A stretch of DNA of 64,000 bases from Castellaniella sp. Its GTDB lineage: Bacteria; Pseudomonadota; Gammaproteobacteria; Burkholderiales; Burkholderiaceae_B. The stretch covers positions 1 to 64,000 of the forward strand of contig NZ_SCQN01000042.1 in the NCBI RefSeq assembly GCF_004321985.1, written 5' to 3'. Positions within the stretch are counted from its first letter, which is position 1, and each line of letters starts with the position of its first letter. The notes under the pieces are model-generated. The model had not been told where the DNA came from. It was given only the letters and a program-made list of their open reading frames with translations, and searched no databases. Shown here piece after piece: positions 1 to 64,000 of the stretch. The translations under genes and the position numbers were made by a program.

Positions 1-503
1 AGGTGCGCGGCGCGAGCAAAATGATCGAGCTCATGCTGCAGGCAGCAGGCGGCGCCATTGCGTCGTTCCCATCCAACGAATCGTATAACGCCATGCAATC
101 GGGCGTGGTCGACGCCATCTGGACGTCGAGCGCGTCGCTCATGAGCTTCCGCATGAACGAGGTCGCCAAGTTCATCACGACGGCACAGGACCACAGCTTC
201 TGGTACATGTTCGAACCGTTGCTGATGTCGAAAGCCACCTACGACAAGCTCACGCCGGACCAGCAAAAGATCGTGATGGATGTGGGCCATTCGCTGGAAA
301 AATTCTCGCTGGAAGCCTGCAAGGCAGACGACAACAAGGTAGCGGACCTCTACGCCAAGTCCGGCGACAAGGTCTCGACCATGACAGCCCAGCAGTTCGA
401 CATGTGGAAGGACATCGCGCGCAAGAGCGCCTACAAGTACTTCGCCGACCACGTGAAGGACGGAGCAAAGCTGATTCAGATGACTGAAGCCGTACCGGAC
501 TAA
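1..503 (+). CDS. dctP: TRAP transporter substrate-binding protein, C-terminal part (5' end outside window)
   Basis: The reading frame is open from the window edge, so the signal peptide and N-terminal lobe are missing. The visible 166 or so residues match the C-terminal lobe of DctP-family solute receptors: a segment SFPSNESYNAMQSGVVDAIW corresponds to the conserved 'selects by G-V-V-D' region, followed by a helical tail. The protein binds a carboxylate-type ligand in the periplasm and hands it to the DctQM membrane proteins encoded just downstream. The family assignment rests on this segment and on the adjacent dctQM genes; the ligand cannot be told from sequence. Confidence 0.85.
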   Translation, partial: VRGASKMIELMLQAAGGAIASFPSNESYNAMQSGVVDAIWTSSASLMSFRMNEVAKFITTAQDHSFWYMFEPLLMSKATYDKLTPDQQKIVMDVGHSLEKFSLEACKADDNKVADLYAKSGDKVSTMTAQQFDMWKDIARKSAYKYFADHVKDGAKLIQMTEAVPD

Positions 504-516
504 GGTCGTGGCACTA

Positions 517-544
517 CCGCCGGCGTGCTCGTTGCCGCCGGCGG
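517..544 (+). promoter_or_regulatory. Intra-operonic stem-loop between dctP and dctQ
   Basis: Perfect 9-bp arms CCGCCGGCG (517-525) and CGCCGGCGG (536-544) enclose a 10-nt loop, just after the dctP stop and before the dctQ ribosome-binding site. No U-tract follows. It may be a leaky terminator or an mRNA-stabilising 3' structure that keeps receptor mRNA above permease mRNA. The structure is read directly; the role is inferred. Confidence 0.5.
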
Positions 545-578
545 CACTCAGATACCGTATACGCTTCAGGAGCGAGTA

Positions 579-1103
579 ATGACAGGAAGGTTGCGTCAGA
601 GCACCGGCCGTGCCATGGCTGTATTTAGTCGTATTTGCGGCTACGTCACCGGCAGTTTGATCGTCTTATCAGCGGCACTCATTACCTACGAGGTCATCTG
701 GCGCTACTTCCTGACTGATCCGCACACTTGGTCGCTCGAACTCAATGTCTTTCTGCTGATCGGCGCCACTTTCCTGGCGTCTTCGTTTACCCAGCTTGAA
801 CGCGCCCATGTGGGGACGGAAGTGCTGGACCTGATTCTGCCCAAGCGCTGGATTCCCTGGCGCATCCTCTTCGGCGACATCCTGTCGTGCGCCGTCTGTC
901 TGTTCATCGCCGTGAGCGTGTCGCTCTATGGCCATCAGGCCTGGAGCGAAGGCTGGACCACGGACTCCACCTGGGGTCCCTCGCTGTGGATCCCCTTTGC
1001 ACTGATTGCGGCCGGCATGTGGCTCACCGTGCTGCAGTTCCTGGTTCAAATCGTTGACGCGTTCATCCGCCTCCACAACCCCACTGCGGAGAAGCAGTCA
1101 TGA
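579..1103 (+). CDS. dctQ: TRAP transporter small permease subunit
   Basis: A 174-residue membrane protein with four hydrophobic segments, the size and layout of DctQ. The small permease pairs with the 12-helix DctM subunit and contacts the DctP receptor; transport is driven by a sodium gradient rather than ATP. The ATG at 579 is preferred to an upstream GTG at 525 because AGGAGCG lies about 8 nt before it. Its stop overlaps the dctM start by 4 nt (ATGA), so the two are translationally coupled. The motif with a Trp-Ser-Leu-Glu cluster after the second helix is typical of the family. Confidence 0.9.
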   Translation: MTGRLRQSTGRAMAVFSRICGYVTGSLIVLSAALITYEVIWRYFLTDPHTWSLELNVFLLIGATFLASSFTQLERAHVGTEVLDLILPKRWIPWRILFGDILSCAVCLFIAVSVSLYGHQAWSEGWTTDSTWGPSLWIPFALIAAGMWLTVLQFLVQIVDAFIRLHNPTAEKQS

Positions 1104-2428
1104 GCGAATACTTCTCGGGCATGCTCTTCGTCTCAGGCACGCTGGTCCTGTTGTTATCCGGCATGTCCGTCGCGTTCGCGCTGGGGGCCATCTCACTGCT
1201 GTTCATGCTTCTGGTCATGCCACCGGCCATGATCGCGACTCTGCCGGAAACGCTCTACGGCGGCATGGACAACTTCACTCTGCTTGCAATCCCGCTCTTC
1301 ATCCTCATGGGGGAAGCCATCGGCCGTACCCGCGCATCCGTGGATCTCTACGAATCCGCGTACCGGTGGCTCAGCCGGCTGCCAGGAGGCCTGGGGATCG
1401 CCAATGTCATCGGCTGCGCAATCTTTGCCGGCATGTGCGGGTCCAGCACCGCCACAGCAGCTGCCATGGGATCCATGGGTATCCCCGAAATGCGCAAGCG
1501 CGGCTACTCTGGCGGCCTATCAGGCGGCCTCATCGCCGCAGGCGGTACGCTGGGCATCCTGATCCCGCCATCGATCACGTTCATCCTGTATGGCATCGTG
1601 GCCGAGCAGTCGATCGGCAAGCTGTTCATCGCCGGCGTCATTCCCGGAATCCTGCTGGCCGCTTTTTTTGCGGTCTGGGTCGGCTACAAGTCTCATTACG
1701 ACGAAAAGCGCAAACGCGCCGCAGTCTCTACCACCCCCGAGCCCATCGTCTACGAGTCCTTCACCTGGAAGGAGCGGATGGAGACGCTGCCGCGTCTGGT
1801 CCCATTCGTCATCATCATCTTCGTCATCATGGTGGCGCTCTACGGCGGCTTTGCAACGCCCTCGGAGGTTGCCGGGGTGGGCGCATTCATCACGCTCATC
1901 ATGGTGATGGTGATCTACCGCTGCTACCGCTGGAAGGACCTGGGTCCGATCCTGCTCAACACGACCAAAGAGTCATGCATGCTCATGATGATCGTGGCCA
2001 TGTCGTTCCTGTACTCCAACGTGATGAGCTATCTGCATGTCACGCAGAGCACCACCCAGTGGCTGGTTGCGCTCCACATGTCGCACTGGGAGCTGCTGTT
2101 CTGGATCGACATGCTCATCCTGGTGCTGGGGTTCTTCCTGCCGCCGGTTGCGATCATCCTGTTCATCACGCCCGCGCTCATACCGGTCCTGCAGGCCAAC
2201 GGCTTCGACCTCATCTGGTTTGGGGTGCAGATGACAATCTTGATGGAGGCAGGACTGATCCACCCTCCTGTCGGAATGAACCTGTTCGTGATTTTGGGTA
2301 TCGCCCCCGACATCTCCCTCAAGGAACTGCTGTGGGGTGTGACGCCATTCATCGTACTGATCGGGCTCTTCCTGGTTTTGATTGCAGCGTTCCCCCAGAT
2401 CGTGTTGTGGCTGCCTGGCCTCATGTAG
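1100..2428 (+). CDS. dctM: TRAP transporter large permease subunit
   Basis: 442 residues, normal for DctM (about 430), strongly hydrophobic throughout. Typical family features are visible: a GSSTATAAAMGSMGIPEM-like segment around residue 115 and a repeat of the fold ending in a helix with GLIHPPVGMNLFV near residue 390. This is the transport channel of the tripartite carboxylate carrier. It is the last gene of the dctPQM operon and is followed at once by a strong stem-loop. No dctS/dctR sensor pair is nearby. Confidence 0.93.
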   Translation: MSEYFSGMLFVSGTLVLLLSGMSVAFALGAISLLFMLLVMPPAMIATLPETLYGGMDNFTLLAIPLFILMGEAIGRTRASVDLYESAYRWLSRLPGGLGIANVIGCAIFAGMCGSSTATAAAMGSMGIPEMRKRGYSGGLSGGLIAAGGTLGILIPPSITFILYGIVAEQSIGKLFIAGVIPGILLAAFFAVWVGYKSHYDEKRKRAAVSTTPEPIVYESFTWKERMETLPRLVPFVIIIFVIMVALYGGFATPSEVAGVGAFITLIMVMVIYRCYRWKDLGPILLNTTKESCMLMMIVAMSFLYSNVMSYLHVTQSTTQWLVALHMSHWELLFWIDMLILVLGFFLPPVAIILFITPALIPVLQANGFDLIWFGVQMTILMEAGLIHPPVGMNLFVILGIAPDISLKELLWGVTPFIVLIGLFLVLIAAFPQIVLWLPGLM

Positions 2429-2435
2429 CATCGGA

Positions 2436-2461
2436 GCCGCCGGTGACCCGGGACCGGCGGC
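2436..2461. terminator. Stem-loop between convergent dctM and yigZ
   Basis: Perfect 9-bp arms GCCGCCGGT (2436-2444) and ACCGGCGGC (2453-2461) with an 8-nt loop. It fills the 35-nt gap between the dctM stop and the yigZ stop, the expected place for a bidirectional terminator. There is no long T-tract on either strand. Confidence 0.7.
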
Positions 2462-2463
2462 CC

Positions 2464-3060
2464 TCACTCAATCGTGTCTGCAATCCAGGCGATCTGGCCG
2501 TGGCTGATCTCGCCCAGCCTCGCAACCAGTGCAGCGGCGGCGTTCTCGGCCAGCGCAAACACGAACGCCACCCGCTCGCCATGCTGCACCTGCTGCAACA
2601 GTCCTCCAGAGGCATCGATCTCACGCCGGACCACGCCCTCAAGCGCATATGAAGCCACGCAGCAAAGGGTCTTCATGCGGACCAGAGGAACCTTGGCGAC
2701 GTCCTTGAGAGCCTGCGCGACGCAATCGGTGTATGCACGGACCAGACCGCCCGCACCCAGCTTGATGCCGCCAAAATAGCGCACCACGGTTGCGAGGACT
2801 CCTTCCAGGTCCTGATGGCGTAGGACTTCCAGCATGGGGCGCCCGGCGGTACCGGAAGGTTCACCATCGTCAACAGCCGCCGACTGCCCGCCTGCAAGCA
2901 GTGCCCAGCACACATGGTTCGCTGCGGGATGCGCCGCACGCAGCGACGCCACGACCGCCCGCGCCGCAGCGCGATCTGCGATCGGTTGAACACAGCCCAG
3001 GAAGCGGCTCTTCCGGATGACCAGTTCACTGTGAACGACGGACGTGATGCTCTGTGCCAC
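2464..3060 (-). CDS. yigZ: YigZ/IMPACT family protein
   Basis: 198 residues with the IMPACT N-terminal fold: KSRFLG near residue 20, then DDGEPSGTAGRPML around residues 65-77, and VVRYFGGIKLGAGGLVRAY near residues 92-110, all hallmark motifs of the E. coli YigZ / human IMPACT family. A second small ferredoxin-like domain occupies the C-terminus. The molecular role in bacteria is not settled; links to translation have been proposed. The start appears to be GTG at 3060. It is a single-gene unit convergent with dctM. Confidence 0.85.
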   Translation of the reverse strand: MAQSITSVVHSELVIRKSRFLGCVQPIADRAAARAVVASLRAAHPAANHVCWALLAGGQSAAVDDGEPSGTAGRPMLEVLRHQDLEGVLATVVRYFGGIKLGAGGLVRAYTDCVAQALKDVAKVPLVRMKTLCCVASYALEGVVRREIDASGGLLQQVQHGERVAFVFALAENAAAALVARLGEISHGQIAWIADTIE

Positions 3061-3269
3061 GGGAGTGTCGGCCGAAAGCCTTTATTGTAGGCAAGCTCAC
3101 CACCGAACCGGGCGAGCCGAACGGCCTGCGGGTAAAAATACCGCCTGGCAGACCCACATCCGGCCCATTCGATTGGAGCAGCCGCTCTTCAAGGGATACT
3201 ATGTCGGGACGGCGAACACTGCGAATCCGGTGCCATGGATCTGTTCGCTGCGATCCGGAGGGAGCACCC

Positions 3270-3407
3270 ATGAAAACCCTGCACATACATACAGCCGGCA
3301 ACGCAGCCGGGATGCTGCAGTACTGCATCCAGAACAAATACCTAGGTGGCACCAACGCCACGAGCGTCAAGGCCCAGCTGCTGGGGAACACCTCATCGCT
3401 CTTTTGA
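3270..3407 (+). pseudogene. DUF2501-like fragment (YjjA family remnant)
   Basis: A 45-residue reading frame beginning at ATG 3270 contains AGNAAGMLQYCIQNKYLGG followed by TNATSVKAQLLG. From memory this is the conserved core of DUF2501 proteins such as E. coli YjjA, small secreted proteins where a Gly-rich N-terminal half and signal peptide precede this motif and a Lys/Cys-containing tail follows. Here both are missing: the frame stops at 3405-3407 and I find no continuation in the other frames. It is most simply a decayed gene. The remaining part of the 3061-3440 gap holds nothing recognisable. Confidence 0.45.
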
Positions 3408-3440
3408 CGAACAGCTATTTTCACCCAGAGACACCCACTC

Positions 3441-3980
3441 ATGGCCCTGCGCGCCACGATATACAAGGCCGACCTGAATATTGCCGACAACGACCGAGGC
3501 TACTACGGCAGCCACAGCCTGACGGTGGCCCGGCACCCATCGGAAACCGACGAGCGCATGATGGTGCGCCTGCTCGCCTATGCCCTGTTCGCGGATTCGG
3601 ACGACTCACTCGAATTCACGCGCGGGATATCTGCGACGGAAGAACCCGATCTATGGCGCAAGGACCTGACCGGCGCGATCACGCAATGGATAGAAGCTGG
3701 TCTGCCGGAGGAGCGGCGCCTGCTGAAAGCCTGCGGCAAATCGGAGGAGGTGATCGTGATCGCCTACGGCCGTAACACCGGGATCTGGTGGCAAGGCGTG
3801 CGCGACGGGCTCGAACGAGCCGACAATCTGCACGTATACGCGCTGGCGGCGACAGAAACGGCAGTGCTGGCCGGCCTCGCAGCAAGGAAGATGACGCTGA
3901 ACATCAACGTCTCCGATGCAGCTGCCTGGGTATCGGACGAGGCGGGCGAGGCCACCCTACAGGTGCAAAAGCTTCGCTGA
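3441..3980 (+). CDS. yaeQ: YaeQ family protein
   Basis: 179 residues, the usual YaeQ length (about 180). The N-terminus MALRATIYKADLNIAD, the DERMMVRLLAYALFA segment near residue 40 and EPDLWRKDLTG around residue 70 are characteristic. YaeQ has a PD-(D/E)XK nuclease-like fold; it suppresses loss of RfaH in E. coli when overexpressed, but its activity is not established. It stands alone between the DUF2501 remnant and fadL, with a modest stem-loop after the stop. Confidence 0.88.
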   Translation: MALRATIYKADLNIADNDRGYYGSHSLTVARHPSETDERMMVRLLAYALFADSDDSLEFTRGISATEEPDLWRKDLTGAITQWIEAGLPEERRLLKACGKSEEVIVIAYGRNTGIWWQGVRDGLERADNLHVYALAATETAVLAGLAARKMTLNINVSDAAAWVSDEAGEATLQVQKLR

Positions 3981-3995
3981 TCGCATCCACGGCAC

Positions 3996-4018
3996 GCGCC
4001 CGTCTGCCGCGCGGGCGC
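3996..4018. terminator. Possible terminator after yaeQ
   Basis: Arms GCGCCCG (3996-4002) and CGGGCGC (4012-4018) with a 9-nt loop, 16 nt after the yaeQ stop. There is no T-tract, so the call rests on position and arm complementarity. Confidence 0.4.
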
Positions 4019-4163
4019 CACACCCACACTACCATTGTGAAGTCACATTCGCAACACTTCGAGCGACTTGCTTGCATGTAGCGCCTGTGCCCTTTATTGT
4101 TCAAAGGAACAAGACAAAATGAGTTGGAGCATATCTGGCTGGGACAACTCTCGTGGGGGCTTT

Positions 4164-5468
4164 ATGCAAACGACTGACTCTCAGGCACAGGGCGGCACTC
4201 GGGCGGGAAATCTGCTCGCATGGCGTATCGCGGCCTCGATCACTCTCGGCGCAATGGCGGGCTATGCCCACGCCTCTGCGTTCCAGCTTGCCGAACAGAA
4301 CGCAAGCGGCCTGGCGAACAGCTACGCGGGGTCGGCGGCCATCGCCGAAGACGCCAGCACCATATTTTCCAATCCGGCGGGGATGACCCGGTTGCCGGGG
4401 TTCAACGCGTCCGCCGGCGTCACCGCTATTTCGACCACGTTCAAATTCGCCGACGGCGGCAGCTCCGGCCCAGGCGGCCTGCCACTGGGTTCCCATACAG
4501 GCGGGAACGCGGGTTCGGTCAACGCAGTCCCGAACGCCTACTTCTCCTGGCAGATCAGCCCAGAATGGTTCATCGGCTTGGGCGCCAGCAGCCCATTCGG
4601 CCTGTCGACCAAATACGACCAAAACTGGATTGGCCGCTACCAATCGACCGAATTCAGCATCCAGACAATCAACATCAACCCATCAGTCGCCTACAAGGTG
4701 AATGACCGGCTGTCGATTGGCGCCGGCCTCAACTGGCAACAGTTGGACGCGACCTACCAGCGCAAGATACCCGCAGTGGTGATGCCGGCCGACATGAATG
4801 CCAAGGCCAAACTGAGCGGAGACGCCTGGGGTTGGAACCTGGGGCTCCTCTATCAGCTCACCCACGATACGCGCATCGGCGCATCGTACCGCTCGGCCAT
4901 GCACTTCAGCAGCTCTGGTACGACCACCCTCGGGGATATTCCGGGACCGCTGACCGGCAGGCTGCCTTCCAGCGTCGACAACAGCTCCAGCTTCACCTTG
5001 CCCGACACGGCAACCCTCAGCATCGTTCATGACCTCAACAGCAAATGGCAGCTGCTGGGCGACGTGTCATGGACCGGGTGGAGTCATCTGCCTTCTCTGG
5101 ACATCAACAACGGGGCGCTGGGCCAGGATCACCTGACACTCAACTTCCGCGACAGCTGGCGCGTCGCGATGGGGGTCAACTACCAATACAGCCCAGGCTG
5201 GAAGTTCAAGGCGGGGATGAGCTACGACCAGTCCCCCATCCCCAGCGACGCCGTACGCCCCACATCCCTGCCGGACAATGACCGGATCTCGGGTTCCATC
5301 GGCGCCCAATACCGATTCAGCACCCGGACGACGGTTGACGTGGGCTATTCCCACCTGTTCTTCCATCCCTCGATCAATAACAGCACGGACCCGAAAAAAG
5401 GCACGGTGATCGGCAACTGGCAAACCAGCGCAGACCTGCTGGGTGTACAGATTTCGTACCGTTACTAG
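4164..5468 (+). CDS. fadL: FadL-type outer membrane transport protein
   Basis: About 434 residues. A signal peptide with hydrophobic core precedes AHA and the mature start SAFQLAEQNASGLANSYAGS, the classic FadL N-terminal 'hatch' motif with the NPAGM(T) segment following (SNPAGMTRLPGF). The rest is amphipathic beta-strand pattern ending in an aromatic-rich strand (VQISYRY), as in a 14-stranded barrel. Members move long-chain fatty acids or other hydrophobic compounds across the outer membrane. The ATG at 4164 is chosen for signal-peptide length; ATG 4119, with AAAGGA 10 nt upstream, is a real alternative that adds 15 residues. The next gene on the strand is rpfF, a fatty-acid-signal synthase. 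Confidence 0.9.
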   Translation: MQTTDSQAQGGTRAGNLLAWRIAASITLGAMAGYAHASAFQLAEQNASGLANSYAGSAAIAEDASTIFSNPAGMTRLPGFNASAGVTAISTTFKFADGGSSGPGGLPLGSHTGGNAGSVNAVPNAYFSWQISPEWFIGLGASSPFGLSTKYDQNWIGRYQSTEFSIQTININPSVAYKVNDRLSIGAGLNWQQLDATYQRKIPAVVMPADMNAKAKLSGDAWGWNLGLLYQLTHDTRIGASYRSAMHFSSSGTTTLGDIPGPLTGRLPSSVDNSSSFTLPDTATLSIVHDLNSKWQLLGDVSWTGWSHLPSLDINNGALGQDHLTLNFRDSWRVAMGVNYQYSPGWKFKAGMSYDQSPIPSDAVRPTSLPDNDRISGSIGAQYRFSTRTTVDVGYSHLFFHPSINNSTDPKKGTVIGNWQTSADLLGVQISYRY

Positions 5469-5876
5469 GATGGCCGGACAGATGGCTCGGGTCTGGCTTC
5501 GGCTTCGGTATCGTCGCCTCCAGCCTCAACACTCGGGGCGGTTTGACTTGACTCCTCGGGCCGCTGCGGGCAGACTCAAGCCCGGGGCAAACCCGGGGGG
5601 GAGCCTGCGATCCAGCAGAGCCGTTTCGATGCGAATGAGTACAACCGGGTATCAGGAAGCAAACAGTCATTCAGGCCAAAATGAACAACCAGTCGAACGT
5701 TAGAAAGTTGGCGAACCAGTTGGCGGATGATCTTGCTTCCGATCCTCCGTGGCAAAGGTAAGGCCGCCGCCTGAAAGCGGCACCGATGGTTCAATGATCA
5801 CAGCTGGTGTCCAGGGTATCCAACCCATCACATCTGTGGCGCCAACCCAGCATGTAGCCTTTCGTCGAACTGAGCA
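5469..5876. other. 408-bp intergenic region upstream of rpfF, no gene seen
   Basis: No reading frame with recognisable product or convincing ribosome-binding site lies here. The only structure I see is a small hairpin, CCCGGG (5581-5586) and CCCGGG (5592-5597), about 115 nt after fadL, which could end fadL transcription. The second half must carry the rpfF promoter, but no clear sigma-70 box pair stands out. Confidence 0.4.
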
Positions 5877-6749
5877 ATGAACTTAGCAGACCATCCACGT
5901 TGTCGACTCTTTATCGAAGCCGAAGGCTTGACGCAGATCACGCCCTACTACGAGGAAGAGCGCAACGTCATGTGGATGATGCTGCATGCTGCGCCACGCC
6001 CCTGCTTCAATCCCGAGCTTCTACAGGACATCTCCCAACTCAGCCGCGCTGCCCGGAAATCGGGTCTGCCCATCGACTTCTGGGTCACGGGCTCCACCGT
6101 CCCCCAGGTGTTCAACGTCGGCGGTGACCTGAGTCTGTTCGTCTCGCACATACGCGCTGGCGAGCAAGACCTTTTGCTGTCCTATGCGCGCGCATGCGTC
6201 GACGCCATATACGAGGCCATGACAGGCTTCGGGACGGGGGCTATTTCGATCGCGATGGTCGAGGGCACGGCCCTGGGTGGGGGATTCGAAGCAGCGCTCG
6301 CCCACCATTACATCCTCGCCCAGAAAAGCGTGAGAATGGGTTTTCCCGAAATCGCCTTCAACCTATTTCCAGGAATGGGAGCTTACTCGCTGGTGGCCCG
6401 CAAGTCGCACATGCGCTTGGCAGAGGAACTGATAAGTTCCGGAGAATCCCATACCGCCGAATGGTATCTGGACAAGGGTCTCGTAGACAAAGTCTTCGAC
6501 CAGAACGACGGTTTCATGGCCGCCCGCACGTTCATCGACGTGATGCGGCCCAAACTGAACGGTATCCGTGGCATGCTTCGAGCCCGGCAGCGGGTCCTGC
6601 CGATCGACCGGGCAGAACTGATGGAAATCACCGAAGACTGGGCGAAATCGGCCTTCCTGCTCGAGGAAAAGGACCTGATGTACATGGAGCGGCTGATCAT
6701 GCTGCAGAACCGCCACACAAGCAAACTGCAAAGCGTGGCCTGGAACTAG
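5877..6749 (+). CDS. rpfF: DSF-family quorum-signal synthase RpfF (crotonase fold)
   Basis: 290 residues of the enoyl-CoA hydratase/isomerase superfamily, matching RpfF closely in motifs: VMWMMLHAAPRPCFNPEL near residue 31, GGDLSLF near 82, TALGGGFEAAL with Glu138, and MGFPEIAFNLFPGMGAYS with Glu158. Those two glutamates correspond to the catalytic pair of Xanthomonas and Burkholderia RpfF. The enzyme makes cis-2-unsaturated fatty acids (DSF, BDSF) from acyl-ACP by dehydration and thioester cleavage. It is convergent with rpfR, the pairing known from Burkholderia. The start has a weak ribosome-binding site; exact chain length of the product cannot be predicted. Confidence 0.9.
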   Translation: MNLADHPRCRLFIEAEGLTQITPYYEEERNVMWMMLHAAPRPCFNPELLQDISQLSRAARKSGLPIDFWVTGSTVPQVFNVGGDLSLFVSHIRAGEQDLLLSYARACVDAIYEAMTGFGTGAISIAMVEGTALGGGFEAALAHHYILAQKSVRMGFPEIAFNLFPGMGAYSLVARKSHMRLAEELISSGESHTAEWYLDKGLVDKVFDQNDGFMAARTFIDVMRPKLNGIRGMLRARQRVLPIDRAELMEITEDWAKSAFLLEEKDLMYMERLIMLQNRHTSKLQSVAWN

Positions 6750-6783
6750 GCCTGGACGACGCGATTAGATGCCCTTTAACGCA

Positions 6784-6807
6784 TTGCCGGCACACAAGTG
6801 CCGGCAA
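6784..6807. terminator. Bidirectional terminator between rpfF and rpfR
   Basis: Perfect 9-bp arms TTGCCGGCA (6784-6792) and TGCCGGCAA (6799-6807) with a 6-nt loop. It lies between the two convergent stops and would serve both genes. Confidence 0.8.
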
Positions 6808-6846
6808 GAACTGCGCAATTGGGGAGCGGCAGATCGCCGCCCCACG

Positions 6847-8838
6847 TCAGGCGACCAGCCGAAGCTTCCTGCCCTTGCTGTTGAGCCAGTCTTCGAACTC
6901 TTTGGCGGGCATCGGGAAGCCGTATAGATAGCCCTGGATGAAGTCCACACCCTCAGCCTTCAGGAAGTCGGCCTCGGCCTGAGACTCGGCGCCTTCCGCA
7001 ATGACGGTGAACTTGAGCTGTTTCGCTACAGCGATCATGGACCGGACAAGCGTCTGGGACACGACGTTTTCGTCAACCGAACGGATGAAGCTCTGATCCA
7101 GCTTGATGGCGTCAAGCGGCAAGCGGGCCAACTGCGACAGCGAGGAATACCCGGTCCCGAAATCGTCCAGATGGACCTGGGCGCCGAGTTGGCGGAACTG
7201 AGTGATGATGGAGTGCGCCGACACCGCATCGTTGATCAGGCAGCTCTCGGTCAATTCAATGTCGAGCGGGCACTGGGTCAGACCCGACTGGCGCAATGCC
7301 CCTGCGAAGTCCTGAACAACTGTCGAGCTGGCGAGCTGGCGTGCAGACAGATTCACCGCAATGCGGAGATCCAGATTCTTCGCCTTCCAGGCAGCTGCCT
7401 GCTTGGCCGCATTCCTCATGACCCAGCGGCCCAGCGGCACGATCAGCCCGGAATCTTCCGCGTACGAGATGAATTCCGACGGCTGGATGAGACCGCGCTC
7501 TGGCGAGTTCCACCGCAGCAACGCCTCCACGCTGCGAACTTCGCCCGTCTGGACACACAGCTTGGGTTGGTAATAGAGCTGGAGTTCGCCCTCGGATTCG
7601 AGGGCCTTGCGCAGATTGACGTCCAGCCAGATGCACTCGGCGATCTTGCTGTCCATCTCGGAAGAAAACACCCGGTAGGTCCGCTTTCCGGCGTCCTTGG
7701 CTGCATACAGCGCCGTATCGGCACAGCGCAAAAGCTGATCGACCGTATCGGCATGCTCGGGGCTCATGGCGATGCCGATCGAGCAACCCGAGTAGATCTC
7801 GATGAGGCCCAGGCTGATCGGGGCCTTGAGGCGATCGATGATCCGCTGCGCCATACGCTCCAGCAGCGCCACAGATGAATCCGGAACCAGCACCAGAAAG
7901 GCCGCACCCCCCATCCGGGCAACGACATCGCCATCACGCAGGGACCGGCTGATGTTGAGCGCCACTGCCTTGATCAGATCGTCGCCAATCGTGTGGCCAT
8001 AGTGGTCGTTGACCTGCTTGAAGTCGTCCAGATCCAGGAACAACACACCGAAAGGCTTGCCCTCGGCCAGGAAGCCGGCCATTTTCTCGTGGATGGCATT
8101 GCGGTTCGGCAGGCGGGTCAATGTGTCGATCGTCGCCAGTTCGATCAGCCGGGCCTGCGCCTTGCGTTCCTCGGTGATGTCGGTGCCCGAGCAGACCAGG
8201 TAACGCTCGTCCGGGCCGCTGCCGCTCTGGACGAATTTGTTGCGCCATTTGATGAGACGCGGGCCCTTGACGGTATTGATCGTGCGTTCTACTTCGTAGG
8301 AGACCGAATCGCGGAAGAACTGGCCGAGATTGCTGCGGGATGCGTCACGTTCGTTGGCCGCCATGAACGCATGCGCACTCTTTCCGATGACATCTTTCTC
8401 GCGCAGGCCCGTGGCCTCTTCGCACAACCGGTTGAATCGCAGGATATTGAAATTGTGGTCGATGATGACCACCAGCGAATTGACTTCCGAGATCACCTGT
8501 TCGGCGAATTCCAGCCCGTGCGTCAGATCCTTGGCAACGGCCGGCGTATCCATGTAGTCAGAGGCGGTCCCCGACCAGGAATACGCGCCGTCTTTCTTTC
8601 CGATCAGGCTGAGCTTCTGGGGCTCGCCAAAAAGCATGACTTCGACTTCAGCGTGAGACGTGACGCCGGTGAATGCGCGGATTCCATCTGCCTCGGCTGG
8701 CTCAAGCGCTACCGCCAGATTCGGGATGCCCTCGATCCCGGCCAACTGCAGCGCGTTGCTGTCCGCTGAAAGTTTCCAGTACGGACTTCGGGTGCCAAAG
8801 TAGGCGAAAAGCAACGATTCCATCAGTTCGGCAGACAT
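6847..8838 (-). CDS. rpfR: RpfR-type DSF receptor: RpfF-interaction domain, PAS, degenerate GGDEF, EAL
   Basis: 663 residues from ATG 8838 (AGAGG upstream; a TTG at 8874 would add 12). The N-terminal 95 or so residues contain PYWKLSADSNALQL as in RpfR/PdeR; PAS covers roughly 105-225, GGDEF 240-400, EAL 410-655. The GGDEF signature reads GGAAF near residue 310, so cyclase activity is unlikely. The EAL domain keeps EALLRW, the Asn of AVNLSARQL, ELTES, the Asp pair of LDDFGTGYSSL, the Lys of AIKLDQSF, and AEGAES, so phosphodiesterase activity is expected. In Burkholderia RpfR binds BDSF through PAS and lowers cyclic-di-GMP. Convergence with rpfF supports that role here. Confidence 0.9.
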   Translation of the reverse strand: MSAELMESLLFAYFGTRSPYWKLSADSNALQLAGIEGIPNLAVALEPAEADGIRAFTGVTSHAEVEVMLFGEPQKLSLIGKKDGAYSWSGTASDYMDTPAVAKDLTHGLEFAEQVISEVNSLVVIIDHNFNILRFNRLCEEATGLREKDVIGKSAHAFMAANERDASRSNLGQFFRDSVSYEVERTINTVKGPRLIKWRNKFVQSGSGPDERYLVCSGTDITEERKAQARLIELATIDTLTRLPNRNAIHEKMAGFLAEGKPFGVLFLDLDDFKQVNDHYGHTIGDDLIKAVALNISRSLRDGDVVARMGGAAFLVLVPDSSVALLERMAQRIIDRLKAPISLGLIEIYSGCSIGIAMSPEHADTVDQLLRCADTALYAAKDAGKRTYRVFSSEMDSKIAECIWLDVNLRKALESEGELQLYYQPKLCVQTGEVRSVEALLRWNSPERGLIQPSEFISYAEDSGLIVPLGRWVMRNAAKQAAAWKAKNLDLRIAVNLSARQLASSTVVQDFAGALRQSGLTQCPLDIELTESCLINDAVSAHSIITQFRQLGAQVHLDDFGTGYSSLSQLARLPLDAIKLDQSFIRSVDENVVSQTLVRSMIAVAKQLKFTVIAEGAESQAEADFLKAEGVDFIQGYLYGFPMPAKEFEDWLNSKGRKLRLVA

Positions 8839-9110
8839 AACCAGCCTCTTTTTTTGTGGCGGCGACAGGGCCAATCCAATGCATCACTGGCACGCGAAGG
8901 CAACGAGTACGCCTCCAACCGGCCAGACGTACAGACTCCACGCCTTAGTCTGTCATAGTATATAGACGTTCCTGTGTAATGACTACAATCCATCTGATTG
9001 GATACCGACTATGTCCAAATCTGTCTGAATAATGCACTTTCTTACGCGGTTTCAGAACCTACGGCCCCGTCGCAACGCAGAAAACGCAAGAAGAAGCCGT
9101 TGGGGGCAGA
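8839..9110. other. Intergenic region upstream of rpfR
   Basis: No gene is supported. It contains the rpfR upstream region on the minus strand, including an AT-rich stretch at about 8955-8995 that is the likely promoter area, and the downstream flank of the methyltransferase gene. A weak GTCT...AGAC inverted repeat flanks the AT-rich core. Confidence 0.35.
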
Positions 9111-9932
9111 TCATTGTCGTCTGGTGGTGATCACCACTTCCAGATACTCCCCGGGGACGACGAGCGAGGCGTCACCGCTTTGATTGCTGGCTCTCAGCAG
9201 TTCCAGGACTTCCTGCGCCAGGACGTCCCGCCGTTCAGGTGCAAGGGATGCAAACACCTTGTGAGTCGGGCCATAGCAGGCTTCGAAGACCTCCAGCCAA
9301 TGCTCGGGCGACCGGTAACGAAATACAAAGGACCTGGTCCGAACGTCCAGCGCATGCCCCGTAAACAGCTCGCGCAAAACGTCCTCTTTCCCCCACCGGG
9401 TGGGCGAGCGCAGACCGGGTGCGGGCGGGGCGTAACGGCTGACGAGCTGCAGCAGCTTCCCGACAAAGCCGTCCGGCGTCCAGTTGGCCAGCCCTATCCG
9501 CCCCCCGGGGACGACAACCCGGGCCAGTTCCGCGGCAGCCTGCTCCTGGTTTGGCGCGAACATGACGCCGAACGTGGAAAGCGCCACATCATAGGAGTGG
9601 TCGGCAAAAGGCAAGGCCTCGGCATCGGCTTCCTGGAACGAGACGGGGAGGCGTTCCACTGCGGCTCGCTCCTTGCCCTGCGCCAGCAATTCAGCCACGT
9701 AGTCGGTGGATGTCACCCGAGCGAAGCGGCGAGCGGCTGCAAGAGTGCCGTTGCCATTGCCGGCTGCCACATCGAGCACCGTACTGCCGGCACGCAGGTC
9801 CACGGCTTCGCACAGGTTCTCGCCAACGATCTGCAAGGTAGTACCGATCACCGCGTAGTCGCCCGATGCCCACACGGCGTGCTGGCGCTGCTTGACGGCC
9901 TGATAATCCAGAACAGGGGTTTCAGTTAGCAT
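9111..9932 (-). CDS. Class I SAM-dependent methyltransferase
   Basis: 273 residues from ATG 9932, which has a near-perfect AAGGAG 7 nt upstream; longer in-frame starts are not needed. The SAM-binding motif I is VLDVAAGNGNGTLAAARR near residue 50, followed by the acidic loop (TSTDYVAELL) and the motif LSTFGVMFAPNQEQAAAEL typical of Methyltransf_11/25 proteins. The substrate is unknown. The gene is divergent from a frameshifted HxlR-type regulator 176 bp away, so that regulator may have controlled it. Confidence 0.8.
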   Translation of the reverse strand: MLTETPVLDYQAVKQRQHAVWASGDYAVIGTTLQIVGENLCEAVDLRAGSTVLDVAAGNGNGTLAAARRFARVTSTDYVAELLAQGKERAAVERLPVSFQEADAEALPFADHSYDVALSTFGVMFAPNQEQAAAELARVVVPGGRIGLANWTPDGFVGKLLQLVSRYAPPAPGLRSPTRWGKEDVLRELFTGHALDVRTRSFVFRYRSPEHWLEVFEACYGPTHKVFASLAPERRDVLAQEVLELLRASNQSGDASLVVPGEYLEVVITTRRQ

Positions 9933-10108
9933 GATTTTCTCCTTTAAAGGAATCGGGTGATTGGCCCATCCACTGCCAGGCCACCCCAGAATCCACACCC
10001 CATGATCGGCCCGGCGTGCCCAGCGCACTAGTTCTGCTTCTGAACCGCCAATCATGGGCGGCAGAGTAAACTGATGTCGTCGTGTCCGCCCTTGAGCGGG
10101 AGGCCCGC

Positions 10109-10892
10109 ATGACGCAAGACAGCTACCAGCAGTTTTGTCCGGTCGCGATGGCGACGGAGATCCTGTGCCGCCGCTGGACGCTCTTGCTGCTGCGCGAACT
10201 GCTGCTGGACGCTCTTGCTGCTGCGCGAACTGCTGCTGGGCTCCGTCCGATTCAATGCGCTGCGGCGAGGCCTGCCGCGGATGTCATCGGCCCTGCTCGC
10301 CAGTCGGCTGCGCGAGCTGGAGGCGGCCGGGATCCTTCTCCGAACCCCCATCTCTTCCGCGGGCGATACCTGCGAATATCGACTGACGGCCGCCGGCAGG
10401 GAACTACGTCCCATCGTGGAGGCAGTGGGCATCTGGGGGCAGCGATGGGTGGCGGCTGAAACCACCCTGCACCATCTCGATGCCGACCTGTTGATGTGGG
10501 ACGTGCACCGCCGCATCGACGCATCACCGATGCCGGATCGGCGCAGCACGATACAGTTCATCTTCACGGATCGCCCGGTCAAAAAATGCAACTACTGGCT
10601 GGTCGTCGAAAAGGGTCAGGACGTGGACTTATGCACCGCCGATCCGGGATACGAAGTCGATCTCTACGTGTCCACGGACCTGCGGGCGCTCACGGAAATA
10701 TGGCTGGGCTACACCAGCATTGCCCGTGCAATCGGGGCCGGCCGCCTGAGCCTGACCGGCCACCACCAGCTCGCGAGCACCTTCGGCACCTGGTTCGCCC
10801 TGAGCCCGCTGGCCAAGGTGAAAAAGCAGGCGAGTAGCCGTTCGAGAATCGGCCGGGAGATTCCCCTTGCCCACGGACAACCGGCCCGGTAG
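10109..10892 (+). pseudogene. HxlR-family transcriptional regulator, frameshifted by a 31-bp tandem duplication
   Basis: Reading from ATG 10109 (GGGAGG upstream) gives the HxlR start CPVAMATEILCRRWTLLLLREL, then the frame shifts at a tandem repeat. The second frame continues GSVRFNALRRGLPRMSSALL, the winged-helix recognition part, and a C-terminal 130-residue domain resembling the SCP2-like extension of longer HxlR proteins. Removing one 31-bp unit restores a single 250-residue frame. The original product would be a dimeric DNA-binding repressor or activator, probably for the divergent methyltransferase or the downstream hydrolase. As it stands the product is truncated after about 35 correct residues. 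A sequencing or assembly artefact cannot be excluded. Confidence 0.75.
10173..10239. repeat. 31-bp tandem duplication inside the HxlR gene
   Basis: Bases 10173-10208 match 10204-10239 exactly, an uninterrupted 36-bp match at period 31. Because 31 is not a multiple of three, the duplication shifts the frame. The repeat unit is rich in CTGCTG steps, which favours slippage. Confidence 0.95.
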
Positions 10893-10920
10893 CCTATCGG
10901 AACATATCAAGGAAGGCCCC

Positions 10921-11721
10921 ATGCAATTCGCACGCACTTTGCTGATCCTTCTGGTCATGGCCATTGCATGGCCGGCCTCCGCGAAAATGACGGCGGAACC
11001 GGTGACCTGGACGCTGGACGGCACGCCTTTCAAAGGCATCCTCGTCTATGACAATGCATCGCAGGTCAAACGACCCGGACTCGTCATGGTACCCAACTGG
11101 TCCGGCATCAACGACATCGCCATCGCCAAGGCCCAGCGAATCGCGGGGCGGGACTACGTCATCCTGCTGGCCGACGTGTACGGCGAACACATACGCCCCA
11201 AGAACACCGAGCAAGCCCAGGCTGCCGTCAAGCCGCTCTACGCCGACCGCACCCTGATGCGCGCGCGGATCGACAAAGCCTTCGCACAGCTCAAGGCCCA
11301 GGCTTCCCACGCCCCCATCGACACCTCGCGCCTGGCTGCCATCGGCTTCTGCTTTGGTGGCGCCGTCGTGCTGGACCTCGCGCGCAGCGGCTCGGACGTC
11401 AAGGCCGTGGTCTCCTTTCACGGCGACCTGAGCACCGATGACCCCACGCTCGCCCGCAACATCAAGGCGCGTGTGCTCGCGATCAACGGCGCCGACGACA
11501 CCAGCACGATGCCGGGCGTACCGAAGTTCACCGAGGAAATGCATCAGGATCCGGCCGACTGGGAGTTTGTGGAGATCGGCCATGCCGTGCATTGCTTCAC
11601 CGAGACGGAGGCCACCGCCACCACCGGCAACTGCCGTTATGACGCAAAGGCCGCCGCTCGGTCGTACCGGATGATGCGGGACTGGCTGGCAGAAAGCCTC
11701 AGGATGCAATCCGGGCGCTGA
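10921..11721 (+). CDS. Secreted dienelactone hydrolase family protein
   Basis: 266 residues from ATG 10921 (AAGGAAGG upstream). A clear signal peptide ends WPASA, so the mature protein is periplasmic. The alpha/beta-hydrolase core has GFCFGGAV near residue 143 with a Cys nucleophile as in dienelactone hydrolase, an acid in the INGADD segment and a His in GHAVHCF. Known DLH enzymes open lactones of chloroaromatic degradation, but many family members have other ester or lactone substrates, and export suggests one of those. Its last 23 bp overlap the 3' end of the convergent MFS gene. Confidence 0.8.
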   Translation: MQFARTLLILLVMAIAWPASAKMTAEPVTWTLDGTPFKGILVYDNASQVKRPGLVMVPNWSGINDIAIAKAQRIAGRDYVILLADVYGEHIRPKNTEQAQAAVKPLYADRTLMRARIDKAFAQLKAQASHAPIDTSRLAAIGFCFGGAVVLDLARSGSDVKAVVSFHGDLSTDDPTLARNIKARVLAINGADDTSTMPGVPKFTEEMHQDPADWEFVEIGHAVHCFTETEATATTGNCRYDAKAAARSYRMMRDWLAESLRMQSGR

Positions 11722-13057
11722 ACGGCGGGTCCTCGTCGGGCAGGCCGCCCAACCGGCGGCTGGCCCAGAGCGCGAGCAGTGTGCAGACCGCGCCCGACAG
11801 CAAATAGAGCCCCACATAGCCCACCCCCAGGGCGGTCGCCAGCCACAGTGCGACGACCGGGGCAAAACCGGCACCCAGCAACCAGCTCAGATCAGAACTG
11901 AGGCTGGCCCCGGCGTAGCGGAACTCGGATCGGAAGCTGGCCGTGACAGCACCCGCCGACTGAGCATGCGACACCCCCAGCAAGGCGAAGCCGATCAGGA
12001 TGAACAGATAACTTTCAAAGCGATTGCCCGACAACAGCACGTCGGTCCAGCCGCTGTAGACGGCAATCAGCACAGCGCACAGCCCCAGCGTGAATCGCCG
12101 CCCCAGCCGGTCGGCAACCCGCCCGGAAAAGAGCATGCAGGGAATAGCAATGACTGCGCCCACGATCTGCACGATCAGGAAACCGTCCGGCGACTGATGA
12201 GCATCGATGATTGCCCACGAAAGCGTAAATATCGTGACCAGGTTCAACAACGCATAGCTGGCGAGCGGCGCAAGAGCACCCAGCACAACCGGCCGTCCCT
12301 GGTCGCGCAAGAGCCGGGCCACCGGCGCCGGTGCCAGATCGCGCTGTCGCAGCGCCTGCGTGTATTCCGGACTCACGACCAGCCGAAGCCGCGCGAACAG
12401 CGCCACCACATTGACCGCAAAGGCGGCAAAGAAGGGATAGCGCCAGCCCCAGGCAAAGAACTCTTCCTGGCTCAACGCCGCCCAAAGATAGGCGAACAAC
12501 GCCGCCGCCACGATGAATCCGATGGGTGCGCCCAGCTGCGGAATGGAGGCATACCAGCCTCGCCTGGCTTGCGGAGCCTTCATGGCGAGCAGCGAGGCCA
12601 ACCCATTCCAGCTCCCACCAATGGCGAACCCCTGCCCCAGCCGCAGCAGCACGAGCACCGCAATGGCCGCCCCGCCGAAGACGGTGTAGCTGGGGAGAAA
12701 TGCGATGCCGACCGTCGCCGACCCCAGCATGAAAAGCGAGACCGTGAGCTGGACGGTACGGCCAAACTGGCGCTGTGCCCACATGAAGAACAACGAGCCC
12801 AGCGGTTGCGCGACGAAACCCAGCGCGAAGATCACAAAGCCATAGAGCATGCCCTGTGTCTGGTCGGCAAAGGGAAAGAAGACGCGAGGAAACACCAGCA
12901 CACAGGCGATACCAAACACGAACAAGTCAAAGAAGGCCACCGTGCGCCCGATCACCACGCCGACGGCAATGTCTCCGGCAGTGATTTCCAGCGAACGGCC
13001 CGGAGGGTCCTGTCCCGGCCAGGAAGAGCCGGCTGATTGGGCGTGACGATGTGACAT
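11699..13057 (-). CDS. MFS transporter, metabolite:H+ symporter (MHS) type
   Basis: 452 residues with about 12 hydrophobic segments. The cytoplasmic loop 2-3 motif appears as GSLFFMWAQRQFGRT, and loop 8-9 has GRVADRLGRRFTLG; the RLGQGFAIGGSWNG segment near residue 140 is the signature of the MHS/ShiA/citrate-proline subfamily. These carriers bring in organic acids or similar solutes with protons. The first 20 or so residues are polar. It is transcribed alone; substrate unknown. Confidence 0.82.
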   Translation of the reverse strand: MSHRHAQSAGSSWPGQDPPGRSLEITAGDIAVGVVIGRTVAFFDLFVFGIACVLVFPRVFFPFADQTQGMLYGFVIFALGFVAQPLGSLFFMWAQRQFGRTVQLTVSLFMLGSATVGIAFLPSYTVFGGAAIAVLVLLRLGQGFAIGGSWNGLASLLAMKAPQARRGWYASIPQLGAPIGFIVAAALFAYLWAALSQEEFFAWGWRYPFFAAFAVNVVALFARLRLVVSPEYTQALRQRDLAPAPVARLLRDQGRPVVLGALAPLASYALLNLVTIFTLSWAIIDAHQSPDGFLIVQIVGAVIAIPCMLFSGRVADRLGRRFTLGLCAVLIAVYSGWTDVLLSGNRFESYLFILIGFALLGVSHAQSAGAVTASFRSEFRYAGASLSSDLSWLLGAGFAPVVALWLATALGVGYVGLYLLSGAVCTLLALWASRRLGGLPDEDPPFSARIAS

Positions 13058-13275
13058 GTCAATTTCCCTATTGCGGAGTCAAGAGTTATTCTAAATACGA
13101 TTTCAGTGAATACCCAAGGGCTTCTCTAAACAGGCCGCGCAAAAAGCAGATACGACGGCCGGTCAAAGAATCCCGCGATGCACCGGGCGATTTTCCTGAG
13201 TCGGACGCGCACGCCGGGGGGGATGCGGCAGTTGGACGGAATCATCGTTCGGGGCCTCTTCTACGCAGAAGCTTC

Positions 13276-14190
13276 ATGTCGAAAAGGTTGTTGCGCGGCG
13301 TTTTCCTCCTCCCCCTGCTCCTGCTTGCCGGCTGCAGCATGGTGCTGCTGCACCCGGCGGGCTTCGTGGCCCGGCAGCAAAGCGATGTCATGATCGTCAC
13401 CACGCTCATCATCGCGTCCATCATCATTCCGGTGCTCATCGCTATCGCCATCGTGGCCTGGCGCTATCGGGCCTCGAACACCCAGGCGCGATACGAGCCT
13501 GAATGGGACCACTCGCCACAGATCGAACTGCTGGTCTGGGCCTGGCCGATGCTCATCATTCTCGCCGTCGGCGCCATCAGCTGGATCGGCACCCACCAAC
13601 TCGACCCCTACCGTCCGCTCACCCATGTCGCCCAGAGCCAGGCGGTCCCAACCCATGTGCAGCCACTCGAAGTGGATGTGGTGTCCCTGCCGTGGAAGTG
13701 GCTGTTCTTTTACCCGCAATACGGGATTGCCACGGTCAACGAACTGGCCGCGCCGGTGGATCAGCCGATCGCATTCAAGCTGACATCGTCCGATCGCATG
13801 GACTCGTTCTTCATCCCGACCCTGGCCGGGCAGATCTACACCATGCCGGGCATGCAGACACAACTGCATGCGGTGATCAACCGGCCGGGCACCTACAAGG
13901 GGTTGTCCGCCAACTATAGTGGGGCCGGCTTCACCGACATGCGATTCCGCTTCTACGGCATGGAACAGCCGGCCTTCGAGCGGTGGGTCGTCAAGGTACG
14001 CGGCTCAGGCGCCATGCTGGACCGTGCCGCCTACGACCATCTGAAGCAACCCAGCCGGGCTGAACCCGTCCACTATTACGCGCACTTCCTGCCCGGTCTG
14101 TACACGCGAATTCTCCACGACTGCGTGGACCCGGGGCAGACCTGTCCGGCCCCGATGCACGCGTCGATGACGGACGTCGCGCGGCGCTGA
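13276..14190 (+). CDS. cyoA: Cytochrome bo-type quinol oxidase subunit II
   Basis: 304 residues. The N-terminus has a lipoprotein signal with LAGC box near residue 20, then two membrane helices and a periplasmic cupredoxin domain. Family motifs include WSPQIE-like [33 protein letters not shown] and [30 protein letters not shown]. The CuA ligands of cytochrome c oxidases are absent, as expected for a quinol oxidase. First gene of cyoABCD-surf1. The ATG at 13276 is chosen because it directly precedes the signal peptide; its ribosome-binding site is poor. The 218-bp upstream gap shows no clear FNR or ArcA site. Confidence 0.93.
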
Positions 14191-14207
14191 TCTGTTGTCC
14201 AACCGGA

Positions 14208-16241
14208 ATGCAAGCCATGCTGCCTGACCAATCGGTTCCCTGGAATTCACTGCTCGGGCGACTCTCGCTCGCAGCGCTGCCACTGGGCAGCACGCCGGAA
14301 GACCGCATCGTCCAATACACCTTCCTGGGCGTCGTGGTGATCGCCGTGGCAACCCTGATATTCATCACCTGGCAGCGCAAGTGGGGCTATCTGTGGCGCG
14401 AATGGCTGACTTCGGTGGACCACAAGAAACTGGGCATCATGTACATGATCCTGGGAACCGTGATGCTGCTGCGCGGCTTCTCGGACGCCATCATGATGCG
14501 TGCCCAGCAAGCCGTGGCGTTCGGCGCGAACATGGGCTACCTGCCGCCGCACCACTATGACCAGATTTTCAGTGCGCACGGTTCGATCATGATTTTCTTC
14601 GTGGCCATGGCATACATCGTGGGCCTCATGAACTACGTGATGCCGCTGCAGATCGGTTCGCGCGACGTGGCATTCCCGTTTCTCAACAACCTGAGCTTCT
14701 GGTTCACCTTCGGCGGCGCGCTGATGATGATGGTGTCGTTGTTCGTCGGAGACTTCTCCACGGCCGGTTGGATGGGTTACCCGCCTATCTCGGAAATCCG
14801 GCAAAGTCCTGGACCAGGCGTGGACTACTACATCTGGGGACTGCAATTATCGGGGATAGGCACCCTGCTGTCGGCCATCAACTTCATCGTGACCATCATC
14901 AAGCTTCGGGCGCCCGGCATGAGCCTGATGAAGATGCCCGTTTTCAGCTGGACCACACTATGCACCAGCGGCCTGATCGTGGCGGCTTTTCCGCTGCTGA
15001 CCGTGTCGCTGCTCCTGCTGTCGCTGGACCGCTATCTGGGGATGCACTTCTTCACGAATGGAGCGGGCGGCAACCTCATGCTGTACATCAATCTGTTCTG
15101 GATCTGGGGCCACCCCGAGGTCTACATTCTGGTGCTGCCGCTCTTTGGCGTGTATTCGGAGATCTTCCCCACTTTCTCGCGCAAGCCGTTGTTCGGCTAC
15201 TCCTCCATGGTGTATGCAACGGTGGCCATCATGGTGCTGTCGTACCTGGTGTGGCTGCACCACTTCTTCACCATGGGATCGGGGGCGGACGTCAACTCCT
15301 TCTTTTCGCTCACGACCATGATCATCGCCATTCCGACGGGGGTGAAGATCTTCAACTGGCTGTTCACCATGTACCACGGCCGGGTGCGATTCACGGTGCC
15401 GATGATATGGTCCATGGGTTTCCTGTTCACCTTCAGCATCGGCGGCATGACGGGCGTGATGCTGTCAGTGGCGCCCACCGACTTTCTCGTGCACAACAGC
15501 CTGTTTCTGGTCGCGCACTTCCACAACGTCATCATCGGCGGCGTGGTGTTCGGCGTATTCGCCGCCGTCAACTACTGGTTCCCCAAGGCCTTTGGCTTCC
15601 GGCTCGACGAATTCTGGGGCAAGGTTTCCTTCTGGCTCTGGCTGGTCGGCTTCTGGCTGGCGTTCGGCCCCCTGTACCTGCTGGGGCTGATGGGCGTGAC
15701 GCGCCGGATGAGCCACTTTGAGGACATGAGCCTGCAGCCGTGGTTCGTCGTGGCCGGTATCGGTGCCTTCCTGATCTTGCTGGGCATCCTGGCGTTCCTG
15801 GTGCAGATCGGCGTCAGCATCCGGCGCCGTGACGCCTACGCCGTGGGCAACGACCCCTGGGATGGCCGTACGTTGGAATGGGCCACCTCCTCGCCGCCGC
15901 CGGACTACAACTTTGCCTTCATTCCGCAAGTGCATGAGCGCGACGCCTGGTGGGACATGAAGACACACGGCAGCCGGCGCCCGCTGGAAGGCTTCCACGA
16001 TATCCACATGCCCGTGAACACGGCGGCGGGCGTCGTGATCGGCGCACTTTCATTCGCCTGCGCATTCTCGCTGGTCTGGTACATCTGGTGGCTGGCCGCT
16101 GCGTCCTTCGCGGGTGCTGTGGCCGTGCTGATCGCCTACACCTTCAACACCCACCACGAGCGCGCCATCCTCGCCACAGAAGTGGACCAAAGCGAGCGCG
16201 CCGGGCGGTGGGACTTGACCACTGGAGGAGCCGCCGCATGA
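14208..16241 (+). CDS. cyoB: Cytochrome bo-type quinol oxidase subunit I
   Basis: 677 residues, about the usual length for CyoB (663 in E. coli). This is the catalytic subunit carrying heme b, heme o3 and CuB; it reduces oxygen to water and pumps protons. Visible signatures are the [11 protein letters not shown] entry motif, [29 protein letters not shown] with the CuB His and cross-linked Tyr region, and HHFFTMG with the two further CuB histidines. Gene is 17 bp after cyoA and overlaps cyoC by 4 nt. Confidence 0.96.
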
Positions 16242-16855
16242 GCACCGCCCACACCTCTTCGACATCCCCTTTGTTCTATTGCCGGGAAGATCCAAAGACA
16301 CAGAACGGCTCGCTCATCGGGTTCTGGATCTACCTGATGAGCGACTGCTTTGTCTTTGCCGGGTTGTTCACGGCAAACGCGGTGCTGGGGACCCGCTACG
16401 CCGGCGGCCCGACGGCGGCCCAGATCCTGGATCTGCCAAGCCTGGCACTGAACACTGCATTGCTGCTGATATCATCCGTGGCGTTCGGCTTCGCGATGCT
16501 GCGCATGGCGCAAGCCGACCGGCGCGCCACCCTGGCCTGGCTGGCGATTTCGGGCTTGCTGGCCGTCGCCTTCGTCGGCCTGGAGCTTCACGAGTTCGCC
16601 ACCATGATCGGGGCCGGGGCCGGCCCAGGGCGCAGCGCCTTTCTGTCTTCCTTCTACGCGCTCGTGGGCACCCACGGCCTGCACGTGAGCTTTGGCATCC
16701 TCTGGCTCATCGTGCTGATGGTGCAGCTGACGCGCACCGGATTCACGGCGACCAGCATGCGCCGGCTGCAGTGCCTCAGCATGTTCTGGCACTTCCTCGA
16801 CCTGGTCTGGGTGGGCGTCTTCAGCTACGTCTATCTCGTGGGAGTATTGCGATGA
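16238..16855 (+). CDS. cyoC: Cytochrome bo-type quinol oxidase subunit III
   Basis: 205 residues with five membrane helices, the normal CyoC size. The motif [17 protein letters not shown] at the first helix and [13 protein letters not shown] near residue 145 are typical. Subunit III stabilises the complex. ATG 16238 lies after a GGAGGAG box and overlaps the cyoB stop; its own stop overlaps cyoD. Confidence 0.94.
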
Positions 16856-17244
16856 GCCCGGAGACCAGACAGCAACCGGAAGACGCACCCGAATCCATCC
16901 ACGCACACCCCGGCACGCTGCGCGGCTATCTGACCGGGTTCGGACTGGCCGCCATCCTGACCATCATCCCGTTCGCACTGGTCATGGGCCACGCCGTCCA
17001 GAACCGGTTCCTGCTGATCTTCCTGGTGCTGGCGCTGGGGGCCGCCCAGATCGTGATCCATATCGTGTACTTTCTGCATCTGGATACGCGATCCGAAGGC
17101 GGCTGGAACATGCTGGCCTTCATCTTCACGGTCGTGCTGGTCGTGATCGTGCTGGGGGCGTCGATCTGGGTCATGTACGAGGAAAACGCCAACATGATGG
17201 CCACCCCATCCACCGCCATGCGGTCGACCCTGCCTGGATCGTGA
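16852..17244 (+). CDS. cyoD: Cytochrome bo-type quinol oxidase subunit IV
   Basis: 130 residues with three membrane helices. The sequence GTLRGYLTGFGLAAILTIIP and the segment IVIHIVYFLHLDTRSEGGWN match CyoD. It overlaps cyoC (ATGA) and the SURF1 gene starts on its stop codon, so the operon is translated as a coupled unit. The heme O synthase gene cyoE does not follow as it does in E. coli. Confidence 0.93.
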   Translation: MSPETRQQPEDAPESIHAHPGTLRGYLTGFGLAAILTIIPFALVMGHAVQNRFLLIFLVLALGAAQIVIHIVYFLHLDTRSEGGWNMLAFIFTVVLVVIVLGASIWVMYEENANMMATPSTAMRSTLPGS

Positions 17245-18053
17245 TGGGACGGCCAGACCCGGGCTCCCACACGGTCGGCCCGCAAAGTCCACCCTCGCCA
17301 GTACGGCCGGCTCCCCGATCCGGTTTGCGAACCAGCTTCCTGCTGTGGCTGACACTGCTGCTGGCGGCCTGCGCCGGGTTCGTGCTGCTGGGAAACTGGC
17401 AGGTCCACCGCCTGGCCTGGAAACTGGCTCTGATCCACGACGTGACGACCCGGGCTCATGCAACGCCAGTGCTCACACCGGGCCCGTCCGACTGGTCACG
17501 CATTCAGGCCGGACACCTGCAATATCTGCACGTGTATCTGGAAGGCCACTATCTGCCGGGCCGGCAGACGCTGGTGCACGGCGCCAGCGAAAAAGGCTAC
17601 GGCTACTGGGTCATGACGCCGCTGGCAACCGAACGAGGTTTCATCGTAATGGTGAATCGCGGCCACGTGTCCGGTGGCCTGCCTGAAACCCCCGCCTTCG
17701 CGCGGGCGGATGCCCCCGCTGGTCCCGTCAGGATCACCGGACTGCTGCGATTCTCGGAACCGGGCGGCGGATTCCTGAGGCCGAACCGGCCCAAAGCCAG
17801 CCGCTGGTACTCACGCGACGTTGCCGCCATAGCACGGTCCGAAGGGCTGGCGCCGGACCGGGTGGCACCGTATTTCGTGGATGCCGGCGCTGGCCCGGCC
17901 GGCAGCCAACCGGTGTCCGGTCTGACACGGACCCACTTCTACAACCACCACCTGCAGTACGCAATCACATGGTACGCCCTGGCGCTGGGATCTCTGCTGG
18001 GCGCTGCCATCGTGATCCACCAGGAACGGCGCAACCCGCAAGACAGATCATGA
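17244..18053 (+). CDS. SURF1 family oxidase assembly protein
   Basis: About 269 residues with the two-helix SURF1 topology: an N-terminal helix (residues 30-52) containing GNWQVHRLAWK, matching the LG-x-WQ-x-R-x-x-WK signature, a periplasmic domain with VNRGHV, and a C-terminal helix after HLQYAITWYALAL. SURF1 proteins assist insertion of heme and CuB into heme-copper oxidases. Start is ATG 17244 (TGATG overlap with cyoD) or GTG three bases earlier. Its place in the cyo operon implies service to this quinol oxidase. The 3' end overlaps the convergent DUF2007 gene by 6 bp. Confidence 0.88.
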   Translation: MGRPDPGSHTVGPQSPPSPVRPAPRSGLRTSFLLWLTLLLAACAGFVLLGNWQVHRLAWKLALIHDVTTRAHATPVLTPGPSDWSRIQAGHLQYLHVYLEGHYLPGRQTLVHGASEKGYGYWVMTPLATERGFIVMVNRGHVSGGLPETPAFARADAPAGPVRITGLLRFSEPGGGFLRPNRPKASRWYSRDVAAIARSEGLAPDRVAPYFVDAGAGPAGSQPVSGLTRTHFYNHHLQYAITWYALALGSLLGAAIVIHQERRNPQDRS

Positions 18054-18284
18054 GGCCACGCCTTCCTGATTCAGAAACCCGGCCAGCAGGGCCCGGGCGA
18101 AATCCGCCTGATCATCTTCGACCAACAGCGTTTGCGCATTCAGGCTGGTGCTCAACGCCCCCGGATACATGCTGCTGAAAGCGCCACCCTGCATGACATG
18201 TGCGACCCCGTGCGCCTGCATGAGTGCCGCCACGACCAGTGCTTCGGAATTGGATCTGGGGCGGTAAACCGCGATCAGTGACAA
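18048..18284 (-). CDS. DUF2007 domain protein
   Basis: 78 residues: IAVYRPRSNSEALVVAALMQ, then GVAHVMQGGAFSSMYPG, then LLVEDDQADFARALL. This is the compact beta-alpha DUF2007 pattern, labelled 'putative signal transducing protein' in Pfam with no proven function. Single gene, convergent with SURF1. Confidence 0.75.
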   Translation of the reverse strand: MSLIAVYRPRSNSEALVVAALMQAHGVAHVMQGGAFSSMYPGALSTSLNAQTLLVEDDQADFARALLAGFLNQEGVAS

Positions 18285-18479
18285 ACCATCCTCCGGCCAT
18301 CCATGGGCATCATCCCCTCAGGGTCATTCTGACCCCTTCCGGTGATTGTCGCATCCATACGATCGACATAGGTGTCAGGACAAATTCGGCGCAAAGAACT
18401 ACTCTTGAATCCGCTTTGTGCGCCCCACGACAACATCAGGCCGCGCAATGCCATCATACTCATCTGAAAGGAATCACTC

Positions 18480-19040
18480 ATGAGCAAGCAACGCCCCGTC
18501 ATCGCCGTTCTGGTCGGCAGCCTGAGCAAGGACTCAATCAACCGCAAGCTGGCGCGCGCGCTGGAAAAACTGGCCGGCCAACGAGCGGAGTTCCGCTTCG
18601 TCCGAATGGATGACCTTCCGGTCTACAACCGCGACATGGACAGCAGCTACCCGCCTGCGTACAACCGGCTCAAGGAAGACATCCACTCCGCCGACGCCGT
18701 GCTCTTCGTCACGCCTGAGAACAACCGCTCCGTTCCCTCGGTGCTGAAAAACGCCATCGACATTGCGTCGCGCCCCTGGGGGACGAACTCGTTCGCCGGC
18801 AAGCCGGGTGCCGTCATCGGCGCGTCAACAGGCGCTATTTCGACAGCGCTGGCGCAACAGCACCTGCGCAACATCTGCGTTTTCGTGGATGTGTACATGC
18901 TGGCCCAGCCTGAGGCCTTCGTGCGCTACCACGACGGCCTGATCGCCGAAGACGCCTCGGTGACCGACGATTCCGTACGCGAATTTCTGTCCAAGTTCGT
19001 TGATAGCTATCTGGCCTGGGTGGCTCGGCTCAGCAACTGA
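18480..19040 (+). CDS. NADPH-dependent FMN reductase family protein
   Basis: 186 residues with flavodoxin-like fold. The phosphate-binding loop is GSLSKDSINRKLA near residue 13, and TPENNRSVPSVLKNAIDIAS around residue 78 is the flavin-contacting motif of azoreductase/chromate-reductase-like enzymes (usually PEYN; here PENN). Such enzymes use NADPH to reduce FMN and quinones or azo compounds. AAAGGA sits well before ATG 18480. In the 195-bp gap upstream, GGGTC and GACCC (18321-18335) form a short inverted repeat of unknown meaning. Confidence 0.85.
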   Translation: MSKQRPVIAVLVGSLSKDSINRKLARALEKLAGQRAEFRFVRMDDLPVYNRDMDSSYPPAYNRLKEDIHSADAVLFVTPENNRSVPSVLKNAIDIASRPWGTNSFAGKPGAVIGASTGAISTALAQQHLRNICVFVDVYMLAQPEAFVRYHDGLIAEDASVTDDSVREFLSKFVDSYLAWVARLSN

Positions 19041-19089
19041 GAGCCGATTTCCTCAGAAGACGGGGCGACAGGGCACATGCTGTGCAGAT

Positions 19090-19114
19090 AGCACATTTTC
19101 ATCTAAAATGTGCT
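19090..19114. promoter_or_regulatory. Operator-like palindrome upstream of the Xre/RES pair
   Basis: Perfect 10-bp arms AGCACATTTT (19090-19099) and AAAATGTGCT (19105-19114) around a 5-nt centre, 23 nt before the antitoxin start. The right arm includes TAAAAT (19104-19109), a good -10 box. The position fits autoregulation by the antitoxin, as known for Xre/ParS-RES operons. Confidence 0.75.
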
Positions 19115-19137
19115 CTAGTAACACTCATGAAATCACC

Positions 19138-19509
19138 ATGACCGCACAGCCGAAACCTGTCCCCTCCCCGGACGCCGTGCTCGCCAAGGCCGTCCTGCGG
19201 GCGGCCGACCAGCTCGGGCTGCGCCAGGCCCAGCTGGCGGCCGTGTTGGGCCTGCACCGCACGGGAGTCAGCCGGATGAAATCCGCACAATCATTGGACC
19301 CGGACACCAAGCAGGGTGAGCTCGCGCTGCTGCTCATCCGGATCGCTCGCGCCCTGTTTGCGCTGACAGGCGGGGATCTCCAGTGGATGCGCCACTTCAT
19401 GCAGACACCCAACCATCTGACGGGCGGCATACCGTCCGAACAGATCACCACGATCCAGGGCCTGATGACGGTCCTGCGTTTCGTCGATGCCATGCGGGGC
19501 AAGATTTGA
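19138..19509 (+). CDS. Xre/MbcA/ParS-family antitoxin
   Basis: 123 residues. The N-terminal half carries an Xre-type helix-turn-helix (ADQLGLRQAQLAAVLGLHRTGVSRM, given here as its first part LGLRQAQLAAVLGLHRTG), and the C-terminal half a DUF2384 toxin-binding domain (IRIARALFALTGG, then WMRHFMQTPN). Such proteins neutralise RES-domain toxins and repress their own promoter. No strong ribosome-binding site is visible before ATG 19138. The stop overlaps the toxin start. Confidence 0.85.
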   Translation: MTAQPKPVPSPDAVLAKAVLRAADQLGLRQAQLAAVLGLHRTGVSRMKSAQSLDPDTKQGELALLLIRIARALFALTGGDLQWMRHFMQTPNHLTGGIPSEQITTIQGLMTVLRFVDAMRGKI

Positions 19510-20252
19510 TCTGGTCGCAGTGCAATGGGACGCAGGCTATCCACACCATCCGGGGGACCCTGCACCGTCTGGTCGAGAGCCAGCAGGCAATCGCCACGCT
19601 GGACTACGTGGATACGCTTGAAGAACAGGCCGTCCTGGAGTCGCTGCTGGAGGGATCCAAGCCCGCGTGGCCGCCCGACAGTGGGCGTCATCACTACCTG
19701 CTGCGGACACCCTTCAGGTATCCCCCGCTCACTTGGGGATCCCGGTTCGGCCACGCGGATGAACCCAGCCTCCTGTATGGCGGGCTCAGCACGCACACCA
19801 CGCTTGCCGAAGCGGCGTACTACCGCTTCGTCTTCTTCTTATCCATGGCGCAGCCCGCCCCGAAGGCTGCCATTCACAGCCAGCACACACTCTTCACGAC
19901 AGGCTACCGGACGCCACAGGGCATACAGCTCCAGTTTCCGCCCTTTGCCAGCCATGCGGCGCAGCTGGCCCACCGGAGCGACTACCGGGAAACCCAGGCA
20001 CTGGGCACCGACATGCGCGCGGCCGGCGTATTGGCCTTTGAATACCCCTCGGCGCGCGACACGAAACCTGGCTTGTGTGTGGGACTATTCTCGATCCAGG
20101 CGCTGGCCGACACGAAGCCCAGGACGCAGCGGGCGTGGCTGTGCCAGACCAGCGCGCATGACGTGACCTTCAAACCGGAAAACGGACCGGAAATCATCAG
20201 CTTCCACCTGGCCGATTTCCTGTTGGACGGCATCCTGCCACGACCCGCCTGA
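19506..20252 (+). CDS. RES-domain toxin
   Basis: About 248 residues if translation begins at TTG 19506, which overlaps the antitoxin stop (TTGA); no in-frame ATG fits better. The RES core has WGSRFGHADEPSLLYGG near residue 77 and THTTLAEAAYYRFVF near 97, supplying the conserved Arg, Tyr and Glu. Characterised RES toxins (ParT, MbcT, Res) consume NAD+ or ADP-ribosylate targets. The operator upstream and coupling to the Xre gene make this a complete type II toxin-antitoxin pair. Confidence 0.82.
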   Translation: MIWSQCNGTQAIHTIRGTLHRLVESQQAIATLDYVDTLEEQAVLESLLEGSKPAWPPDSGRHHYLLRTPFRYPPLTWGSRFGHADEPSLLYGGLSTHTTLAEAAYYRFVFFLSMAQPAPKAAIHSQHTLFTTGYRTPQGIQLQFPPFASHAAQLAHRSDYRETQALGTDMRAAGVLAFEYPSARDTKPGLCVGLFSIQALADTKPRTQRAWLCQTSAHDVTFKPENGPEIISFHLADFLLDGILPRPA

Positions 20253-20280
20253 TTGCAGCCCGCCGAGGAAATGAACCGCC

Positions 20281-21342
20281 ATGGACCCTCACACACCCTC
20301 GCTGCTCCGCGAACGGAACCTGTCGCAATACAGGACCGTGCTGCACCGGCGGGGGTGGTTGATGGCGGGACTCGCCGTCGTCATCCTGGCATCCATGACG
20401 GCGGATTTCATGCTGGGACCATCCGGCCTGGGCTGGCCGGACCTGGCCCACGCACTGGTCCACCCCGGTGAGACGGACCCGACGACCCGTGCCATCGTCT
20501 GGACCATTCGTCTGCCGTACGCGTTCATGGCCGTCGCCATCGGCCTCGCGCTAGGCCACGCCGGGGCGGAGATGCAGACCATTCTGGACAATCCGCTGGC
20601 CAGCCCCTTTACACTGGGAGTTTCATCGGCTGCGGCGCTGGGTGCGTCGCTGGCAATCGTGCTGGGCCTGTCGCTGCCCGGCATTCCCCAGTCGTGGATG
20701 GTGTCCGTCAACGCGTTCGTCTTCGCACTAGGCTCGGCGCTGGTGCTGGATGCGGTGGCGCGATGGGGTGGCCTGGCAGCCTCGGGGCTGGTCCTGTTCG
20801 GCATCGCACTCGTGTTTTCATTCAACGCGGTGGTCTCGCTGATCCAGTACGTCGCCAGCGCACAGGCGCTGCAGAACCTGGTCTTCTGGACCATGGGCAG
20901 CCTGTCACGCGCATCCTGGACCAGAATCGCCCTCCTGATCGGGACTTTCGCTCTGCTGCTGCCGCTCGCGCTTCGCGACACCTGGAAACTCACGGCGCTG
21001 CGCCTGGGGGAAGACCGGGCGGCCAGCTTCGGCATCGACGTATCGCGCCTGCGGCTCACCGCACTGGTCCGCATCAGCCTGCTGGCCGCGCTGGCCGTAT
21101 CCTTTGCCGGTACGATCGGGTTTGTCGGCCTGATTGCTCCCCACATCGCCCGCCGGCTGTTCGGCGAAGACCACCGCTTCTACCTGCCGGGGAGCGCACT
21201 GGTGGGCGGCATCATCCTGTCGCTGGCGTCGGTCGCCTCCCGGAACATCGTTCCGGGCATCGTCATCCCCGTGGGAATCGTGACCTCGCTCATCGGGGTG
21301 CCATTCTTCCTGGCGGTGGTGCTGCGCCGTCCCCTGAGATGA
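20281..21342 (+). CDS. FecCD/BtuC-type ABC importer permease
   Basis: 353 residues with about ten hydrophobic segments. The FecCD motifs are present: IRLPYAFMAVAIGLALGHAG, NPLASPFTLGVSSAAALGA and GFVGLIAPHIARRLFGEDHR near residue 280, the coupling region that contacts the ATPase. The family imports ferric siderophores, heme or cobalamin. GAGGAAA lies upstream of ATG 20281. It overlaps the ATPase gene by 4 nt; no periplasmic binding protein gene is adjacent. Confidence 0.9.
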   Translation: MDPHTPSLLRERNLSQYRTVLHRRGWLMAGLAVVILASMTADFMLGPSGLGWPDLAHALVHPGETDPTTRAIVWTIRLPYAFMAVAIGLALGHAGAEMQTILDNPLASPFTLGVSSAAALGASLAIVLGLSLPGIPQSWMVSVNAFVFALGSALVLDAVARWGGLAASGLVLFGIALVFSFNAVVSLIQYVASAQALQNLVFWTMGSLSRASWTRIALLIGTFALLLPLALRDTWKLTALRLGEDRAASFGIDVSRLRLTALVRISLLAALAVSFAGTIGFVGLIAPHIARRLFGEDHRFYLPGSALVGGIILSLASVASRNIVPGIVIPVGIVTSLIGVPFFLAVVLRRPLR

Positions 21343-22154
21343 CGATGCTCGAAATCCGCCACCTGTCCGTCGGCTACTCTCGGCGACCCGTCATCCGGTC
21401 GCTATCGGCGGGCCCGCTTCCGGCAGGCCGCATCATCGCGCTGCTGGGCCCAAACGGCAGTGGAAAGTCCACTCTGCTCAAAGCGCTTGCCGGTCTGCTC
21501 CGGCCGTTGGGCGGCCAGATCCTGCTGGGCGGAACGGACATCACGCACCTGCCGCCCGCGCGTCGCGCGCAGCAGGTCGCGTACTTGCCGCAGTCTCTGC
21601 CGGCTGCCGCACACCTGCGCGTACTCGAGTCCGTCCTGGTAGCGGCACACGCATCGGCCCCCGATCCTGTAGCGCCAGTCGCAGACGCGGGCCAGGCCGC
21701 CGACCTGCTGCAGCGACTCGGCATCGCACACCTGGGCATGCACTATCTGGATCAGCTGTCCGGAGGGCAAAAGCAGCTTGCCGGGCTCGCGCAAGCGCTG
21801 ATCCGCCGGCCCCGGATGCTGCTGCTGGACGAGCCGCTATCCGCGTTGGATCTGCACCACCAATGGCACGTCATGGATCTGCTGGCGCGGGAAACTCGCG
21901 ACCAGGATCTGGTCACCCTGATCGTGCTGCACGACCTGGACATGGCCCTGCAGCACAGCGACGAAGCGCTGCTGATTCAGGATGGCGCCCTGGCAGCCTG
22001 CGGAGCCCCCACCGCCGTGATCACGCCGCAAACGCTGGCCGACGTCTATCAAGTGAAGGCTCGTGTGGAAACCGCGCCGCCAGGTCCGCCACATGTCCTG
22101 GTCGACGGGCTCTGCGTTCCGGAAACCTCTGACAGACTCAGCCCCAGACTGTGA
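21339..22154 (+). CDS. ABC importer ATP-binding protein (iron/cobalamin type)
   Basis: 271 residues. Walker A GPNGSGKST near residue 37, Q-loop YLPQ near 86, signature LSGGQKQLAGLAQAL around 146, Walker B MLLLDEPLSALDL near 166 and the switch His in IVLHDLDMA. This is the FepC/BtuD-like ATPase partner of the preceding permease, coupled through an ATGA overlap. Ligand is unknown without the binding protein. Confidence 0.9.
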   Translation: MTMLEIRHLSVGYSRRPVIRSLSAGPLPAGRIIALLGPNGSGKSTLLKALAGLLRPLGGQILLGGTDITHLPPARRAQQVAYLPQSLPAAAHLRVLESVLVAAHASAPDPVAPVADAGQAADLLQRLGIAHLGMHYLDQLSGGQKQLAGLAQALIRRPRMLLLDEPLSALDLHHQWHVMDLLARETRDQDLVTLIVLHDLDMALQHSDEALLIQDGALAACGAPTAVITPQTLADVYQVKARVETAPPGPPHVLVDGLCVPETSDRLSPRL

Positions 22155-22251
22155 AGCTTTGACACACCACATTCACAGAATTTTCGAGTCGCGATGCTAT
22201 AAGCCAACATGAGGTCCCCAACTTTTTCAGGGGCCGAGGAGTGCAATCATT

Positions 22252-22695
22252 ATGATCAAACGTTATCTGACAGCCTCCGCTGGCGCCGCTCTTTGCGTCA
22301 CGCTGGCCGCATGTTCCACCACGCCACAACACAACCCGAACGCCGACAACCAGCTCGTACAGAAGACCGTACACTACCAATGCCACGTGCGGGGCGAGCG
22401 TGGGGTGAATCTGGAAGTGCAGTACACCTTCCAGGGAACCAGCCCGGTGACTGCGCAGGTCATCTACGACGACCAAGCCATCCCCATGACGCGCGATACC
22501 AACAGCAAAGCCAATCTGGTAGGGGATACGTTCACGGGTAACGGATACGTCTGGACGACGGGCCAGTTCACGGTGGATACCGCCGAAAAAGTGAACGGCA
22601 ACATGCTCACGCGTTCCGACTCAGTCAGAGGCGCCGCCGGCGCCGGTGGACACGTCAACACGATCCTGGCGCGCAACTGCGCTGTGCGAGGCTAG
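22252..22695 (+). CDS. Small lipoprotein, MliC/ACP-like (tentative)
   Basis: 147 residues. Lipoprotein signal with LAAC box (Cys21), so it is membrane-anchored. The mature part has VHYQCHVRG, LEVQYTF and GYVWTTGQFTVD, a short beta-barrel pattern resembling MliC lysozyme inhibitors and the Neisseria adhesin complex protein, and a C-terminal Cys (ARNCAVRG) that could pair with the Cys of YQC. The match is by pattern only. It stands alone and ends at a strong terminator. Confidence 0.6.
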   Translation: MIKRYLTASAGAALCVTLAACSTTPQHNPNADNQLVQKTVHYQCHVRGERGVNLEVQYTFQGTSPVTAQVIYDDQAIPMTRDTNSKANLVGDTFTGNGYVWTTGQFTVDTAEKVNGNMLTRSDSVRGAAGAGGHVNTILARNCAVRG

Positions 22696-22715
22696 GGCTA
22701 GGCAGTCTTCATCTT

Positions 22716-22747
22716 CAGGCCGCCCACCACTGCTGGCGGGCGGCCTG
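22716..22747. terminator. Bidirectional terminator
   Basis: Perfect 10-bp arms CAGGCCGCCC (22716-22725) and GGGCGGCCTG (22738-22747) with a 12-nt loop, between two convergent genes. Confidence 0.8.
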
Positions 22748-22760
22748 ATCGGAACGCTGA

Positions 22761-23213
22761 TCACCAGCGGAAATAGAGATTCTCGCTCTTGCGGCCCACA
22801 TGGACCCGACGGGACAGGCTCTTGCCGTTGTGGGTGGCCACGACATGGTAGTTTCCCGGCGACAACTTCACATAGGTCAGCGGGCCTGCGCCACTCAGCG
22901 TGAAGACCGTCTTGCCCGCCTTGTCGGTGATGGTCACCTGCGCATCAGCCACGAAGGCGCCGGCCTTGCCTTCCGAAAAAGTCATGTGCAGCGGCCAGCC
23001 ATGCACATCGCGGCGCATCTGCGCCTGCTCGGCCTCACCGATGCCGCCGTTCAGGTAGGACACGCCGCCCACTGACTGGGCTGACAGCACGTCCTGATTG
23101 CCGCCTGCAGACGCGGCAAACACCGGGACCGCGACGAAGGCGCACCCCAGCATCAATGCCGACGCGAGGACGGCCACGCGAAATTGTGCGAAACGCAGAT
23201 TTTGTGAGTTCAT
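22761..23213 (-). CDS. Secreted protein with carboxypeptidase-regulatory-like beta-sandwich
   Basis: 150 residues from ATG 23213, with GAGGAG upstream. A signal peptide ends around VPVFA. The region ADAQVTITDKAGKTVFTLSG, then GPLTYVKLSPGNYHVVATHNG, is the pattern of a transthyretin/carboxypeptidase-regulatory-like domain. No catalytic residues are evident. Similar proteins are annotated hypothetical in Burkholderiales. Function unknown. Confidence 0.6.
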   Translation of the reverse strand: MNSQNLRFAQFRVAVLASALMLGCAFVAVPVFAASAGGNQDVLSAQSVGGVSYLNGGIGEAEQAQMRRDVHGWPLHMTFSEGKAGAFVADAQVTITDKAGKTVFTLSGAGPLTYVKLSPGNYHVVATHNGKSLSRRVHVGRKSENLYFRW

Positions 23214-23357
23214 GAATAGCTCCTCGTCCGGAGCCACCAGCATTCACTCCGGAGACAAAAGAATGAAGTTACCGCACGTTATGACCCGGATGCGGTGAAA
23301 GAGTTCCAGAATGACCCGCTGCGTACGGGCTTGCGCCGTACCCGGCGCGGGAGAGGT

Positions 23358-24329
23358 TCAGACAGCGCCTGGCATCACAGAACGGCGAATCTCGCTGATG
23401 GGCAGCCCATTGGGATCGGTATCGACATACCCTGGAATCGCATCCATGACATGGCGGTGTATCCCGACGATGATGCGCTGGGCGTCCTCGGTCAGTTCAC
23501 GCGAGGCCTGCGACACCACACCGATCCGATACGGAATGTCCGCCACCAACGGACGCAGGACGACGCCATCGAGCGATACCCCGCAAATTGAAAACGGATC
23601 CATCAGCGCAACCCCCAGTCCGGCATGAACCATGGACAGCGCCGAGCGCTGACTGCCGACCTCGATGTGACGTCGGGTCTGGCCGGCAGTGGCCCGCGCC
23701 AGACTGTGCGTCAGGTGATAACGCATCCGGTAGCGGCTCAGCAAGGTGATCACATCCGTATCGAAAATATCCTCGAGCTTGATGATTTCCTGCGCAGCCA
23801 ATGGGTGAAAGCTGGGCAATGCCAGTTGGCAAGGTGCCTGGCCACACCAATGCACATGCAGGGCCTCCCCCGCAATCGGCAGGCTGACGAATGCAAAATC
23901 CGCCTGGCTTTCCAGGATCTCCGTCGCCGTGGTTTCGTGAACGACCTCGTCCACGATCAGCCGCTGGCGGAAGACCGGCCCGAAGCGGTTCATGCGCGCC
24001 AGCGCCTCGGGCAGCAGCCCACGCGCCAGGTCCGTGGAGACGAGAAATTGCAGGGGGCGTACATGACCGCTGCGCATGTCGCGGGCGCGCGACTCCAGCT
24101 GTTGCAGATCCACCAGAACCCCGCGGGATTCCTGATAGAATTCGGCGCCATGGGCCGTCAGGGTGATCGTCGGGCGGGTGCGCTCAAAGAGCACGAAACC
24201 GAGTTCAGCCTCGAGGTCGCTGATCTGCCGGCTGACGACGGGCTGTGAGCGGCCCAACATCCGCCCGGCGGATGTCACGTTGCCGCTGGTCACCACCGCA
24301 TTGAACGCCTCGAGCTGGCGAATTTCCAT
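23358..24329 (-). CDS. LysR-family transcriptional regulator
   Basis: 323 residues. The winged helix is at residues 1-60 (MEIRQLEAFNAVVTSGNVTS, then GRSQPVVSRQISDLE), followed by a two-lobed effector domain. It lies 66 bp downstream of panB on the same strand, so the two could share a transcript, which is unusual because LysR genes usually diverge from their targets. Effector unknown. Confidence 0.88.
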   Translation of the reverse strand: MEIRQLEAFNAVVTSGNVTSAGRMLGRSQPVVSRQISDLEAELGFVLFERTRPTITLTAHGAEFYQESRGVLVDLQQLESRARDMRSGHVRPLQFLVSTDLARGLLPEALARMNRFGPVFRQRLIVDEVVHETTATEILESQADFAFVSLPIAGEALHVHWCGQAPCQLALPSFHPLAAQEIIKLEDIFDTDVITLLSRYRMRYHLTHSLARATAGQTRRHIEVGSQRSALSMVHAGLGVALMDPFSICGVSLDGVVLRPLVADIPYRIGVVSQASRELTEDAQRIIVGIHRHVMDAIPGYVDTDPNGLPISEIRRSVMPGAV

Positions 24330-24395
24330 AGAAAACCTGACACGACAGCACAGGATGAAAGACGCAGACGATCATCACGGATCGACGATTAGATA

Positions 24396-25223
24396 TTACC
24401 CCAGAGGCCGGACACCGAAACACTGATCTAACGTCGGAAACGTCTCTTCCCGCACGGATTGCGCATAGCGCTGCGCTGCTTCGCGGATCACGGTGGCCGC
24501 ATCCCCGAAACGCTGTGCGAACTTCGGGATCCGGTCGCCGCTCAGGCCCAGAATGTCCTCGGTGACCAGGATCTGGCCGTCGCAGCGCGGCGAAGCCCCG
24601 ATTCCGATGGTGGGAATCGCCAGCGCCTCGGTAATCTGGCGCGCCAGCGGCTCGCTGATACCCTCGAGCACCACACCAAAGGCCCCCGCATCAGCATGGG
24701 CGCGTGCATCCGCCAGGATGCGGTCGGCCGCCATCTGGGTCATGCCCTGGGCCTTGAACCCGCCCATGACATTCATGTACTGCGGCATCAGGCCCACATG
24801 AGCCAGGACCGGGATGCCGCGATCCACCAGGAACCTGGTAGTCTCGGCCAGCGCTGCGCCGCCCTCGAGCTTGACGCCGGAAACGCCGCTGCCGGCCAGC
24901 ATGGCGGCCGCATTGGCAAAGGCCTGTGCGGGCGACTGCTGATAGCTGCCGAAAGGCATGTCCACGATCACGCAGGCATGATGCGTGGCCCGTACCACGG
25001 CTGCGGCATGGGCCGTCATCGTCGATACTGAGATCGACAGCGTATCAGGCAGCGCATAGCCCACCATGGCCGTGGAATCCCCCACCAGGATCATGTCCAG
25101 AGCATCGTCGAGCAGGCGCGCAATGGGCGCAATGTAGGCGGTCAGCGCCGCAATCTTTTGTGAGCCTTTGCAAGCCATCAGCTGGGGCACAGTGACGCGC
25201 TGACTTTGACTATGTACACTCAT
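24396..25223 (-). CDS. panB: 3-methyl-2-oxobutanoate hydroxymethyltransferase
   Basis: 275 residues from ATG 25223 (GGAG 12 nt upstream). PanB transfers a hydroxymethyl group from methylene-tetrahydrofolate to 2-oxoisovalerate to give ketopantoate, the first committed step to pantothenate and CoA. The metal ligands are seen in MILVGDSTAMVGY, CVIVDMPFGSYQ and VKLEGG, and the catalytic Glu in VLEGISEPLA. The C-terminus is normal in length. panC/panD are not here. A divergent aldo/keto reductase starts only 39 bp away. Confidence 0.92.
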   Translation of the reverse strand: MSVHSQSQRVTVPQLMACKGSQKIAALTAYIAPIARLLDDALDMILVGDSTAMVGYALPDTLSISVSTMTAHAAAVVRATHHACVIVDMPFGSYQQSPAQAFANAAAMLAGSGVSGVKLEGGAALAETTRFLVDRGIPVLAHVGLMPQYMNVMGGFKAQGMTQMAADRILADARAHADAGAFGVVLEGISEPLARQITEALAIPTIGIGASPRCDGQILVTEDILGLSGDRIPKFAQRFGDAATVIREAAQRYAQSVREETFPTLDQCFGVRPLG

Positions 25224-25262
25224 TTGATCCACTCCAGAATAATGATGAACACGGAGGCCCCA

Positions 25263-26105
25263 ATGTCCACCAACCAGCCGTATCTGACCTTCCATGACGG
25301 GAACCGTGCGCCACAACTGGGCTTCGGCACCTGGCAGCTGAAGCCCGAGGAGACCGTTTCCGCCACCCAGGCTGCCGTCGAAGCCGGTTACCGATCCATA
25401 GACACTGCCTACATCTACCATAACGAAACCGAAGTCGGCCAGGCTATCGCACAGTGCGGAGTGCCGCGTTCGGAGCTGTTCGTGGCCACCAAGGTCTGGA
25501 ACAACCGCCATGGGCACGATAGTACAAAGTCTGCATTCCAGGAAAGTCTGGACCGCATGCAACTGGATTACGTGGACCTGTACCTGATCCACTGGCCGGT
25601 CCCCAAACAAAAACAATATCTGCAGGCCTGGGAAGCGCTCATCCAGCTGCGCGATGAAGGCCGGGCCAAATCCATCGGGGTCTGCAACTTCCAGATCAGC
25701 CACCTGCAGCAATTGCTGGACGGCACAGGGGTCATGCCCGCCGTCAACCAGATCGAGCTCCACCCCCACTTTCAACAGTCCGAACTGCGTGCCTACCACA
25801 AGGCCCGTGGCATTCAGACCGAGGCATGGAGCCCGCTCGGGCGCGGCCAGATGCTGCTGGATCCGGTGATCCTGGAGCTGGCACACGCCCACCAGTGCAC
25901 TGCCGCCCAGATCACGCTGCGCTGGCACATCCAGATGGGCCACATGGTGATCCCGAAGTCCGCCCATGCGGCGCGCATCCGGGAAAACTTCGGACTCTGG
26001 AACCTGCACCTGACCGATGCCGAGATGAGCAGGATCGCCACGTTGGACGACCCCAGCGGCCGCATCGGCCCCGATCCCGACACCTTCAGCCTGATGGGCG
26101 ACTGA
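25263..26105 (+). CDS. Aldo/keto reductase (AKR5/DkgA-B-like)
   Basis: 280 residues from ATG 25263 (GGAGG 8 nt upstream). The (beta/alpha)8 NADPH-dependent reductase has its catalytic tetrad visible: Asp and Tyr in RSIDTAYIYHNE, Lys in VATKVWN, His in YLIHWPVP. The cofactor phosphate-binding segment is VIPKSAHAARIREN. Close relatives reduce 2,5-diketogluconate, methylglyoxal and other alpha-keto compounds. It diverges from panB with overlapping promoter space, which allows the idea that it acts on ketopantoate or its lactone; this is only an inference. Confidence 0.88.
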   Translation: MSTNQPYLTFHDGNRAPQLGFGTWQLKPEETVSATQAAVEAGYRSIDTAYIYHNETEVGQAIAQCGVPRSELFVATKVWNNRHGHDSTKSAFQESLDRMQLDYVDLYLIHWPVPKQKQYLQAWEALIQLRDEGRAKSIGVCNFQISHLQQLLDGTGVMPAVNQIELHPHFQQSELRAYHKARGIQTEAWSPLGRGQMLLDPVILELAHAHQCTAAQITLRWHIQMGHMVIPKSAHAARIRENFGLWNLHLTDAEMSRIATLDDPSGRIGPDPDTFSLMGD

Positions 26106-26159
26106 TTCGCCGCCTTTGCCATGGGCCTGCCGTCGGTCGGAATCCGGCGGGCGGCAGAC

Positions 26160-26191
26160 AGCAAGAAGCGGGCCCAGGCCCGCTTCTTGCT
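26160..26191. terminator. Strong bidirectional terminator between the aldo/keto reductase and acnA
   Basis: Arms AGCAAGAAGCGGGCC (26160-26174) and GGCCCGCTTCTTGCT (26177-26191) are perfectly complementary, so at least 14 bp can pair around a tiny loop. It sits between two convergent genes. Confidence 0.9.
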
Positions 26192-26209
26192 ACCGACAAG
26201 GATACCCGC

Positions 26210-28888
<2,679 letters not shown>

Positions 28889-29190
28889 TGCATGTCCTCC
28901 TGGAAGATTCCGGTGCTCTGCCTGGCCGTTGGCCGCAAGCAGCGGCCAGACAGGCTACTTATCCGGGCGTCGCGGGACGCCATCGGGCCCATCTTACACG
29001 CAAAGACATTACGGCTCCATCGGTCTTATAGAAGACTAGGGACATCCGCAAAGCGCCACCCTCCCGCGACCACCAACACCATCGGGCAACGCTGCGCCTG
29101 GAACGACCAGACGCTGCCCATGGTTAAGCTGGGGTTCAGATACTCGTCGGCCCTACACTGGGTCATCACTTGCCTTTCGGAGCCCATGAT
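28889..29190. other. 302-bp intergenic region between acnA and the FmdE-like gene
   Basis: No gene seen. It holds an inverted repeat CTGGCCG (about 28919-28925) with CGGCCAG downstream, and the palindrome at 29023-29036 listed separately. Both divergent promoters must lie here; none shows a consensus pair I would defend. Confidence 0.4.
29023..29036. promoter_or_regulatory. Candidate regulator site upstream of acnA
   Basis: Perfect 5-bp arms GTCTT (29023-29027) and AAGAC (29032-29036) around ATAG. Short AT-centred palindromes of this kind are bound by FCD-type GntR regulators. Assignment to acnA control is inferred from position only. Confidence 0.4.
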
Positions 29191-29811
29191 ATGGCATTCC
29201 CTGCATTTTTCACCCAAGCCCCCCGCATCGTGCTGCACGACGGACTGGCGGAGCTGCTGGGCGCCTCTGACGACGGCCTGATGGAATACGGCTACGAAGA
29301 CGCCGTGCGTCTGGCCGGCCATTCATGCCCGACCGTGGCCGGCGCCTGGCTGATGACTGTCAGCGCCCTGAAGGCGCTCTACCCGGGCGTCCATCCCGAG
29401 CGTGGCAACATCCAGGTGGAATTCAGCGACGCGGCCGATAGCGGAGTGACTGGCGTGATCGCCAACGTGGCCAGCCTGGTGACCGGTGCCACCACCGATA
29501 CCGGCTTTCACGGACTGGCCGGACAACACGATCGGCGCAACCTGCTGTCCTTCAATGCCGATATCGCCGGGGAAGTCGCGTTCACCCGCAAGGACACGGG
29601 CGCCAGCGTGGCGGTATCCTACAGCGCCCGCGGAGTGCCGCCTTCACCCAACACCATGCCGCTGCTGCAAAGAATCCTGGCGGGCCAAGCCAGCCAAGAG
29701 CAGAAACAGGAATTTAAGGCTGCCTGGCAGGACCGGGTCCATCGCATCCTGCAATCAGCGGACTTGCCGGGTCTGATCACCTTGAACTGGCAGACCGCAG
29801 CGGCTCACTGA
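29191..29811 (+). CDS. FmdE-domain protein
   Basis: 206 residues from ATG 29191 (CGGAGC upstream). The motif VRLAGHSCPTVAGAWLM near residue 35 is the His/Cys metal-binding signature of FmdE (formylmethanofuran dehydrogenase subunit E) domains; a C-terminal helical stretch follows. The full zinc-ribbon seen in archaeal FmdE is absent. Bacterial stand-alone members occur without any methanofuran pathway, and their role is unknown. The gene overlaps the 3' end of the diguanylate cyclase by 7 bp. Confidence 0.7.
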   Translation: MAFPAFFTQAPRIVLHDGLAELLGASDDGLMEYGYEDAVRLAGHSCPTVAGAWLMTVSALKALYPGVHPERGNIQVEFSDAADSGVTGVIANVASLVTGATTDTGFHGLAGQHDRRNLLSFNADIAGEVAFTRKDTGASVAVSYSARGVPPSPNTMPLLQRILAGQASQEQKQEFKAAWQDRVHRILQSADLPGLITLNWQTAAAH

Positions 29812-31292
29812 TCAGAATTTCCGCGCCAGTCATCGGAACGACGCCCGTGCTGATCGTAGTAGCGGCGCTTGTCTTCGTACATGGCGCGGTCGGCAATACG
29901 CATGGTCTTTTCGAGGATCTTCGGGTCCCGGCACACGGCGATCCCGGCTGAGACGCTGAGCGGCAAGCCGCTGTAATACTGGTTGTTCAGCTCGACCAGC
30001 GAGCGAATGTTGGCGAGTACCGCCTCGGTGGCGGCCTCGTCCATGCCGGGCAGCAGCACCATGAACTCGTCGCCACCGATGCGTGCAGCGGTCGCCGGAC
30101 GGTCCACCGCCTTGTTCAGGACCTCGCCGAAGCGGCGCAGCAGATCGTCGCCGGCAGCATGGCCGCTCTGATCATTGGCCAGCTTCAGATTGTTCAGATC
30201 CAGTGCGATGAAGCCCACCAGCTGGACACGCTTGTGCGTAAGCCGACTCAGCTCGTCCACGAAAAAGGAGCGGTTCTTCAACTGGGTCAGGACATCGTGC
30301 TGCCCCAGGTACTCCAGGTAGGCTTCCGCCTTCTTGCGCGCCGTGATGTCGGTGAGCGCCAGCAGCACCATGCTCCAGTCGCCTTCGTGACCACTGAAGA
30401 CCGAAAGCTGCAGATGAATGTGCAGCAGATCGCCCTGCAGCGTCCGGTTGCGGACCTCCTTGAGGTGAAACAGGCGACCTTCCCAGAGCTCGATCAGTTG
30501 CTCGGCGAAGGTATCGCGCATATCGTCGTGGAAGACATCATCGAGCCGCGACAGCAACTCGGCCCTTGAATTGGCCTTGTACATCTTCAGCGTGTAGCTG
30601 TTCACGTCAATGACACGGATCTCCTGCATGCAGCGGTCCACGAACTCCCCGTGCACATCCAGGAAAGTGCGGAAATCCACGATCCCCTGCAAGCGCAGCT
30701 CGTCGAGCAGGTGCTTGATCTGGCTGAAGTCCTCCACCCACAGGGAAACGGGCGCCTGCTCGAAGAACTCGCGCGCCAGGCCCGCGCTGGTCTGGGCCTG
30801 ACGGCGCGTGTCCTGCAGTTCCGTGATGTCTTCCATCGCCACCAGGATCCGATCCCAGGGACGGTTGGCATCCGCCAGCATGACGCCCTTCAGGGACAGA
30901 TCCAGGCGCATGCCCGACAAGGTGTAGTTGAAGGTATTGCCGTGGAAGGTCCGCCGGCCCTCCCACATCTGCACCAGCTCTTCGGCGAAGCCTTCCAGCA
31001 TGTCGTCACGCAACACACTGGGAAGTCGCGCCATCAGCTCGTCCTGGGAACCTGCCTCATAGAGATCCAGCGTGCGCCGATTGACCCGCAACACGCGCAT
31101 GAGACGAGCACAGTGCTGCACACGCGTCCAATCCTCGTGCAGCCAGGCGCGCAGGTCGCTGATCCCCTGCGTCCGCCACTGTTCGAACTGCGCGTACAAC
31201 TCGCTATAGTCTTCCAGCCACAAGGGCATGGGCATGACCTCGAAAAAATCGAGCATCCCGAAACCATCGCCTGCCACATCATGCTGCTCCAT
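29805..31292 (-). CDS. Diguanylate cyclase with two tandem PAS-like sensor repeats
   Basis: 495 residues from ATG 31292. Two similar sensor units of about 150 residues come first: one starts MPMPLWLEDYSEL and the other APVSLWVEDFSQI, each followed by RxQGI-D-x-R and a later DDM-x-x-FAE-L-x-x-x-WEGR block. A GGDEF domain follows with intact RIGGDEFMVLLPG, so cyclic-di-GMP synthesis is expected. The RxxD inhibitory site five residues before the motif is not present (RPAT occupies the area). No membrane helix is evident; the protein should be cytoplasmic. Confidence 0.87.
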   Translation of the reverse strand: MEQHDVAGDGFGMLDFFEVMPMPLWLEDYSELYAQFEQWRTQGISDLRAWLHEDWTRVQHCARLMRVLRVNRRTLDLYEAGSQDELMARLPSVLRDDMLEGFAEELVQMWEGRRTFHGNTFNYTLSGMRLDLSLKGVMLADANRPWDRILVAMEDITELQDTRRQAQTSAGLAREFFEQAPVSLWVEDFSQIKHLLDELRLQGIVDFRTFLDVHGEFVDRCMQEIRVIDVNSYTLKMYKANSRAELLSRLDDVFHDDMRDTFAEQLIELWEGRLFHLKEVRNRTLQGDLLHIHLQLSVFSGHEGDWSMVLLALTDITARKKAEAYLEYLGQHDVLTQLKNRSFFVDELSRLTHKRVQLVGFIALDLNNLKLANDQSGHAAGDDLLRRFGEVLNKAVDRPATAARIGGDEFMVLLPGMDEAATEAVLANIRSLVELNNQYYSGLPLSVSAGIAVCRDPKILEKTMRIADRAMYEDKRRYYDQHGRRSDDWRGNSDQ

Positions 31293-31462
31293 GCCCTTGC
31301 AAAGCCTCTTTCCGGACAAAATTCTCCTCGCATTATGCCCGGTCCGCCCCGGGTGGAGGCGCAGAGTGTAACCAGCCGATGCAACTCACTGGTCGGTCCA
31401 AGCCTGCTTCGGATGGGGCAAATGCTATGCTGCATACCCTCTCCGTTTTCTCCCGCCGCATC

Positions 31463-32056
31463 ATGGAACACCTGAACCAAGCGCTGTTTCTGTGGATCAA
31501 TGCCAGCGACCCTACCGCTACCAATCTGTTGATCGGGCGGTTGCTGGCCAACACCCTGGTCTACCTGTTTCCGCTGTATCTGGTGCTGAACTGGGTGCGC
31601 GCCGACGCAGCGGGCCGCGAGGCGCTGCTGCAGGCGATCCTGGCAGCCATCATCGCCATGGTGCTGTCCTGGGCCATCGCAAAGGTCTGGTACCACCCGC
31701 GCCCATTCGCCATCGGGCTGGGCCACCAGTATCTGGCGCACAAGGCCACCGCCTCGTTTCCGAGCAATCATCTGAGCTTCATCTGGGCAATCTGCGCCGG
31801 CCTGTACTTGCATCCGGTACGGCGCCGTGCGGCCCTGATTCTCGGGGCCATCGGCCTGCTGGTGGCCTGGGCTCGCATCTACCTGGGCGTGCACTGGCCG
31901 CTGGACATGATCGGGGCATTCGTGACGGCGATTGTTGCCGCCGCGATTTCCGCACCGGCACGGCACCATGTGATACCGCGGCTTCGCCGGACCATAGAGC
32001 CGTTCTACCATTTGGTATTCGCATGGGCGATCCGGCGGGGATGGCTGCGGGCGTGA
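31463..32056 (+). CDS. PAP2-family phosphatase, undecaprenyl-diphosphatase-like
   Basis: 197 residues with five to six membrane helices. The three acid-phosphatase motifs are present: KVWYHPRP, PSNH (usually PSGH) and ARIYLGVHWPLD. The layout resembles BcrC, which recycles undecaprenyl pyrophosphate for cell-wall synthesis at the periplasmic face. ATG 31463 matches the family N-terminus; ATG 31427 is an in-frame alternative. It is divergent from the diguanylate cyclase and convergent with the IclR gene. Confidence 0.82.
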   Translation: MEHLNQALFLWINASDPTATNLLIGRLLANTLVYLFPLYLVLNWVRADAAGREALLQAILAAIIAMVLSWAIAKVWYHPRPFAIGLGHQYLAHKATASFPSNHLSFIWAICAGLYLHPVRRRAALILGAIGLLVAWARIYLGVHWPLDMIGAFVTAIVAAAISAPARHHVIPRLRRTIEPFYHLVFAWAIRRGWLRA

Positions 32057-32073
32057 CGAAACCGGAGGGCCCC

Positions 32074-32892
32074 TCAGGCCTTCCTTGAATGCCCCAGTGA
32101 GCTGCTGATCGATTCCGCCACCTCCAGCATCAGCGTCGCCACGTCGCCATCGGCCGCTGTGTCGAAGCTGCCCGTCGTGCCCAACACGGTCAGGATCGCC
32201 CGCGCACGCTCCGTAAAATCGAATATCGGGACGGCAATTGCGCTGATGCCCTGCAGGTTCGTGTCTCTGACGATTGCCATCCCCGCAGAGCGTACTTCAC
32301 GCTGAATCCATCCGATGGGGTCGGCCCGGTCGAGCTGCACCCGCCTTTCCGGAGACGCTTGTCCGAGCTCATCTTGAGCCAAGGTGGATACGCGGGAGTC
32401 GTCCAGAAAACCCAAGCACACGCGCCCCGTTGCGGACCAGAGCAACGGTAGTACGGATCCCACGCGGACATTGAGTGTGACCGGCAGGCCGGGCTCTTCG
32501 AACCGCACGATCGTGGGTCCCTTGTTCCCCATCACGGCGATGAAGCAGGTCATTTCCAGCTTTTCCCGCAGATGGATCAGTTCGGCCTCGGCTGCGCGGA
32601 TCGGATCAGCCAGCCGCATGGCCGCAAGCCCCACGTGGATCGCCTCGGCGCCGAGCAGATAATGCGCCGAAGCCGGATCCTGCGACACCAGCCCTTCTTC
32701 TGTGAGACTGGTGATGTACCTGTGCACTTTGGCAGGGTTCTCCGCAACGTGTCGGGACAAAACCGTCAGGCTGGCGCGCCCGCCCAACTGGGCGAGTCCC
32801 TTGAGGATCCGCATGCCGGTCGCAATCGACTGGACCCGTTGGCGCCTGGGCCTCGGCGTGCCGGCTTTCTTCTGGGCGGTGGTGGATGTCAT
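32074..32892 (-). CDS. IclR-family transcriptional regulator
   Basis: 272 residues. An N-terminal winged helix (GRASLTVLSRHVAENPAKVH, then RYITSLTEEGLV) precedes the GAF-like effector domain (CFIAVMGNKGPTIVR, then ATGRVCLGFL). The gene diverges from the P450-Liv operon, with a TTGCGT/ACGCAA palindrome between them. It is the likely regulator of that operon. Such proteins usually sense small aromatic or organic acids. Confidence 0.88.
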   Translation of the reverse strand: MTSTTAQKKAGTPRPRRQRVQSIATGMRILKGLAQLGGRASLTVLSRHVAENPAKVHRYITSLTEEGLVSQDPASAHYLLGAEAIHVGLAAMRLADPIRAAEAELIHLREKLEMTCFIAVMGNKGPTIVRFEEPGLPVTLNVRVGSVLPLLWSATGRVCLGFLDDSRVSTLAQDELGQASPERRVQLDRADPIGWIQREVRSAGMAIVRDTNLQGISAIAVPIFDFTERARAILTVLGTTGSFDTAADGDVATLMLEVAESISSSLGHSRKA

Positions 32893-33006
32893 GGGGGCCG
32901 AGGGCGGGCAAACGCCCTTTCGAAGAGAAGATGGTTGAGCAGGGCCAAGTATAGAGCCCGTCCAGCGCCCGGTCCGGGCGGGAAAACCCCGTATTGAAAT
33001 TACTCA

Positions 33007-33027
33007 TTGCGTGTTAGGATTACGCAA
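33007..33027. promoter_or_regulatory. Candidate IclR operator before the P450 gene
   Basis: Arms TTGCGT (33007-33012) and ACGCAA (33022-33027) around 9 nt; a second inverted pair ATTGAT (33034-33039) and ATCAAT (33044-33049) follows at once. Both lie 18-60 nt before the P450 start codon in the divergent region. Possible -35 TTGAAA is at 32994-32999. Function inferred. Confidence 0.5.
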
Positions 33028-33066
33028 AAAAATATTGATATCGATCAATTGTGGGAATTTGCAGCC

Positions 33067-35427
33067 ATGACTCAAGACGCACACGACTTCCAGACCCTGG
33101 TCTGTCCCGTCGCCCACCACCAGCCCCCCGCTGCTCAGGCTTCAGGATGTCCCGTCAGTGAGCGCGCCGAATCGTTCGATCCGTTCACCGATGCCTTCAT
33201 GGAAAACCCCTCCGAAAGCATTCGGTGGGCACGCGAACAGGCTCCCATCTTCTACAGCCCGAAGATTGGCTACTGGGTCGTCACGCGTTACCAGACGATC
33301 AAGGACATCTTCCGGGACATCCACGCGTTCAGCCCCTCGATCGCGCTGGAATCGCTCGCCGCCCCCAGCGAGGAAGCCAATGCCATCCTGGAGTCATACG
33401 GTTACGCACTGAACCGCACGCTGGTCAACGAAGACGAGCCCATTCACATGGCGCGCCGCCGCGCCCTGATGGCGCCCTTCACACCCGAGCACCTGCACAA
33501 GCAGGAACCCATGGTGCGGCGCCTCGTGACGGAGGCCGTGGACCGCTTCATCAACGATGGTCAAGTCGATCTGTTCAAAAACCTGTGCTGGGCGGTCCCC
33601 TTCACGGTCGCCCTGCACTTCCTGGGCATCGACGATGAAGAAGACCGCGAGAAAATGCATCAGTTCTGCATCGCACACACAAAAAACGCATTTGGACGCC
33701 CGACGCCCCAGGAACGCGTCGAGGTCGCTCATCTGGTGGGGAAATTCTGGACTCTGTCTGGCGAGATCCTGGAAAAGATGAAGCGCACTCCCGACGGCCC
33801 AGGCTGGATGCGCTACTCCATCCGCCAGCAGCAAGAGTATCCAGAGGTCGTCACCGACTCGTATCTCCACTCCATGATGATGGCGATCATCGTGGCGGCG
33901 CACGAATCCACGTCGTTTGCCACCGCCAACGCGATCCGTCTGCTGCTGGAGCACCGCGACGCCTGGGACGACCTGTGCGAAGACCCCACGCTGATCTCCC
34001 CGGCGGTCGAAGAGTGCCTGCGGCACAACGGCCCCATCGCGTCCTGGCGCAGACGCGCCACGCAGGATGTGGAACTCGAGGGAGTCAAGGTCCCCGCCGG
34101 CTCACGGATCCTGATGGTGGTCCACTCGGCCAACCATGACCAAAGGCATTTCAGCGATCCGGACTTTTTCGACATCCGCCGCGAAAACGCCATCGAGCAC
34201 CTTTCTTTCGGATTCGGCGCGCACCAATGCCTGGGCAAGAACATTGGCCGCATGGAAATGCAGGTGATCATCGGCGAACTGACCCGTCGCCTGCCGCACA
34301 TGGAAATCGTGCCGCAGGAATTCCACTACGTACATAACCTGGCCTTCCGTGGCCCGCAAAACCTGATGGTCCAATGGGACCCCGCGCAGAATCCCGAACG
34401 GCGCGACTCATCCATCGTCGGACGATACCAGGACATCCGCCTGGGCGGGCCGCTTGCCAGCAGCATCGTCCGCAAGCTGAAGGTCGTGGCCTCCGACCCC
34501 GTCGCCCCCGGCATCGTCCGGCTGCGCCTGGCCTCACCCAAGAACGAACCGCTGCCACACTGGACACCAGGGGCCCATATCGACGTGGAGTGCGGCGACA
34601 CAGGGCTTTCCCGGCAATACTCCCTCTGCGGCGACTTAAAAGCCCCCTACCAGTGGGAAATCGCCGTCCTTCATGACCCGGAAAGCCGTGGCGGCTCGAA
34701 ATGGATTCACCGCTACGCCCGAACGGGCGCCACCCTGCGAGTCCGCGGACCGCGCAACCACTTCCGCATGGAAGAAGGCAACAGGCGAGGCCGGCTCCTG
34801 CTGATTGCAGGTGGCATCGGCATCACGCCCATCATGGCAATGGCGCAGCACGCCCGCTCCACGGGACAGGATTATGAGCTGCACTACAGCTGCCGCACGC
34901 GATCTCAGGCCGCTTTCCTGACGGAACTCCAGACCCTGCATGGCGACAAGCTCCAGCTGCACCTCAGCGACGAGGGTCGCCGCAACGATTTCGCCTCGCT
35001 GCTGGCGCACCCGGATGCCACAACCCGCATCTATGCCTGCGGCCCGGTCAGGATGCTCGAGGCACTGCAGCAGGCGGTGGATGCGGCCGGCTGGCACGCC
35101 GATGCGCTGCACGTCGAGCACTTCACAAACGACACCCCGAAACTGGACCCGGCACACGAGAAGGCCTTCGAGATCGAGTTGCGAAACACGGGCCTGGTCC
35201 TCCAGGTTCCCGCGCACAAGACGGTCCTGGAAGTGCTGCACTTGAACAATGTCGACGTCCAGAGCGATTGCGAAGAGGGTCTGTGCGGCACCTGCGAAGT
35301 GAGCGTCCTCTCGGGAGACATCGACCACCGCGACAGCGTGCTGAATCCCTCCGAACGCAAGACGAACGACCGTATGATGGCCTGCTGTTCACGCTGCAAG
35401 TCCGACCGCCTGATTCTGGATCTTTAG
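33067..35427 (+). CDS. Self-sufficient cytochrome P450 fused to FMN/2Fe-2S reductase (CYP116B-like)
   Basis: 786 residues from ATG 33067. The P450 domain (1-450) has the I-helix AAHESTSFATANAI, the K-helix ExxR in EECLRH and the heme-ligand motif FGFGAHQCLG with Cys388. A phthalate-dioxygenase-reductase-like module follows: flavin motif RQYSLCGD near residue 518, NADH-binding IAGGIGITPIMAM near 580, and a plant-type ferredoxin with Cys735, Cys740 and Cys743 (CEEGLCGTC) plus a fourth Cys in MACCSRC. Electrons pass NAD(P)H-FMN-FeS-heme in one chain, as in P450RhF and CYP116B enzymes, whose natural substrates are mostly unknown. First gene of an operon with a complete Liv importer. Confidence 0.93.
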   Translation: MTQDAHDFQTLVCPVAHHQPPAAQASGCPVSERAESFDPFTDAFMENPSESIRWAREQAPIFYSPKIGYWVVTRYQTIKDIFRDIHAFSPSIALESLAAPSEEANAILESYGYALNRTLVNEDEPIHMARRRALMAPFTPEHLHKQEPMVRRLVTEAVDRFINDGQVDLFKNLCWAVPFTVALHFLGIDDEEDREKMHQFCIAHTKNAFGRPTPQERVEVAHLVGKFWTLSGEILEKMKRTPDGPGWMRYSIRQQQEYPEVVTDSYLHSMMMAIIVAAHESTSFATANAIRLLLEHRDAWDDLCEDPTLISPAVEECLRHNGPIASWRRRATQDVELEGVKVPAGSRILMVVHSANHDQRHFSDPDFFDIRRENAIEHLSFGFGAHQCLGKNIGRMEMQVIIGELTRRLPHMEIVPQEFHYVHNLAFRGPQNLMVQWDPAQNPERRDSSIVGRYQDIRLGGPLASSIVRKLKVVASDPVAPGIVRLRLASPKNEPLPHWTPGAHIDVECGDTGLSRQYSLCGDLKAPYQWEIAVLHDPESRGGSKWIHRYARTGATLRVRGPRNHFRMEEGNRRGRLLLIAGGIGITPIMAMAQHARSTGQDYELHYSCRTRSQAAFLTELQTLHGDKLQLHLSDEGRRNDFASLLAHPDATTRIYACGPVRMLEALQQAVDAAGWHADALHVEHFTNDTPKLDPAHEKAFEIELRNTGLVLQVPAHKTVLEVLHLNNVDVQSDCEEGLCGTCEVSVLSGDIDHRDSVLNPSERKTNDRMMACCSRCKSDRLILDL

Positions 35428-35501
35428 CCCGCTGGATCGATCTCTTCCTCGACATTCTCTTCACATCCCTGAATCGCCCTCAAAAACACTGGAGACAACG
35501 C

Positions 35502-36647
35502 ATGAAACTCAGTACCCGCCTCGGGCTGGCCGCGATGGCCTTTGCATCCACCTCGATGGCCGCATACGCCGCGCAGCCGCCGATCAGGATCGGTGCGATC
35601 ATCTCGGCCACCGGCCCTGCAACCTTCCTCGGCGACCCGGAGCTGAAAACGCTCAAGCTCTACGTCGACAAGATCAACCAGGAGGGCGGGGTCCTCGACC
35701 GCAAGCTCGAACTCATCGACTACGACGATGGCAGTGATGCCAGCAAGGCCAACAGCTTCGCCAAGCGCCTGATCTACGATGACAAGGTCGATGCAATGAT
35801 CGTCGGGACCACCGGGTCGACGATGGCGGCCATCCCGCTGGCGCAGAAAGCCCATGTCCCGCTCATGTCGCTGGGCGGGGCCATCGCCATTACCGAGCCC
35901 GTCAAGAAGTGGGTCTTCAAGACTCCTCAGACAGACCGCATGGCGGCCGAGAAAGTCTTTCAGGACATGAAGAACCGCGGCATCACGCAAATCGCCCTGC
36001 TGAGCGAAGCCAGCGGCTTCGGCCAGTCCGGCAAGAAGGAATCCGAGGCCATCGCCGGCAAATACGGCATCAGCATCATCGAGAACGAGGTCTATAACCC
36101 GAAAGACACGGACATGAGCCCCCAGCTCACCAAGATCCGGGGGGACGCAAAGGTCCAGGCGGTCTTCATCTTCGGGCTGGGACAAGGCCCCGTCATCGCG
36201 ACACGAAACTACCGGCAACTCGGCATCAAGCAGCCGCTCTATCAGTCGCACGGCGTGGCGTCAGACCAGTTCATCAAGCTCGCGGGAGATGCGGCCAACG
36301 GGGTGCGCCTGCCCTCGCCTGCGCTCATCGTGGCCGACCAGCTGCCGGGCAATGACGCGCAGAAGCCCGTCGTGAACGCATACATCCAGGCATACAAGGC
36401 CCGCTACAACGAAAACGTCTCCACCTTCGGATCCTACGCCTACGACGGCCTCACGATCCTGGTCGACGCCCTCAAGCGCGCCGGCAGCACCGATAAGGAC
36501 AAGTTCCGCGACGCGATCGAATCCACACACGGCTACGTGGGGACCACCGGCGTGTTCAACATCACGGCCAAGGACCACACAGGCCTGGATCTGAGCGCCT
36601 TCAAGCTGCTGGAAATCCAGAACGGCCAGTGGAAGCTGCTCGACTGA
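35502..36647 (+). CDS. Liv-type ABC importer, periplasmic binding protein (first cluster)
   Basis: 381 residues. A signal peptide ends AAYA before AQPPIRIGAIISATGPATFLG, the start of the LivK/Peripla_BP_6 fold. Family features include the KLYVDKINQEGGVLDRKLEL segment and GSTMAAIPLAQKAHVPLMS in the first lobe. Members bind branched-chain amino acids, amides or aromatic acids. GGAGACAAC precedes ATG 35502. Position directly behind the P450 suggests the ligand is the P450 substrate. Confidence 0.88.
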   Translation: MKLSTRLGLAAMAFASTSMAAYAAQPPIRIGAIISATGPATFLGDPELKTLKLYVDKINQEGGVLDRKLELIDYDDGSDASKANSFAKRLIYDDKVDAMIVGTTGSTMAAIPLAQKAHVPLMSLGGAIAITEPVKKWVFKTPQTDRMAAEKVFQDMKNRGITQIALLSEASGFGQSGKKESEAIAGKYGISIIENEVYNPKDTDMSPQLTKIRGDAKVQAVFIFGLGQGPVIATRNYRQLGIKQPLYQSHGVASDQFIKLAGDAANGVRLPSPALIVADQLPGNDAQKPVVNAYIQAYKARYNENVSTFGSYAYDGLTILVDALKRAGSTDKDKFRDAIESTHGYVGTTGVFNITAKDHTGLDLSAFKLLEIQNGQWKLLD

Positions 36648-36662
36648 ATCCCTGTTCCACCT

Positions 36663-36687
36663 GGGTATGGGACTGCTGCCCATACCC
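36663..36687 (+). promoter_or_regulatory. Intra-operonic stem-loop after the binding-protein gene
   Basis: Perfect 9-bp arms GGGTATGGG (36663-36671) and CCCATACCC (36679-36687), 7-nt loop, between the binding-protein stop and the permease start. It probably lowers permease expression relative to the binding protein or protects its mRNA end; this is inferred. Confidence 0.6.
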
Positions 36688-36729
36688 GCCGCCTTCCCAT
36701 TGCGATACCGCTGCCGACAAGGACGCACG

Positions 36730-37605
36730 ATGCTCGCGGAATTCCTGCAATTCCTGTTTTCAGGACTGACGGTCGGGACCACCTACGCGCTTGCCGCTCT
36801 GGGGTTCAACCTGATCTACAACTCCAGCAACGTCATCAACTTCGCCCAGGGCGAATTCATCATGCTGGGCGGAATGCTGGCCGCCTTCTTCACGCATGCA
36901 GGCCTGCACTGGCCCATCGCCTTCGCGCTCGCCATCCTGATTCCCGCGGTTGTGGGCATCCTGCTGGAGAAGCTCGCCATCGAACCCGTCAAGAACGCCG
37001 ATACCGTCAGCCTCATCATCATCACGATCGGTGCATCGCTGGTGATCCGTGGCCTGGTGCAGATCTGGCTGGGCAAGGGCGTACACAACCTGCCCGCGTT
37101 CTCCAGCCACGCCCCCTTCTCGATCCTGGGCGCGGTGCTGCTGCCTCAAAGCCTCTGGGTGTTCGGCCTGGCGGCTGTCGCGCTGGCACTGTTGTGGTAT
37201 TTCTTCAGCCGGACACTGGCCGGCAAGGCCATGCTCGCTACCGCCTTCAACCGCGTCGCGGCGGAACTGGCGGGCATCAACACCAACTGGGTGTTGTTCA
37301 TGAGCTTTGCCATGGCTGCGGCGCTGGGCGCGCTGGCAGGCATCCTGATCACGCCCATCACCCTGACCACCTATGACGTGGGCATCATGCTGGGACTCAA
37401 GGGATTCGTGGCGGCCGTGGTCGGCGGACTGGGCAACGGCCTGGGAGCCGTGGTGGGCGGGCTGCTGGTGGGCGTACTCGAAGCGATGGGCGCAGGCTAC
37501 ATTTCGTCGGCCTACAAAGATGCAATCCCCTTCATCCTGATCCTGCTGATTCTGTTCTTCATGCCGAGAGGCCTCCTGGGCGGCAAGTCCACGGACCGTG
37601 TGTAG
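36730..37605 (+). CDS. Liv-type ABC permease LivH (first cluster)
   Basis: 291 residues, eight or so membrane helices. The LivH signature GLTVGTTYALAALGFNLIYN with NVINFAQGEFIMLGGM opens the protein, and AELAGINTNWVLFMSF near residue 175 is the EAA-like contact loop. Forms a heterodimer with LivM encoded 2 bp downstream. Confidence 0.92.
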   Translation: MLAEFLQFLFSGLTVGTTYALAALGFNLIYNSSNVINFAQGEFIMLGGMLAAFFTHAGLHWPIAFALAILIPAVVGILLEKLAIEPVKNADTVSLIIITIGASLVIRGLVQIWLGKGVHNLPAFSSHAPFSILGAVLLPQSLWVFGLAAVALALLWYFFSRTLAGKAMLATAFNRVAAELAGINTNWVLFMSFAMAAALGALAGILITPITLTTYDVGIMLGLKGFVAAVVGGLGNGLGAVVGGLLVGVLEAMGAGYISSAYKDAIPFILILLILFFMPRGLLGGKSTDRV

Positions 37606-37607
37606 CC

Positions 37608-38540
37608 ATGCGAAAAAACACTTATCGCGAGTTGCTCCTGCTCGCCGCCATCCTTGTCATCGTGCCCTTTGCCGCGCCCAACAGCTTCTATCTGGACATC
37701 GCGGTCATGATGTGCATCAACGCCGTCATCGTGCTGAGCCTGAACCTGCTGGTCGGGTTCGCCGGGCAGATCAGCCTGGGCCACGCGGGGTTCGTGGGTA
37801 TCGGCGCCTACGCTTCGGCGGTGCTCCCCACCCAGCTGGGCTGGCATCCCCTCCCAGCGATGCTCACAGGCGCCGTCGTGACCGGTCTGCTCGCGCTGCT
37901 CGTAGCGCGCCCCATCCTCCGGCTGAAGGGCCACTACCTGGCCATGGCCACGCTGGGCCTGGGCATCATCATCAACATCGCCATCCGCAACGAGTCAACG
38001 TGGACCGGTGGCCCCGACGGCATCTCCGTCCCGGGCATGGACATCTTCGGCATCGACATTTCCAGCGAAACCCAGTGGTACTGGATCTGCGCCACACTAC
38101 TCTTCCTGTGCGTCCTGGGTGCGATCAATCTGATCGACTCCCCGTTCGGACGGGCCCTGCGCGGCCTGCACGGCTCCGAGATCGCCTCGCAGGTCGTCGG
38201 CATCAACGTCACGCGCTACAAGTCCGGGATATTCGTGCTCTCTGCGATCATGGCCAGCCTCATGGGCAGCATCACGGCACACTACGTGGGGTTCATCAGC
38301 CCCGACGTCGCCGATTTCTTCCACTCGATCGAAATCATCACCATGGTCGTCGTGGGCGGCATGGCGTCGATCTTCGGTTCAATCGTGGGGGCCGTCCTGC
38401 TCACGGCGCTTCCCCAGGTCCTTGCCGGGTTTGAAGGCTGGGAAACCGTCACTTTCGGCGCCATCCTCATGCTCTTCATGATTTTTCTCCCAAGGGGGAT
38501 CGTCCCCACCCTCGCGGCTCGCTATGGCAGGAAGGATTGA
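37608..38540 (+). CDS. Liv-type ABC permease LivM (first cluster)
   Basis: 310 residues. LivM features are the LNLLVGFAGQISLGHAGFVG motif near residue 45, the GHYLAMATLGLGIIINI segment near 110 and ASQVVGINVTRYKS near 190. Partner of LivH in the membrane. The ATPase gene starts 3 bp after its stop. Confidence 0.92.
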   Translation: MRKNTYRELLLLAAILVIVPFAAPNSFYLDIAVMMCINAVIVLSLNLLVGFAGQISLGHAGFVGIGAYASAVLPTQLGWHPLPAMLTGAVVTGLLALLVARPILRLKGHYLAMATLGLGIIINIAIRNESTWTGGPDGISVPGMDIFGIDISSETQWYWICATLLFLCVLGAINLIDSPFGRALRGLHGSEIASQVVGINVTRYKSGIFVLSAIMASLMGSITAHYVGFISPDVADFFHSIEIITMVVVGGMASIFGSIVGAVLLTALPQVLAGFEGWETVTFGAILMLFMIFLPRGIVPTLAARYGRKD

Positions 38541-38543
38541 GCC

Positions 38544-39305
38544 ATGGCCCTACTTGAAGTCCAAGATCTCTCCATCCACTTCGGCAACGTCCAGGCGGTT
38601 CAGGAAGTCAGCTTCACGGTGGACGAAGGCATCATCTATTCCGTAATCGGCCCGAACGGCGCCGGCAAGACCACGCTCTTCAACCTGGTCACGGGGATCT
38701 ATCAGCCGACATCTGGTGCCATCCGCCTGCAGGGACAGCCGATTCAAGGGCGCAAACCCGAAGAACTGGCCAGACTCGGCATGGCAAGGACCTTCCAGAA
38801 TCTGCAGGTCTGGATGAACATGACGGCCATCGAGAACGTGATGGTCGGTGCCCACCTGCGACTCGAAAGGAACATCTTCAAGGCCATCTTCCGCACACCA
38901 GGCCTGCGCCGAAACGACGAGAAGCTGAAGGCCGAAGCAGCGGACTGGATGAGCTACGTCGGACTGGGCGACTACGTCGGCGCGCGTGCCGACAGCATGC
39001 CCTATGGAGCGCTCAAGCGGCTCGAAATCGCCCGGGCGCTCGCCATGCGGCCCCGTATCCTTTTCCTGGACGAGCCCGCCGCAGGCCTCAACCCCAAGGA
39101 GACGCAGGATGTGGACGCTCTGGTCCGCAAGATCGCAGCATCGGGAATCACCACAGTCCTGGTCGAACACGACATGAAAATGGTCATGAATCTCTCCGAC
39201 CGGATCCTGGTGCTGGACTACGGCAAGCGTCTCGCCGAAGGAACTGGCCCCGAGATCCGGCAGGACCCCAAAGTCATCGCCGCCTACCTGGGCAGAAAAT
39301 CCTGA
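38544..39305 (+). CDS. Liv-type ABC ATPase LivG (first cluster)
   Basis: 253 residues. Walker A GPNGAGKTTL near residue 37, the LivG-specific ARTFQNLQVW Q-loop near 87, signature MPYGALKRLEIARAL (Leu-Ser replaced by Met-Pro, as in many LivG), Walker B ILFLDEPAAGLNP and switch His in LVEHDMKMVM. Energises import together with LivF. Confidence 0.93.
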   Translation: MALLEVQDLSIHFGNVQAVQEVSFTVDEGIIYSVIGPNGAGKTTLFNLVTGIYQPTSGAIRLQGQPIQGRKPEELARLGMARTFQNLQVWMNMTAIENVMVGAHLRLERNIFKAIFRTPGLRRNDEKLKAEAADWMSYVGLGDYVGARADSMPYGALKRLEIARALAMRPRILFLDEPAAGLNPKETQDVDALVRKIAASGITTVLVEHDMKMVMNLSDRILVLDYGKRLAEGTGPEIRQDPKVIAAYLGRKS

Positions 39306-39315
39306 AGAGACTCCC

Positions 39316-40089
39316 ATGCACACACCGACAGGACCCTTCACGGAATCACAAAACGCGCTGCCCGAGACGCCCTCGGGCCGACCCGCCTTGCTGCGCATCC
39401 TGGATCTCCGGACAGCCTACGGACGCATCGAGGCGCTCAAAGGAATCAGCCTCGAAATCCACAAGGGAGAGCTCGTCACCCTCATTGGGGCCAACGGCGC
39501 CGGCAAGACGACCACACTGCGCACTTTGTCCGGAATACAGCCCATCACGGGCGGCCACATCCTCTTCGACGGAAAAGACATCTCTCACCTGCGCTCGGAT
39601 TTGCGCGTACGCGCCGGAATCTGCCAAAGTCCCGAAGGACGGCAGGTATTCAGTCCGCTATCGATCGAGGACAACCTGCGGCTGGGCGCCTACTCGGCGC
39701 CGAGGGTCTACGTCGAGCAGGACCTGGAGCGGATCTACGCACTATTTCCCATCCTGAAGGAGAAACGCCACCTGCCCGCAGGCACGCTCTCGGGCGGACA
39801 GCAGCAGATGCTCGCCATCAGCCGGGCCCTGATGGGGCGGCCGCGCCTGCTGCTGCTCGACGAACCGTCGATGGGACTGGCACCATTGCTCGTCGAAGAA
39901 GTCTTCAACGTCATCCGCAGCCTGAAGGCGGAAGGAATGACGATTCTTCTGGTGGAACAGAACGCCGGCGATGCGCTTGCCATCGCCGATCGCGGGTACG
40001 TGCTGGAAACGGGGCGTATCGTGCTGGCGGGATCGGGGCAGGATCTGAGCGAAAACGAAGAGGTGCGGGCCGCCTACCTGGGCATGTAG
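39316..40089 (+). CDS. Liv-type ABC ATPase LivF (first cluster)
   Basis: 257 residues with a 20-residue polar N-terminal extension before the usual start. Walker A GANGAGKTT near residue 58, SPEGRQVFSPLSIEDNL near 108, signature LSGGQQQMLAISRAL, Walker B LLLLDEPSMGLAP. Last gene of the P450-Liv operon; an IclR gene follows 7 bp away on the other strand. Confidence 0.92.
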   Translation: MHTPTGPFTESQNALPETPSGRPALLRILDLRTAYGRIEALKGISLEIHKGELVTLIGANGAGKTTTLRTLSGIQPITGGHILFDGKDISHLRSDLRVRAGICQSPEGRQVFSPLSIEDNLRLGAYSAPRVYVEQDLERIYALFPILKEKRHLPAGTLSGGQQQMLAISRALMGRPRLLLLDEPSMGLAPLLVEEVFNVIRSLKAEGMTILLVEQNAGDALAIADRGYVLETGRIVLAGSGQDLSENEEVRAAYLGM

Positions 40090-40096
40090 GACGGTG

Positions 40097-40822
40097 TCAG
40101 GACTTCCTGTCCGGGGCCAGGGAGATTCGCTGGCAGGCGGCGAGCAGCGCGCGGGCGGGCTTTCCATTCGCACCCGTGTCCAGCGACGACGCCGGACCCA
40201 CCAGCGTCAGGGCCAGCACGGGCCTGCCCTGCTCGTCGAAAACGGGCGCTGAAATGGCATTGATGCCGGCGACGTGTTCACCTTCGACCGCCGCAAAACC
40301 TTTTTCACGGATTTCAGCCCGTATTCGCGCGGAAAGCACGCTGGAGGATTCCTCACGCCATACCGCGAACACACGCCCCGTCGCCGACGACACCGCATCC
40401 AGGACGGCGCCTTCTGCGATCGAAATCGCCACGACCCGCGACGGCTGGAAGACCCTGACCGCAGTGGCGCCGCCCACGCCCCAGACCGCCACGAAGCAGG
40501 TCTCGCCTTGAGACTGGGAGAGGAGACGCGCCTCATCGATCGCGAGGTTGAGCGTGCTTTGATGCGTGAGCCAGCGCAGCGCCAGATCGCGCATGGCCGG
40601 ACCGAGATCGTACAAGGCAGTCGACGGATCCTGCGTCACCCAGCCCGCCCGCTGCAGACTGACCAGGTAACGGTAGGCCTTGGCCCGGTGCATGCCCGCT
40701 TCGCGCGCCAGATCGGACAAGCTGCACGGTTCGCTGCGGCGGGACAGGCAACCAAACAAGGACAGGCCGATCTCGACCGACTGTACCCCTTGAGCAGCCT
40801 CCAGTTTCTCGGTTTGGCTCAT
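40097..40822 (-). CDS. IclR-family regulator next to hmgA
   Basis: 241 residues from ATG 40822 (AGGG upstream; ATG 40858 would add 12). Winged helix around residues 10-70 (SLSDLAREAGMHRAKAYRYL) and effector domain with CFVAVWGVGGATAVRV and SSATGRVFAVW. It is divergent from hmgA with 100 bp between starts, the common layout of homogentisate-pathway IclR repressors (HmgR), but it could also act on the P450 operon behind it. Confidence 0.87.
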   Translation of the reverse strand: MSQTEKLEAAQGVQSVEIGLSLFGCLSRRSEPCSLSDLAREAGMHRAKAYRYLVSLQRAGWVTQDPSTALYDLGPAMRDLALRWLTHQSTLNLAIDEARLLSQSQGETCFVAVWGVGGATAVRVFQPSRVVAISIAEGAVLDAVSSATGRVFAVWREESSSVLSARIRAEIREKGFAAVEGEHVAGINAISAPVFDEQGRPVLALTLVGPASSLDTGANGKPARALLAACQRISLAPDRKS

Positions 40823-40890
40823 CGTGACCCTATGAAATGGCTTGACGCCACTCTCCACTCATTTTAAGCTGTTGTACTAATAATAACATC

Positions 40891-40907
40891 GTTATGGAAT
40901 GAATAAC
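40891..40907. promoter_or_regulatory. Candidate IclR operator before hmgA
   Basis: Arms GTTAT (40891-40895) and ATAAC (40903-40907) around 7 nt, with a related GTTGT...ATAAC pair just upstream (40872-40887). A TTGACG at 40842-40847 could serve as -35. Repeated GTTAT/ATAAC half-sites close to the hmgA start suggest a repressor site. Confidence 0.45.
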
Positions 40908-40922
40908 AATCTGGAGCATCCA

Positions 40923-42227
40923 ATGGTTGGCAATCTCTCTTCTTCTCTCAAGTACATGAGCGGATTCGGCAACGAATTCGCCACCGAAGCCTTGCCGGGC
41001 GCACTGCCCGTCGGGCGCAACAGCCCCCAGGTGGCCCCCTACGGTCTATATGCCGAACAGCTGTCGGGGACGGCTTTCACGCTGCCGCGACATCTGAATC
41101 GCCGTTCTTGGCTGTACCGCATCCGCCCCGCAGCCATGCACCATCCATTCGAGCCCTTCCACGCGGGCGCCGGCTGGCTCAGCGATTTCAACCAGGTGCC
41201 CACCCCGCCCGACCAGCTCCGCTGGGACCCATTGCCGCTGCCTGAACACGGCGTGGTCGTCGATTTCATCGACGGTATGACGACCATGGGCGGTAATGCG
41301 GGCTGCGGCATCCACATCTACACCGCCAATTGCTCGATGCGGGACCGCTACTTCTACGATGCCGACGGCGAACTGCTGATCGTCCCGCAACAGGGACGGC
41401 TGGTACTGGCTACTGAACTGGGCACGCTGGAAGTCGAACCCCAGGAAATCGCCGTCATCCCGCGCGGCGTACGATTCCAGGTGCATCTGCCCGATGGCGA
41501 GGCACGCGGCTACGTCTGCGAAAATTATGGTGAATACTTCAAGCTGCCCGACCTGGGCGTCATCGGCTCCAACGGGCTGGCCAACCCCAGAGACTTCCTC
41601 ACCCCGGTCGCTGCGTACGAGGACAAGGAAGGCGATTTCGAGCTGATCGCCAAATTCCAGGGCCACTTCTGGCGCGCACGCATCGATCACTCCCCTCTGG
41701 ATGTGGTTGCATGGCACGGCACACACGCGCCGTACAAATACGACCTGCGCCGCTTCTGCGCCGTTGGGTCCATCACCCGCGACCATCCCGACCCATCGAT
41801 TTTCTTGGTCCTGCACGCGCCCAGCGCGGTTCCTGGCCTGGACACCATCGACTTCGCGATCTTCGCGCCACGGGTGCTGGCCATGCAGGACACGTTCCGC
41901 CCGCCCTGGTTCCACCGCAACATCGCCAGCGAATTCATGGGACTGGTGCACGGCGCCTACGATGCAAAGGCGGAAGGCTTCCTGCCAGGGGGCGCGTCCC
42001 TGCACAACTGCATGACCGGGCACGGTCCCGATGCCGATACCTTCGAAAAGGCCAGCCGCGCCGACACCACGAAGGCCGATTACGTGACCGACACCATGGC
42101 CATCATGTTCGAGACACCCTCGGTCATCCACCCCACGCCGTTCGCGTTGGACGCCAAGCAGCGACAGCACGAGTACTACCGTTGCTGGCAGGATCTGAAG
42201 AAGCACTTCGATCCGAAGCAGGTCTGA
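40923..42227 (+). CDS. hmgA: Homogentisate 1,2-dioxygenase
   Basis: 434 residues from ATG 40923 (GGAG 7 nt upstream); ATG 40899 adds 8. Start of the conserved region is [19 protein letters not shown]. The iron-binding stretch [18 protein letters not shown] near residue 325 and [15 protein letters not shown] near 358 carry the His/Glu ligands. The enzyme opens homogentisate to maleylacetoacetate. The next two pathway genes, maiA and fahA, are 11-14 kb downstream instead of adjacent. Confidence 0.96.
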
Positions 42228-42232
42228 CTACT

Positions 42233-42247
42233 GGCCGCGTGCCGGCC
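42233..42247. terminator. Possible terminator between convergent hmgA and gntR
   Basis: Arms GGCCG (42233-42237) and CGGCC (42243-42247) around 5 nt, overlapped by the perfect palindrome TGCCGGCCGGCA (42240-42251). Only 28 nt separate the two stops. Weak evidence beyond position. Confidence 0.35.
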
Positions 42248-42255
42248 GGCATTCC

Positions 42256-43005
42256 CTATCGGGGGCCGACCGCCGGGATCTTGTCCAGCCTGGCGGCCAG
42301 CTCAGGAAGATACGGTCCCCCCGCATCGTCCGGCGCCGACTTTCTGCTCAGGCGCTCGTAGTTTTCCTTCAGCAGAATGCCGGCAAAGTAGATGTGTTCA
42401 CGCATCAGCTGCTCGGCCCGGGCGGCGTCGCGCTCGATCACGGCATCGACGATGCGGTGGTGATCACTATGCGACCGATCGATCACGCGATGGTCGTCCC
42501 ACAGCATGATGCGGTCTGAAGCAAAAGGCGCCGCCTGGGCCTGATTGGTGAAGCGGCTCACCCAGGAATTCCCCGCCGCCGACAACAGCGTCTCGTGCAG
42601 CGTGATGTTCATCTGCTGGTAGGGCTGATGATCTTCCGGCAGCAGCCGGCCCTTGGACAGAATCGCATCACCCTGCGCAAGGCAGGCCTTCAACTGGCTG
42701 ACTGCCGGATTCGACAAGCCCTTCTGGGCCGCGCACCGGCACGCCAGGCCTTCCAGTACCGCACGGACCTCGTACGCACCAATGATGTCCTCGTATTGAT
42801 ACACCCGCACCGTGTAGCCGCGCTTGGGCTGATGCTCCAGCAGACCCTCGTTGCCGAGATTGGCCAACGCGGCGCGGATGGGCGTTCGCGACACGCCCAG
42901 CTTCTGAGCCAGGGGGATTTCCTCCAGGCGATCGCCTGGCGCCAGTACCCCCTGCAGCACCCAGCTCCGGAGCGTCTGGGTGATATGGTCAGCCAAAGTG
43001 TTCAT
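42256..43005 (-). CDS. GntR-family (FCD/FadR-type) transcriptional regulator
   Basis: 249 residues. Winged helix at 8-75 (DRLEEIPLAQKLGVSRTPIR, then AALANLGNEGLLEHQ) followed by an all-helical FCD domain with the metal/ligand residues in QQMNITLHETLLSAAGN and SDHHRIVDAVIERD. It diverges from the SDR-Liv operon. Two identical TTGTATACAT-type sites flank the intergenic region, one 8 bp before its own start. Confidence 0.9.
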   Translation of the reverse strand: MNTLADHITQTLRSWVLQGVLAPGDRLEEIPLAQKLGVSRTPIRAALANLGNEGLLEHQPKRGYTVRVYQYEDIIGAYEVRAVLEGLACRCAAQKGLSNPAVSQLKACLAQGDAILSKGRLLPEDHQPYQQMNITLHETLLSAAGNSWVSRFTNQAQAAPFASDRIMLWDDHRVIDRSHSDHHRIVDAVIERDAARAEQLMREHIYFAGILLKENYERLSRKSAPDDAGGPYLPELAARLDKIPAVGPR

Positions 43006-43012
43006 ATCGCTA

Positions 43013-43022
43013 TTGTATACAT
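43013..43022. promoter_or_regulatory. GntR operator 1 (TTGTATACAT)
   Basis: TTGTATACAT with palindromic core TGTATACA. FCD-type GntR proteins bind short AT-rich palindromes such as TTGTATACAA. It lies immediately before the regulator's start codon, so it would give autoregulation. Confidence 0.72.
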
Positions 43023-43143
43023 GAGGAGATCTTCATGGACTATCACCTCAGCTTATTACTGAGGGGTTTAAGGGGAATCACTAATGACCCGGCCCAATCT
43101 GTCTATGCATAATAGGCTCTCCAAGCTTGACTGGTGGCTCATG

Positions 43144-43165
43144 CATCACCCTTTTCCAGGTGATG
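43144..43165. promoter_or_regulatory. Inverted repeat in the GntR/SDR intergenic region
   Basis: Arms CATCACC (43144-43150) and GGTGATG (43159-43165) with an 8-nt spacer. It may be a second regulator's site or a leader hairpin of the SDR operon. A shorter pair CCTCA/TGAGG occurs at 43046-43064. Confidence 0.35.
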
Positions 43166-43189
43166 ACGTCGGGCACCTGAAGGGCCATC

Positions 43190-43199
43190 ATGTATACAA
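43190..43199. promoter_or_regulatory. GntR operator 2 (ATGTATACAA)
   Basis: Exact reverse complement of operator 1, 177 bp away centre to centre (close to 17 helical turns), 15 bp before the SDR start codon. Spacing suits DNA looping by the same dimeric regulator. Confidence 0.72.
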
Positions 43200-43214
43200 A
43201 ATAGGCGTCAAACC

Positions 43215-43994
43215 ATGCAGCACACTCCCCCCGGGCACCTTCGGCTGGCCCTGGTCACAGGCGCCGGCGGCGGGATGGGCACACAGATCTGCCAACGGCT
43301 GGCCCGCGATGGCTACCGCGTGATTTCATGCGACATTTCGGCTGATCGGGCACGTGCCGCCGTCAAGGATCTGGATGGCTCCCACTTCTGGCGGGCTTTC
43401 GATGTCAGCGACGAGGACCAGGTCGACCAGACCTTCAACGCCATCGAGAAAGATCTGGGCTCTATCACCGCCGTGGTGTGCGCGGCCGGGCTGCTGCTGT
43501 TTCAGCCCGACGGCGAGCGCCCGCTCATCAAGACCACTTCGCTGGATTTATGGGAGCGCAGCATGAGCGTGAACGCACGCGGTGTTTTCCTGTGCGCTCG
43601 CGCCTACATCCGCCACCGCGAAGCGCGCCCGGTCGAAAACGGCCGATTCATTACCTTCAGCTCAGTGGCCGCCCAGCTTGGCGGCTATCGGTCCAGCGCC
43701 TCCTACATCGCTTCGAAAGCGGCTGTGCTCGGTCTGACCAAGGCCATGGCGCGGGAAGTCTCGCACATGGGGATCACGGTCAACAACATCGCGCCCGGAC
43801 TGATCGACACAGAGATGCTGCGCAGCACGGTCACCAGCAGCGGCGCCCTGCAGGCGGCGGCCGAAGCCATTCCGCTGGGGCGCATCGGCACCTCCGACGA
43901 AGTCGCTGCCGCCGTCGGTTTTTTGGCCTCGCCCGAGGCCGGTTACATCACGGGCAGCGTCATCGATGTCAACGGTGGCTACCGCATGCAATAG
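43215..43994 (+). CDS. Short-chain dehydrogenase/reductase (SDR 1)
   Basis: 259 residues of the classical SDR fold. Cofactor motif VTGAGGGMGTQIC near residue 16, active-site Ser in SSVAAQLGGY and the YIASK catalytic Tyr/Lys near residue 160, C-terminal VIDVNGGYRM. Probably an NAD(P)-dependent alcohol/ketone oxidoreductase. First gene of the GntR-controlled operon, upstream of a Liv importer, so it likely acts on the imported compound. Confidence 0.9.
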   Translation: MQHTPPGHLRLALVTGAGGGMGTQICQRLARDGYRVISCDISADRARAAVKDLDGSHFWRAFDVSDEDQVDQTFNAIEKDLGSITAVVCAAGLLLFQPDGERPLIKTTSLDLWERSMSVNARGVFLCARAYIRHREARPVENGRFITFSSVAAQLGGYRSSASYIASKAAVLGLTKAMAREVSHMGITVNNIAPGLIDTEMLRSTVTSSGALQAAAEAIPLGRIGTSDEVAAAVGFLASPEAGYITGSVIDVNGGYRMQ

Positions 43995-44040
43995 GCCTCG
44001 CCGAGACCACATGCACCATCCAAGTTCACGAGGAGTCAAC

Positions 44041-45261
44041 ATGAAGTTCAGCACCATCAAGAAAGCTGCCCTATGCATGGCCGTCGTCGGCCTGGGACTG
44101 GGCCAGGCGGTGCAAGCCGCCGAGCCGGGCATCACGGACACCACCATCAAGATCGGACTCTTCTCGCCGCTCTCCGGCCCCGGCATGGCGTACGGCTTCG
44201 ACGTGGTCAACGCCGCCAAGATGTACTACGACAAGATCAACAAGGAAGGCGGCGTCAACGGCCGGAAGATCGAGCTGGTGGTCGAAGACACCCGTTGCAA
44301 CGCCAACGACCTGGTGGCCGCCGTGAAGAAACTGGTCGAACAGGACCATGTGTTCCTGCTCAACGGAGGCTCGTGCTCAGCCGCCGTGGTGGCTGCCAGG
44401 GAGTTTGTGGAACGGTCCAAGGTTCCATTCATCATGCTGAACGCCTCTGGTGACGGAGCGCTCTACCCGCCCTCGAAATACATCTACGGCGCCTTCTCGA
44501 TTTCCCAGCATGCCGTGGGTGGATCCATGGTGGAATTCGCAGTGGACCACCTGAAAGCCAAGAAGATCGGCTACATCAACCACGACGACGCCTACGGCAC
44601 CTGGAATCTGACCGCTGCGGAATTCCAGGCCAAGAAACATCCCGGCACCACCTTCAGTGTGCAATCCATCAGCCCGAACATCAACGATGTGACGGCGCCG
44701 ATGCTGAAGGTACGCGCGGCCAACCCGGACGTTCTCCTGCTCACCACCTATGCCCGCCCGGCTGCCCTCATCATCAAGAAGGCGCATGAGCTCGGCTGGA
44801 CCAAGCCCATCGTGCTCGCCGTCAACGGCGCAGCCGACGTGACGCAGCTCGTGGAAAACGTCGGGGGCGCTGCTGCACTGAAGAATTTCTACATCCAGGA
44901 CGTTGTCGTCGGGCTGCCGAGCGACCCGAAGCTGAAATGGGTCTACGACATGTACAAGCAGTACTACCCTGACCTCGCTGCCAAGCCGGGCCACCCGCAA
45001 AGCTACATGACGTACGGCATCCCGCCGGCCATGACCGTGGTACAGGCCCTGAAAGAAGCCGGACCTCAGCCGACTCGCGAAAAGGTCCTGGCTGCGCTGG
45101 AACATCTGAAGCTGGACACCGGCATCATGGCCGGCCCGATCGAGTTCACGCCCACGGACCACGCAGGCCAGAAGGCGGCCATCTACATGAAATTCGATGG
45201 CACGAACAAGGAACTCATCCCCGGGTCATTCAAGAGCGACTGGACCTACACCGGGAAATAA
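44041..45261 (+). CDS. Liv-type ABC importer, periplasmic binding protein (second cluster)
   Basis: 406 residues. Signal peptide ends AVQA before AEPGITDTTIKIGLFSPLSG. Peripla_BP_6 fold with MYYDKINKEGGVNGRKIELV and GGSCSAAVVAAREFVERSKV. This subtype (with ITDTTIKIG and DTRCNANDLVAAVKKLV) is often linked to aromatic or unusual acids, but the ligand cannot be read from sequence. AGGAGT precedes ATG 44041. Only distantly like the first-cluster receptor. Confidence 0.88.
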   Translation: MKFSTIKKAALCMAVVGLGLGQAVQAAEPGITDTTIKIGLFSPLSGPGMAYGFDVVNAAKMYYDKINKEGGVNGRKIELVVEDTRCNANDLVAAVKKLVEQDHVFLLNGGSCSAAVVAAREFVERSKVPFIMLNASGDGALYPPSKYIYGAFSISQHAVGGSMVEFAVDHLKAKKIGYINHDDAYGTWNLTAAEFQAKKHPGTTFSVQSISPNINDVTAPMLKVRAANPDVLLLTTYARPAALIIKKAHELGWTKPIVLAVNGAADVTQLVENVGGAAALKNFYIQDVVVGLPSDPKLKWVYDMYKQYYPDLAAKPGHPQSYMTYGIPPAMTVVQALKEAGPQPTREKVLAALEHLKLDTGIMAGPIEFTPTDHAGQKAAIYMKFDGTNKELIPGSFKSDWTYTGK

Positions 45262-45283
45262 GGTCCCTATCAGCCGTTGACCG

Positions 45284-45314
45284 GCGCCGCGCCTCCACCA
45301 GGGGGCTGCGGCGC
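45284..45314 (+). promoter_or_regulatory. Intra-operonic stem-loop after the second binding-protein gene
   Basis: Arms GCGCCGC (45284-45290) and GCGGCGC (45308-45314); the interior can extend the stem with GCC/GGC and a one-base bulge. Same position as in the first Liv cluster and in dctPQM, between receptor and permease. Confidence 0.5.
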
Positions 45315-45328
45315 TCTCGGAGCATGAC

Positions 45329-46231
45329 ATGAGTCTCTCGGATATCTGGCTGTTCCTGCAGCAGGGCGTACTGTCCGGCCTGGTCACGGGCAGCATCTAC
45401 GCCCTGCTGGCGGTCGCAGTCGTCATCGTCTTCAAGACGACCGATGTGCCGAACTTCGCCCAAGGTGAAATCTTCATGGTGGGCGGCTACGCCGCGCTGT
45501 TCCTGATCCTGGTCCTGAACTGGCACTACGCGCTCGTCATCCCGGTCACGCTGCTGATCGTCGCCGTCATTTGCGCGTTCTTCCAGCGAGTGGTCATGGA
45601 GCGGGTCATCGGGGCCAAAGGCGTGGAAGTGCAGCTGGTGATCGCAACGCTGGGCCTGTCATACGTGCTGAAAGGCGCCGTCCGCCAGACCGGTCTGGGC
45701 GACGCACCACGCTCGCTGCCCGCACTCATCCCGCCCGACACGGTGATCATCGGCCAGGCGGTGCTCACACGCCTGGATCTGCTGATCTTCTTTACCGCGC
45801 TGGCCGTGATGGCCGGCCTATATCTCTTATTCAACCACACGCGTATCGGCAAGGCCATGCGCGCCGTGGGCATGAACCCGAGAGCCGCACAGATCGTGGG
45901 CGTGAGTCTGGTACGCATCCGCATGGCGGTCTGGGGGCTGGCCGGGCTCATCTCGGCGATATCCGCCATCCTGATCACACCGAAGATCCTGATCACGCCC
46001 GACATCGGTCACATCGCCATCCTGGCATTCGCCGCTGCCATCGTGGGAGGCATCACCAGCATTCCGGGCGCCATCATCGGCGGCTTCATCATCGGCATCG
46101 CAGAGAACCTCGTGGGGCTCTTCGTGTCGACCAACGCGATCGTGGTGGCACCCTTCCTTGCCATCCTCATCGTGCTCATCCTACGTCCGCAGGGCATCCT
46201 GGGCGGGAAGGTTCAGGTCAAAAAAGTATGA
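45329..46231 (+). CDS. Liv-type ABC permease LivH (second cluster)
   Basis: 300 residues. Signature GLVTGSIYALLAVAVVIVFK and VPNFAQGEIFMVGGY at the start, then IVGVSLVRIRMAVWGL near residue 190. Overlaps LivM by 4 nt (ATGA). Confidence 0.92.
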   Translation: MSLSDIWLFLQQGVLSGLVTGSIYALLAVAVVIVFKTTDVPNFAQGEIFMVGGYAALFLILVLNWHYALVIPVTLLIVAVICAFFQRVVMERVIGAKGVEVQLVIATLGLSYVLKGAVRQTGLGDAPRSLPALIPPDTVIIGQAVLTRLDLLIFFTALAVMAGLYLLFNHTRIGKAMRAVGMNPRAAQIVGVSLVRIRMAVWGLAGLISAISAILITPKILITPDIGHIAILAFAAAIVGGITSIPGAIIGGFIIGIAENLVGLFVSTNAIVVAPFLAILIVLILRPQGILGGKVQVKKV

Positions 46232-47205
46232 AGACGAATCTCGACAAATGGGCCCTGGCGCTCGCGGCCGTGGTGCTGATCGCTCTGCCCTTCCTCGCAA
46301 GCGGGTACGTCATCTACATCGTCAACCTGCTCATGATCTACATCGTGCTGGCGCTCGGCCTGCACATCGTCATCGGGGAAACCGGCCAGTTCGCGCTCGC
46401 GCACGCCGCCTTCTACGGCATCGGCATCTACACCGCCGGCATCCTCAACAACACGTTGCACCTGAACTTCGTGATTTCCATCATCGTGGCCGGTGTCGTG
46501 ACGGCCATCATCGGCTACATCCTGGGAGCCCTCGCCATCCGGATGCGCGACATCTATCTGGCGCTATCCACCTTCGCCTTCGGCGAAGCCATGCAATGGG
46601 TGTTCCTGAACTGGACGGACGTCACCAACGGCTCCAACGGCTACCAGATGTCGCCCGCGCAATTCTTCGGCCTCCAGCTGACTTCCGACCTGCGGGCCTA
46701 TCCGTTCGTGGTCATCTGCACAGCGCTGCTGCTGGGACTCACCGTGTGGCTGTCGCGCTCGCAACTGGGGTCCGCATTCCGGGCCGTCCGCGAAAGCGAC
46801 GTGGCCGCCCAGGCCATGGGTGTCAACGCGAACGTCATCAAGCGCGTGGCCTTCATGCTGTCGGCTGCCTACGCCGGTATGGCAGGGGGCCTGTACACCA
46901 CGTTCTCATCCTTCATCCACCCCGAGAGCCTGGGTTTCTGGACCACGATCCTGATTCTCATCATGATCGTCGTGGGTGGCATAGGGTCCGTGAGGGGCGC
47001 GGTCGTGGGCGCCCTGATCTTCGGCCTGATCTCGGAACTGTTGCGCCAGGTGCTGTCCTTCCAGGAAATCATCTACGGGCTGATCCTGATCGGCTTCATG
47101 ATGTTCGCGCCGCGCGGGCTCTTCAGCGGTCGGCGGCGCAGACCAGATCCACTGCACCAGAATGCGGCGACTTCGGACACGACGGCTGCAAGGGAGCAGC
47201 CATGA
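46228..47205 (+). CDS. Liv-type ABC permease LivM (second cluster)
   Basis: 325 residues. LHIVIGETGQFALAHAAFYG near residue 45 and DIYLALSTFAFGEAMQWVF near 107 are LivM features; AAQAMGVNANVIKRVAFMLS near 190 is the coupling loop. The 20-residue C-terminal tail is polar. Overlaps LivG by 4 nt. Confidence 0.92.
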   Translation: MKTNLDKWALALAAVVLIALPFLASGYVIYIVNLLMIYIVLALGLHIVIGETGQFALAHAAFYGIGIYTAGILNNTLHLNFVISIIVAGVVTAIIGYILGALAIRMRDIYLALSTFAFGEAMQWVFLNWTDVTNGSNGYQMSPAQFFGLQLTSDLRAYPFVVICTALLLGLTVWLSRSQLGSAFRAVRESDVAAQAMGVNANVIKRVAFMLSAAYAGMAGGLYTTFSSFIHPESLGFWTTILILIMIVVGGIGSVRGAVVGALIFGLISELLRQVLSFQEIIYGLILIGFMMFAPRGLFSGRRRRPDPLHQNAATSDTTAAREQP

Positions 47206-47963
47206 GCACACCCATCCTGGACATCGCAGCCCTCACGGTACGTTTCGGCGGCCTGACCGCAGTGGATGAGCTGTCCTTTCAGGTGCAACCAGGTCAGATC
47301 CACGCCCTGATCGGCCCCAACGGTGCGGGCAAGTCCACCACCTTCAATTGCATCTCGCGCTACTACGCGCCGACCAGCGGTTCGATTGCCTACGCCGGCG
47401 AGGACATCACCCGCCGCGACGCAGCCGAGATGGCAGGCATGGGAGTCGCCCGCACCTTCCAGAACCTGGAGCTCTTCAACGATTTGAGCGTGGAAGAGAA
47501 CGCGCTGCTGGGCACCTATTCGTACGGCGCCCGCCGACTCGGCCAGCTTCTGCGCCGGCCCGCAGCCGAGCATCGGGAACATGTCCACCATCTGCTGGAA
47601 CGCGTCGGGCTGATCGACTTCCTGGACCACAAGGCCAGCAGCCTGGATTTCGGGCGCCAGAAGATGCTGGAACTTGCCCGTGCGCTGGCCATCAGGCCCC
47701 GCCTTTTGCTGCTGGACGAACCAGCGGCGGGACTGCGCAATCGGGAGATCGACAAGCTGGACAAGATCCTGACGGAGCTCTCATCCAAAGAAGGCCTGAC
47801 CGTCCTGCTGGTCGAGCATGTCATGCAACTCGTGATGTCGATTTCCCACCGCATCACCGTCATGTCTTTCGGCCACAAGATCGCCGAAGGCGCGCCCGCC
47901 GAAATCCGCACGGACGAGCGCGTCATCGAAGCCTATCTGGGCAGAGGAACCAGCCATGAGTGA
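47202..47963 (+). CDS. Liv-type ABC ATPase LivG (second cluster)
   Basis: 253 residues. Walker A GPNGAGKSTT near residue 39, ARTFQNLELFNDLSVEEN near 86, signature LDFGRQKMLELARAL, Walker B LLLLDEPAAGLRN and switch His LVEHVMQLVM. Overlaps LivF by 8 nt. Confidence 0.93.
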   Translation: MSTPILDIAALTVRFGGLTAVDELSFQVQPGQIHALIGPNGAGKSTTFNCISRYYAPTSGSIAYAGEDITRRDAAEMAGMGVARTFQNLELFNDLSVEENALLGTYSYGARRLGQLLRRPAAEHREHVHHLLERVGLIDFLDHKASSLDFGRQKMLELARALAIRPRLLLLDEPAAGLRNREIDKLDKILTELSSKEGLTVLLVEHVMQLVMSISHRITVMSFGHKIAEGAPAEIRTDERVIEAYLGRGTSHE

Positions 47964-48675
47964 ACCGTTCCTGTCCGTGGAATCCATTTCCGCATCGTAC
48001 GGCAACATTGCCGCCTTGCATGAAGTCTCGTTGAGCGTCCCCCGCGGGGAAATCGTGGCCCTGCTGGGCGCCAACGGCGCGGGCAAGTCCACCACGCTGA
48101 ACGTGATCTCCGGACTGGTGCGCGCCACGCACGGCACGGTTCGCCTGGAAGGCAAGCCCATCCATCGCATGGGGACTGATCACATCGTCCAGCAAGGCAT
48201 CATCCAGGTCCCGGAAGGACGCGAGATCTTCCGCGACATGAGCGTACGTGAGAACCTGGAAATGGGTGCCTACACCCGCAAGGACCGCGCTGCCGTCGCG
48301 CGTGACCTGGACGCCATGTGTGACATCTTCCCGCGCCTGCGCGAACGCATCGCGCAGAAGGCCGCCACGCTGTCCGGCGGCGAGCAGCAGATGCTGGCCA
48401 CGGCCCGCGCCATGATGGCCAGGCCCCGGATGATCCTGATGGACGAGCCCTCCATGGGGCTGGCGCCACTGGTGGTCGAACAGATCTTCAACACCGTCCG
48501 TACGCTGAACCGGGAGCAGGGCATCACCATCCTGCTCGTCGAACAGAACGCGAAGCTGGCCCTGTCCGTGTCCAGCCACGCGTACATCCTGGAGAACGGC
48601 GAACTGGCGCTGCAGGGCCCGTCCGCCGATCTCATCAGCGACGAGGCCGTGCAGCGCGCCTATCTGGGTGCATGA
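47956..48675 (+). CDS. Liv-type ABC ATPase LivF (second cluster)
   Basis: 239 residues, canonical LivF size. Walker A GANGAGKSTT near residue 37, VPEGREIFRDMSVRENLEMG near 85, signature LSGGEQQMLATARAM, Walker B MILMDEPSMGLAP. Completes the second importer. Confidence 0.93.
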   Translation: MSEPFLSVESISASYGNIAALHEVSLSVPRGEIVALLGANGAGKSTTLNVISGLVRATHGTVRLEGKPIHRMGTDHIVQQGIIQVPEGREIFRDMSVRENLEMGAYTRKDRAAVARDLDAMCDIFPRLRERIAQKAATLSGGEQQMLATARAMMARPRMILMDEPSMGLAPLVVEQIFNTVRTLNREQGITILLVEQNAKLALSVSSHAYILENGELALQGPSADLISDEAVQRAYLGA

Positions 48676-48694
48676 ATTTGCAAGAGAGGATCGA

Positions 48695-49447
48695 ATGAAA
48701 TTGCTGGATCAAAAACTGGCGCTGGTCACAGGCGCCTCGGGTGGGCTCGGATCGGCCATCGCGCTGGGCTTCGCCCGCCAGGGCGCCCGCGTCATCGTTG
48801 CCGACCTGAACCGGCCGGGTGCTGAAGCCGTCGCCCAGGAAATCCGCGATCTTGGCGGCTCCGCCTGGGCCGAGGCCGTGGACGTCACGGACCGGTCCGC
48901 CGTCCGCTCCTGGGCCGACGACCTCCAAACCCGCATGGGCCCCATCGACATCCTGATCAACAACGCCGGGATATCGGGGCGCGCGCGCTTTGACGATCCC
49001 CAGTCGGCCGAGGTCTGGGACCGTATCATTTCAGTCAACCTGGAGGGCGTCTTCAACGTCACCCACGCCTTCGTCGAACAGCTCAAGGCGACGCACGGCA
49101 GCATCATCAGCCTGTCCTCCATCGTGGCTTTCGCCAGCGGCCCATCGACCGCCGCGTACATCGCCTCCAAGGGAGCGGTACGCTCGCTGACCCAGGCGCT
49201 GGCGCGCGACCTGGCCCCGCACGGGGTCCGCGTGAACGCCGTGGCGCCAGGCTTCATGCTGACCGACATGGTGAAACCCCAACTCACCACCCCAGGCGGA
49301 ACTGACTGGTTCATGAAGCGCGCACCCATGGGGCGTGGCGGCGAACCAGAGGAAATTGTGGGCCCCATCGTCTTCCTGGCTTCCGAGATGGCCAGCTATG
49401 TGACGGGCGTCGTGCTGCCGGTGGACGGCGGCTTTCTGTCAGCCTGA
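48695..49447 (+). CDS. Short-chain dehydrogenase/reductase (SDR 2)
   Basis: 250 residues. VTGASGGLGSAIALGFARQG near residue 12, NNAG in DILINNAGISG, Ser in LSSIVAFASG, and AYIASK. C-terminus VLPVDGGFLSA. Classical SDR. AGAGAGGA precedes ATG 48695. Shares the operon with two other SDRs of different sequence, so successive oxidation or reduction of different intermediates is plausible. Confidence 0.9.
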   Translation: MKLLDQKLALVTGASGGLGSAIALGFARQGARVIVADLNRPGAEAVAQEIRDLGGSAWAEAVDVTDRSAVRSWADDLQTRMGPIDILINNAGISGRARFDDPQSAEVWDRIISVNLEGVFNVTHAFVEQLKATHGSIISLSSIVAFASGPSTAAYIASKGAVRSLTQALARDLAPHGVRVNAVAPGFMLTDMVKPQLTTPGGTDWFMKRAPMGRGGEPEEIVGPIVFLASEMASYVTGVVLPVDGGFLSA

Positions 49448-49461
49448 GAAAGGAAATACTC

Positions 49462-50187
49462 ATGAATGCAGTGGCATTGGTCACCGGCGCCGCCGGCGGC
49501 ATGGGACAGGTCATCGTCCGGCGGCTTGCGCAGGATGGATTTTCCGTCGTGGCGGTGGACCGGGCCGAAGCCCCCCTGACCGAACTGGAGCGCCAATTGA
49601 AGCCGAAGGGACTGGACATCCGGACATGCGTCGCGGATCTGGCCCGGGAAGCGGACATCGTGGAGCTGATCGACGGGTTGCCCCAGTTGTCGGCGCTGGT
49701 CAACAGCGCCGGCCTCTTCGACGAGCGGGACTTCTTCGAACTGACGCAGGAAGACTTCCGCCGCATGTACGAGCTGAACCTGATCGCGGCCGCCACACTC
49801 ACGCAGCGTGCTGCCGCACGAATGAGCGCCGGCGCCAAGATCATCAACATCGCCTCACGCGCCTATCTGGGTGCACGCCACCACGCGCACTATGTGGCGT
49901 CCAAGGCCGCCCTGGTCGGTTACACGCGCGCCAGCGCCATGGAACTCGCGCCCAGGGGAATCCTGGTCAACGCCATCGCACCGGGCCTCATCGACACCCC
50001 GATGCTGCGTGCCCTCAGCCCCGAACGGCTTGCAGCACAACTTGCCCTGCAACCCACGGGCAAGGCCGGCACACCGGAGGACATCGCCAACGCGGTGTCC
50101 TTCCTGGCGTCACCCGGCATGTCCTTCATCACGGGACAGGTGCTGTTCGTGGACGGCGGCAAATCACTGGGCGGATCGGGAGCCTGA
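49462..50187 (+). CDS. Short-chain dehydrogenase/reductase (SDR 3)
   Basis: 241 residues. VTGAAGGMGQVIVRRLAQDG near residue 7; NSAG replaces NNAG; catalytic Ser in INIASRAYLG and YVASK. Ends VLFVDGGKSLGG. AAAGGA 11 nt before the start. Five bases separate it from the flavoprotein gene. Confidence 0.88.
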   Translation: MNAVALVTGAAGGMGQVIVRRLAQDGFSVVAVDRAEAPLTELERQLKPKGLDIRTCVADLAREADIVELIDGLPQLSALVNSAGLFDERDFFELTQEDFRRMYELNLIAAATLTQRAAARMSAGAKIINIASRAYLGARHHAHYVASKAALVGYTRASAMELAPRGILVNAIAPGLIDTPMLRALSPERLAAQLALQPTGKAGTPEDIANAVSFLASPGMSFITGQVLFVDGGKSLGGSGA

Positions 50188-50192
50188 TCACC

Positions 50193-51902
50193 ATGGAAAA
50201 CATCGAATGGAGCCAAACCGTCGACGTGCTGGTCGCGGGTTCGGGAGCGGGCGGGATGTCGGCCGCCCTGACGGCGCATTTTGAAGGGCAGGACGTTCTG
50301 CTGATCGAGAAGACCAGCCGGATTGGCGGTTCGACCGCCGTTTCGGGTGGGGCCATCTGGATTCCACTGAACCCCGGCGCGGCTGCAGCCGGCCACGGCG
50401 ACGATACCTACGAAAAGGTCTGGGAGTATCTACGGCAGATCGTGGGCAACGCCTCCCCGGATGACCTGAAGGAATCCTATCTGCGGAACGGCCCCGACAT
50501 GCTGGACTACATGCGGGCGCATCAGGTCCTGGACGTGGCGACCCGGGCGTATTCTCCGGACTACTACCCCGACCGCCCCGGCGCCGCACTCGGCGGGCGG
50601 GTGGTGGACCCGACCGCATTCGACGGCAAGCAGCTGGGCGGGCATTTCAAAGAGCTGCGCGACCCGCTGAAGGAATTCGTGGTGCTGGGCGGCATGATGG
50701 TGACCGTCACCGACGTCTACCACCTGCTCGCGGCCACGCGCTCCCTGAAATCCTTCTGGTATTCCGGCAAGCTGGTCCTGAACTTCTGGCTGGACCGCCT
50801 GCGCGGCTACCATCGAGGCACCCGACTGCTGCTGGGCAACGCGCTGGCTGGGCAGTTGTTCCACGCCGTCCTGAAGCACAAGGTTCCCTACCAGCTCGAC
50901 ACTGCGGCACGCCGCCTGCATCGCGACCAAGACGGACGAATCATCGGCATCACGGTGCAGCAGAATGGCACGCAGCGCCATATCCGGACACGCAAGGGCG
51001 TCGTCATCGCCACGGGGGGCTTTCCGTGGAACGCGCAGCTTCGCGAGGAATTCTTTCCCAAACCCACGGGCCCCTGGTCCATGTCGCCGGAGGACGACAG
51101 TGGCGATGGCATCCTGCTGATGCGAGACGCCGGCGCCGTCATGGGAACTGGTCATGTGGCACCCGCATCCTGGGCGCCCGTCTCCCTATGGACGAAGCCC
51201 GACGGCACCGTCACCCGCTACCCGCACCTGGTCTGGGAGCGCGCCAAGCCCGGCCTGATCGCCGTCAATCACAAGGGCGAGCGCTTCGTCAACGAGTCCA
51301 CGTCATATCACGAATTCGTGAAGGCCATGTACGCATCGGCAGACGGGCCGGAAATTCCGGCCTGGCTATTGTGCGACAGACAATTCATCGATACCTGGGG
51401 ACTCGGCCTGGCGCTGCCTGGCGGCCGGCCACGCCAGCACCTGATCCGGGACAAGTACTTGGTCGAGGCCCCCACGCTGGCCGCATTGGCGGGGAAGATC
51501 GGCGTGGATGCTCGGCGCCTGCAGGCCACCGTGACCCGCTACAACCAGTTCGCCGCCAAGGCCGAAGACCCGGATTTCGGGAAAGGCTCGACGGCCTACA
51601 ACCGGAACCTGGGCGATCCGTCCCACCAGCCAAACCCCTGCCTGCGCGCGATTGGCGATGGTCCCTACTATGCAGTACAAGTGGTGGCGGGCGACATCGG
51701 GACGTCCTGCGGCATCCACACCGATCCAGGCGCCCGTGCCTTGGATGCCGACGGACGGGCCATCCCCGGGCTTTTCGTCGCCGGCAACGACATGCAGTCG
51801 GTCTTCGGCGGCACCTACCCGGGGTCGGGCATCACCCTGGGCCCGGCGCTGACCTTCGGCTGGATGGCCGGACGCGCACTGGCCACGATGAACAACGAAT
51901 AA
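50193..51902 (+). CDS. FAD-dependent desaturase, 3-ketosteroid delta-1-dehydrogenase (KstD)-like
   Basis: 569 residues, KstD-like length. N-terminal FAD-binding motif VLVAGSGAGGMSAALTAHF near residue 12, then STAVSGGAIWIP. The C-terminal catalytic loop reads GGTYPGSGITLGPALTFGWM; its Tyr542 and the second Gly match the KstD Tyr and Gly that promote enolisation of the ring ketone. Members insert a double bond next to a ring ketone (steroids, 4-oxocyclohexanecarboxylate, fumarate-like substrates). Neighbouring SDRs could make the ketone. True substrate unknown. Confidence 0.85.
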   Translation: MENIEWSQTVDVLVAGSGAGGMSAALTAHFEGQDVLLIEKTSRIGGSTAVSGGAIWIPLNPGAAAAGHGDDTYEKVWEYLRQIVGNASPDDLKESYLRNGPDMLDYMRAHQVLDVATRAYSPDYYPDRPGAALGGRVVDPTAFDGKQLGGHFKELRDPLKEFVVLGGMMVTVTDVYHLLAATRSLKSFWYSGKLVLNFWLDRLRGYHRGTRLLLGNALAGQLFHAVLKHKVPYQLDTAARRLHRDQDGRIIGITVQQNGTQRHIRTRKGVVIATGGFPWNAQLREEFFPKPTGPWSMSPEDDSGDGILLMRDAGAVMGTGHVAPASWAPVSLWTKPDGTVTRYPHLVWERAKPGLIAVNHKGERFVNESTSYHEFVKAMYASADGPEIPAWLLCDRQFIDTWGLGLALPGGRPRQHLIRDKYLVEAPTLAALAGKIGVDARRLQATVTRYNQFAAKAEDPDFGKGSTAYNRNLGDPSHQPNPCLRAIGDGPYYAVQVVAGDIGTSCGIHTDPGARALDADGRAIPGLFVAGNDMQSVFGGTYPGSGITLGPALTFGWMAGRALATMNNE

Positions 51903-51917
51903 CCGAAAGGAAAACCA

Positions 51918-52523
51918 ATGAAGCTGTACTACTCCACCACATCCCCGTACGTTCGCAAATGCCTGATCGCAGCGCATGAACTCGGTCTCATCGACCAGAT
52001 CCAGATCGTGCCCGTCGTGACCATGCCCACCCAGCACAATGCGGAACTCATGGGACAGAACCCCCTTTGCAAGCTGCCGACGCTGGTCCTGGAAAACGGG
52101 TCGGTGCTCTACGACAGCCGCGTGATCAGCGAATACCTGAATACTCTCGCGGGCGGTTCCCTGATTCCCGAAGGAGACGCACGCTGGGACACACTGGTGC
52201 GCCAGTCGCTCGCCGACGGATTGCTGGATGCCGCGCTGCTGATGCGTTACGAATCGGTTCTGCGCCCCAAGGAATTCCAATGGGCCAGCTGGCAACAGAC
52301 CCAGGAGGACAAGGTTCGCAGCGCACTTCGCCAACTGGAATCGACCGCTGCGAGCTGGGTGAACCGCCTGGATCTGGGCACGATCGCGGCCGCAAGCGCC
52401 CTGAGCTACCTCGATCTGCGATTTGCAGAACTGGACTGGCGCGCCAGCGCACCGGTGCTCGAGTCATGGTTTGCCGCGTTCAGCGAACGTCCTTCCATGC
52501 GCCAGACCCAGTTCAAGGCCTGA
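51918..52523 (+). CDS. Glutathione S-transferase family protein
   Basis: 201 residues. Thioredoxin-like N-terminal domain with YYSTTSPYVRKCLIA (catalytic Ser) and GSVLYDSRVISEYLN for glutathione gamma-Glu binding, then a helical C-terminal domain. AAAGGAAA precedes ATG 51918. It ends the GntR-controlled operon. Could isomerise or detoxify a ring-fission or dehalogenation intermediate; it is distinct from the MaiA further on. Confidence 0.85.
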   Translation: MKLYYSTTSPYVRKCLIAAHELGLIDQIQIVPVVTMPTQHNAELMGQNPLCKLPTLVLENGSVLYDSRVISEYLNTLAGGSLIPEGDARWDTLVRQSLADGLLDAALLMRYESVLRPKEFQWASWQQTQEDKVRSALRQLESTAASWVNRLDLGTIAAASALSYLDLRFAELDWRASAPVLESWFAAFSERPSMRQTQFKA

Positions 52524-52539
52524 GCATGGCTGCGGGCGC

Positions 52540-53445
52540 TCAAGCCACCCACGCCTGCTGGCCAACGTGCTCATGCAGATAGGCGACAAACGCCTCGGCG
52601 GCCGGAGACAGGCTGGCATGCTGATGGCTGTAGACAAAGAACTGCCGGCGGATCTCCGGATCGTGCAATGGACGCATGCGCAACCCGTAAAGATTCACCA
52701 GCGTGCTCGCATAGGTCAGGCACATGGTCACGCCCAAGCCGGCGCTGACCATGCTGAGCGCGGTGCTCATGAACGCCACTTCGTGCCGGGGGCGCATCGC
52801 CATCATGGCTACAGTGCCATGCAGATCCATGACGAGCTGCTCGGTGAACTGCCCCTGCAGGGCAATCAGCGGATGACGCACCAGATCGGTCCAGGTGATC
52901 CGCTCTTCAGCCTCCAGTGGATGCCCGGCGGGGAAAACAGCCATGAACGGCAGGTCGAACAACGGGTCCGCATCCAGCTCGGTCAGACCCTCCCGGTAAG
53001 GTCCGATACTGATGTCCACCTCGCCCCGAAGCGCCTGGGCAATGGCGTCTTCGACGGCGCAGTCGACGAGCCGGATCCGGATATCGGGATGCGCCCGCTG
53101 AAAACCGGCAATCACATCCGGCATCAGCGTGCTGGCCATCAGTTGTGGCGCGGCGATGCGCACGACACCGCGCCGCAGCCGCTTGAGTTTGTCGATGTCT
53201 TCAAGCGCCCCATCCAGATCACGGAGAAGCCGCGTCGCGACCGAATGAAATTCACGCCCGGCCTCGGACAGATGGATTCTCCGCGTATTGCGATCCACCA
53301 GCCGCACCCCCACCTGGCTTTCCAGCTCCTTGATCAGGCCGCTGAGCGCCGACTGGGTGATGTGCAACGATTCGGCGGCGCGGGTAAAGCTCCCGGTCCT
53401 GGCGACAGCCGTAAAGGCGCGCAATTGGCGCAGCGTCACATCCAT
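52540..53445 (-). CDS. LysR-family regulator upstream of fahA
   Basis: 301 residues with standard HTH (LRQLRAFTAVARTGSFTRAA, then LHITQSALSGLIKELE) and substrate-binding domain. Divergent from fahA-maiA with a 107-bp gap, the classical LysR layout, so it probably controls those genes. The effector may be a homogentisate-pathway intermediate. Confidence 0.9.
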   Translation of the reverse strand: MDVTLRQLRAFTAVARTGSFTRAAESLHITQSALSGLIKELESQVGVRLVDRNTRRIHLSEAGREFHSVATRLLRDLDGALEDIDKLKRLRRGVVRIAAPQLMASTLMPDVIAGFQRAHPDIRIRLVDCAVEDAIAQALRGEVDISIGPYREGLTELDADPLFDLPFMAVFPAGHPLEAEERITWTDLVRHPLIALQGQFTEQLVMDLHGTVAMMAMRPRHEVAFMSTALSMVSAGLGVTMCLTYASTLVNLYGLRMRPLHDPEIRRQFFVYSHQHASLSPAAEAFVAYLHEHVGQQAWVA

Positions 53446-53552
53446 CTGTTGATCCTATGAATCGATGGAGAAAAACCGTTTGAATGATAGCTGGAAACTG
53501 CTTCTAATCGTCAATCTGTTCCATAAAACTTCAATCGTCCCCCGGATTCATC

Positions 53553-54572
53553 ATGAAACTCGCCACCCTCAAAACGACCGGCCGTGACGGCCAGCTTATC
53601 GTCGTCACCCGCGACCTGTCGCGCTACATCGCCGTGCCGCAGATCGCCGCGACGCTGCAGGCCGCACTGGACGACTGGTCAGACTGCGAGCCGCGACTGC
53701 GGGCCGTCTACGACCAACTGAACGCCGGACACGTTGCGGGCGCACAGCCCTTTGACGCCGCCGCCTGCCACTCGCCTCTGCCGCGTGCCTATCAGTGGGC
53801 GGACGGATCGGCCTATCTGAATCACGTGGAGCTGGTCCGCCGCGCCCGCAACAGCCAGGTCCCAGCTTCCTTTTTCACCGACCCGCTGATGTACCAAGGG
53901 GGGTCGGACTCCTTCATCGGACCGCGCGACCCCATCATCGCCGACAGCGAGGACTGGGGCATCGACATGGAGGCCGAAGTCACGGTGGTGACGGACGACG
54001 TCCCCATGGGGACCTCACCTGAGGACGCCATTGCAAGGATCCGCCTGCTGATGCTGGTCAACGACGTGTCATTGCGCGGTCTGATCCCCGGTGAACTCGC
54101 CAAGGGCTTCGGCTTCTTCCAGTCCAAGCCCGCCAGCGCATTCTCACCGGTCGCCGTGACCCCCGACGAGCTGGGCAACGCCTGGGCCGGCGGCAAGGTC
54201 CACCTGCCCATGCGCGTGGACCTGAACGGTGAGCCGTTCGGGCGCCCCGACGCGGGCCAGGACATGACCTTCCATTTCGGCCAACTCATCGCGCACGCCG
54301 CCCACACACGGGATTTGGAAGCCGGCAGCATCATCGGCTCGGGGACTATTTCCAACAAGCAGGGGGGCCTCAACGGTTCCAGCATCCGCAACGGCGGCGT
54401 GGGCTATTGCTGTATCGCCGAAGTCCGCATGTACGAAACTATCGAGACCGGCAAGCCGTCGACGCCCTTCATGCACTTCGGCGACCGGGTGCGCATCCAC
54501 ATGGAGGACGCCCAGGGACAGGATATTTTCGGCACAATCGACCAGGTGGTCACGCAGCGCACAGGAGCCTGA
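53553..54572 (+). CDS. fahA: Fumarylacetoacetate hydrolase family protein
   Basis: 339 residues. The FAH fold C-terminal domain has the metal-binding Glu/Asp in DMEAEVTVVTDDVPMG and DVSLRGLIPGELAKGFGFFQ, QSKPASAFSPVAV, and GSGTISNKQGG. N-terminal domain of about 80 residues matches bacterial FahA rather than the short catabolic FAH isomerases. It cleaves fumarylacetoacetate to fumarate and acetoacetate. maiA follows after 5 bp, supporting the role. Confidence 0.88.
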   Translation: MKLATLKTTGRDGQLIVVTRDLSRYIAVPQIAATLQAALDDWSDCEPRLRAVYDQLNAGHVAGAQPFDAAACHSPLPRAYQWADGSAYLNHVELVRRARNSQVPASFFTDPLMYQGGSDSFIGPRDPIIADSEDWGIDMEAEVTVVTDDVPMGTSPEDAIARIRLLMLVNDVSLRGLIPGELAKGFGFFQSKPASAFSPVAVTPDELGNAWAGGKVHLPMRVDLNGEPFGRPDAGQDMTFHFGQLIAHAAHTRDLEAGSIIGSGTISNKQGGLNGSSIRNGGVGYCCIAEVRMYETIETGKPSTPFMHFGDRVRIHMEDAQGQDIFGTIDQVVTQRTGA

Positions 54573-54577
54573 ATACC

Positions 54578-55222
54578 ATGTACCAGCTCTATTCGTACTT
54601 CCGCAGCTCGGCGGCCTACCGGGTGCGCATCGCGCTGGGCCTGAAAGGCCTGGACTTCGCACTGACCCCGGTGCACCTGCTCAGGCACGGCGGAGAGCAA
54701 AACCAGGCCGAATACCGCCGCATCAACCCCGAAGGCCTGGTTCCGGCGCTGGTCCAGGGCGGGACGGTCCTCACCCAATCCCTGGCGATCATCGAGTATC
54801 TGGACGAGGTCCACGGCCCGCGCTCGCTCCTGCCCGACAATCCGCTGGCGCGCGCCCGTGTCCGCGCGCTCGCCCTGCAGGTCGCCTGCGATATCCATCC
54901 GCTGAACAACCTGCGGGTCCTGCGCTGGCTGGCCCACGAGATGCAGGCTGAACAGCCCGTCCGCGATACCTGGTACCGGCACTGGGTCACATTGGGATTC
55001 GATGCACTGGAAGCCAGTCTGCAGTCTCCGGACACCGGCCTGTGCTGCCACGGCGATACGCCCGGTCTGGCCGACTGCTGCCTGATCCCGCAGGTCTACA
55101 ACGCCCGACGTTATGAAATGGACCTGTCGGCATGGCCAACGATCGCCCGCATCGCTGAGCATTGCAACACACTGCCCGCGTTCCATGCGGCCAGACCGGA
55201 GGCACAGCCAGACGCGGAATGA
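54578..55222 (+). CDS. maiA: Maleylacetoacetate isomerase (zeta-class GST)
   Basis: 214 residues. YSYFRSSAAYRVRIALGLKG near residue 5 is the zeta-class active-site motif (Ser-Ser and following Arg), with LTQSLAIIEYLDE near 70. It isomerises maleylacetoacetate to fumarylacetoacetate using glutathione. Operon with fahA. Confidence 0.93.
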   Translation: MYQLYSYFRSSAAYRVRIALGLKGLDFALTPVHLLRHGGEQNQAEYRRINPEGLVPALVQGGTVLTQSLAIIEYLDEVHGPRSLLPDNPLARARVRALALQVACDIHPLNNLRVLRWLAHEMQAEQPVRDTWYRHWVTLGFDALEASLQSPDTGLCCHGDTPGLADCCLIPQVYNARRYEMDLSAWPTIARIAEHCNTLPAFHAARPEAQPDAE

Positions 55223-55276
55223 AGGCCCCGCTAACGAACAGAACATCTGGCCGCAGAGATCTGTAAAATTCCGGGC

Positions 55277-55945
55277 ATGGCACCCTCCCGTCTTGCACCG
55301 AGCAACCCCGCTTCGCGCGATACCGACCGTTCGCAGGCCACCATCCTGCGCGCGGCGCGCGATGAATTCTCGGATCATGGGTTCGCCGGCGGACGGGTCG
55401 ACCGCATCGCGGATCGTGCGGGGGTCAACAAACGCCTCATCTACTACTACTTTGGCAATAAGAACGAGCTGTTCCTCTCGGTGCTGGAAAACGCATACGC
55501 AGACATCCGCAACGCGGAAAAAGGGCTGCACCTGGACCAGCTGCAACCCACCGACGCGCTGCGCACGCTGATCCGCTTCACCTGGCACTACGTCCTCGAA
55601 CATCCCGAATTCCCGTCCCTGCTGGGTAGCGAAAACCTGATGCGCGCCAGCCACCTGAAGAAATCCAAAAAGATCCGGGACATGCACTCCCCCTTCGTGA
55701 AGATGCTGGACACACTGTTGACCCGCGGGCACGAACAGGGGATTTTTCGTGCAGGCATCGACCCCGTGCAGCTCTACATCTCGATCGCCGCGCTAGGATT
55801 TTTCTACCTCGGCAATAACGCGACGCTATCCGTCATCTTCGGCAAAGACCTGAAGGCGACCAAAGAGCTGGACGAACGCCTTGCCCATATGACGGAACTC
55901 GTCGTGGGCTACGCCACGAACGTCACCACGCCGCTCACGATCTGA
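55277..55945 (+). CDS. TetR-family transcriptional regulator
   Basis: 222 residues. HTH at about 20-65: TILRAARDEFSDHGFAGGRV followed by IADRAGVNKRLIYYYFGNK. The rest is the all-helical ligand domain of the RutR-like group. It sits on the same strand as, and just ahead of, the ABC-enzyme operon, whose promoter is overlapped by a palindrome. It is the obvious candidate repressor. Confidence 0.9.
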   Translation: MAPSRLAPSNPASRDTDRSQATILRAARDEFSDHGFAGGRVDRIADRAGVNKRLIYYYFGNKNELFLSVLENAYADIRNAEKGLHLDQLQPTDALRTLIRFTWHYVLEHPEFPSLLGSENLMRASHLKKSKKIRDMHSPFVKMLDTLLTRGHEQGIFRAGIDPVQLYISIAALGFFYLGNNATLSVIFGKDLKATKELDERLAHMTELVVGYATNVTTPLTI

Positions 55946-55985
55946 CCCCCGCACTGGCGGCCGCCAGGGATTACCCTAGCGGCCG

Positions 55986-56015
55986 TTGACAGCCCAAGAC
56001 TGTGATCCGCATAAT
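55986..56015 (+). promoter_or_regulatory. Sigma-70 promoter of the ABC-enolase-DUF993 operon
   Basis: TTGACA (55986-55991), 18-nt spacer, CATAAT (56010-56015). Six and five of six consensus bases. Transcription should begin near 56022, giving a short leader before ATG 56058. Confidence 0.75.
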
Positions 56016-56033
56016 TCACCAGACGGTGAATTA
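56012..56033. promoter_or_regulatory. TetR-type operator overlapping the promoter
   Basis: Perfect 9-bp arms TAATTCACC (56012-56020) and GGTGAATTA (56025-56033) with a 4-nt centre. It covers the -10 box and start site, the usual position for repression by a TetR dimer. Confidence 0.8.
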
Positions 56034-56057
56034 ACGCCCTCTTTCCGAGAGTCGCTG

Positions 56058-56825
56058 ATGCTGCGTAAGTTGATGATGTCGCCGGCCATTCGGCCGATCT
56101 TGCTGGTCGTCTTCCTGGTGGTGCTATGGGATCTGACGATCCGCATCTTCCACATCCAGCCATATCTCATCCCGCCCCCCGCCAAGGTCTTGACGCAACT
56201 GATCGAGCAGTGGCCAATGCTGCTGACACAGAGCTACTTCACCACTGAAGCGACGGTCTGGGGGTTCCTGCTGTCCATCGCCGTCGGCGTGCCCATCGCC
56301 ATGGTGATCGCCTACTCACGGCTGATCGAATCCTACGTCTATCCGCTTCTGGTGTTCTCGCAGAGTGTCCCTAAGGTCGCCATCGCGCCGCTCTTCGTCG
56401 TGTGGTTCGGCTTCGGCATCCTGCCCAAGATCATCACTGCGTTCCTGCTGGGTTTCTTCCCCATCGTGGTCGCCACGGTCATGGGCTTCAAGTCCGTTGA
56501 ATCGGACATGCTGGACCTGGCGCGTTCCATGGGTGCGAGCCGCCTGCAGACCTTCATCAAGATCAGCCTGCCAGCCGCGCTCCCTGCGCTTTTCAGCGGG
56601 CTCAAGGTCTCGGTCACGCTTGCCGTGGTGGGCGCAGTGGTCGGCGAATTCGTCGGATCCAATTCCGGGATCGGCTATGTGCTGCAGGTCGCCAATGGCA
56701 ACTTCGACCTGCCACTGATGTTCGCCGGGCTGGTTCTGCTGTCAGTCATCGGAGTGCTGCTGTTTGCAATCGTCGATCTCGTCGAACAGTTCATGATCCC
56801 GTGGCACGTATCTGTGCGCAAATAG
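56058..56825 (+). CDS. ABC transporter permease, SsuC/TauC type
   Basis: 255 residues with about six membrane helices. The EAA loop is SVESDMLDLARSMGASRLQTF near residue 152, IKISLPAALPALFSGLKV following, the signature of nitrate/sulfonate/taurine-type importers (BPD_transp_1). Starts the operon. Ligand class unclear. Confidence 0.88.
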   Translation: MLRKLMMSPAIRPILLVVFLVVLWDLTIRIFHIQPYLIPPPAKVLTQLIEQWPMLLTQSYFTTEATVWGFLLSIAVGVPIAMVIAYSRLIESYVYPLLVFSQSVPKVAIAPLFVVWFGFGILPKIITAFLLGFFPIVVATVMGFKSVESDMLDLARSMGASRLQTFIKISLPAALPALFSGLKVSVTLAVVGAVVGEFVGSNSGIGYVLQVANGNFDLPLMFAGLVLLSVIGVLLFAIVDLVEQFMIPWHVSVRK

Positions 56826-56888
56826 TTCCGGCGACGGCTGACCACACTGAATTTTCAAAAAGGGGCACGGAGCCCTGGGAGACACTTC

Positions 56889-57905
56889 ATGATCAACAAG
56901 CTCATCAAAGCAGGTCTGGGTCTGGCGCTGTCAGCCGTGATGCTGGGTACCGCCGCCGTTCCGGCACAGGCTCAGCAAAAGCCGAAGGACAAAGTTTCCC
57001 TGATGCTGAACTGGTATCTGTACAGCGAACACGCCCCATTCTTCCTGGGAAAGAAGCTGGGCTACTACGCTGATGAAGGCATAGACCTGGACATCCAGGA
57101 GGGCCGCGGCTCTGCCGTGACGGCCCAGGCCGTTGCAGCACAGTCCGTCCAGTTCGGCTACATCGACGTAACCACCATGATCAAGGCCGCCGCCCGGGGT
57201 GCACCATTGATTTCCACCGGTGTGCTGTTCCAGATCAGCCCGATGTCGGTCATGGCCTTCGAGGACAAGAACATTCGCACGCCCAAGGAGATCATCGGCA
57301 AGACCGTCGCCGTGACGCCTGGGGACGCGCTGTCGCAGGTCTGGCCGATCTTCCTGAAGGTCAACCACATCGATCCCACCCAGATCAAGACCGTTTCGGG
57401 CGATGCTCAGACCAAGCTGAACGCGGTCATGACCGGGCGAGCCGACATGCTGCTGGGTTACGTCATGGACCAGGCCATCAAGTTGCAAGACGCAACCGGC
57501 AGAAAGGTCTATCCAATTCGCTTTGCGGACTATGGCGTCAACCAGATCAGCTCGGGAATCGTGGTCAACAAGGAATGGCTTGCCAAGAACCAGGATCTGA
57601 CGCGGCGCTTCATGCGGGCCTCGACACGAGCCGTGGAAGCAGCCGTCAAGGATCCGCAGGCGGCAGTGGACGCCATGCTGGAAGCCAAGCCCAAGGCGGG
57701 GGTGGCCGCCACGCTGCTCATCGGTCTGCAGCGCAGCATCGCCCTCTACCACACCAAGGAAACCAAAGGCCAGCCGCCTTTCCGCGTCACCATGGGCAAC
57801 GTGGACAAGTCTCTGAACCTGCTGGTCGAATATGGCGCCATCGACAAGGACCACCGTGGCAAACCCGGCGACTACGTGACGCTGGACTATCTCCCGAAGA
57901 ACTAA
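56889..57905 (+). CDS. ABC transporter substrate-binding protein, NMT1/SsuA-like
   Basis: 338 residues. Signal peptide ends VPAQA. DKVSLMLNWYLYSEHAPFFL opens the NMT1/ThiY fold, then KKLGYYADEGIDLDIQEGRG. Relatives bind pyrimidines, sulfonates, taurine or aromatic acids. GGGAG lies before ATG 56889. The order permease-receptor-ATPase is slightly unusual. Confidence 0.87.
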   Translation: MINKLIKAGLGLALSAVMLGTAAVPAQAQQKPKDKVSLMLNWYLYSEHAPFFLGKKLGYYADEGIDLDIQEGRGSAVTAQAVAAQSVQFGYIDVTTMIKAAARGAPLISTGVLFQISPMSVMAFEDKNIRTPKEIIGKTVAVTPGDALSQVWPIFLKVNHIDPTQIKTVSGDAQTKLNAVMTGRADMLLGYVMDQAIKLQDATGRKVYPIRFADYGVNQISSGIVVNKEWLAKNQDLTRRFMRASTRAVEAAVKDPQAAVDAMLEAKPKAGVAATLLIGLQRSIALYHTKETKGQPPFRVTMGNVDKSLNLLVEYGAIDKDHRGKPGDYVTLDYLPKN

Positions 57906-57922
57906 TCCCGACTCTGGTCCTC

Positions 57923-58702
57923 ATGTCTGACGATATCCTCATCCAGGCCCACGGCGTCACCAAGGTCTATCAGACCCGCGACGGTGCGGTTGAATCTCTC
58001 AAGCCGCTGGATTTCGCGATCCACAAGGGAGAATTCGTCTCGGTGGTCGGCCCATCAGGATGCGGCAAGAGCACCTTGCTCAAGATGGTGGCCGGCCTGC
58101 TGCCCGTGACGGCGGGGACACTCTCGCTCGGCGGCCAACCCATCACGGCGCCACGAAAGGATGTGGGTATCGTTTTTCAGAGCGCCGTACTGCTGGCATG
58201 GCGCGACGTACTGAGCAATATCCTGCTGCAGGCGGAAATGCGGCACATGCCCAAGGGATCTGCACGCGCCAGAGCGCTAGAACTCATCAAAATGGCGGGG
58301 CTGGCGGGCTTCGAGAAGAAATATCCCTGGCAGCTCTCGGGCGGCATGCAGCAGCGCGCATCCATCTGCCGCGCCTTGCTGCACGATCCCCCATTGCTTC
58401 TGATGGACGAGCCCTTCGGGGCGCTAGATGCCATGACGCGCGAAAACATGAACCTGGAGCTTCAAAGGATCTGGGCTGAATCGCGCAAAACGGTTCTCCT
58501 GATCACCCACAGCATCCCTGAGGCCATTTTCCTTTCGGACAGAGTCATCGTCATGAGCGAACGGCCTGGATCCATCGCAGCCATCTACGACATCCAACTG
58601 CCCCGGATGCGTTCACTGGACGTGATGGGTACCCCCGAATTCGCGTCATACGCCAAGCAGATCCGCAAGCACTTCTACTCCGAAGGCATCCTGGATCAAT
58701 AG
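57923..58702 (+). CDS. ABC transporter ATP-binding protein, SsuB/TauB type
   Basis: 259 residues. Walker A GPSGCGKSTL near residue 46, Q-loop VFQSAVLLAWRDVLSN, signature LSGGMQQRASICRAL, Walker B LLLMDEPFGALDAMTR, switch His ITHSIPEA. Completes the importer. Confidence 0.92.
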   Translation: MSDDILIQAHGVTKVYQTRDGAVESLKPLDFAIHKGEFVSVVGPSGCGKSTLLKMVAGLLPVTAGTLSLGGQPITAPRKDVGIVFQSAVLLAWRDVLSNILLQAEMRHMPKGSARARALELIKMAGLAGFEKKYPWQLSGGMQQRASICRALLHDPPLLLMDEPFGALDAMTRENMNLELQRIWAESRKTVLLITHSIPEAIFLSDRVIVMSERPGSIAAIYDIQLPRMRSLDVMGTPEFASYAKQIRKHFYSEGILDQ

Positions 58703-58729
58703 GCACACCGTCGGCTGAGAATCACCATC

Positions 58730-60154
58730 ATGTCCGCCCCCCTCTTTCGCATCGACGACATCCGCCTGGCCGAACGCGACGTGGCGCTGCGCCTGCCCTT
58801 CCGGTTTGGGAGCGCGACGGTCCGCAGTTGCCCGCAGGCCTTCGCACAGGTGCGGATCCGCTTCGGAGACGGCGCAACGGCGACCGGCCACGCAGCTGAA
58901 ATGATGATTCCGAAGTGGTTCGACAAACGCCCCGCGCTGTCGCAGGACGACAACGTCCGCCAACTGCGGGATGCGCTGGCGATGGCACGAGACGCCTACC
59001 GATCGGACTCGGCACCCAGTACTGCCTGGGGACACTTTGCAAGGTGGTACACGGATTTGCAGTCCGCTGCCGCCAAGCGCGATCTGCCCGCGTTGGTGGC
59101 ATCCTACGGCCCGGCCCTGCTGGATCGCGCCATCCTGGACGCCTTGTGCCATCACCTGAAGCTAAGCTTCGGCCAGGCCATGACAGCCAATATCCCTGGC
59201 ATGAACCCGGCCGACAGCGGCTTGGTCAGCGATCTTCGCGATTTCGACTTCAATGCCTTCCTGGCCGCGCACGACGCAAGCAGCATGGACCGGAAAATTG
59301 CCGCCAGGCACACGGTCGGCCTGGCGGATGCGTTGACAGGCGCTCCGGCGGGTCTTCCCGAAGACGGCCTGCCCGTCACGCTGGCGCAGGCCGTCGCCCG
59401 CTACGGCCATGACTACTTCAAGATCAAATTGTCGGGCGACACGGCGGCCGACCTGCGGCGCCTGGCGGACATCACTGCCGTCATCAGTCAAAACATGCGA
59501 CTGGTCTCGCTGGACGGCAATGAACAGTTCGAAGATCAGGCCCACCTGGCGCAATTCACGGAAGCGCTGGAACGGCATCCGGATCTTGGCCCGCTGCGCG
59601 CGCACCTGGCCTACATCGAGCAGCCCCTTCCGCGGTCCAGCACACTGACCAGCGATCTCTCTGCACGGAAGCAGCCGTACGCCCTTCTGATCGACGAATC
59701 GGACGCCACGCTGGACTCGTTCCTCGAGGCCAGACCGCTCGGATACACCGGCGTCTCCAGCAAATCCTGCAAGGGCTTCTACAAGTCCGTGATCAACGCA
59801 GCACGCTGCGCGCACTGGCCGGTCAGCGACGGACGCCCCTACTTTCTGTCTGCGGAAGACCTCACCATGCAGGCAGGAATCGGGGTCCAGCAGGATCTGG
59901 CGCTGGTGGGCTGGCTCGGACTCGAGCATGTCGAGCGCAACGGCCACCACTACGTCAACGGGCTGGCCGGTACCCCGGACACAGAACAAAACCAGTTTCT
60001 GTCGCAATTTCCGGCTCTGTACGAACGCAGCAACGGCGCCGTACGCCTGCATATCGCACAAGGCCGGATCGATCTGTCGGATCTGGACTGCCCAGGCTTT
60101 GCCACGGGTACGGACGAACCCATCACCTGGAGCACTCTGCGCTCCACACACTGA
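58730..60154 (+). CDS. Enolase-superfamily protein (mandelate racemase/muconate lactonizing-like)
   Basis: 474 residues, about 100 longer than typical members. The barrel carries a K-x-K base pair in FKIKLSGD, metal ligands Asp in SLDGNEQF, Glu in YIEQPLPR and Asp/Glu in LLIDESD, and a late Lys in GVSSKSCKGF. These match the MLE subgroup, which abstracts a proton alpha to a carboxylate to dehydrate, epimerise or cycloisomerise acids. The exact reaction is not predictable. It is the first enzyme of a four-gene catabolic block. Confidence 0.78.
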   Translation: MSAPLFRIDDIRLAERDVALRLPFRFGSATVRSCPQAFAQVRIRFGDGATATGHAAEMMIPKWFDKRPALSQDDNVRQLRDALAMARDAYRSDSAPSTAWGHFARWYTDLQSAAAKRDLPALVASYGPALLDRAILDALCHHLKLSFGQAMTANIPGMNPADSGLVSDLRDFDFNAFLAAHDASSMDRKIAARHTVGLADALTGAPAGLPEDGLPVTLAQAVARYGHDYFKIKLSGDTAADLRRLADITAVISQNMRLVSLDGNEQFEDQAHLAQFTEALERHPDLGPLRAHLAYIEQPLPRSSTLTSDLSARKQPYALLIDESDATLDSFLEARPLGYTGVSSKSCKGFYKSVINAARCAHWPVSDGRPYFLSAEDLTMQAGIGVQQDLALVGWLGLEHVERNGHHYVNGLAGTPDTEQNQFLSQFPALYERSNGAVRLHIAQGRIDLSDLDCPGFATGTDEPITWSTLRSTH

Positions 60155-60163
60155 AGGAATGTC

Positions 60164-61333
60164 ATGAAGACACAACGTCTTGGAATCATCATGCATGGCG
60201 TCACCGGCCGCATGGGAACCAATCAGCACCTGATCCGCTCGATCGCAGCGATTCGCCGCCAGGGCGGTGTCGCGCTGCCAAACGGCGACAAGGTCATGCC
60301 CGATCCTATCCTGGTGGGGCGCAATCTGGACAAGGTGCGAGCTCTCGCGGCGGCGAACGGGGTCGAACGCTGCACCGACGATCTGGCCGGCGCACTGGCC
60401 AATGCCGACGACACCGTCTTCTTCGACGCAGGCACCACGCTGATGCGGCCCCAGCTTCTCACACAGGCCATCGCTGCCGGGAAGCACATTTACTGCGAAA
60501 AACCTATCGCAACGGGCCTGGAAGAAGCCATGAGGGTCTGCGAACTTGCGCGCAGCGCCGGCATCAAGCACGGCGTCGTCCAGGACAAGCTTTTCCTGCC
60601 GGGACTGCGCAAGCTCGACATGCTTCGCCGCTCGGGCTTCTTCGGACGCATGCTCTCGGTGCGCATCGAATTCGGCTACTGGGTCTTCGAAGGCGATCTC
60701 CAGCCGACCCAGCGCCCTTCCTGGAACTCCCGCAAGGAAGACGGTGGCGGCATGATCCTGGACATGTTCTGCCACTGGCGTTACGTGCTGGACAACCTGT
60801 TCGGCACGGTCCAGTCCGTTTCGTGCCTGGGGACCACGCACATTCCCCAGCGCTGGGACGAGCAGGGCACCCCCTTCAAGGCGACCGCCGACGACGCGGC
60901 CTATGCGACATTCCAGCTCAAGGGCCACAACGGCGAACCGGTAATTGCGCAGGTCAACTGCTCCTGGGCCACTCGTGTGCGGCGCGACGATCTGGTCACC
61001 TTCCAGGTCGACGGCACCCATGGTTCCGCCGTCGCGGGCCTGACCGGATGCGTGGCACAGTCCCGCGTCAACACGCCCCGCCCCGTCTGGAACCCGGACG
61101 AAAAGCAGAAGATGCCATTCCTGGAGCAATGGCAAGAAGTACCGGACACGGAGACCTACGACAACGGCTTCAAGATTCAGTGGGAGCACTTCATTCGCCA
61201 CGTCGTGGCCGACACCCCGTTCCGCTGGACATTGGAAGAAGGCGCAAAAGGCGTGCAGCTCGTCGAGAAGGCCCTGCAAAGCTGGGAGGAGCGGCGCTGG
61301 ATCGACGTACCCGCCCTCTTCCCGCAACCCTGA
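60164..61333 (+). CDS. Gfo/Idh/MocA family oxidoreductase
   Basis: 389 residues. Rossmann N-terminus GIIMHGVTGRMGTNQHLIRS, catalytic Lys in IYCEKPIATGLEEAM near residue 112, and a C-terminal beta-sheet domain. Enzymes of this family oxidise or reduce sugars, inositols and related polyols with NAD(P). Nine bases follow the preceding gene. Confidence 0.87.
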   Translation: MKTQRLGIIMHGVTGRMGTNQHLIRSIAAIRRQGGVALPNGDKVMPDPILVGRNLDKVRALAAANGVERCTDDLAGALANADDTVFFDAGTTLMRPQLLTQAIAAGKHIYCEKPIATGLEEAMRVCELARSAGIKHGVVQDKLFLPGLRKLDMLRRSGFFGRMLSVRIEFGYWVFEGDLQPTQRPSWNSRKEDGGGMILDMFCHWRYVLDNLFGTVQSVSCLGTTHIPQRWDEQGTPFKATADDAAYATFQLKGHNGEPVIAQVNCSWATRVRRDDLVTFQVDGTHGSAVAGLTGCVAQSRVNTPRPVWNPDEKQKMPFLEQWQEVPDTETYDNGFKIQWEHFIRHVVADTPFRWTLEEGAKGVQLVEKALQSWEERRWIDVPALFPQP

Positions 61334-61344
61334 GGAAGGCTCTC

Positions 61345-62535
61345 ATGACCACATCCCTGCAACTGCCCGGTTCGACGGGCAAAATCGAACACTACACGCT
61401 GCAAGGCGACCCCATCCGCAGGCCGCCCGGCAACGCCGCATTCAATCGGGTGGCCTACTCGGCAGCGCACGTGGTGGCTGATCCGCTGGCCGCCGGAAAT
61501 CCCTGGACCGAGTGTCACATCGACTGGGACACCACGATCGCGTACCGACGACATCTATGGTCGCTGGGGCTGGGAGTGGCCGAAGCAATGGACACCGCGC
61601 AACGCGGCATGGGGCTGGACTGGGCAACTTCGCTGGAACTCATCCGGCGATCACTGGATGCCGCGCGGGACATCCCCGGCGCCCGCATCGCCTCAGGATG
61701 CGGGACGGACCATTTGGATCCCTCACAAGCGCGCAGCGTCGACGACGTGATCCACGCCTACGAAACCCAGGCGGATGCCATCGAGGCCCTGAACGGGCGC
61801 CTGATTCTCATGGCGAGCCGGGCGCTGGTCCGGGTGGCGCGCAGCCCGGACGACTATGTTCGGGTCTATGACCGGATCCTGAGTCAGGTCAAGGAACCCG
61901 TCATTCTCCACTGGCTGGGCGACATGTTCGACCCTCAGCTGAAGAATTACTGGGGCGACGAAGACCTCTCCAAGGCCACCGACACGGTCCTGGCTGTCAT
62001 CGCAAACCACGCCGGGAAGGTGGACGGCATCAAGATCTCGCTGCTGGACAAGACGCGCGAAATCGATCTGCGCCGCCGGCTTCCGGCACATGTCCGCATG
62101 TATACCGGCGATGATTTCAACTACGCGGAACTCATCGCAGGAGACGGCGAGGGCGATCTGCCGAACCATCGGTACAGCGACGCGCTGCTCGGAATCTTCG
62201 ACGCGATTGCACCGGCCGCCAGCGCGGCCCTGGCGGCACTCGCCGCCGGCGACATCCAGCAATTCAAGAAGATCCTCGCACCTACCGTCCCGCTGTCGCG
62301 TCATATCTTCGCCGCTCCAACCCGCTTCTACAAAACCGGGGTGGTCTGCATGGCTTGGCTCAACGGCCATCAGAATCACTTCTGCATGGTGGGCGGCCAA
62401 CAAAGCGCGCGTTCCACGCTGCACATGGCGGAACTGTTCCGCCTCGCCGATCGGGCAGGAGTCCTGGAGAGCCCCGAGCTGGCCACGAGGCGCATGCGCC
62501 AGTGGCTGGAGATCCACGGAATTCCTCAGGACTGA
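61345..62535 (+). CDS. DUF993 family protein
   Basis: 396 residues matching PF06187 by pattern: HIDWDTTIAYRRHLWSLGLG, then ASGCGTDHLDP, VILHWLGDMFDPQLKNYWG, and VDGIKISLLD with a central Lys. The fold is expected to be a DapA-like TIM barrel, and the Lys in KISLLD could form a Schiff base as in class I aldolases. No activity is known to me. It sits between an oxidoreductase and a TIM-barrel isomerase, the usual neighbours of DUF993. Confidence 0.8.
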   Translation: MTTSLQLPGSTGKIEHYTLQGDPIRRPPGNAAFNRVAYSAAHVVADPLAAGNPWTECHIDWDTTIAYRRHLWSLGLGVAEAMDTAQRGMGLDWATSLELIRRSLDAARDIPGARIASGCGTDHLDPSQARSVDDVIHAYETQADAIEALNGRLILMASRALVRVARSPDDYVRVYDRILSQVKEPVILHWLGDMFDPQLKNYWGDEDLSKATDTVLAVIANHAGKVDGIKISLLDKTREIDLRRRLPAHVRMYTGDDFNYAELIAGDGEGDLPNHRYSDALLGIFDAIAPAASAALAALAAGDIQQFKKILAPTVPLSRHIFAAPTRFYKTGVVCMAWLNGHQNHFCMVGGQQSARSTLHMAELFRLADRAGVLESPELATRRMRQWLEIHGIPQD

Positions 62536-62546
62536 AGGGCCCAGCC

Positions 62547-63410
62547 ATGCGCGACCTATCCGCAAATCACGATCTCATGTCGCTCAACACGGCGACAGTA
62601 CGCAAGCAGTGGCGCCTGGATCAGATCATCGACGAGTGTGCCAGGCGCAACATACGGGCCATCTCACCGTGGCGCGATCAGGTCGCGGCCGTCGGCCTTG
62701 ACGTCGTCGCCCGGCGGCTGCGCGAGGCGGGGATCCGACTTTCAGGCTACTGCCGAGGCGGCTTCTTCCCGGCGGCCGACGCCTCCGGCCTGGCTGCGGC
62801 GCTCCAGGACAACCGGGTAGCCATCGACGAAGCCAAGACCCTGGGAGCCCCGTGCGTAGTGCTCGTCGTAGGTTCCCTGCCAGGCGCCCTGCAGGGCCGG
62901 CCGGCATACACGGATCTGAACCGCGCCCGGCACGAAGTGCATGACGGCATCGCCGCAACTCTGGAATACGCACGAAGCGTCCAGATGCCCCTGGCTATCG
63001 AGCCCCTGCACCCCATGCAGGCTGCGGAGCGGGCCTGCATCAACACGCTGGAGCAGGCCCTGGATTTATGCGATGAGCTGGATCCGGCACAAAGCGGAAT
63101 GCTGGGAGTCGCCGTCGACATCTATCACGTCTGGTGGGACCCAAAACTCTACGCCCAAATCCGGCGGGCTGGCAAAAAACGCCTGCTTGCCTACCACGTC
63201 TGCGACTGGCTCACTCCAACTGCGGACCTGCTCAACGACCGTGGGATGATGGGGGACGGCGTCGTCGAACTCAAGCCCATCCGCAACCAGATGGAAGAGT
63301 CCGGCTACGCGGGCTACTGCGAGGTGGAGATCTTCTCGGAGCACTGGTGGGGTCTGCCCGGAGGCGCGGTGCTCGACACCTGTGTGGAACGGCACAAGAC
63401 CGTGGTGTGA
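62547..63410 (+). CDS. Sugar phosphate isomerase/epimerase family (xylose-isomerase-like TIM barrel)
   Basis: 287 residues. Metal ligands of the AP-endonuclease-2 fold: Glu in LAIEPLHPM, Asp/His in VAVDIYHVWWDP, His in AYHVCDW, Glu in CEVEIFSEHWW. Such proteins isomerise or epimerise sugars, keto acids or inosose. Last gene of the operon. Confidence 0.85.
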   Translation: MRDLSANHDLMSLNTATVRKQWRLDQIIDECARRNIRAISPWRDQVAAVGLDVVARRLREAGIRLSGYCRGGFFPAADASGLAAALQDNRVAIDEAKTLGAPCVVLVVGSLPGALQGRPAYTDLNRARHEVHDGIAATLEYARSVQMPLAIEPLHPMQAAERACINTLEQALDLCDELDPAQSGMLGVAVDIYHVWWDPKLYAQIRRAGKKRLLAYHVCDWLTPTADLLNDRGMMGDGVVELKPIRNQMEESGYAGYCEVEIFSEHWWGLPGGAVLDTCVERHKTVV

Positions 63411-63430
63411 TCGAGGCACATGATCAATCA

Positions 63431-63691
63431 CCGAGCCGTCAACCGTGAACAATTCCATCTCACGCCTTCAGATGCGGCTCGGAATTTGACATAACCTCAA
63501 GTTCATGTCAAAATCGCCGATTGCCTGTTTTCTGACCCTCTGACCTAGCCCGCACTTCCTGCGTGCCATCCAGGTTGATCCGGTCGACACACGCGACTGA
63601 CCGCTGCAGCAGACCTTTGCAGCGCCAACCTGGCGAGATTCCACTTTTCATCTCGCAGCACACTGCCCACCCATCTGGGCACAGGGAACTC
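63431..63691 (+). promoter_or_regulatory. Promoter and long leader of the DEAD-box helicase gene
   Basis: TTGACA (63486-63491), 17-nt spacer, CAAAAT (63509-63514) forms a reasonable promoter about 180 nt before the start codon. It is overlapped by a perfect palindrome TTTGACAT (63485-63492) and ATGTCAAA (63505-63512). Upstream, CCGAGCCG (63431-63438) and CGGCTCGG (63475-63482) can pair across a long loop and may end the preceding operon. A long leader is common for cold-inducible RNA helicases. Confidence 0.5.
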
Positions 63692-64000
63692 ATGTCTTTC
63701 GAAACACTGGGGTTAGGCCCCGAACTCGTCTCCGCCTTGCACGAACAAGGTATCGATACCCCCACGCCTGTTCAGGCAGCCGCCATCCCGCAGGCGCTGG
63801 CCGGACGCGATCTGATTGTGTCGTCGCAAACCGGCAGCGGGAAGACCGCTGCCTTCATGCTGCCGGCGCTGGAGCGGCTGAGCCACCATAGCGGCACCGG
63901 TGGACGCGGCGTCCAGGTCCTGGTGCTGGCGCCGACGCGTGAACTCGCCATGCAGGTGGCGGATGCCACACGCGACTACAGCAACCATCTCAAACAGTTG
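63692..64000 (+). CDS. DEAD-box RNA helicase, N-terminal part (3' end outside window)
   Basis: 103 residues visible. Q motif FETLGLGPELVSALHEQGID and PTPVQAAAIP, Walker A SQTGSGKTAAF near residue 45 and motif Ia PTRELAMQV near 84. ATP-dependent unwinding of RNA in ribosome assembly or mRNA turnover; the RhlE/DeaD subfamily cannot be decided from this part. The preferred start is ATG 63692 (GGGAACTC upstream). Confidence 0.9.
   Translation, partial: MSFETLGLGPELVSALHEQGIDTPTPVQAAAIPQALAGRDLIVSSQTGSGKTAAFMLPALERLSHHSGTGGRGVQVLVLAPTRELAMQVADATRDYSNHLKQL

Follow-up and report, generated by a model that had tools for sequence, protein, structure and literature searches.

Several described systems resemble parts of the locus reported here. 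Glucarate/threonate-type sugar-acid pathways end in glycerate, and levoglucosan breakdown and other keto-glycoside pathways run by oxidation, elimination and hydration. Type I 3-dehydroquinate dehydratase uses a His/Lys dyad, and the catalytic Tyr of dihydrodipicolinate synthase (DHDPS) is Tyr133 in E. coli DapA. In the window, i.e. the whole stretch of 64,000 nucleotides of Castellaniella sp. DNA that was analysed, computational analysis found an operon in which a TetR gene is followed by an NMT1-type importer (three genes) and then by four enzyme genes, designated ENO, GFO, DUF993 and TIM. It is probably a tightly regulated soil-bacterium operon that imports an organic acid and degrades it with these four enzymes.

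The TetR-family repressor (55277–55945, forward strand, as are all genes given below) contains the Pfam domains TetR_N and TetR_C_29, and a homologue heads the operon in many relatives. Its nearest NCBIfam model was RutR (67 bits, cut-off 368). A sigma-70-like promoter, TTGACA-18-CATAAT, is present on the same strand at 55986–56015 (11 of 12 consensus matches; mean of shuffles 0.1). Its -10 is overlapped by a perfect palindrome, AATTCACC-AGAC-GGTGAATT, at 56013–56032, thus locating the TetR operator which the first-pass annotation had only inferred. The importer consists of a taurine/sulfonate-type permease (BPD_transp_1, 56058–56825), an NMT1-type periplasmic binding protein (56889–57905; PF09084, 153 bits) and an ATPase (57923–58702), the start codon of which was chosen by eye, the listed ORF starting further upstream. 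ENO (58730–60154), GFO (60164–61333), DUF993 (61345–62535) and TIM (62547–63410) are separated by 9, 11 and 11 bp, respectively. All four genes were present as claimed, with Pfam scores above the cut-offs; these scores and the synteny rule out chance ORFs.

The operator was the sole site at up to 2 mismatches in the 3.41-Mb genome, and it was conserved in relatives, including upstream of TctC-type importers. In the TetR-importer-ENO-GFO-TIM operon of a congener (G007), GFO and TIM are not separated by DUF993; the sole DUF993 detected lies elsewhere in that genome, and an exact copy of the operator directly precedes its start. The two operators were the only sites at up to 1 mismatch in the G007 genome. 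With a palindromic operator on the promoter that is conserved in relatives, the locus has the make-up of a TetR-regulated operon, and its reading as one regulated catabolic unit is supported. Conserved synteny argues in favour of cotranscription.

Synteny was analysed in 79 genome-contig loci, all of at least 5 kb and picked by similarity to the DUF993 of the window (an 80th, L090, was too short). The complete set, made up of TetR, the importer (three genes), ENO, GFO, DUF993 and TIM, was labelled within 9 kb of DUF993 in 31 loci. The gene order of the window was kept in 30 of them, some of which carry an additional TctC gene, and differed in L081. In a sample of the phylum, DUF993 was found in 42 of the 397 genomes and the complete set in 15 of these 42, the genome of the window being included in both counts; DUF993 was also found on 147 plasmid records. 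The synteny extended over Burkholderiales, Bradyrhizobium and relatives, and Microvirga. In Chelatococcus the cluster is present with TetR placed behind TIM. Because gene calling by codon-position GC had left some ORFs on the wrong strand, the genes around DUF993 were labelled anew by tblastn, using annotated seeds picked after the clusters had been viewed. As controls, a single 15-kb stretch was taken from each of the 41 other DUF993 genomes of the phylum sample except G322 and G342, giving 39 stretches; labels of ABC ATPases were unspecific, being present in 9/39 controls. A GFO-, GfoE- or SDR-type dehydrogenase was present within 7 kb of DUF993 in 39/42 genomes versus 0/39 controls. ENO was near DUF993 in 15/42 genomes and TIM was not found near it in 18/42. 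The pathway of four fixed enzymes that had been proposed was therefore not upheld, many DUF993 clusters lacking ENO and TIM, and neither was GFO as a fixed member, since its place can be taken by an SDR, by another Gfo protein or by a shikimate-dehydrogenase-like protein (three loci). As ENO and TIM are often missing and GFO is replaceable, what recurs is a core of DUF993 and some dehydrogenase.

ENO is a divergent enolase-superfamily enzyme of 474 aa (MR_MLE_C, 32 bits, cut-off 29.4). The MLE-like active site noted in the first-pass annotation, K231-x-K233 on strand 2 and the metal ligands D262, E297 and D322, was invariant in 34 aligned homologues. A putative strand-6 Lys is offered by K345 and K348, both invariant and following strand 341–344 of the model. 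ENO thus has the K-x-K motif, the D/E/D ligands, the further Lys and the fold in common with the MLE subgroup (muconate lactonising enzyme, OSBS, dipeptide epimerases). In contrast to that subgroup, whose compared chains are 345–389 aa long, it has the extra invariant motifs RHT (193–195) and ERNGHH (402–407). It also falls far under both listed NCBIfam cut-offs; against the characterised equivalogs (MenC, dipeptide epimerase, MLE) the best match was 22.9 bits (cut-off 130.55). PF13378 gave no signal for ENO in a whole-genome first pass; hmmscan does detect it in this protein.

GFO contains a Rossmann domain (GFO_IDH_MocA, 38 bits) and a C-terminal domain (two models, 72 and 45 bits), all above cut-off. 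The EKP motif (E112-K113-P114), seen in the first-pass annotation, and D200 and H204 of the D-x3-H motif were invariant in 27 aligned homologues, placing it among the Gfo/Idh/MocA NAD(P) dehydrogenases. Its nearest structure, 3oqb, is labelled merely 'Oxidoreductase'. GFO shares the EKP and D-x3-H residues and the domain architecture with levoglucosan dehydrogenase and inositol 2-dehydrogenase (IolG), but its score for IolG, the best NCBIfam match, is 59 bits (cut-off 355). TIM is a xylose-isomerase-like barrel (AP_endonuc_2, 118 bits, above cut-off), and its Glu/Asp/His/Glu metal set, noted earlier, proved invariant in 31 aligned homologues (E152, D191, H217, E259). The nearest chains were, by depositor names, 3ju2 (SMc04130, uncharacterised), 3qc0 (sugar isomerase) and 7vpf (xylose isomerase). 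The IolI/IolO/fructoselysine-epimerase-like barrels have the same ligand set, but TIM scored only 26 bits against their models (cut-offs 300 and 305).

DUF993 matched its Pfam family with 620 bits, above cut-off. A Foldseek search with the predicted model gave 4dnh (SMc04132) as top match, followed by DHDPS-family structures (rows 2–50: E 7e-10 to 1.3e-8, TM (target) 0.63–0.83, probability 1.00), indicating a (beta/alpha)8 barrel of DHDPS type. K230, in the IKIS motif, aligned with the invariant Schiff-base Lys of eight DHDPS-family proteins (E 5.6e-4, probability 29.7%) and lies within model strand 226–232, the predicted strand 6; it was invariant in 46 aligned homologues and in 100/100 dereplicated sequences. 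The candidate Schiff-base Lys spotted earlier in KISLLD is thereby strengthened by both fold and alignment. At the place of the DHDPS catalytic Tyr, DUF993 has His189, invariant in the 100 dereplicated sequences, and of the two Thr of the GTTGE motif T84 is kept and A85 replaces the second. The loss of Tyr and of the TT motif rules out an ordinary DHDPS. Because of these Ala and His replacements the reaction may differ, and because the Tyr position holds His189, DUF993 was grouped with these enzymes by fold and classed as neither a DHDPS nor an N-acetylneuraminate lyase (NAL). It looks like a lysine-based lyase common to many different nutrient-breakdown gene clusters.

That DUF993 lacks an assigned activity was confirmed in the sources searched: NCBIfam gave no match at E 0.001, Pfam still files the family as a DUF, and searches of open-licence PMC papers found none that contains DUF993, PF06187 or its InterPro number, nor any that gives a function under the structure codes and S. 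meliloti locus tags tried. DUF993 thus has a solved structure, 4dnh, yet no function in these sources. In the section on PhaR-regulated gene expression of PMC12542648, table values of -1.69 and -3.65 are given for SMc04132 and SMc04133; this passage is silent on substrate. The pAO1 cluster of Paenarthrobacter includes an aldehyde dehydrogenase whose annotation mentions D-xylose catabolism; among the open-licence PMC papers listed for it, none was judged to treat this cluster.

We consider it reasonably probable that the operon serves the dedicated, TetR-repressed catabolism of a hydroxylated carboxylic acid (a sugar acid or a cyclitol/hydroaromatic acid) that enters the cell through the NMT1-type importer, and the originally suggested sugar acid or cyclic-polyol acid stands as a fair guess. 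We infer the substrate, the order of the steps and the bond broken as follows. ENO would remove the proton alpha to the carboxylate, with epimerisation or beta-elimination of water, and GFO would turn a hydroxyl into a ketone, together yielding a hydroxyketone; TIM would act as isomerase or epimerase. Lys230 of DUF993 would make a Schiff base with the ketone, His189 acting as acid/base, and the beta-hydroxyketone would be split by retro-aldol cleavage; DUF993 could also dehydrate it rather than cleave it. In related clusters the fragments would exit as glycerate, by way of a tartronate-semialdehyde-reductase-like enzyme and glycerate kinase, and as an acid activated with CoA. Near DUF993, glycerate kinase was found in 6/42 genomes versus 0/39 controls, and a CoA-activating enzyme in 14/42 versus 3/39. 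Against this reading, enoyl-CoA hydratase was only weakly enriched (10/42 versus 5/39), and the window operon itself has neither glycerate kinase nor CoA genes.

The mismatch noted at first between a sulfonate/pyrimidine-type importer and sugar-like enzymes mostly dissolves, since in relatives DUF993 goes with other importers, mostly of organic-acid families. These include TctABC, TRAP and MFS-type anion:H+ transporters, the TctC types sharing the operator. GMC/ALDH oxidation genes were present in 10/18 loci with sugar-type importers versus 3/58 with acid-type importers (Fisher p 9e-6, uncorrected for kinship), NMT1-type importers being classed as acid importers by assumption; with the NMT1 loci removed it was 10/18 versus 2/40. 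On independent tree pairs the link was not significant (6 pairs, median p 0.25), with none in the opposite direction. Before the tree was made, ten DUF993 rows (L162, L184, L109, L181, L211, L157, L152, L151, L149 and L178) were dropped, their start being out of reach or the row a fragment, and loci of less than 5 kb were excluded too. Such a contrast between sugar-type and acid-type importers is expected if an acid is the common intermediate.

Read literally, the importer family would point to a sulfonated or nitrogen-containing substrate (taurine, a sulfonate, a pyrimidine). The permease and ATPase did match SaoP/SaoA- and Tau-type models best, the binding protein SsuA and the repressor RutR, but all these scores were far below cut-off, and the importer is replaced by TctABC, TRAP or MFS transporters in relatives. 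On plasmids, cytidine deaminase (L098), ureidoglycolate lyase (L097) and amidase genes (L099, L108) occur several kb off, yet none adjoins DUF993 or its partners, and the annotations of 21 plasmid loci contain no desulfonating gene. We therefore regard such a substrate as very improbable, and set it aside as leading idea. Oxidation, elimination and hydration of a glycoside or anhydrosugar acid, where GFO would form a 3-keto sugar, TIM would eliminate or hydrate, and DUF993 would take the released keto sugar, is improbable too. GFO matched levoglucosan dehydrogenase weakly (50.8 bits, cut-off 650), GFO and the xylose-isomerase-like TIM are a recurrent pair, and some clusters carry CUT1 sugar importers and further Gfo genes; however, window-type clusters are dominated by acid-type importers and the carboxylate-type enolase, and many DUF993 genomes have no TIM nearby.

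Of somewhat greater weight, while still unlikely, is a route for a hydroaromatic or cyclitol acid, where DUF993 would be a dehydratase like type I 3-dehydroquinate dehydratase, or would open the ring. His189 at the DHDPS Tyr position is consistent with it, as is a shikimate-dehydrogenase-like protein near DUF993 in three loci without GFO (L096, L042 and L054, the last by tblastn only), its gene adjoining DUF993 in two of them. Such proteins were, however, confined to these three loci, and similar folds also handle sugars (7cok, 5-ketofructose reductase). ENO is weakly similar to o-succinylbenzoate synthase, the acyl-CoA dehydrogenase of a CoA-type cluster has cyclohexane-1-carbonyl-CoA dehydrogenase as second-best NCBIfam match (below cut-off), and the best match of GFO, far below cut-off, is an inositol dehydrogenase. 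Against this, the NCBIfam matches of TIM do not include any dehydroshikimate dehydratase model, and the recurrent glycerate kinase better suits a linear C3 product.

The catabolism of a hydroxylated carboxylic acid, with DUF993 as a putative lyase, can finally be set against known systems. DUF993 shares the TIM-barrel fold and a Lys at the Schiff-base position with the DHDPS/N-acetylneuraminate lyase superfamily (class I aldolases, KDG aldolases), but identity was 11–16% among the matches listed, DUF993 is about 100 residues longer, and the Pfam DHDPS domain gave no match in it. That its active site is invariant although the clusters differ so much speaks for a single reaction, placed where metabolic routes cross. 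Tentatively, DUF993 may be a single-function His/Lys Schiff-base lyase family apart from all assigned DHDPS-superfamily enzymes, a hub where, in many soil bacteria, several peripheral routes (enolase-, CoA- and GMC-oxidase-type) would meet, serving a widespread, unrecognised class of cyclic or branched polyhydroxy acid. With operator, importer and four enzymes at hand, the substrate is directly findable through ligand screening. Glucarate/threonate-type pathways have in common with some DUF993 clusters the genes for a tartronate-semialdehyde-reductase-like enzyme and glycerate kinase, but their aldolase, dehydratase and isomerase families are unlike those of the DUF993 clusters.

The first-pass annotation had described four tightly spaced genes, and all were present at the coordinates it gave: an enolase-superfamily gene (ENO, 58730-60154), a Gfo/Idh/MocA dehydrogenase gene (GFO, 60164-61333), DUF993 (61345-62535) and a TIM-barrel gene (TIM, 62547-63410), with intergenic gaps of 9, 11 and 11 bp. 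A Pfam domain search bore out its family assignments, and the residues it had named were invariant across the aligned homologues of each protein. The weakest assignment was that of ENO (32 bits, cut-off 29.4). No PDB chain matched ENO in a single-sequence search; a profile of 34 homologues reached structures of the muconate lactonising enzyme (MLE) type (best E 2.8e-6), and the AlphaFold2 model (mean pLDDT 93) resembled MLE and racemase folds, the best 50 matches listed having Foldseek E values from 4e-16 to 5e-13. Close solved structures were 3oqb for GFO, 3ju2 and 3qc0 for TIM, and for DUF993 4dnh, titled hypothetical protein SMc04132 of Sinorhizobium meliloti 1021.

Upstream of ENO lie tetR (55277-55945) and the genes of a permease (56058-56825), an NMT1 binding protein (56889-57905) and an ATPase (57923-58702). 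A sequence scan located a promoter (TTGACA-18-CATAAT) between tetR and the permease gene, overlapped by a predicted TetR operator, the perfect palindrome AATTCACC-AGAC-GGTGAATT (56013-56032). A genome-wide scan of the window's own genome gave no second site at ≤2 mismatches. Among 93 loci with TetR, GFO and DUF993, a similar palindrome within 450 bp of the TetR match was found at ≤4 of 16 mismatches in 58, at ≤3 in 33 and at ≤2 in 28, the last being Burkholderiales as far as titles and kinship can tell. The operator is not universal, since most Bradyrhizobium loci carry a different sequence, itself recurrent and at four mismatches from the operator, and in many other loci from alphaproteobacteria no such palindrome showed. 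The same operator also precedes TctC-type importer genes (loci L017, L020, L030, L061 and others), and therefore one kind of regulator is served by different importers. Genomes G051 and G080 each have a further TetR-operator-like site, placed upstream of a TctC binding-protein gene (L235 and L236) on a contig other than that of DUF993.

Just before tetR, a region predicted to serve aromatic-acid catabolism comes to an end (36667-55222). On the operon's strand it encodes branched-chain-type ABC importer parts, homogentisate 1,2-dioxygenase, two SDRs, a fumarylacetoacetate-hydrolase-family protein and two GST-family proteins; a LysR gene (52540-53445) lies on the opposite strand.

In a congener (G007), one locus (L234) reads TetR-permease-binding protein-ATPase-ENO-GFO-TIM, with no DUF993 between GFO and TIM, on a contig that stops inside TIM. 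The sole DUF993 detected in this assembly (92% complete, 340 contigs), to which the absence of further copies is limited, is on a separate contig (L237), where an exact operator (9627-9646) immediately precedes the DUF993 start. These two loci hold the only G007 sites at ≤1 mismatch; the site was present in 10 of 12 genomes scanned, a reversed control pattern in one (G017). The exact operator indicates that DUF993 would stay under this predicted control though physically separated from the operon. It shares its intergenic region with a divergent operon of TRAP, CoA-transferase, enoyl-CoA-hydratase, Gfo, acyl-CoA dehydrogenase and SDR genes.

Of 150 near relatives 15 had DUF993, and so did 42 of the 397 genomes in a phylum sample (own genome counted in both); it also occurred on 147 plasmid records. 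The gene content within 7 kb of DUF993 in the 42 genomes was set against that of 39 control stretches (15 kb each) drawn from these genomes. A dehydrogenase with one of the labels GFO, GfoE and SDR was found in 39/42 versus 0/39 (GFO itself in 23/42), TIM in 24/42 versus 0/39, ENO in 15/42 versus 0/39, glycerate kinase in 6/42 versus 0/39, GMC or aldehyde dehydrogenase in 15/42 versus 1/39 (GMC oxidoreductase in 7/42) and a CoA-activating enzyme in 14/42 versus 3/39; the excess of enoyl-CoA hydratase was weak (10/42 versus 5/39). Acid-type importers were present in 18/42 versus 4/39, sugar-type importers in 11/42 versus 3/39 and the NMT1 binding protein in 16/42. The same modules recurred in 21 annotated plasmid loci, hand-picked from listings.

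Four plasmid loci (L108, L110, L111 and L112) hold CoA-type DUF993 clusters with CoA-transferase, enoyl-CoA hydratase, acyl-CoA dehydrogenase, SDR and AKRs, plus ETF genes (3/4), GMC oxidoreductase (3/4) and glycerate kinase (2/4); these are a second, larger uncharacterised pathway. On the Paenarthrobacter nicotinovorans nicotine plasmid pAO1 (L106, 1-11382), DUF993 accompanies a sugar ABC importer, GMC, AldH, Gfo and glycerate kinase, AldH alone having a pathway annotation (D-xylose). A second gene of the dihydrodipicolinate synthase (DHDPS) family accompanies nine DUF993 clusters (L081, L082, L087, L088, L089, L092, L158, L041 and L046), in several alongside an extended SDR; the L088 copy had no NCBIfam match at E 1e-8. 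DUF993 appears broken in L109 (S. meliloti R11 pSymA) and L157 (sampled genome G315).

In a tree built from 100 dereplicated DUF993 sequences (quick method, 32 of its 97 inner branches shown as open), cluster types needed 44 changes (minimum 7, shuffled mean 65.1), and are thus grouped yet often swapped. Both ENO-type L016 and CoA-type L167 are among the closest relatives of the window's protein. K230, H189, D83, R87, R159, D256, D257 and K330 were invariant in 100/100 sequences, every retained cluster type covered; the simplest reading would be that the family carries out a single reaction on a single type of intermediate.

The importer comparison started from 100 loci and dropped 24 in which both importer classes, or neither, occurred. 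GMC or aldehyde dehydrogenase genes were present in 10/18 loci with CUT1/CUT2 sugar importers versus 3/58 with NMT1, TctABC, TRAP or MFS, and ENO in 1/18 versus 32/58; with NMT1 loci removed, the values were 10/18 versus 2/40 and 1/18 versus 15/40. Phylogenetically independent pairs numbered six, too few for a test (median p 0.25 and 0.5). This pattern is consistent with a shared intermediate that is a carboxylic acid, imported ready-made or formed inside the cell from a sugar or polyol. Some Burkholderiales clusters encode a protein whose best score was against tartronate semialdehyde reductase (156 bits, with a cut-off of 340.75) and which is also close to L-threonate dehydrogenase; together with the glycerate kinase of other clusters, it suggests that a C3 hydroxyacid may be the product. 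In three loci GFO is missing and a shikimate-dehydrogenase-like gene lies near DUF993 (L096:9122-9946, L042:15877-16752 and L054:2737-3509), which makes a hydroaromatic substrate another candidate. The L096 gene is annotated as 'ThiF family adenylyltransferase', its best Pfam and NCBIfam score being shikimate-dehydrogenase-like, and the L054 reading frame is apparently broken.

The DUF993 model (mean pLDDT 88) matched 4dnh first and DHDPS-family structures next. When its profile was aligned to eight DHDPS-family proteins from the window's own genome, K230 fell on the Schiff-base lysine and H189 on the catalytic tyrosine, while T84 and A85 occupied the first and second threonine of the TT motif; the register leans on the fold match too, because the alignment probability was only 29.7% (E 5.6e-4). 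Type I dehydroquinate dehydratase has a His/Lys pair, which the predicted pair of DUF993 resembles, and by this analogy dehydration would be a real rival to retro-aldol cleavage.

Overall, the operon is a real, conserved catabolic unit under predicted TetR control rather than an artefact. No explained pathway for it was found in the sources searched. It centres on an enzyme family, DUF993, without assignment in those sources; the operon's parts belong to known superfamilies, and its overall logic, from importer to dehydrogenase to lyase, is familiar.
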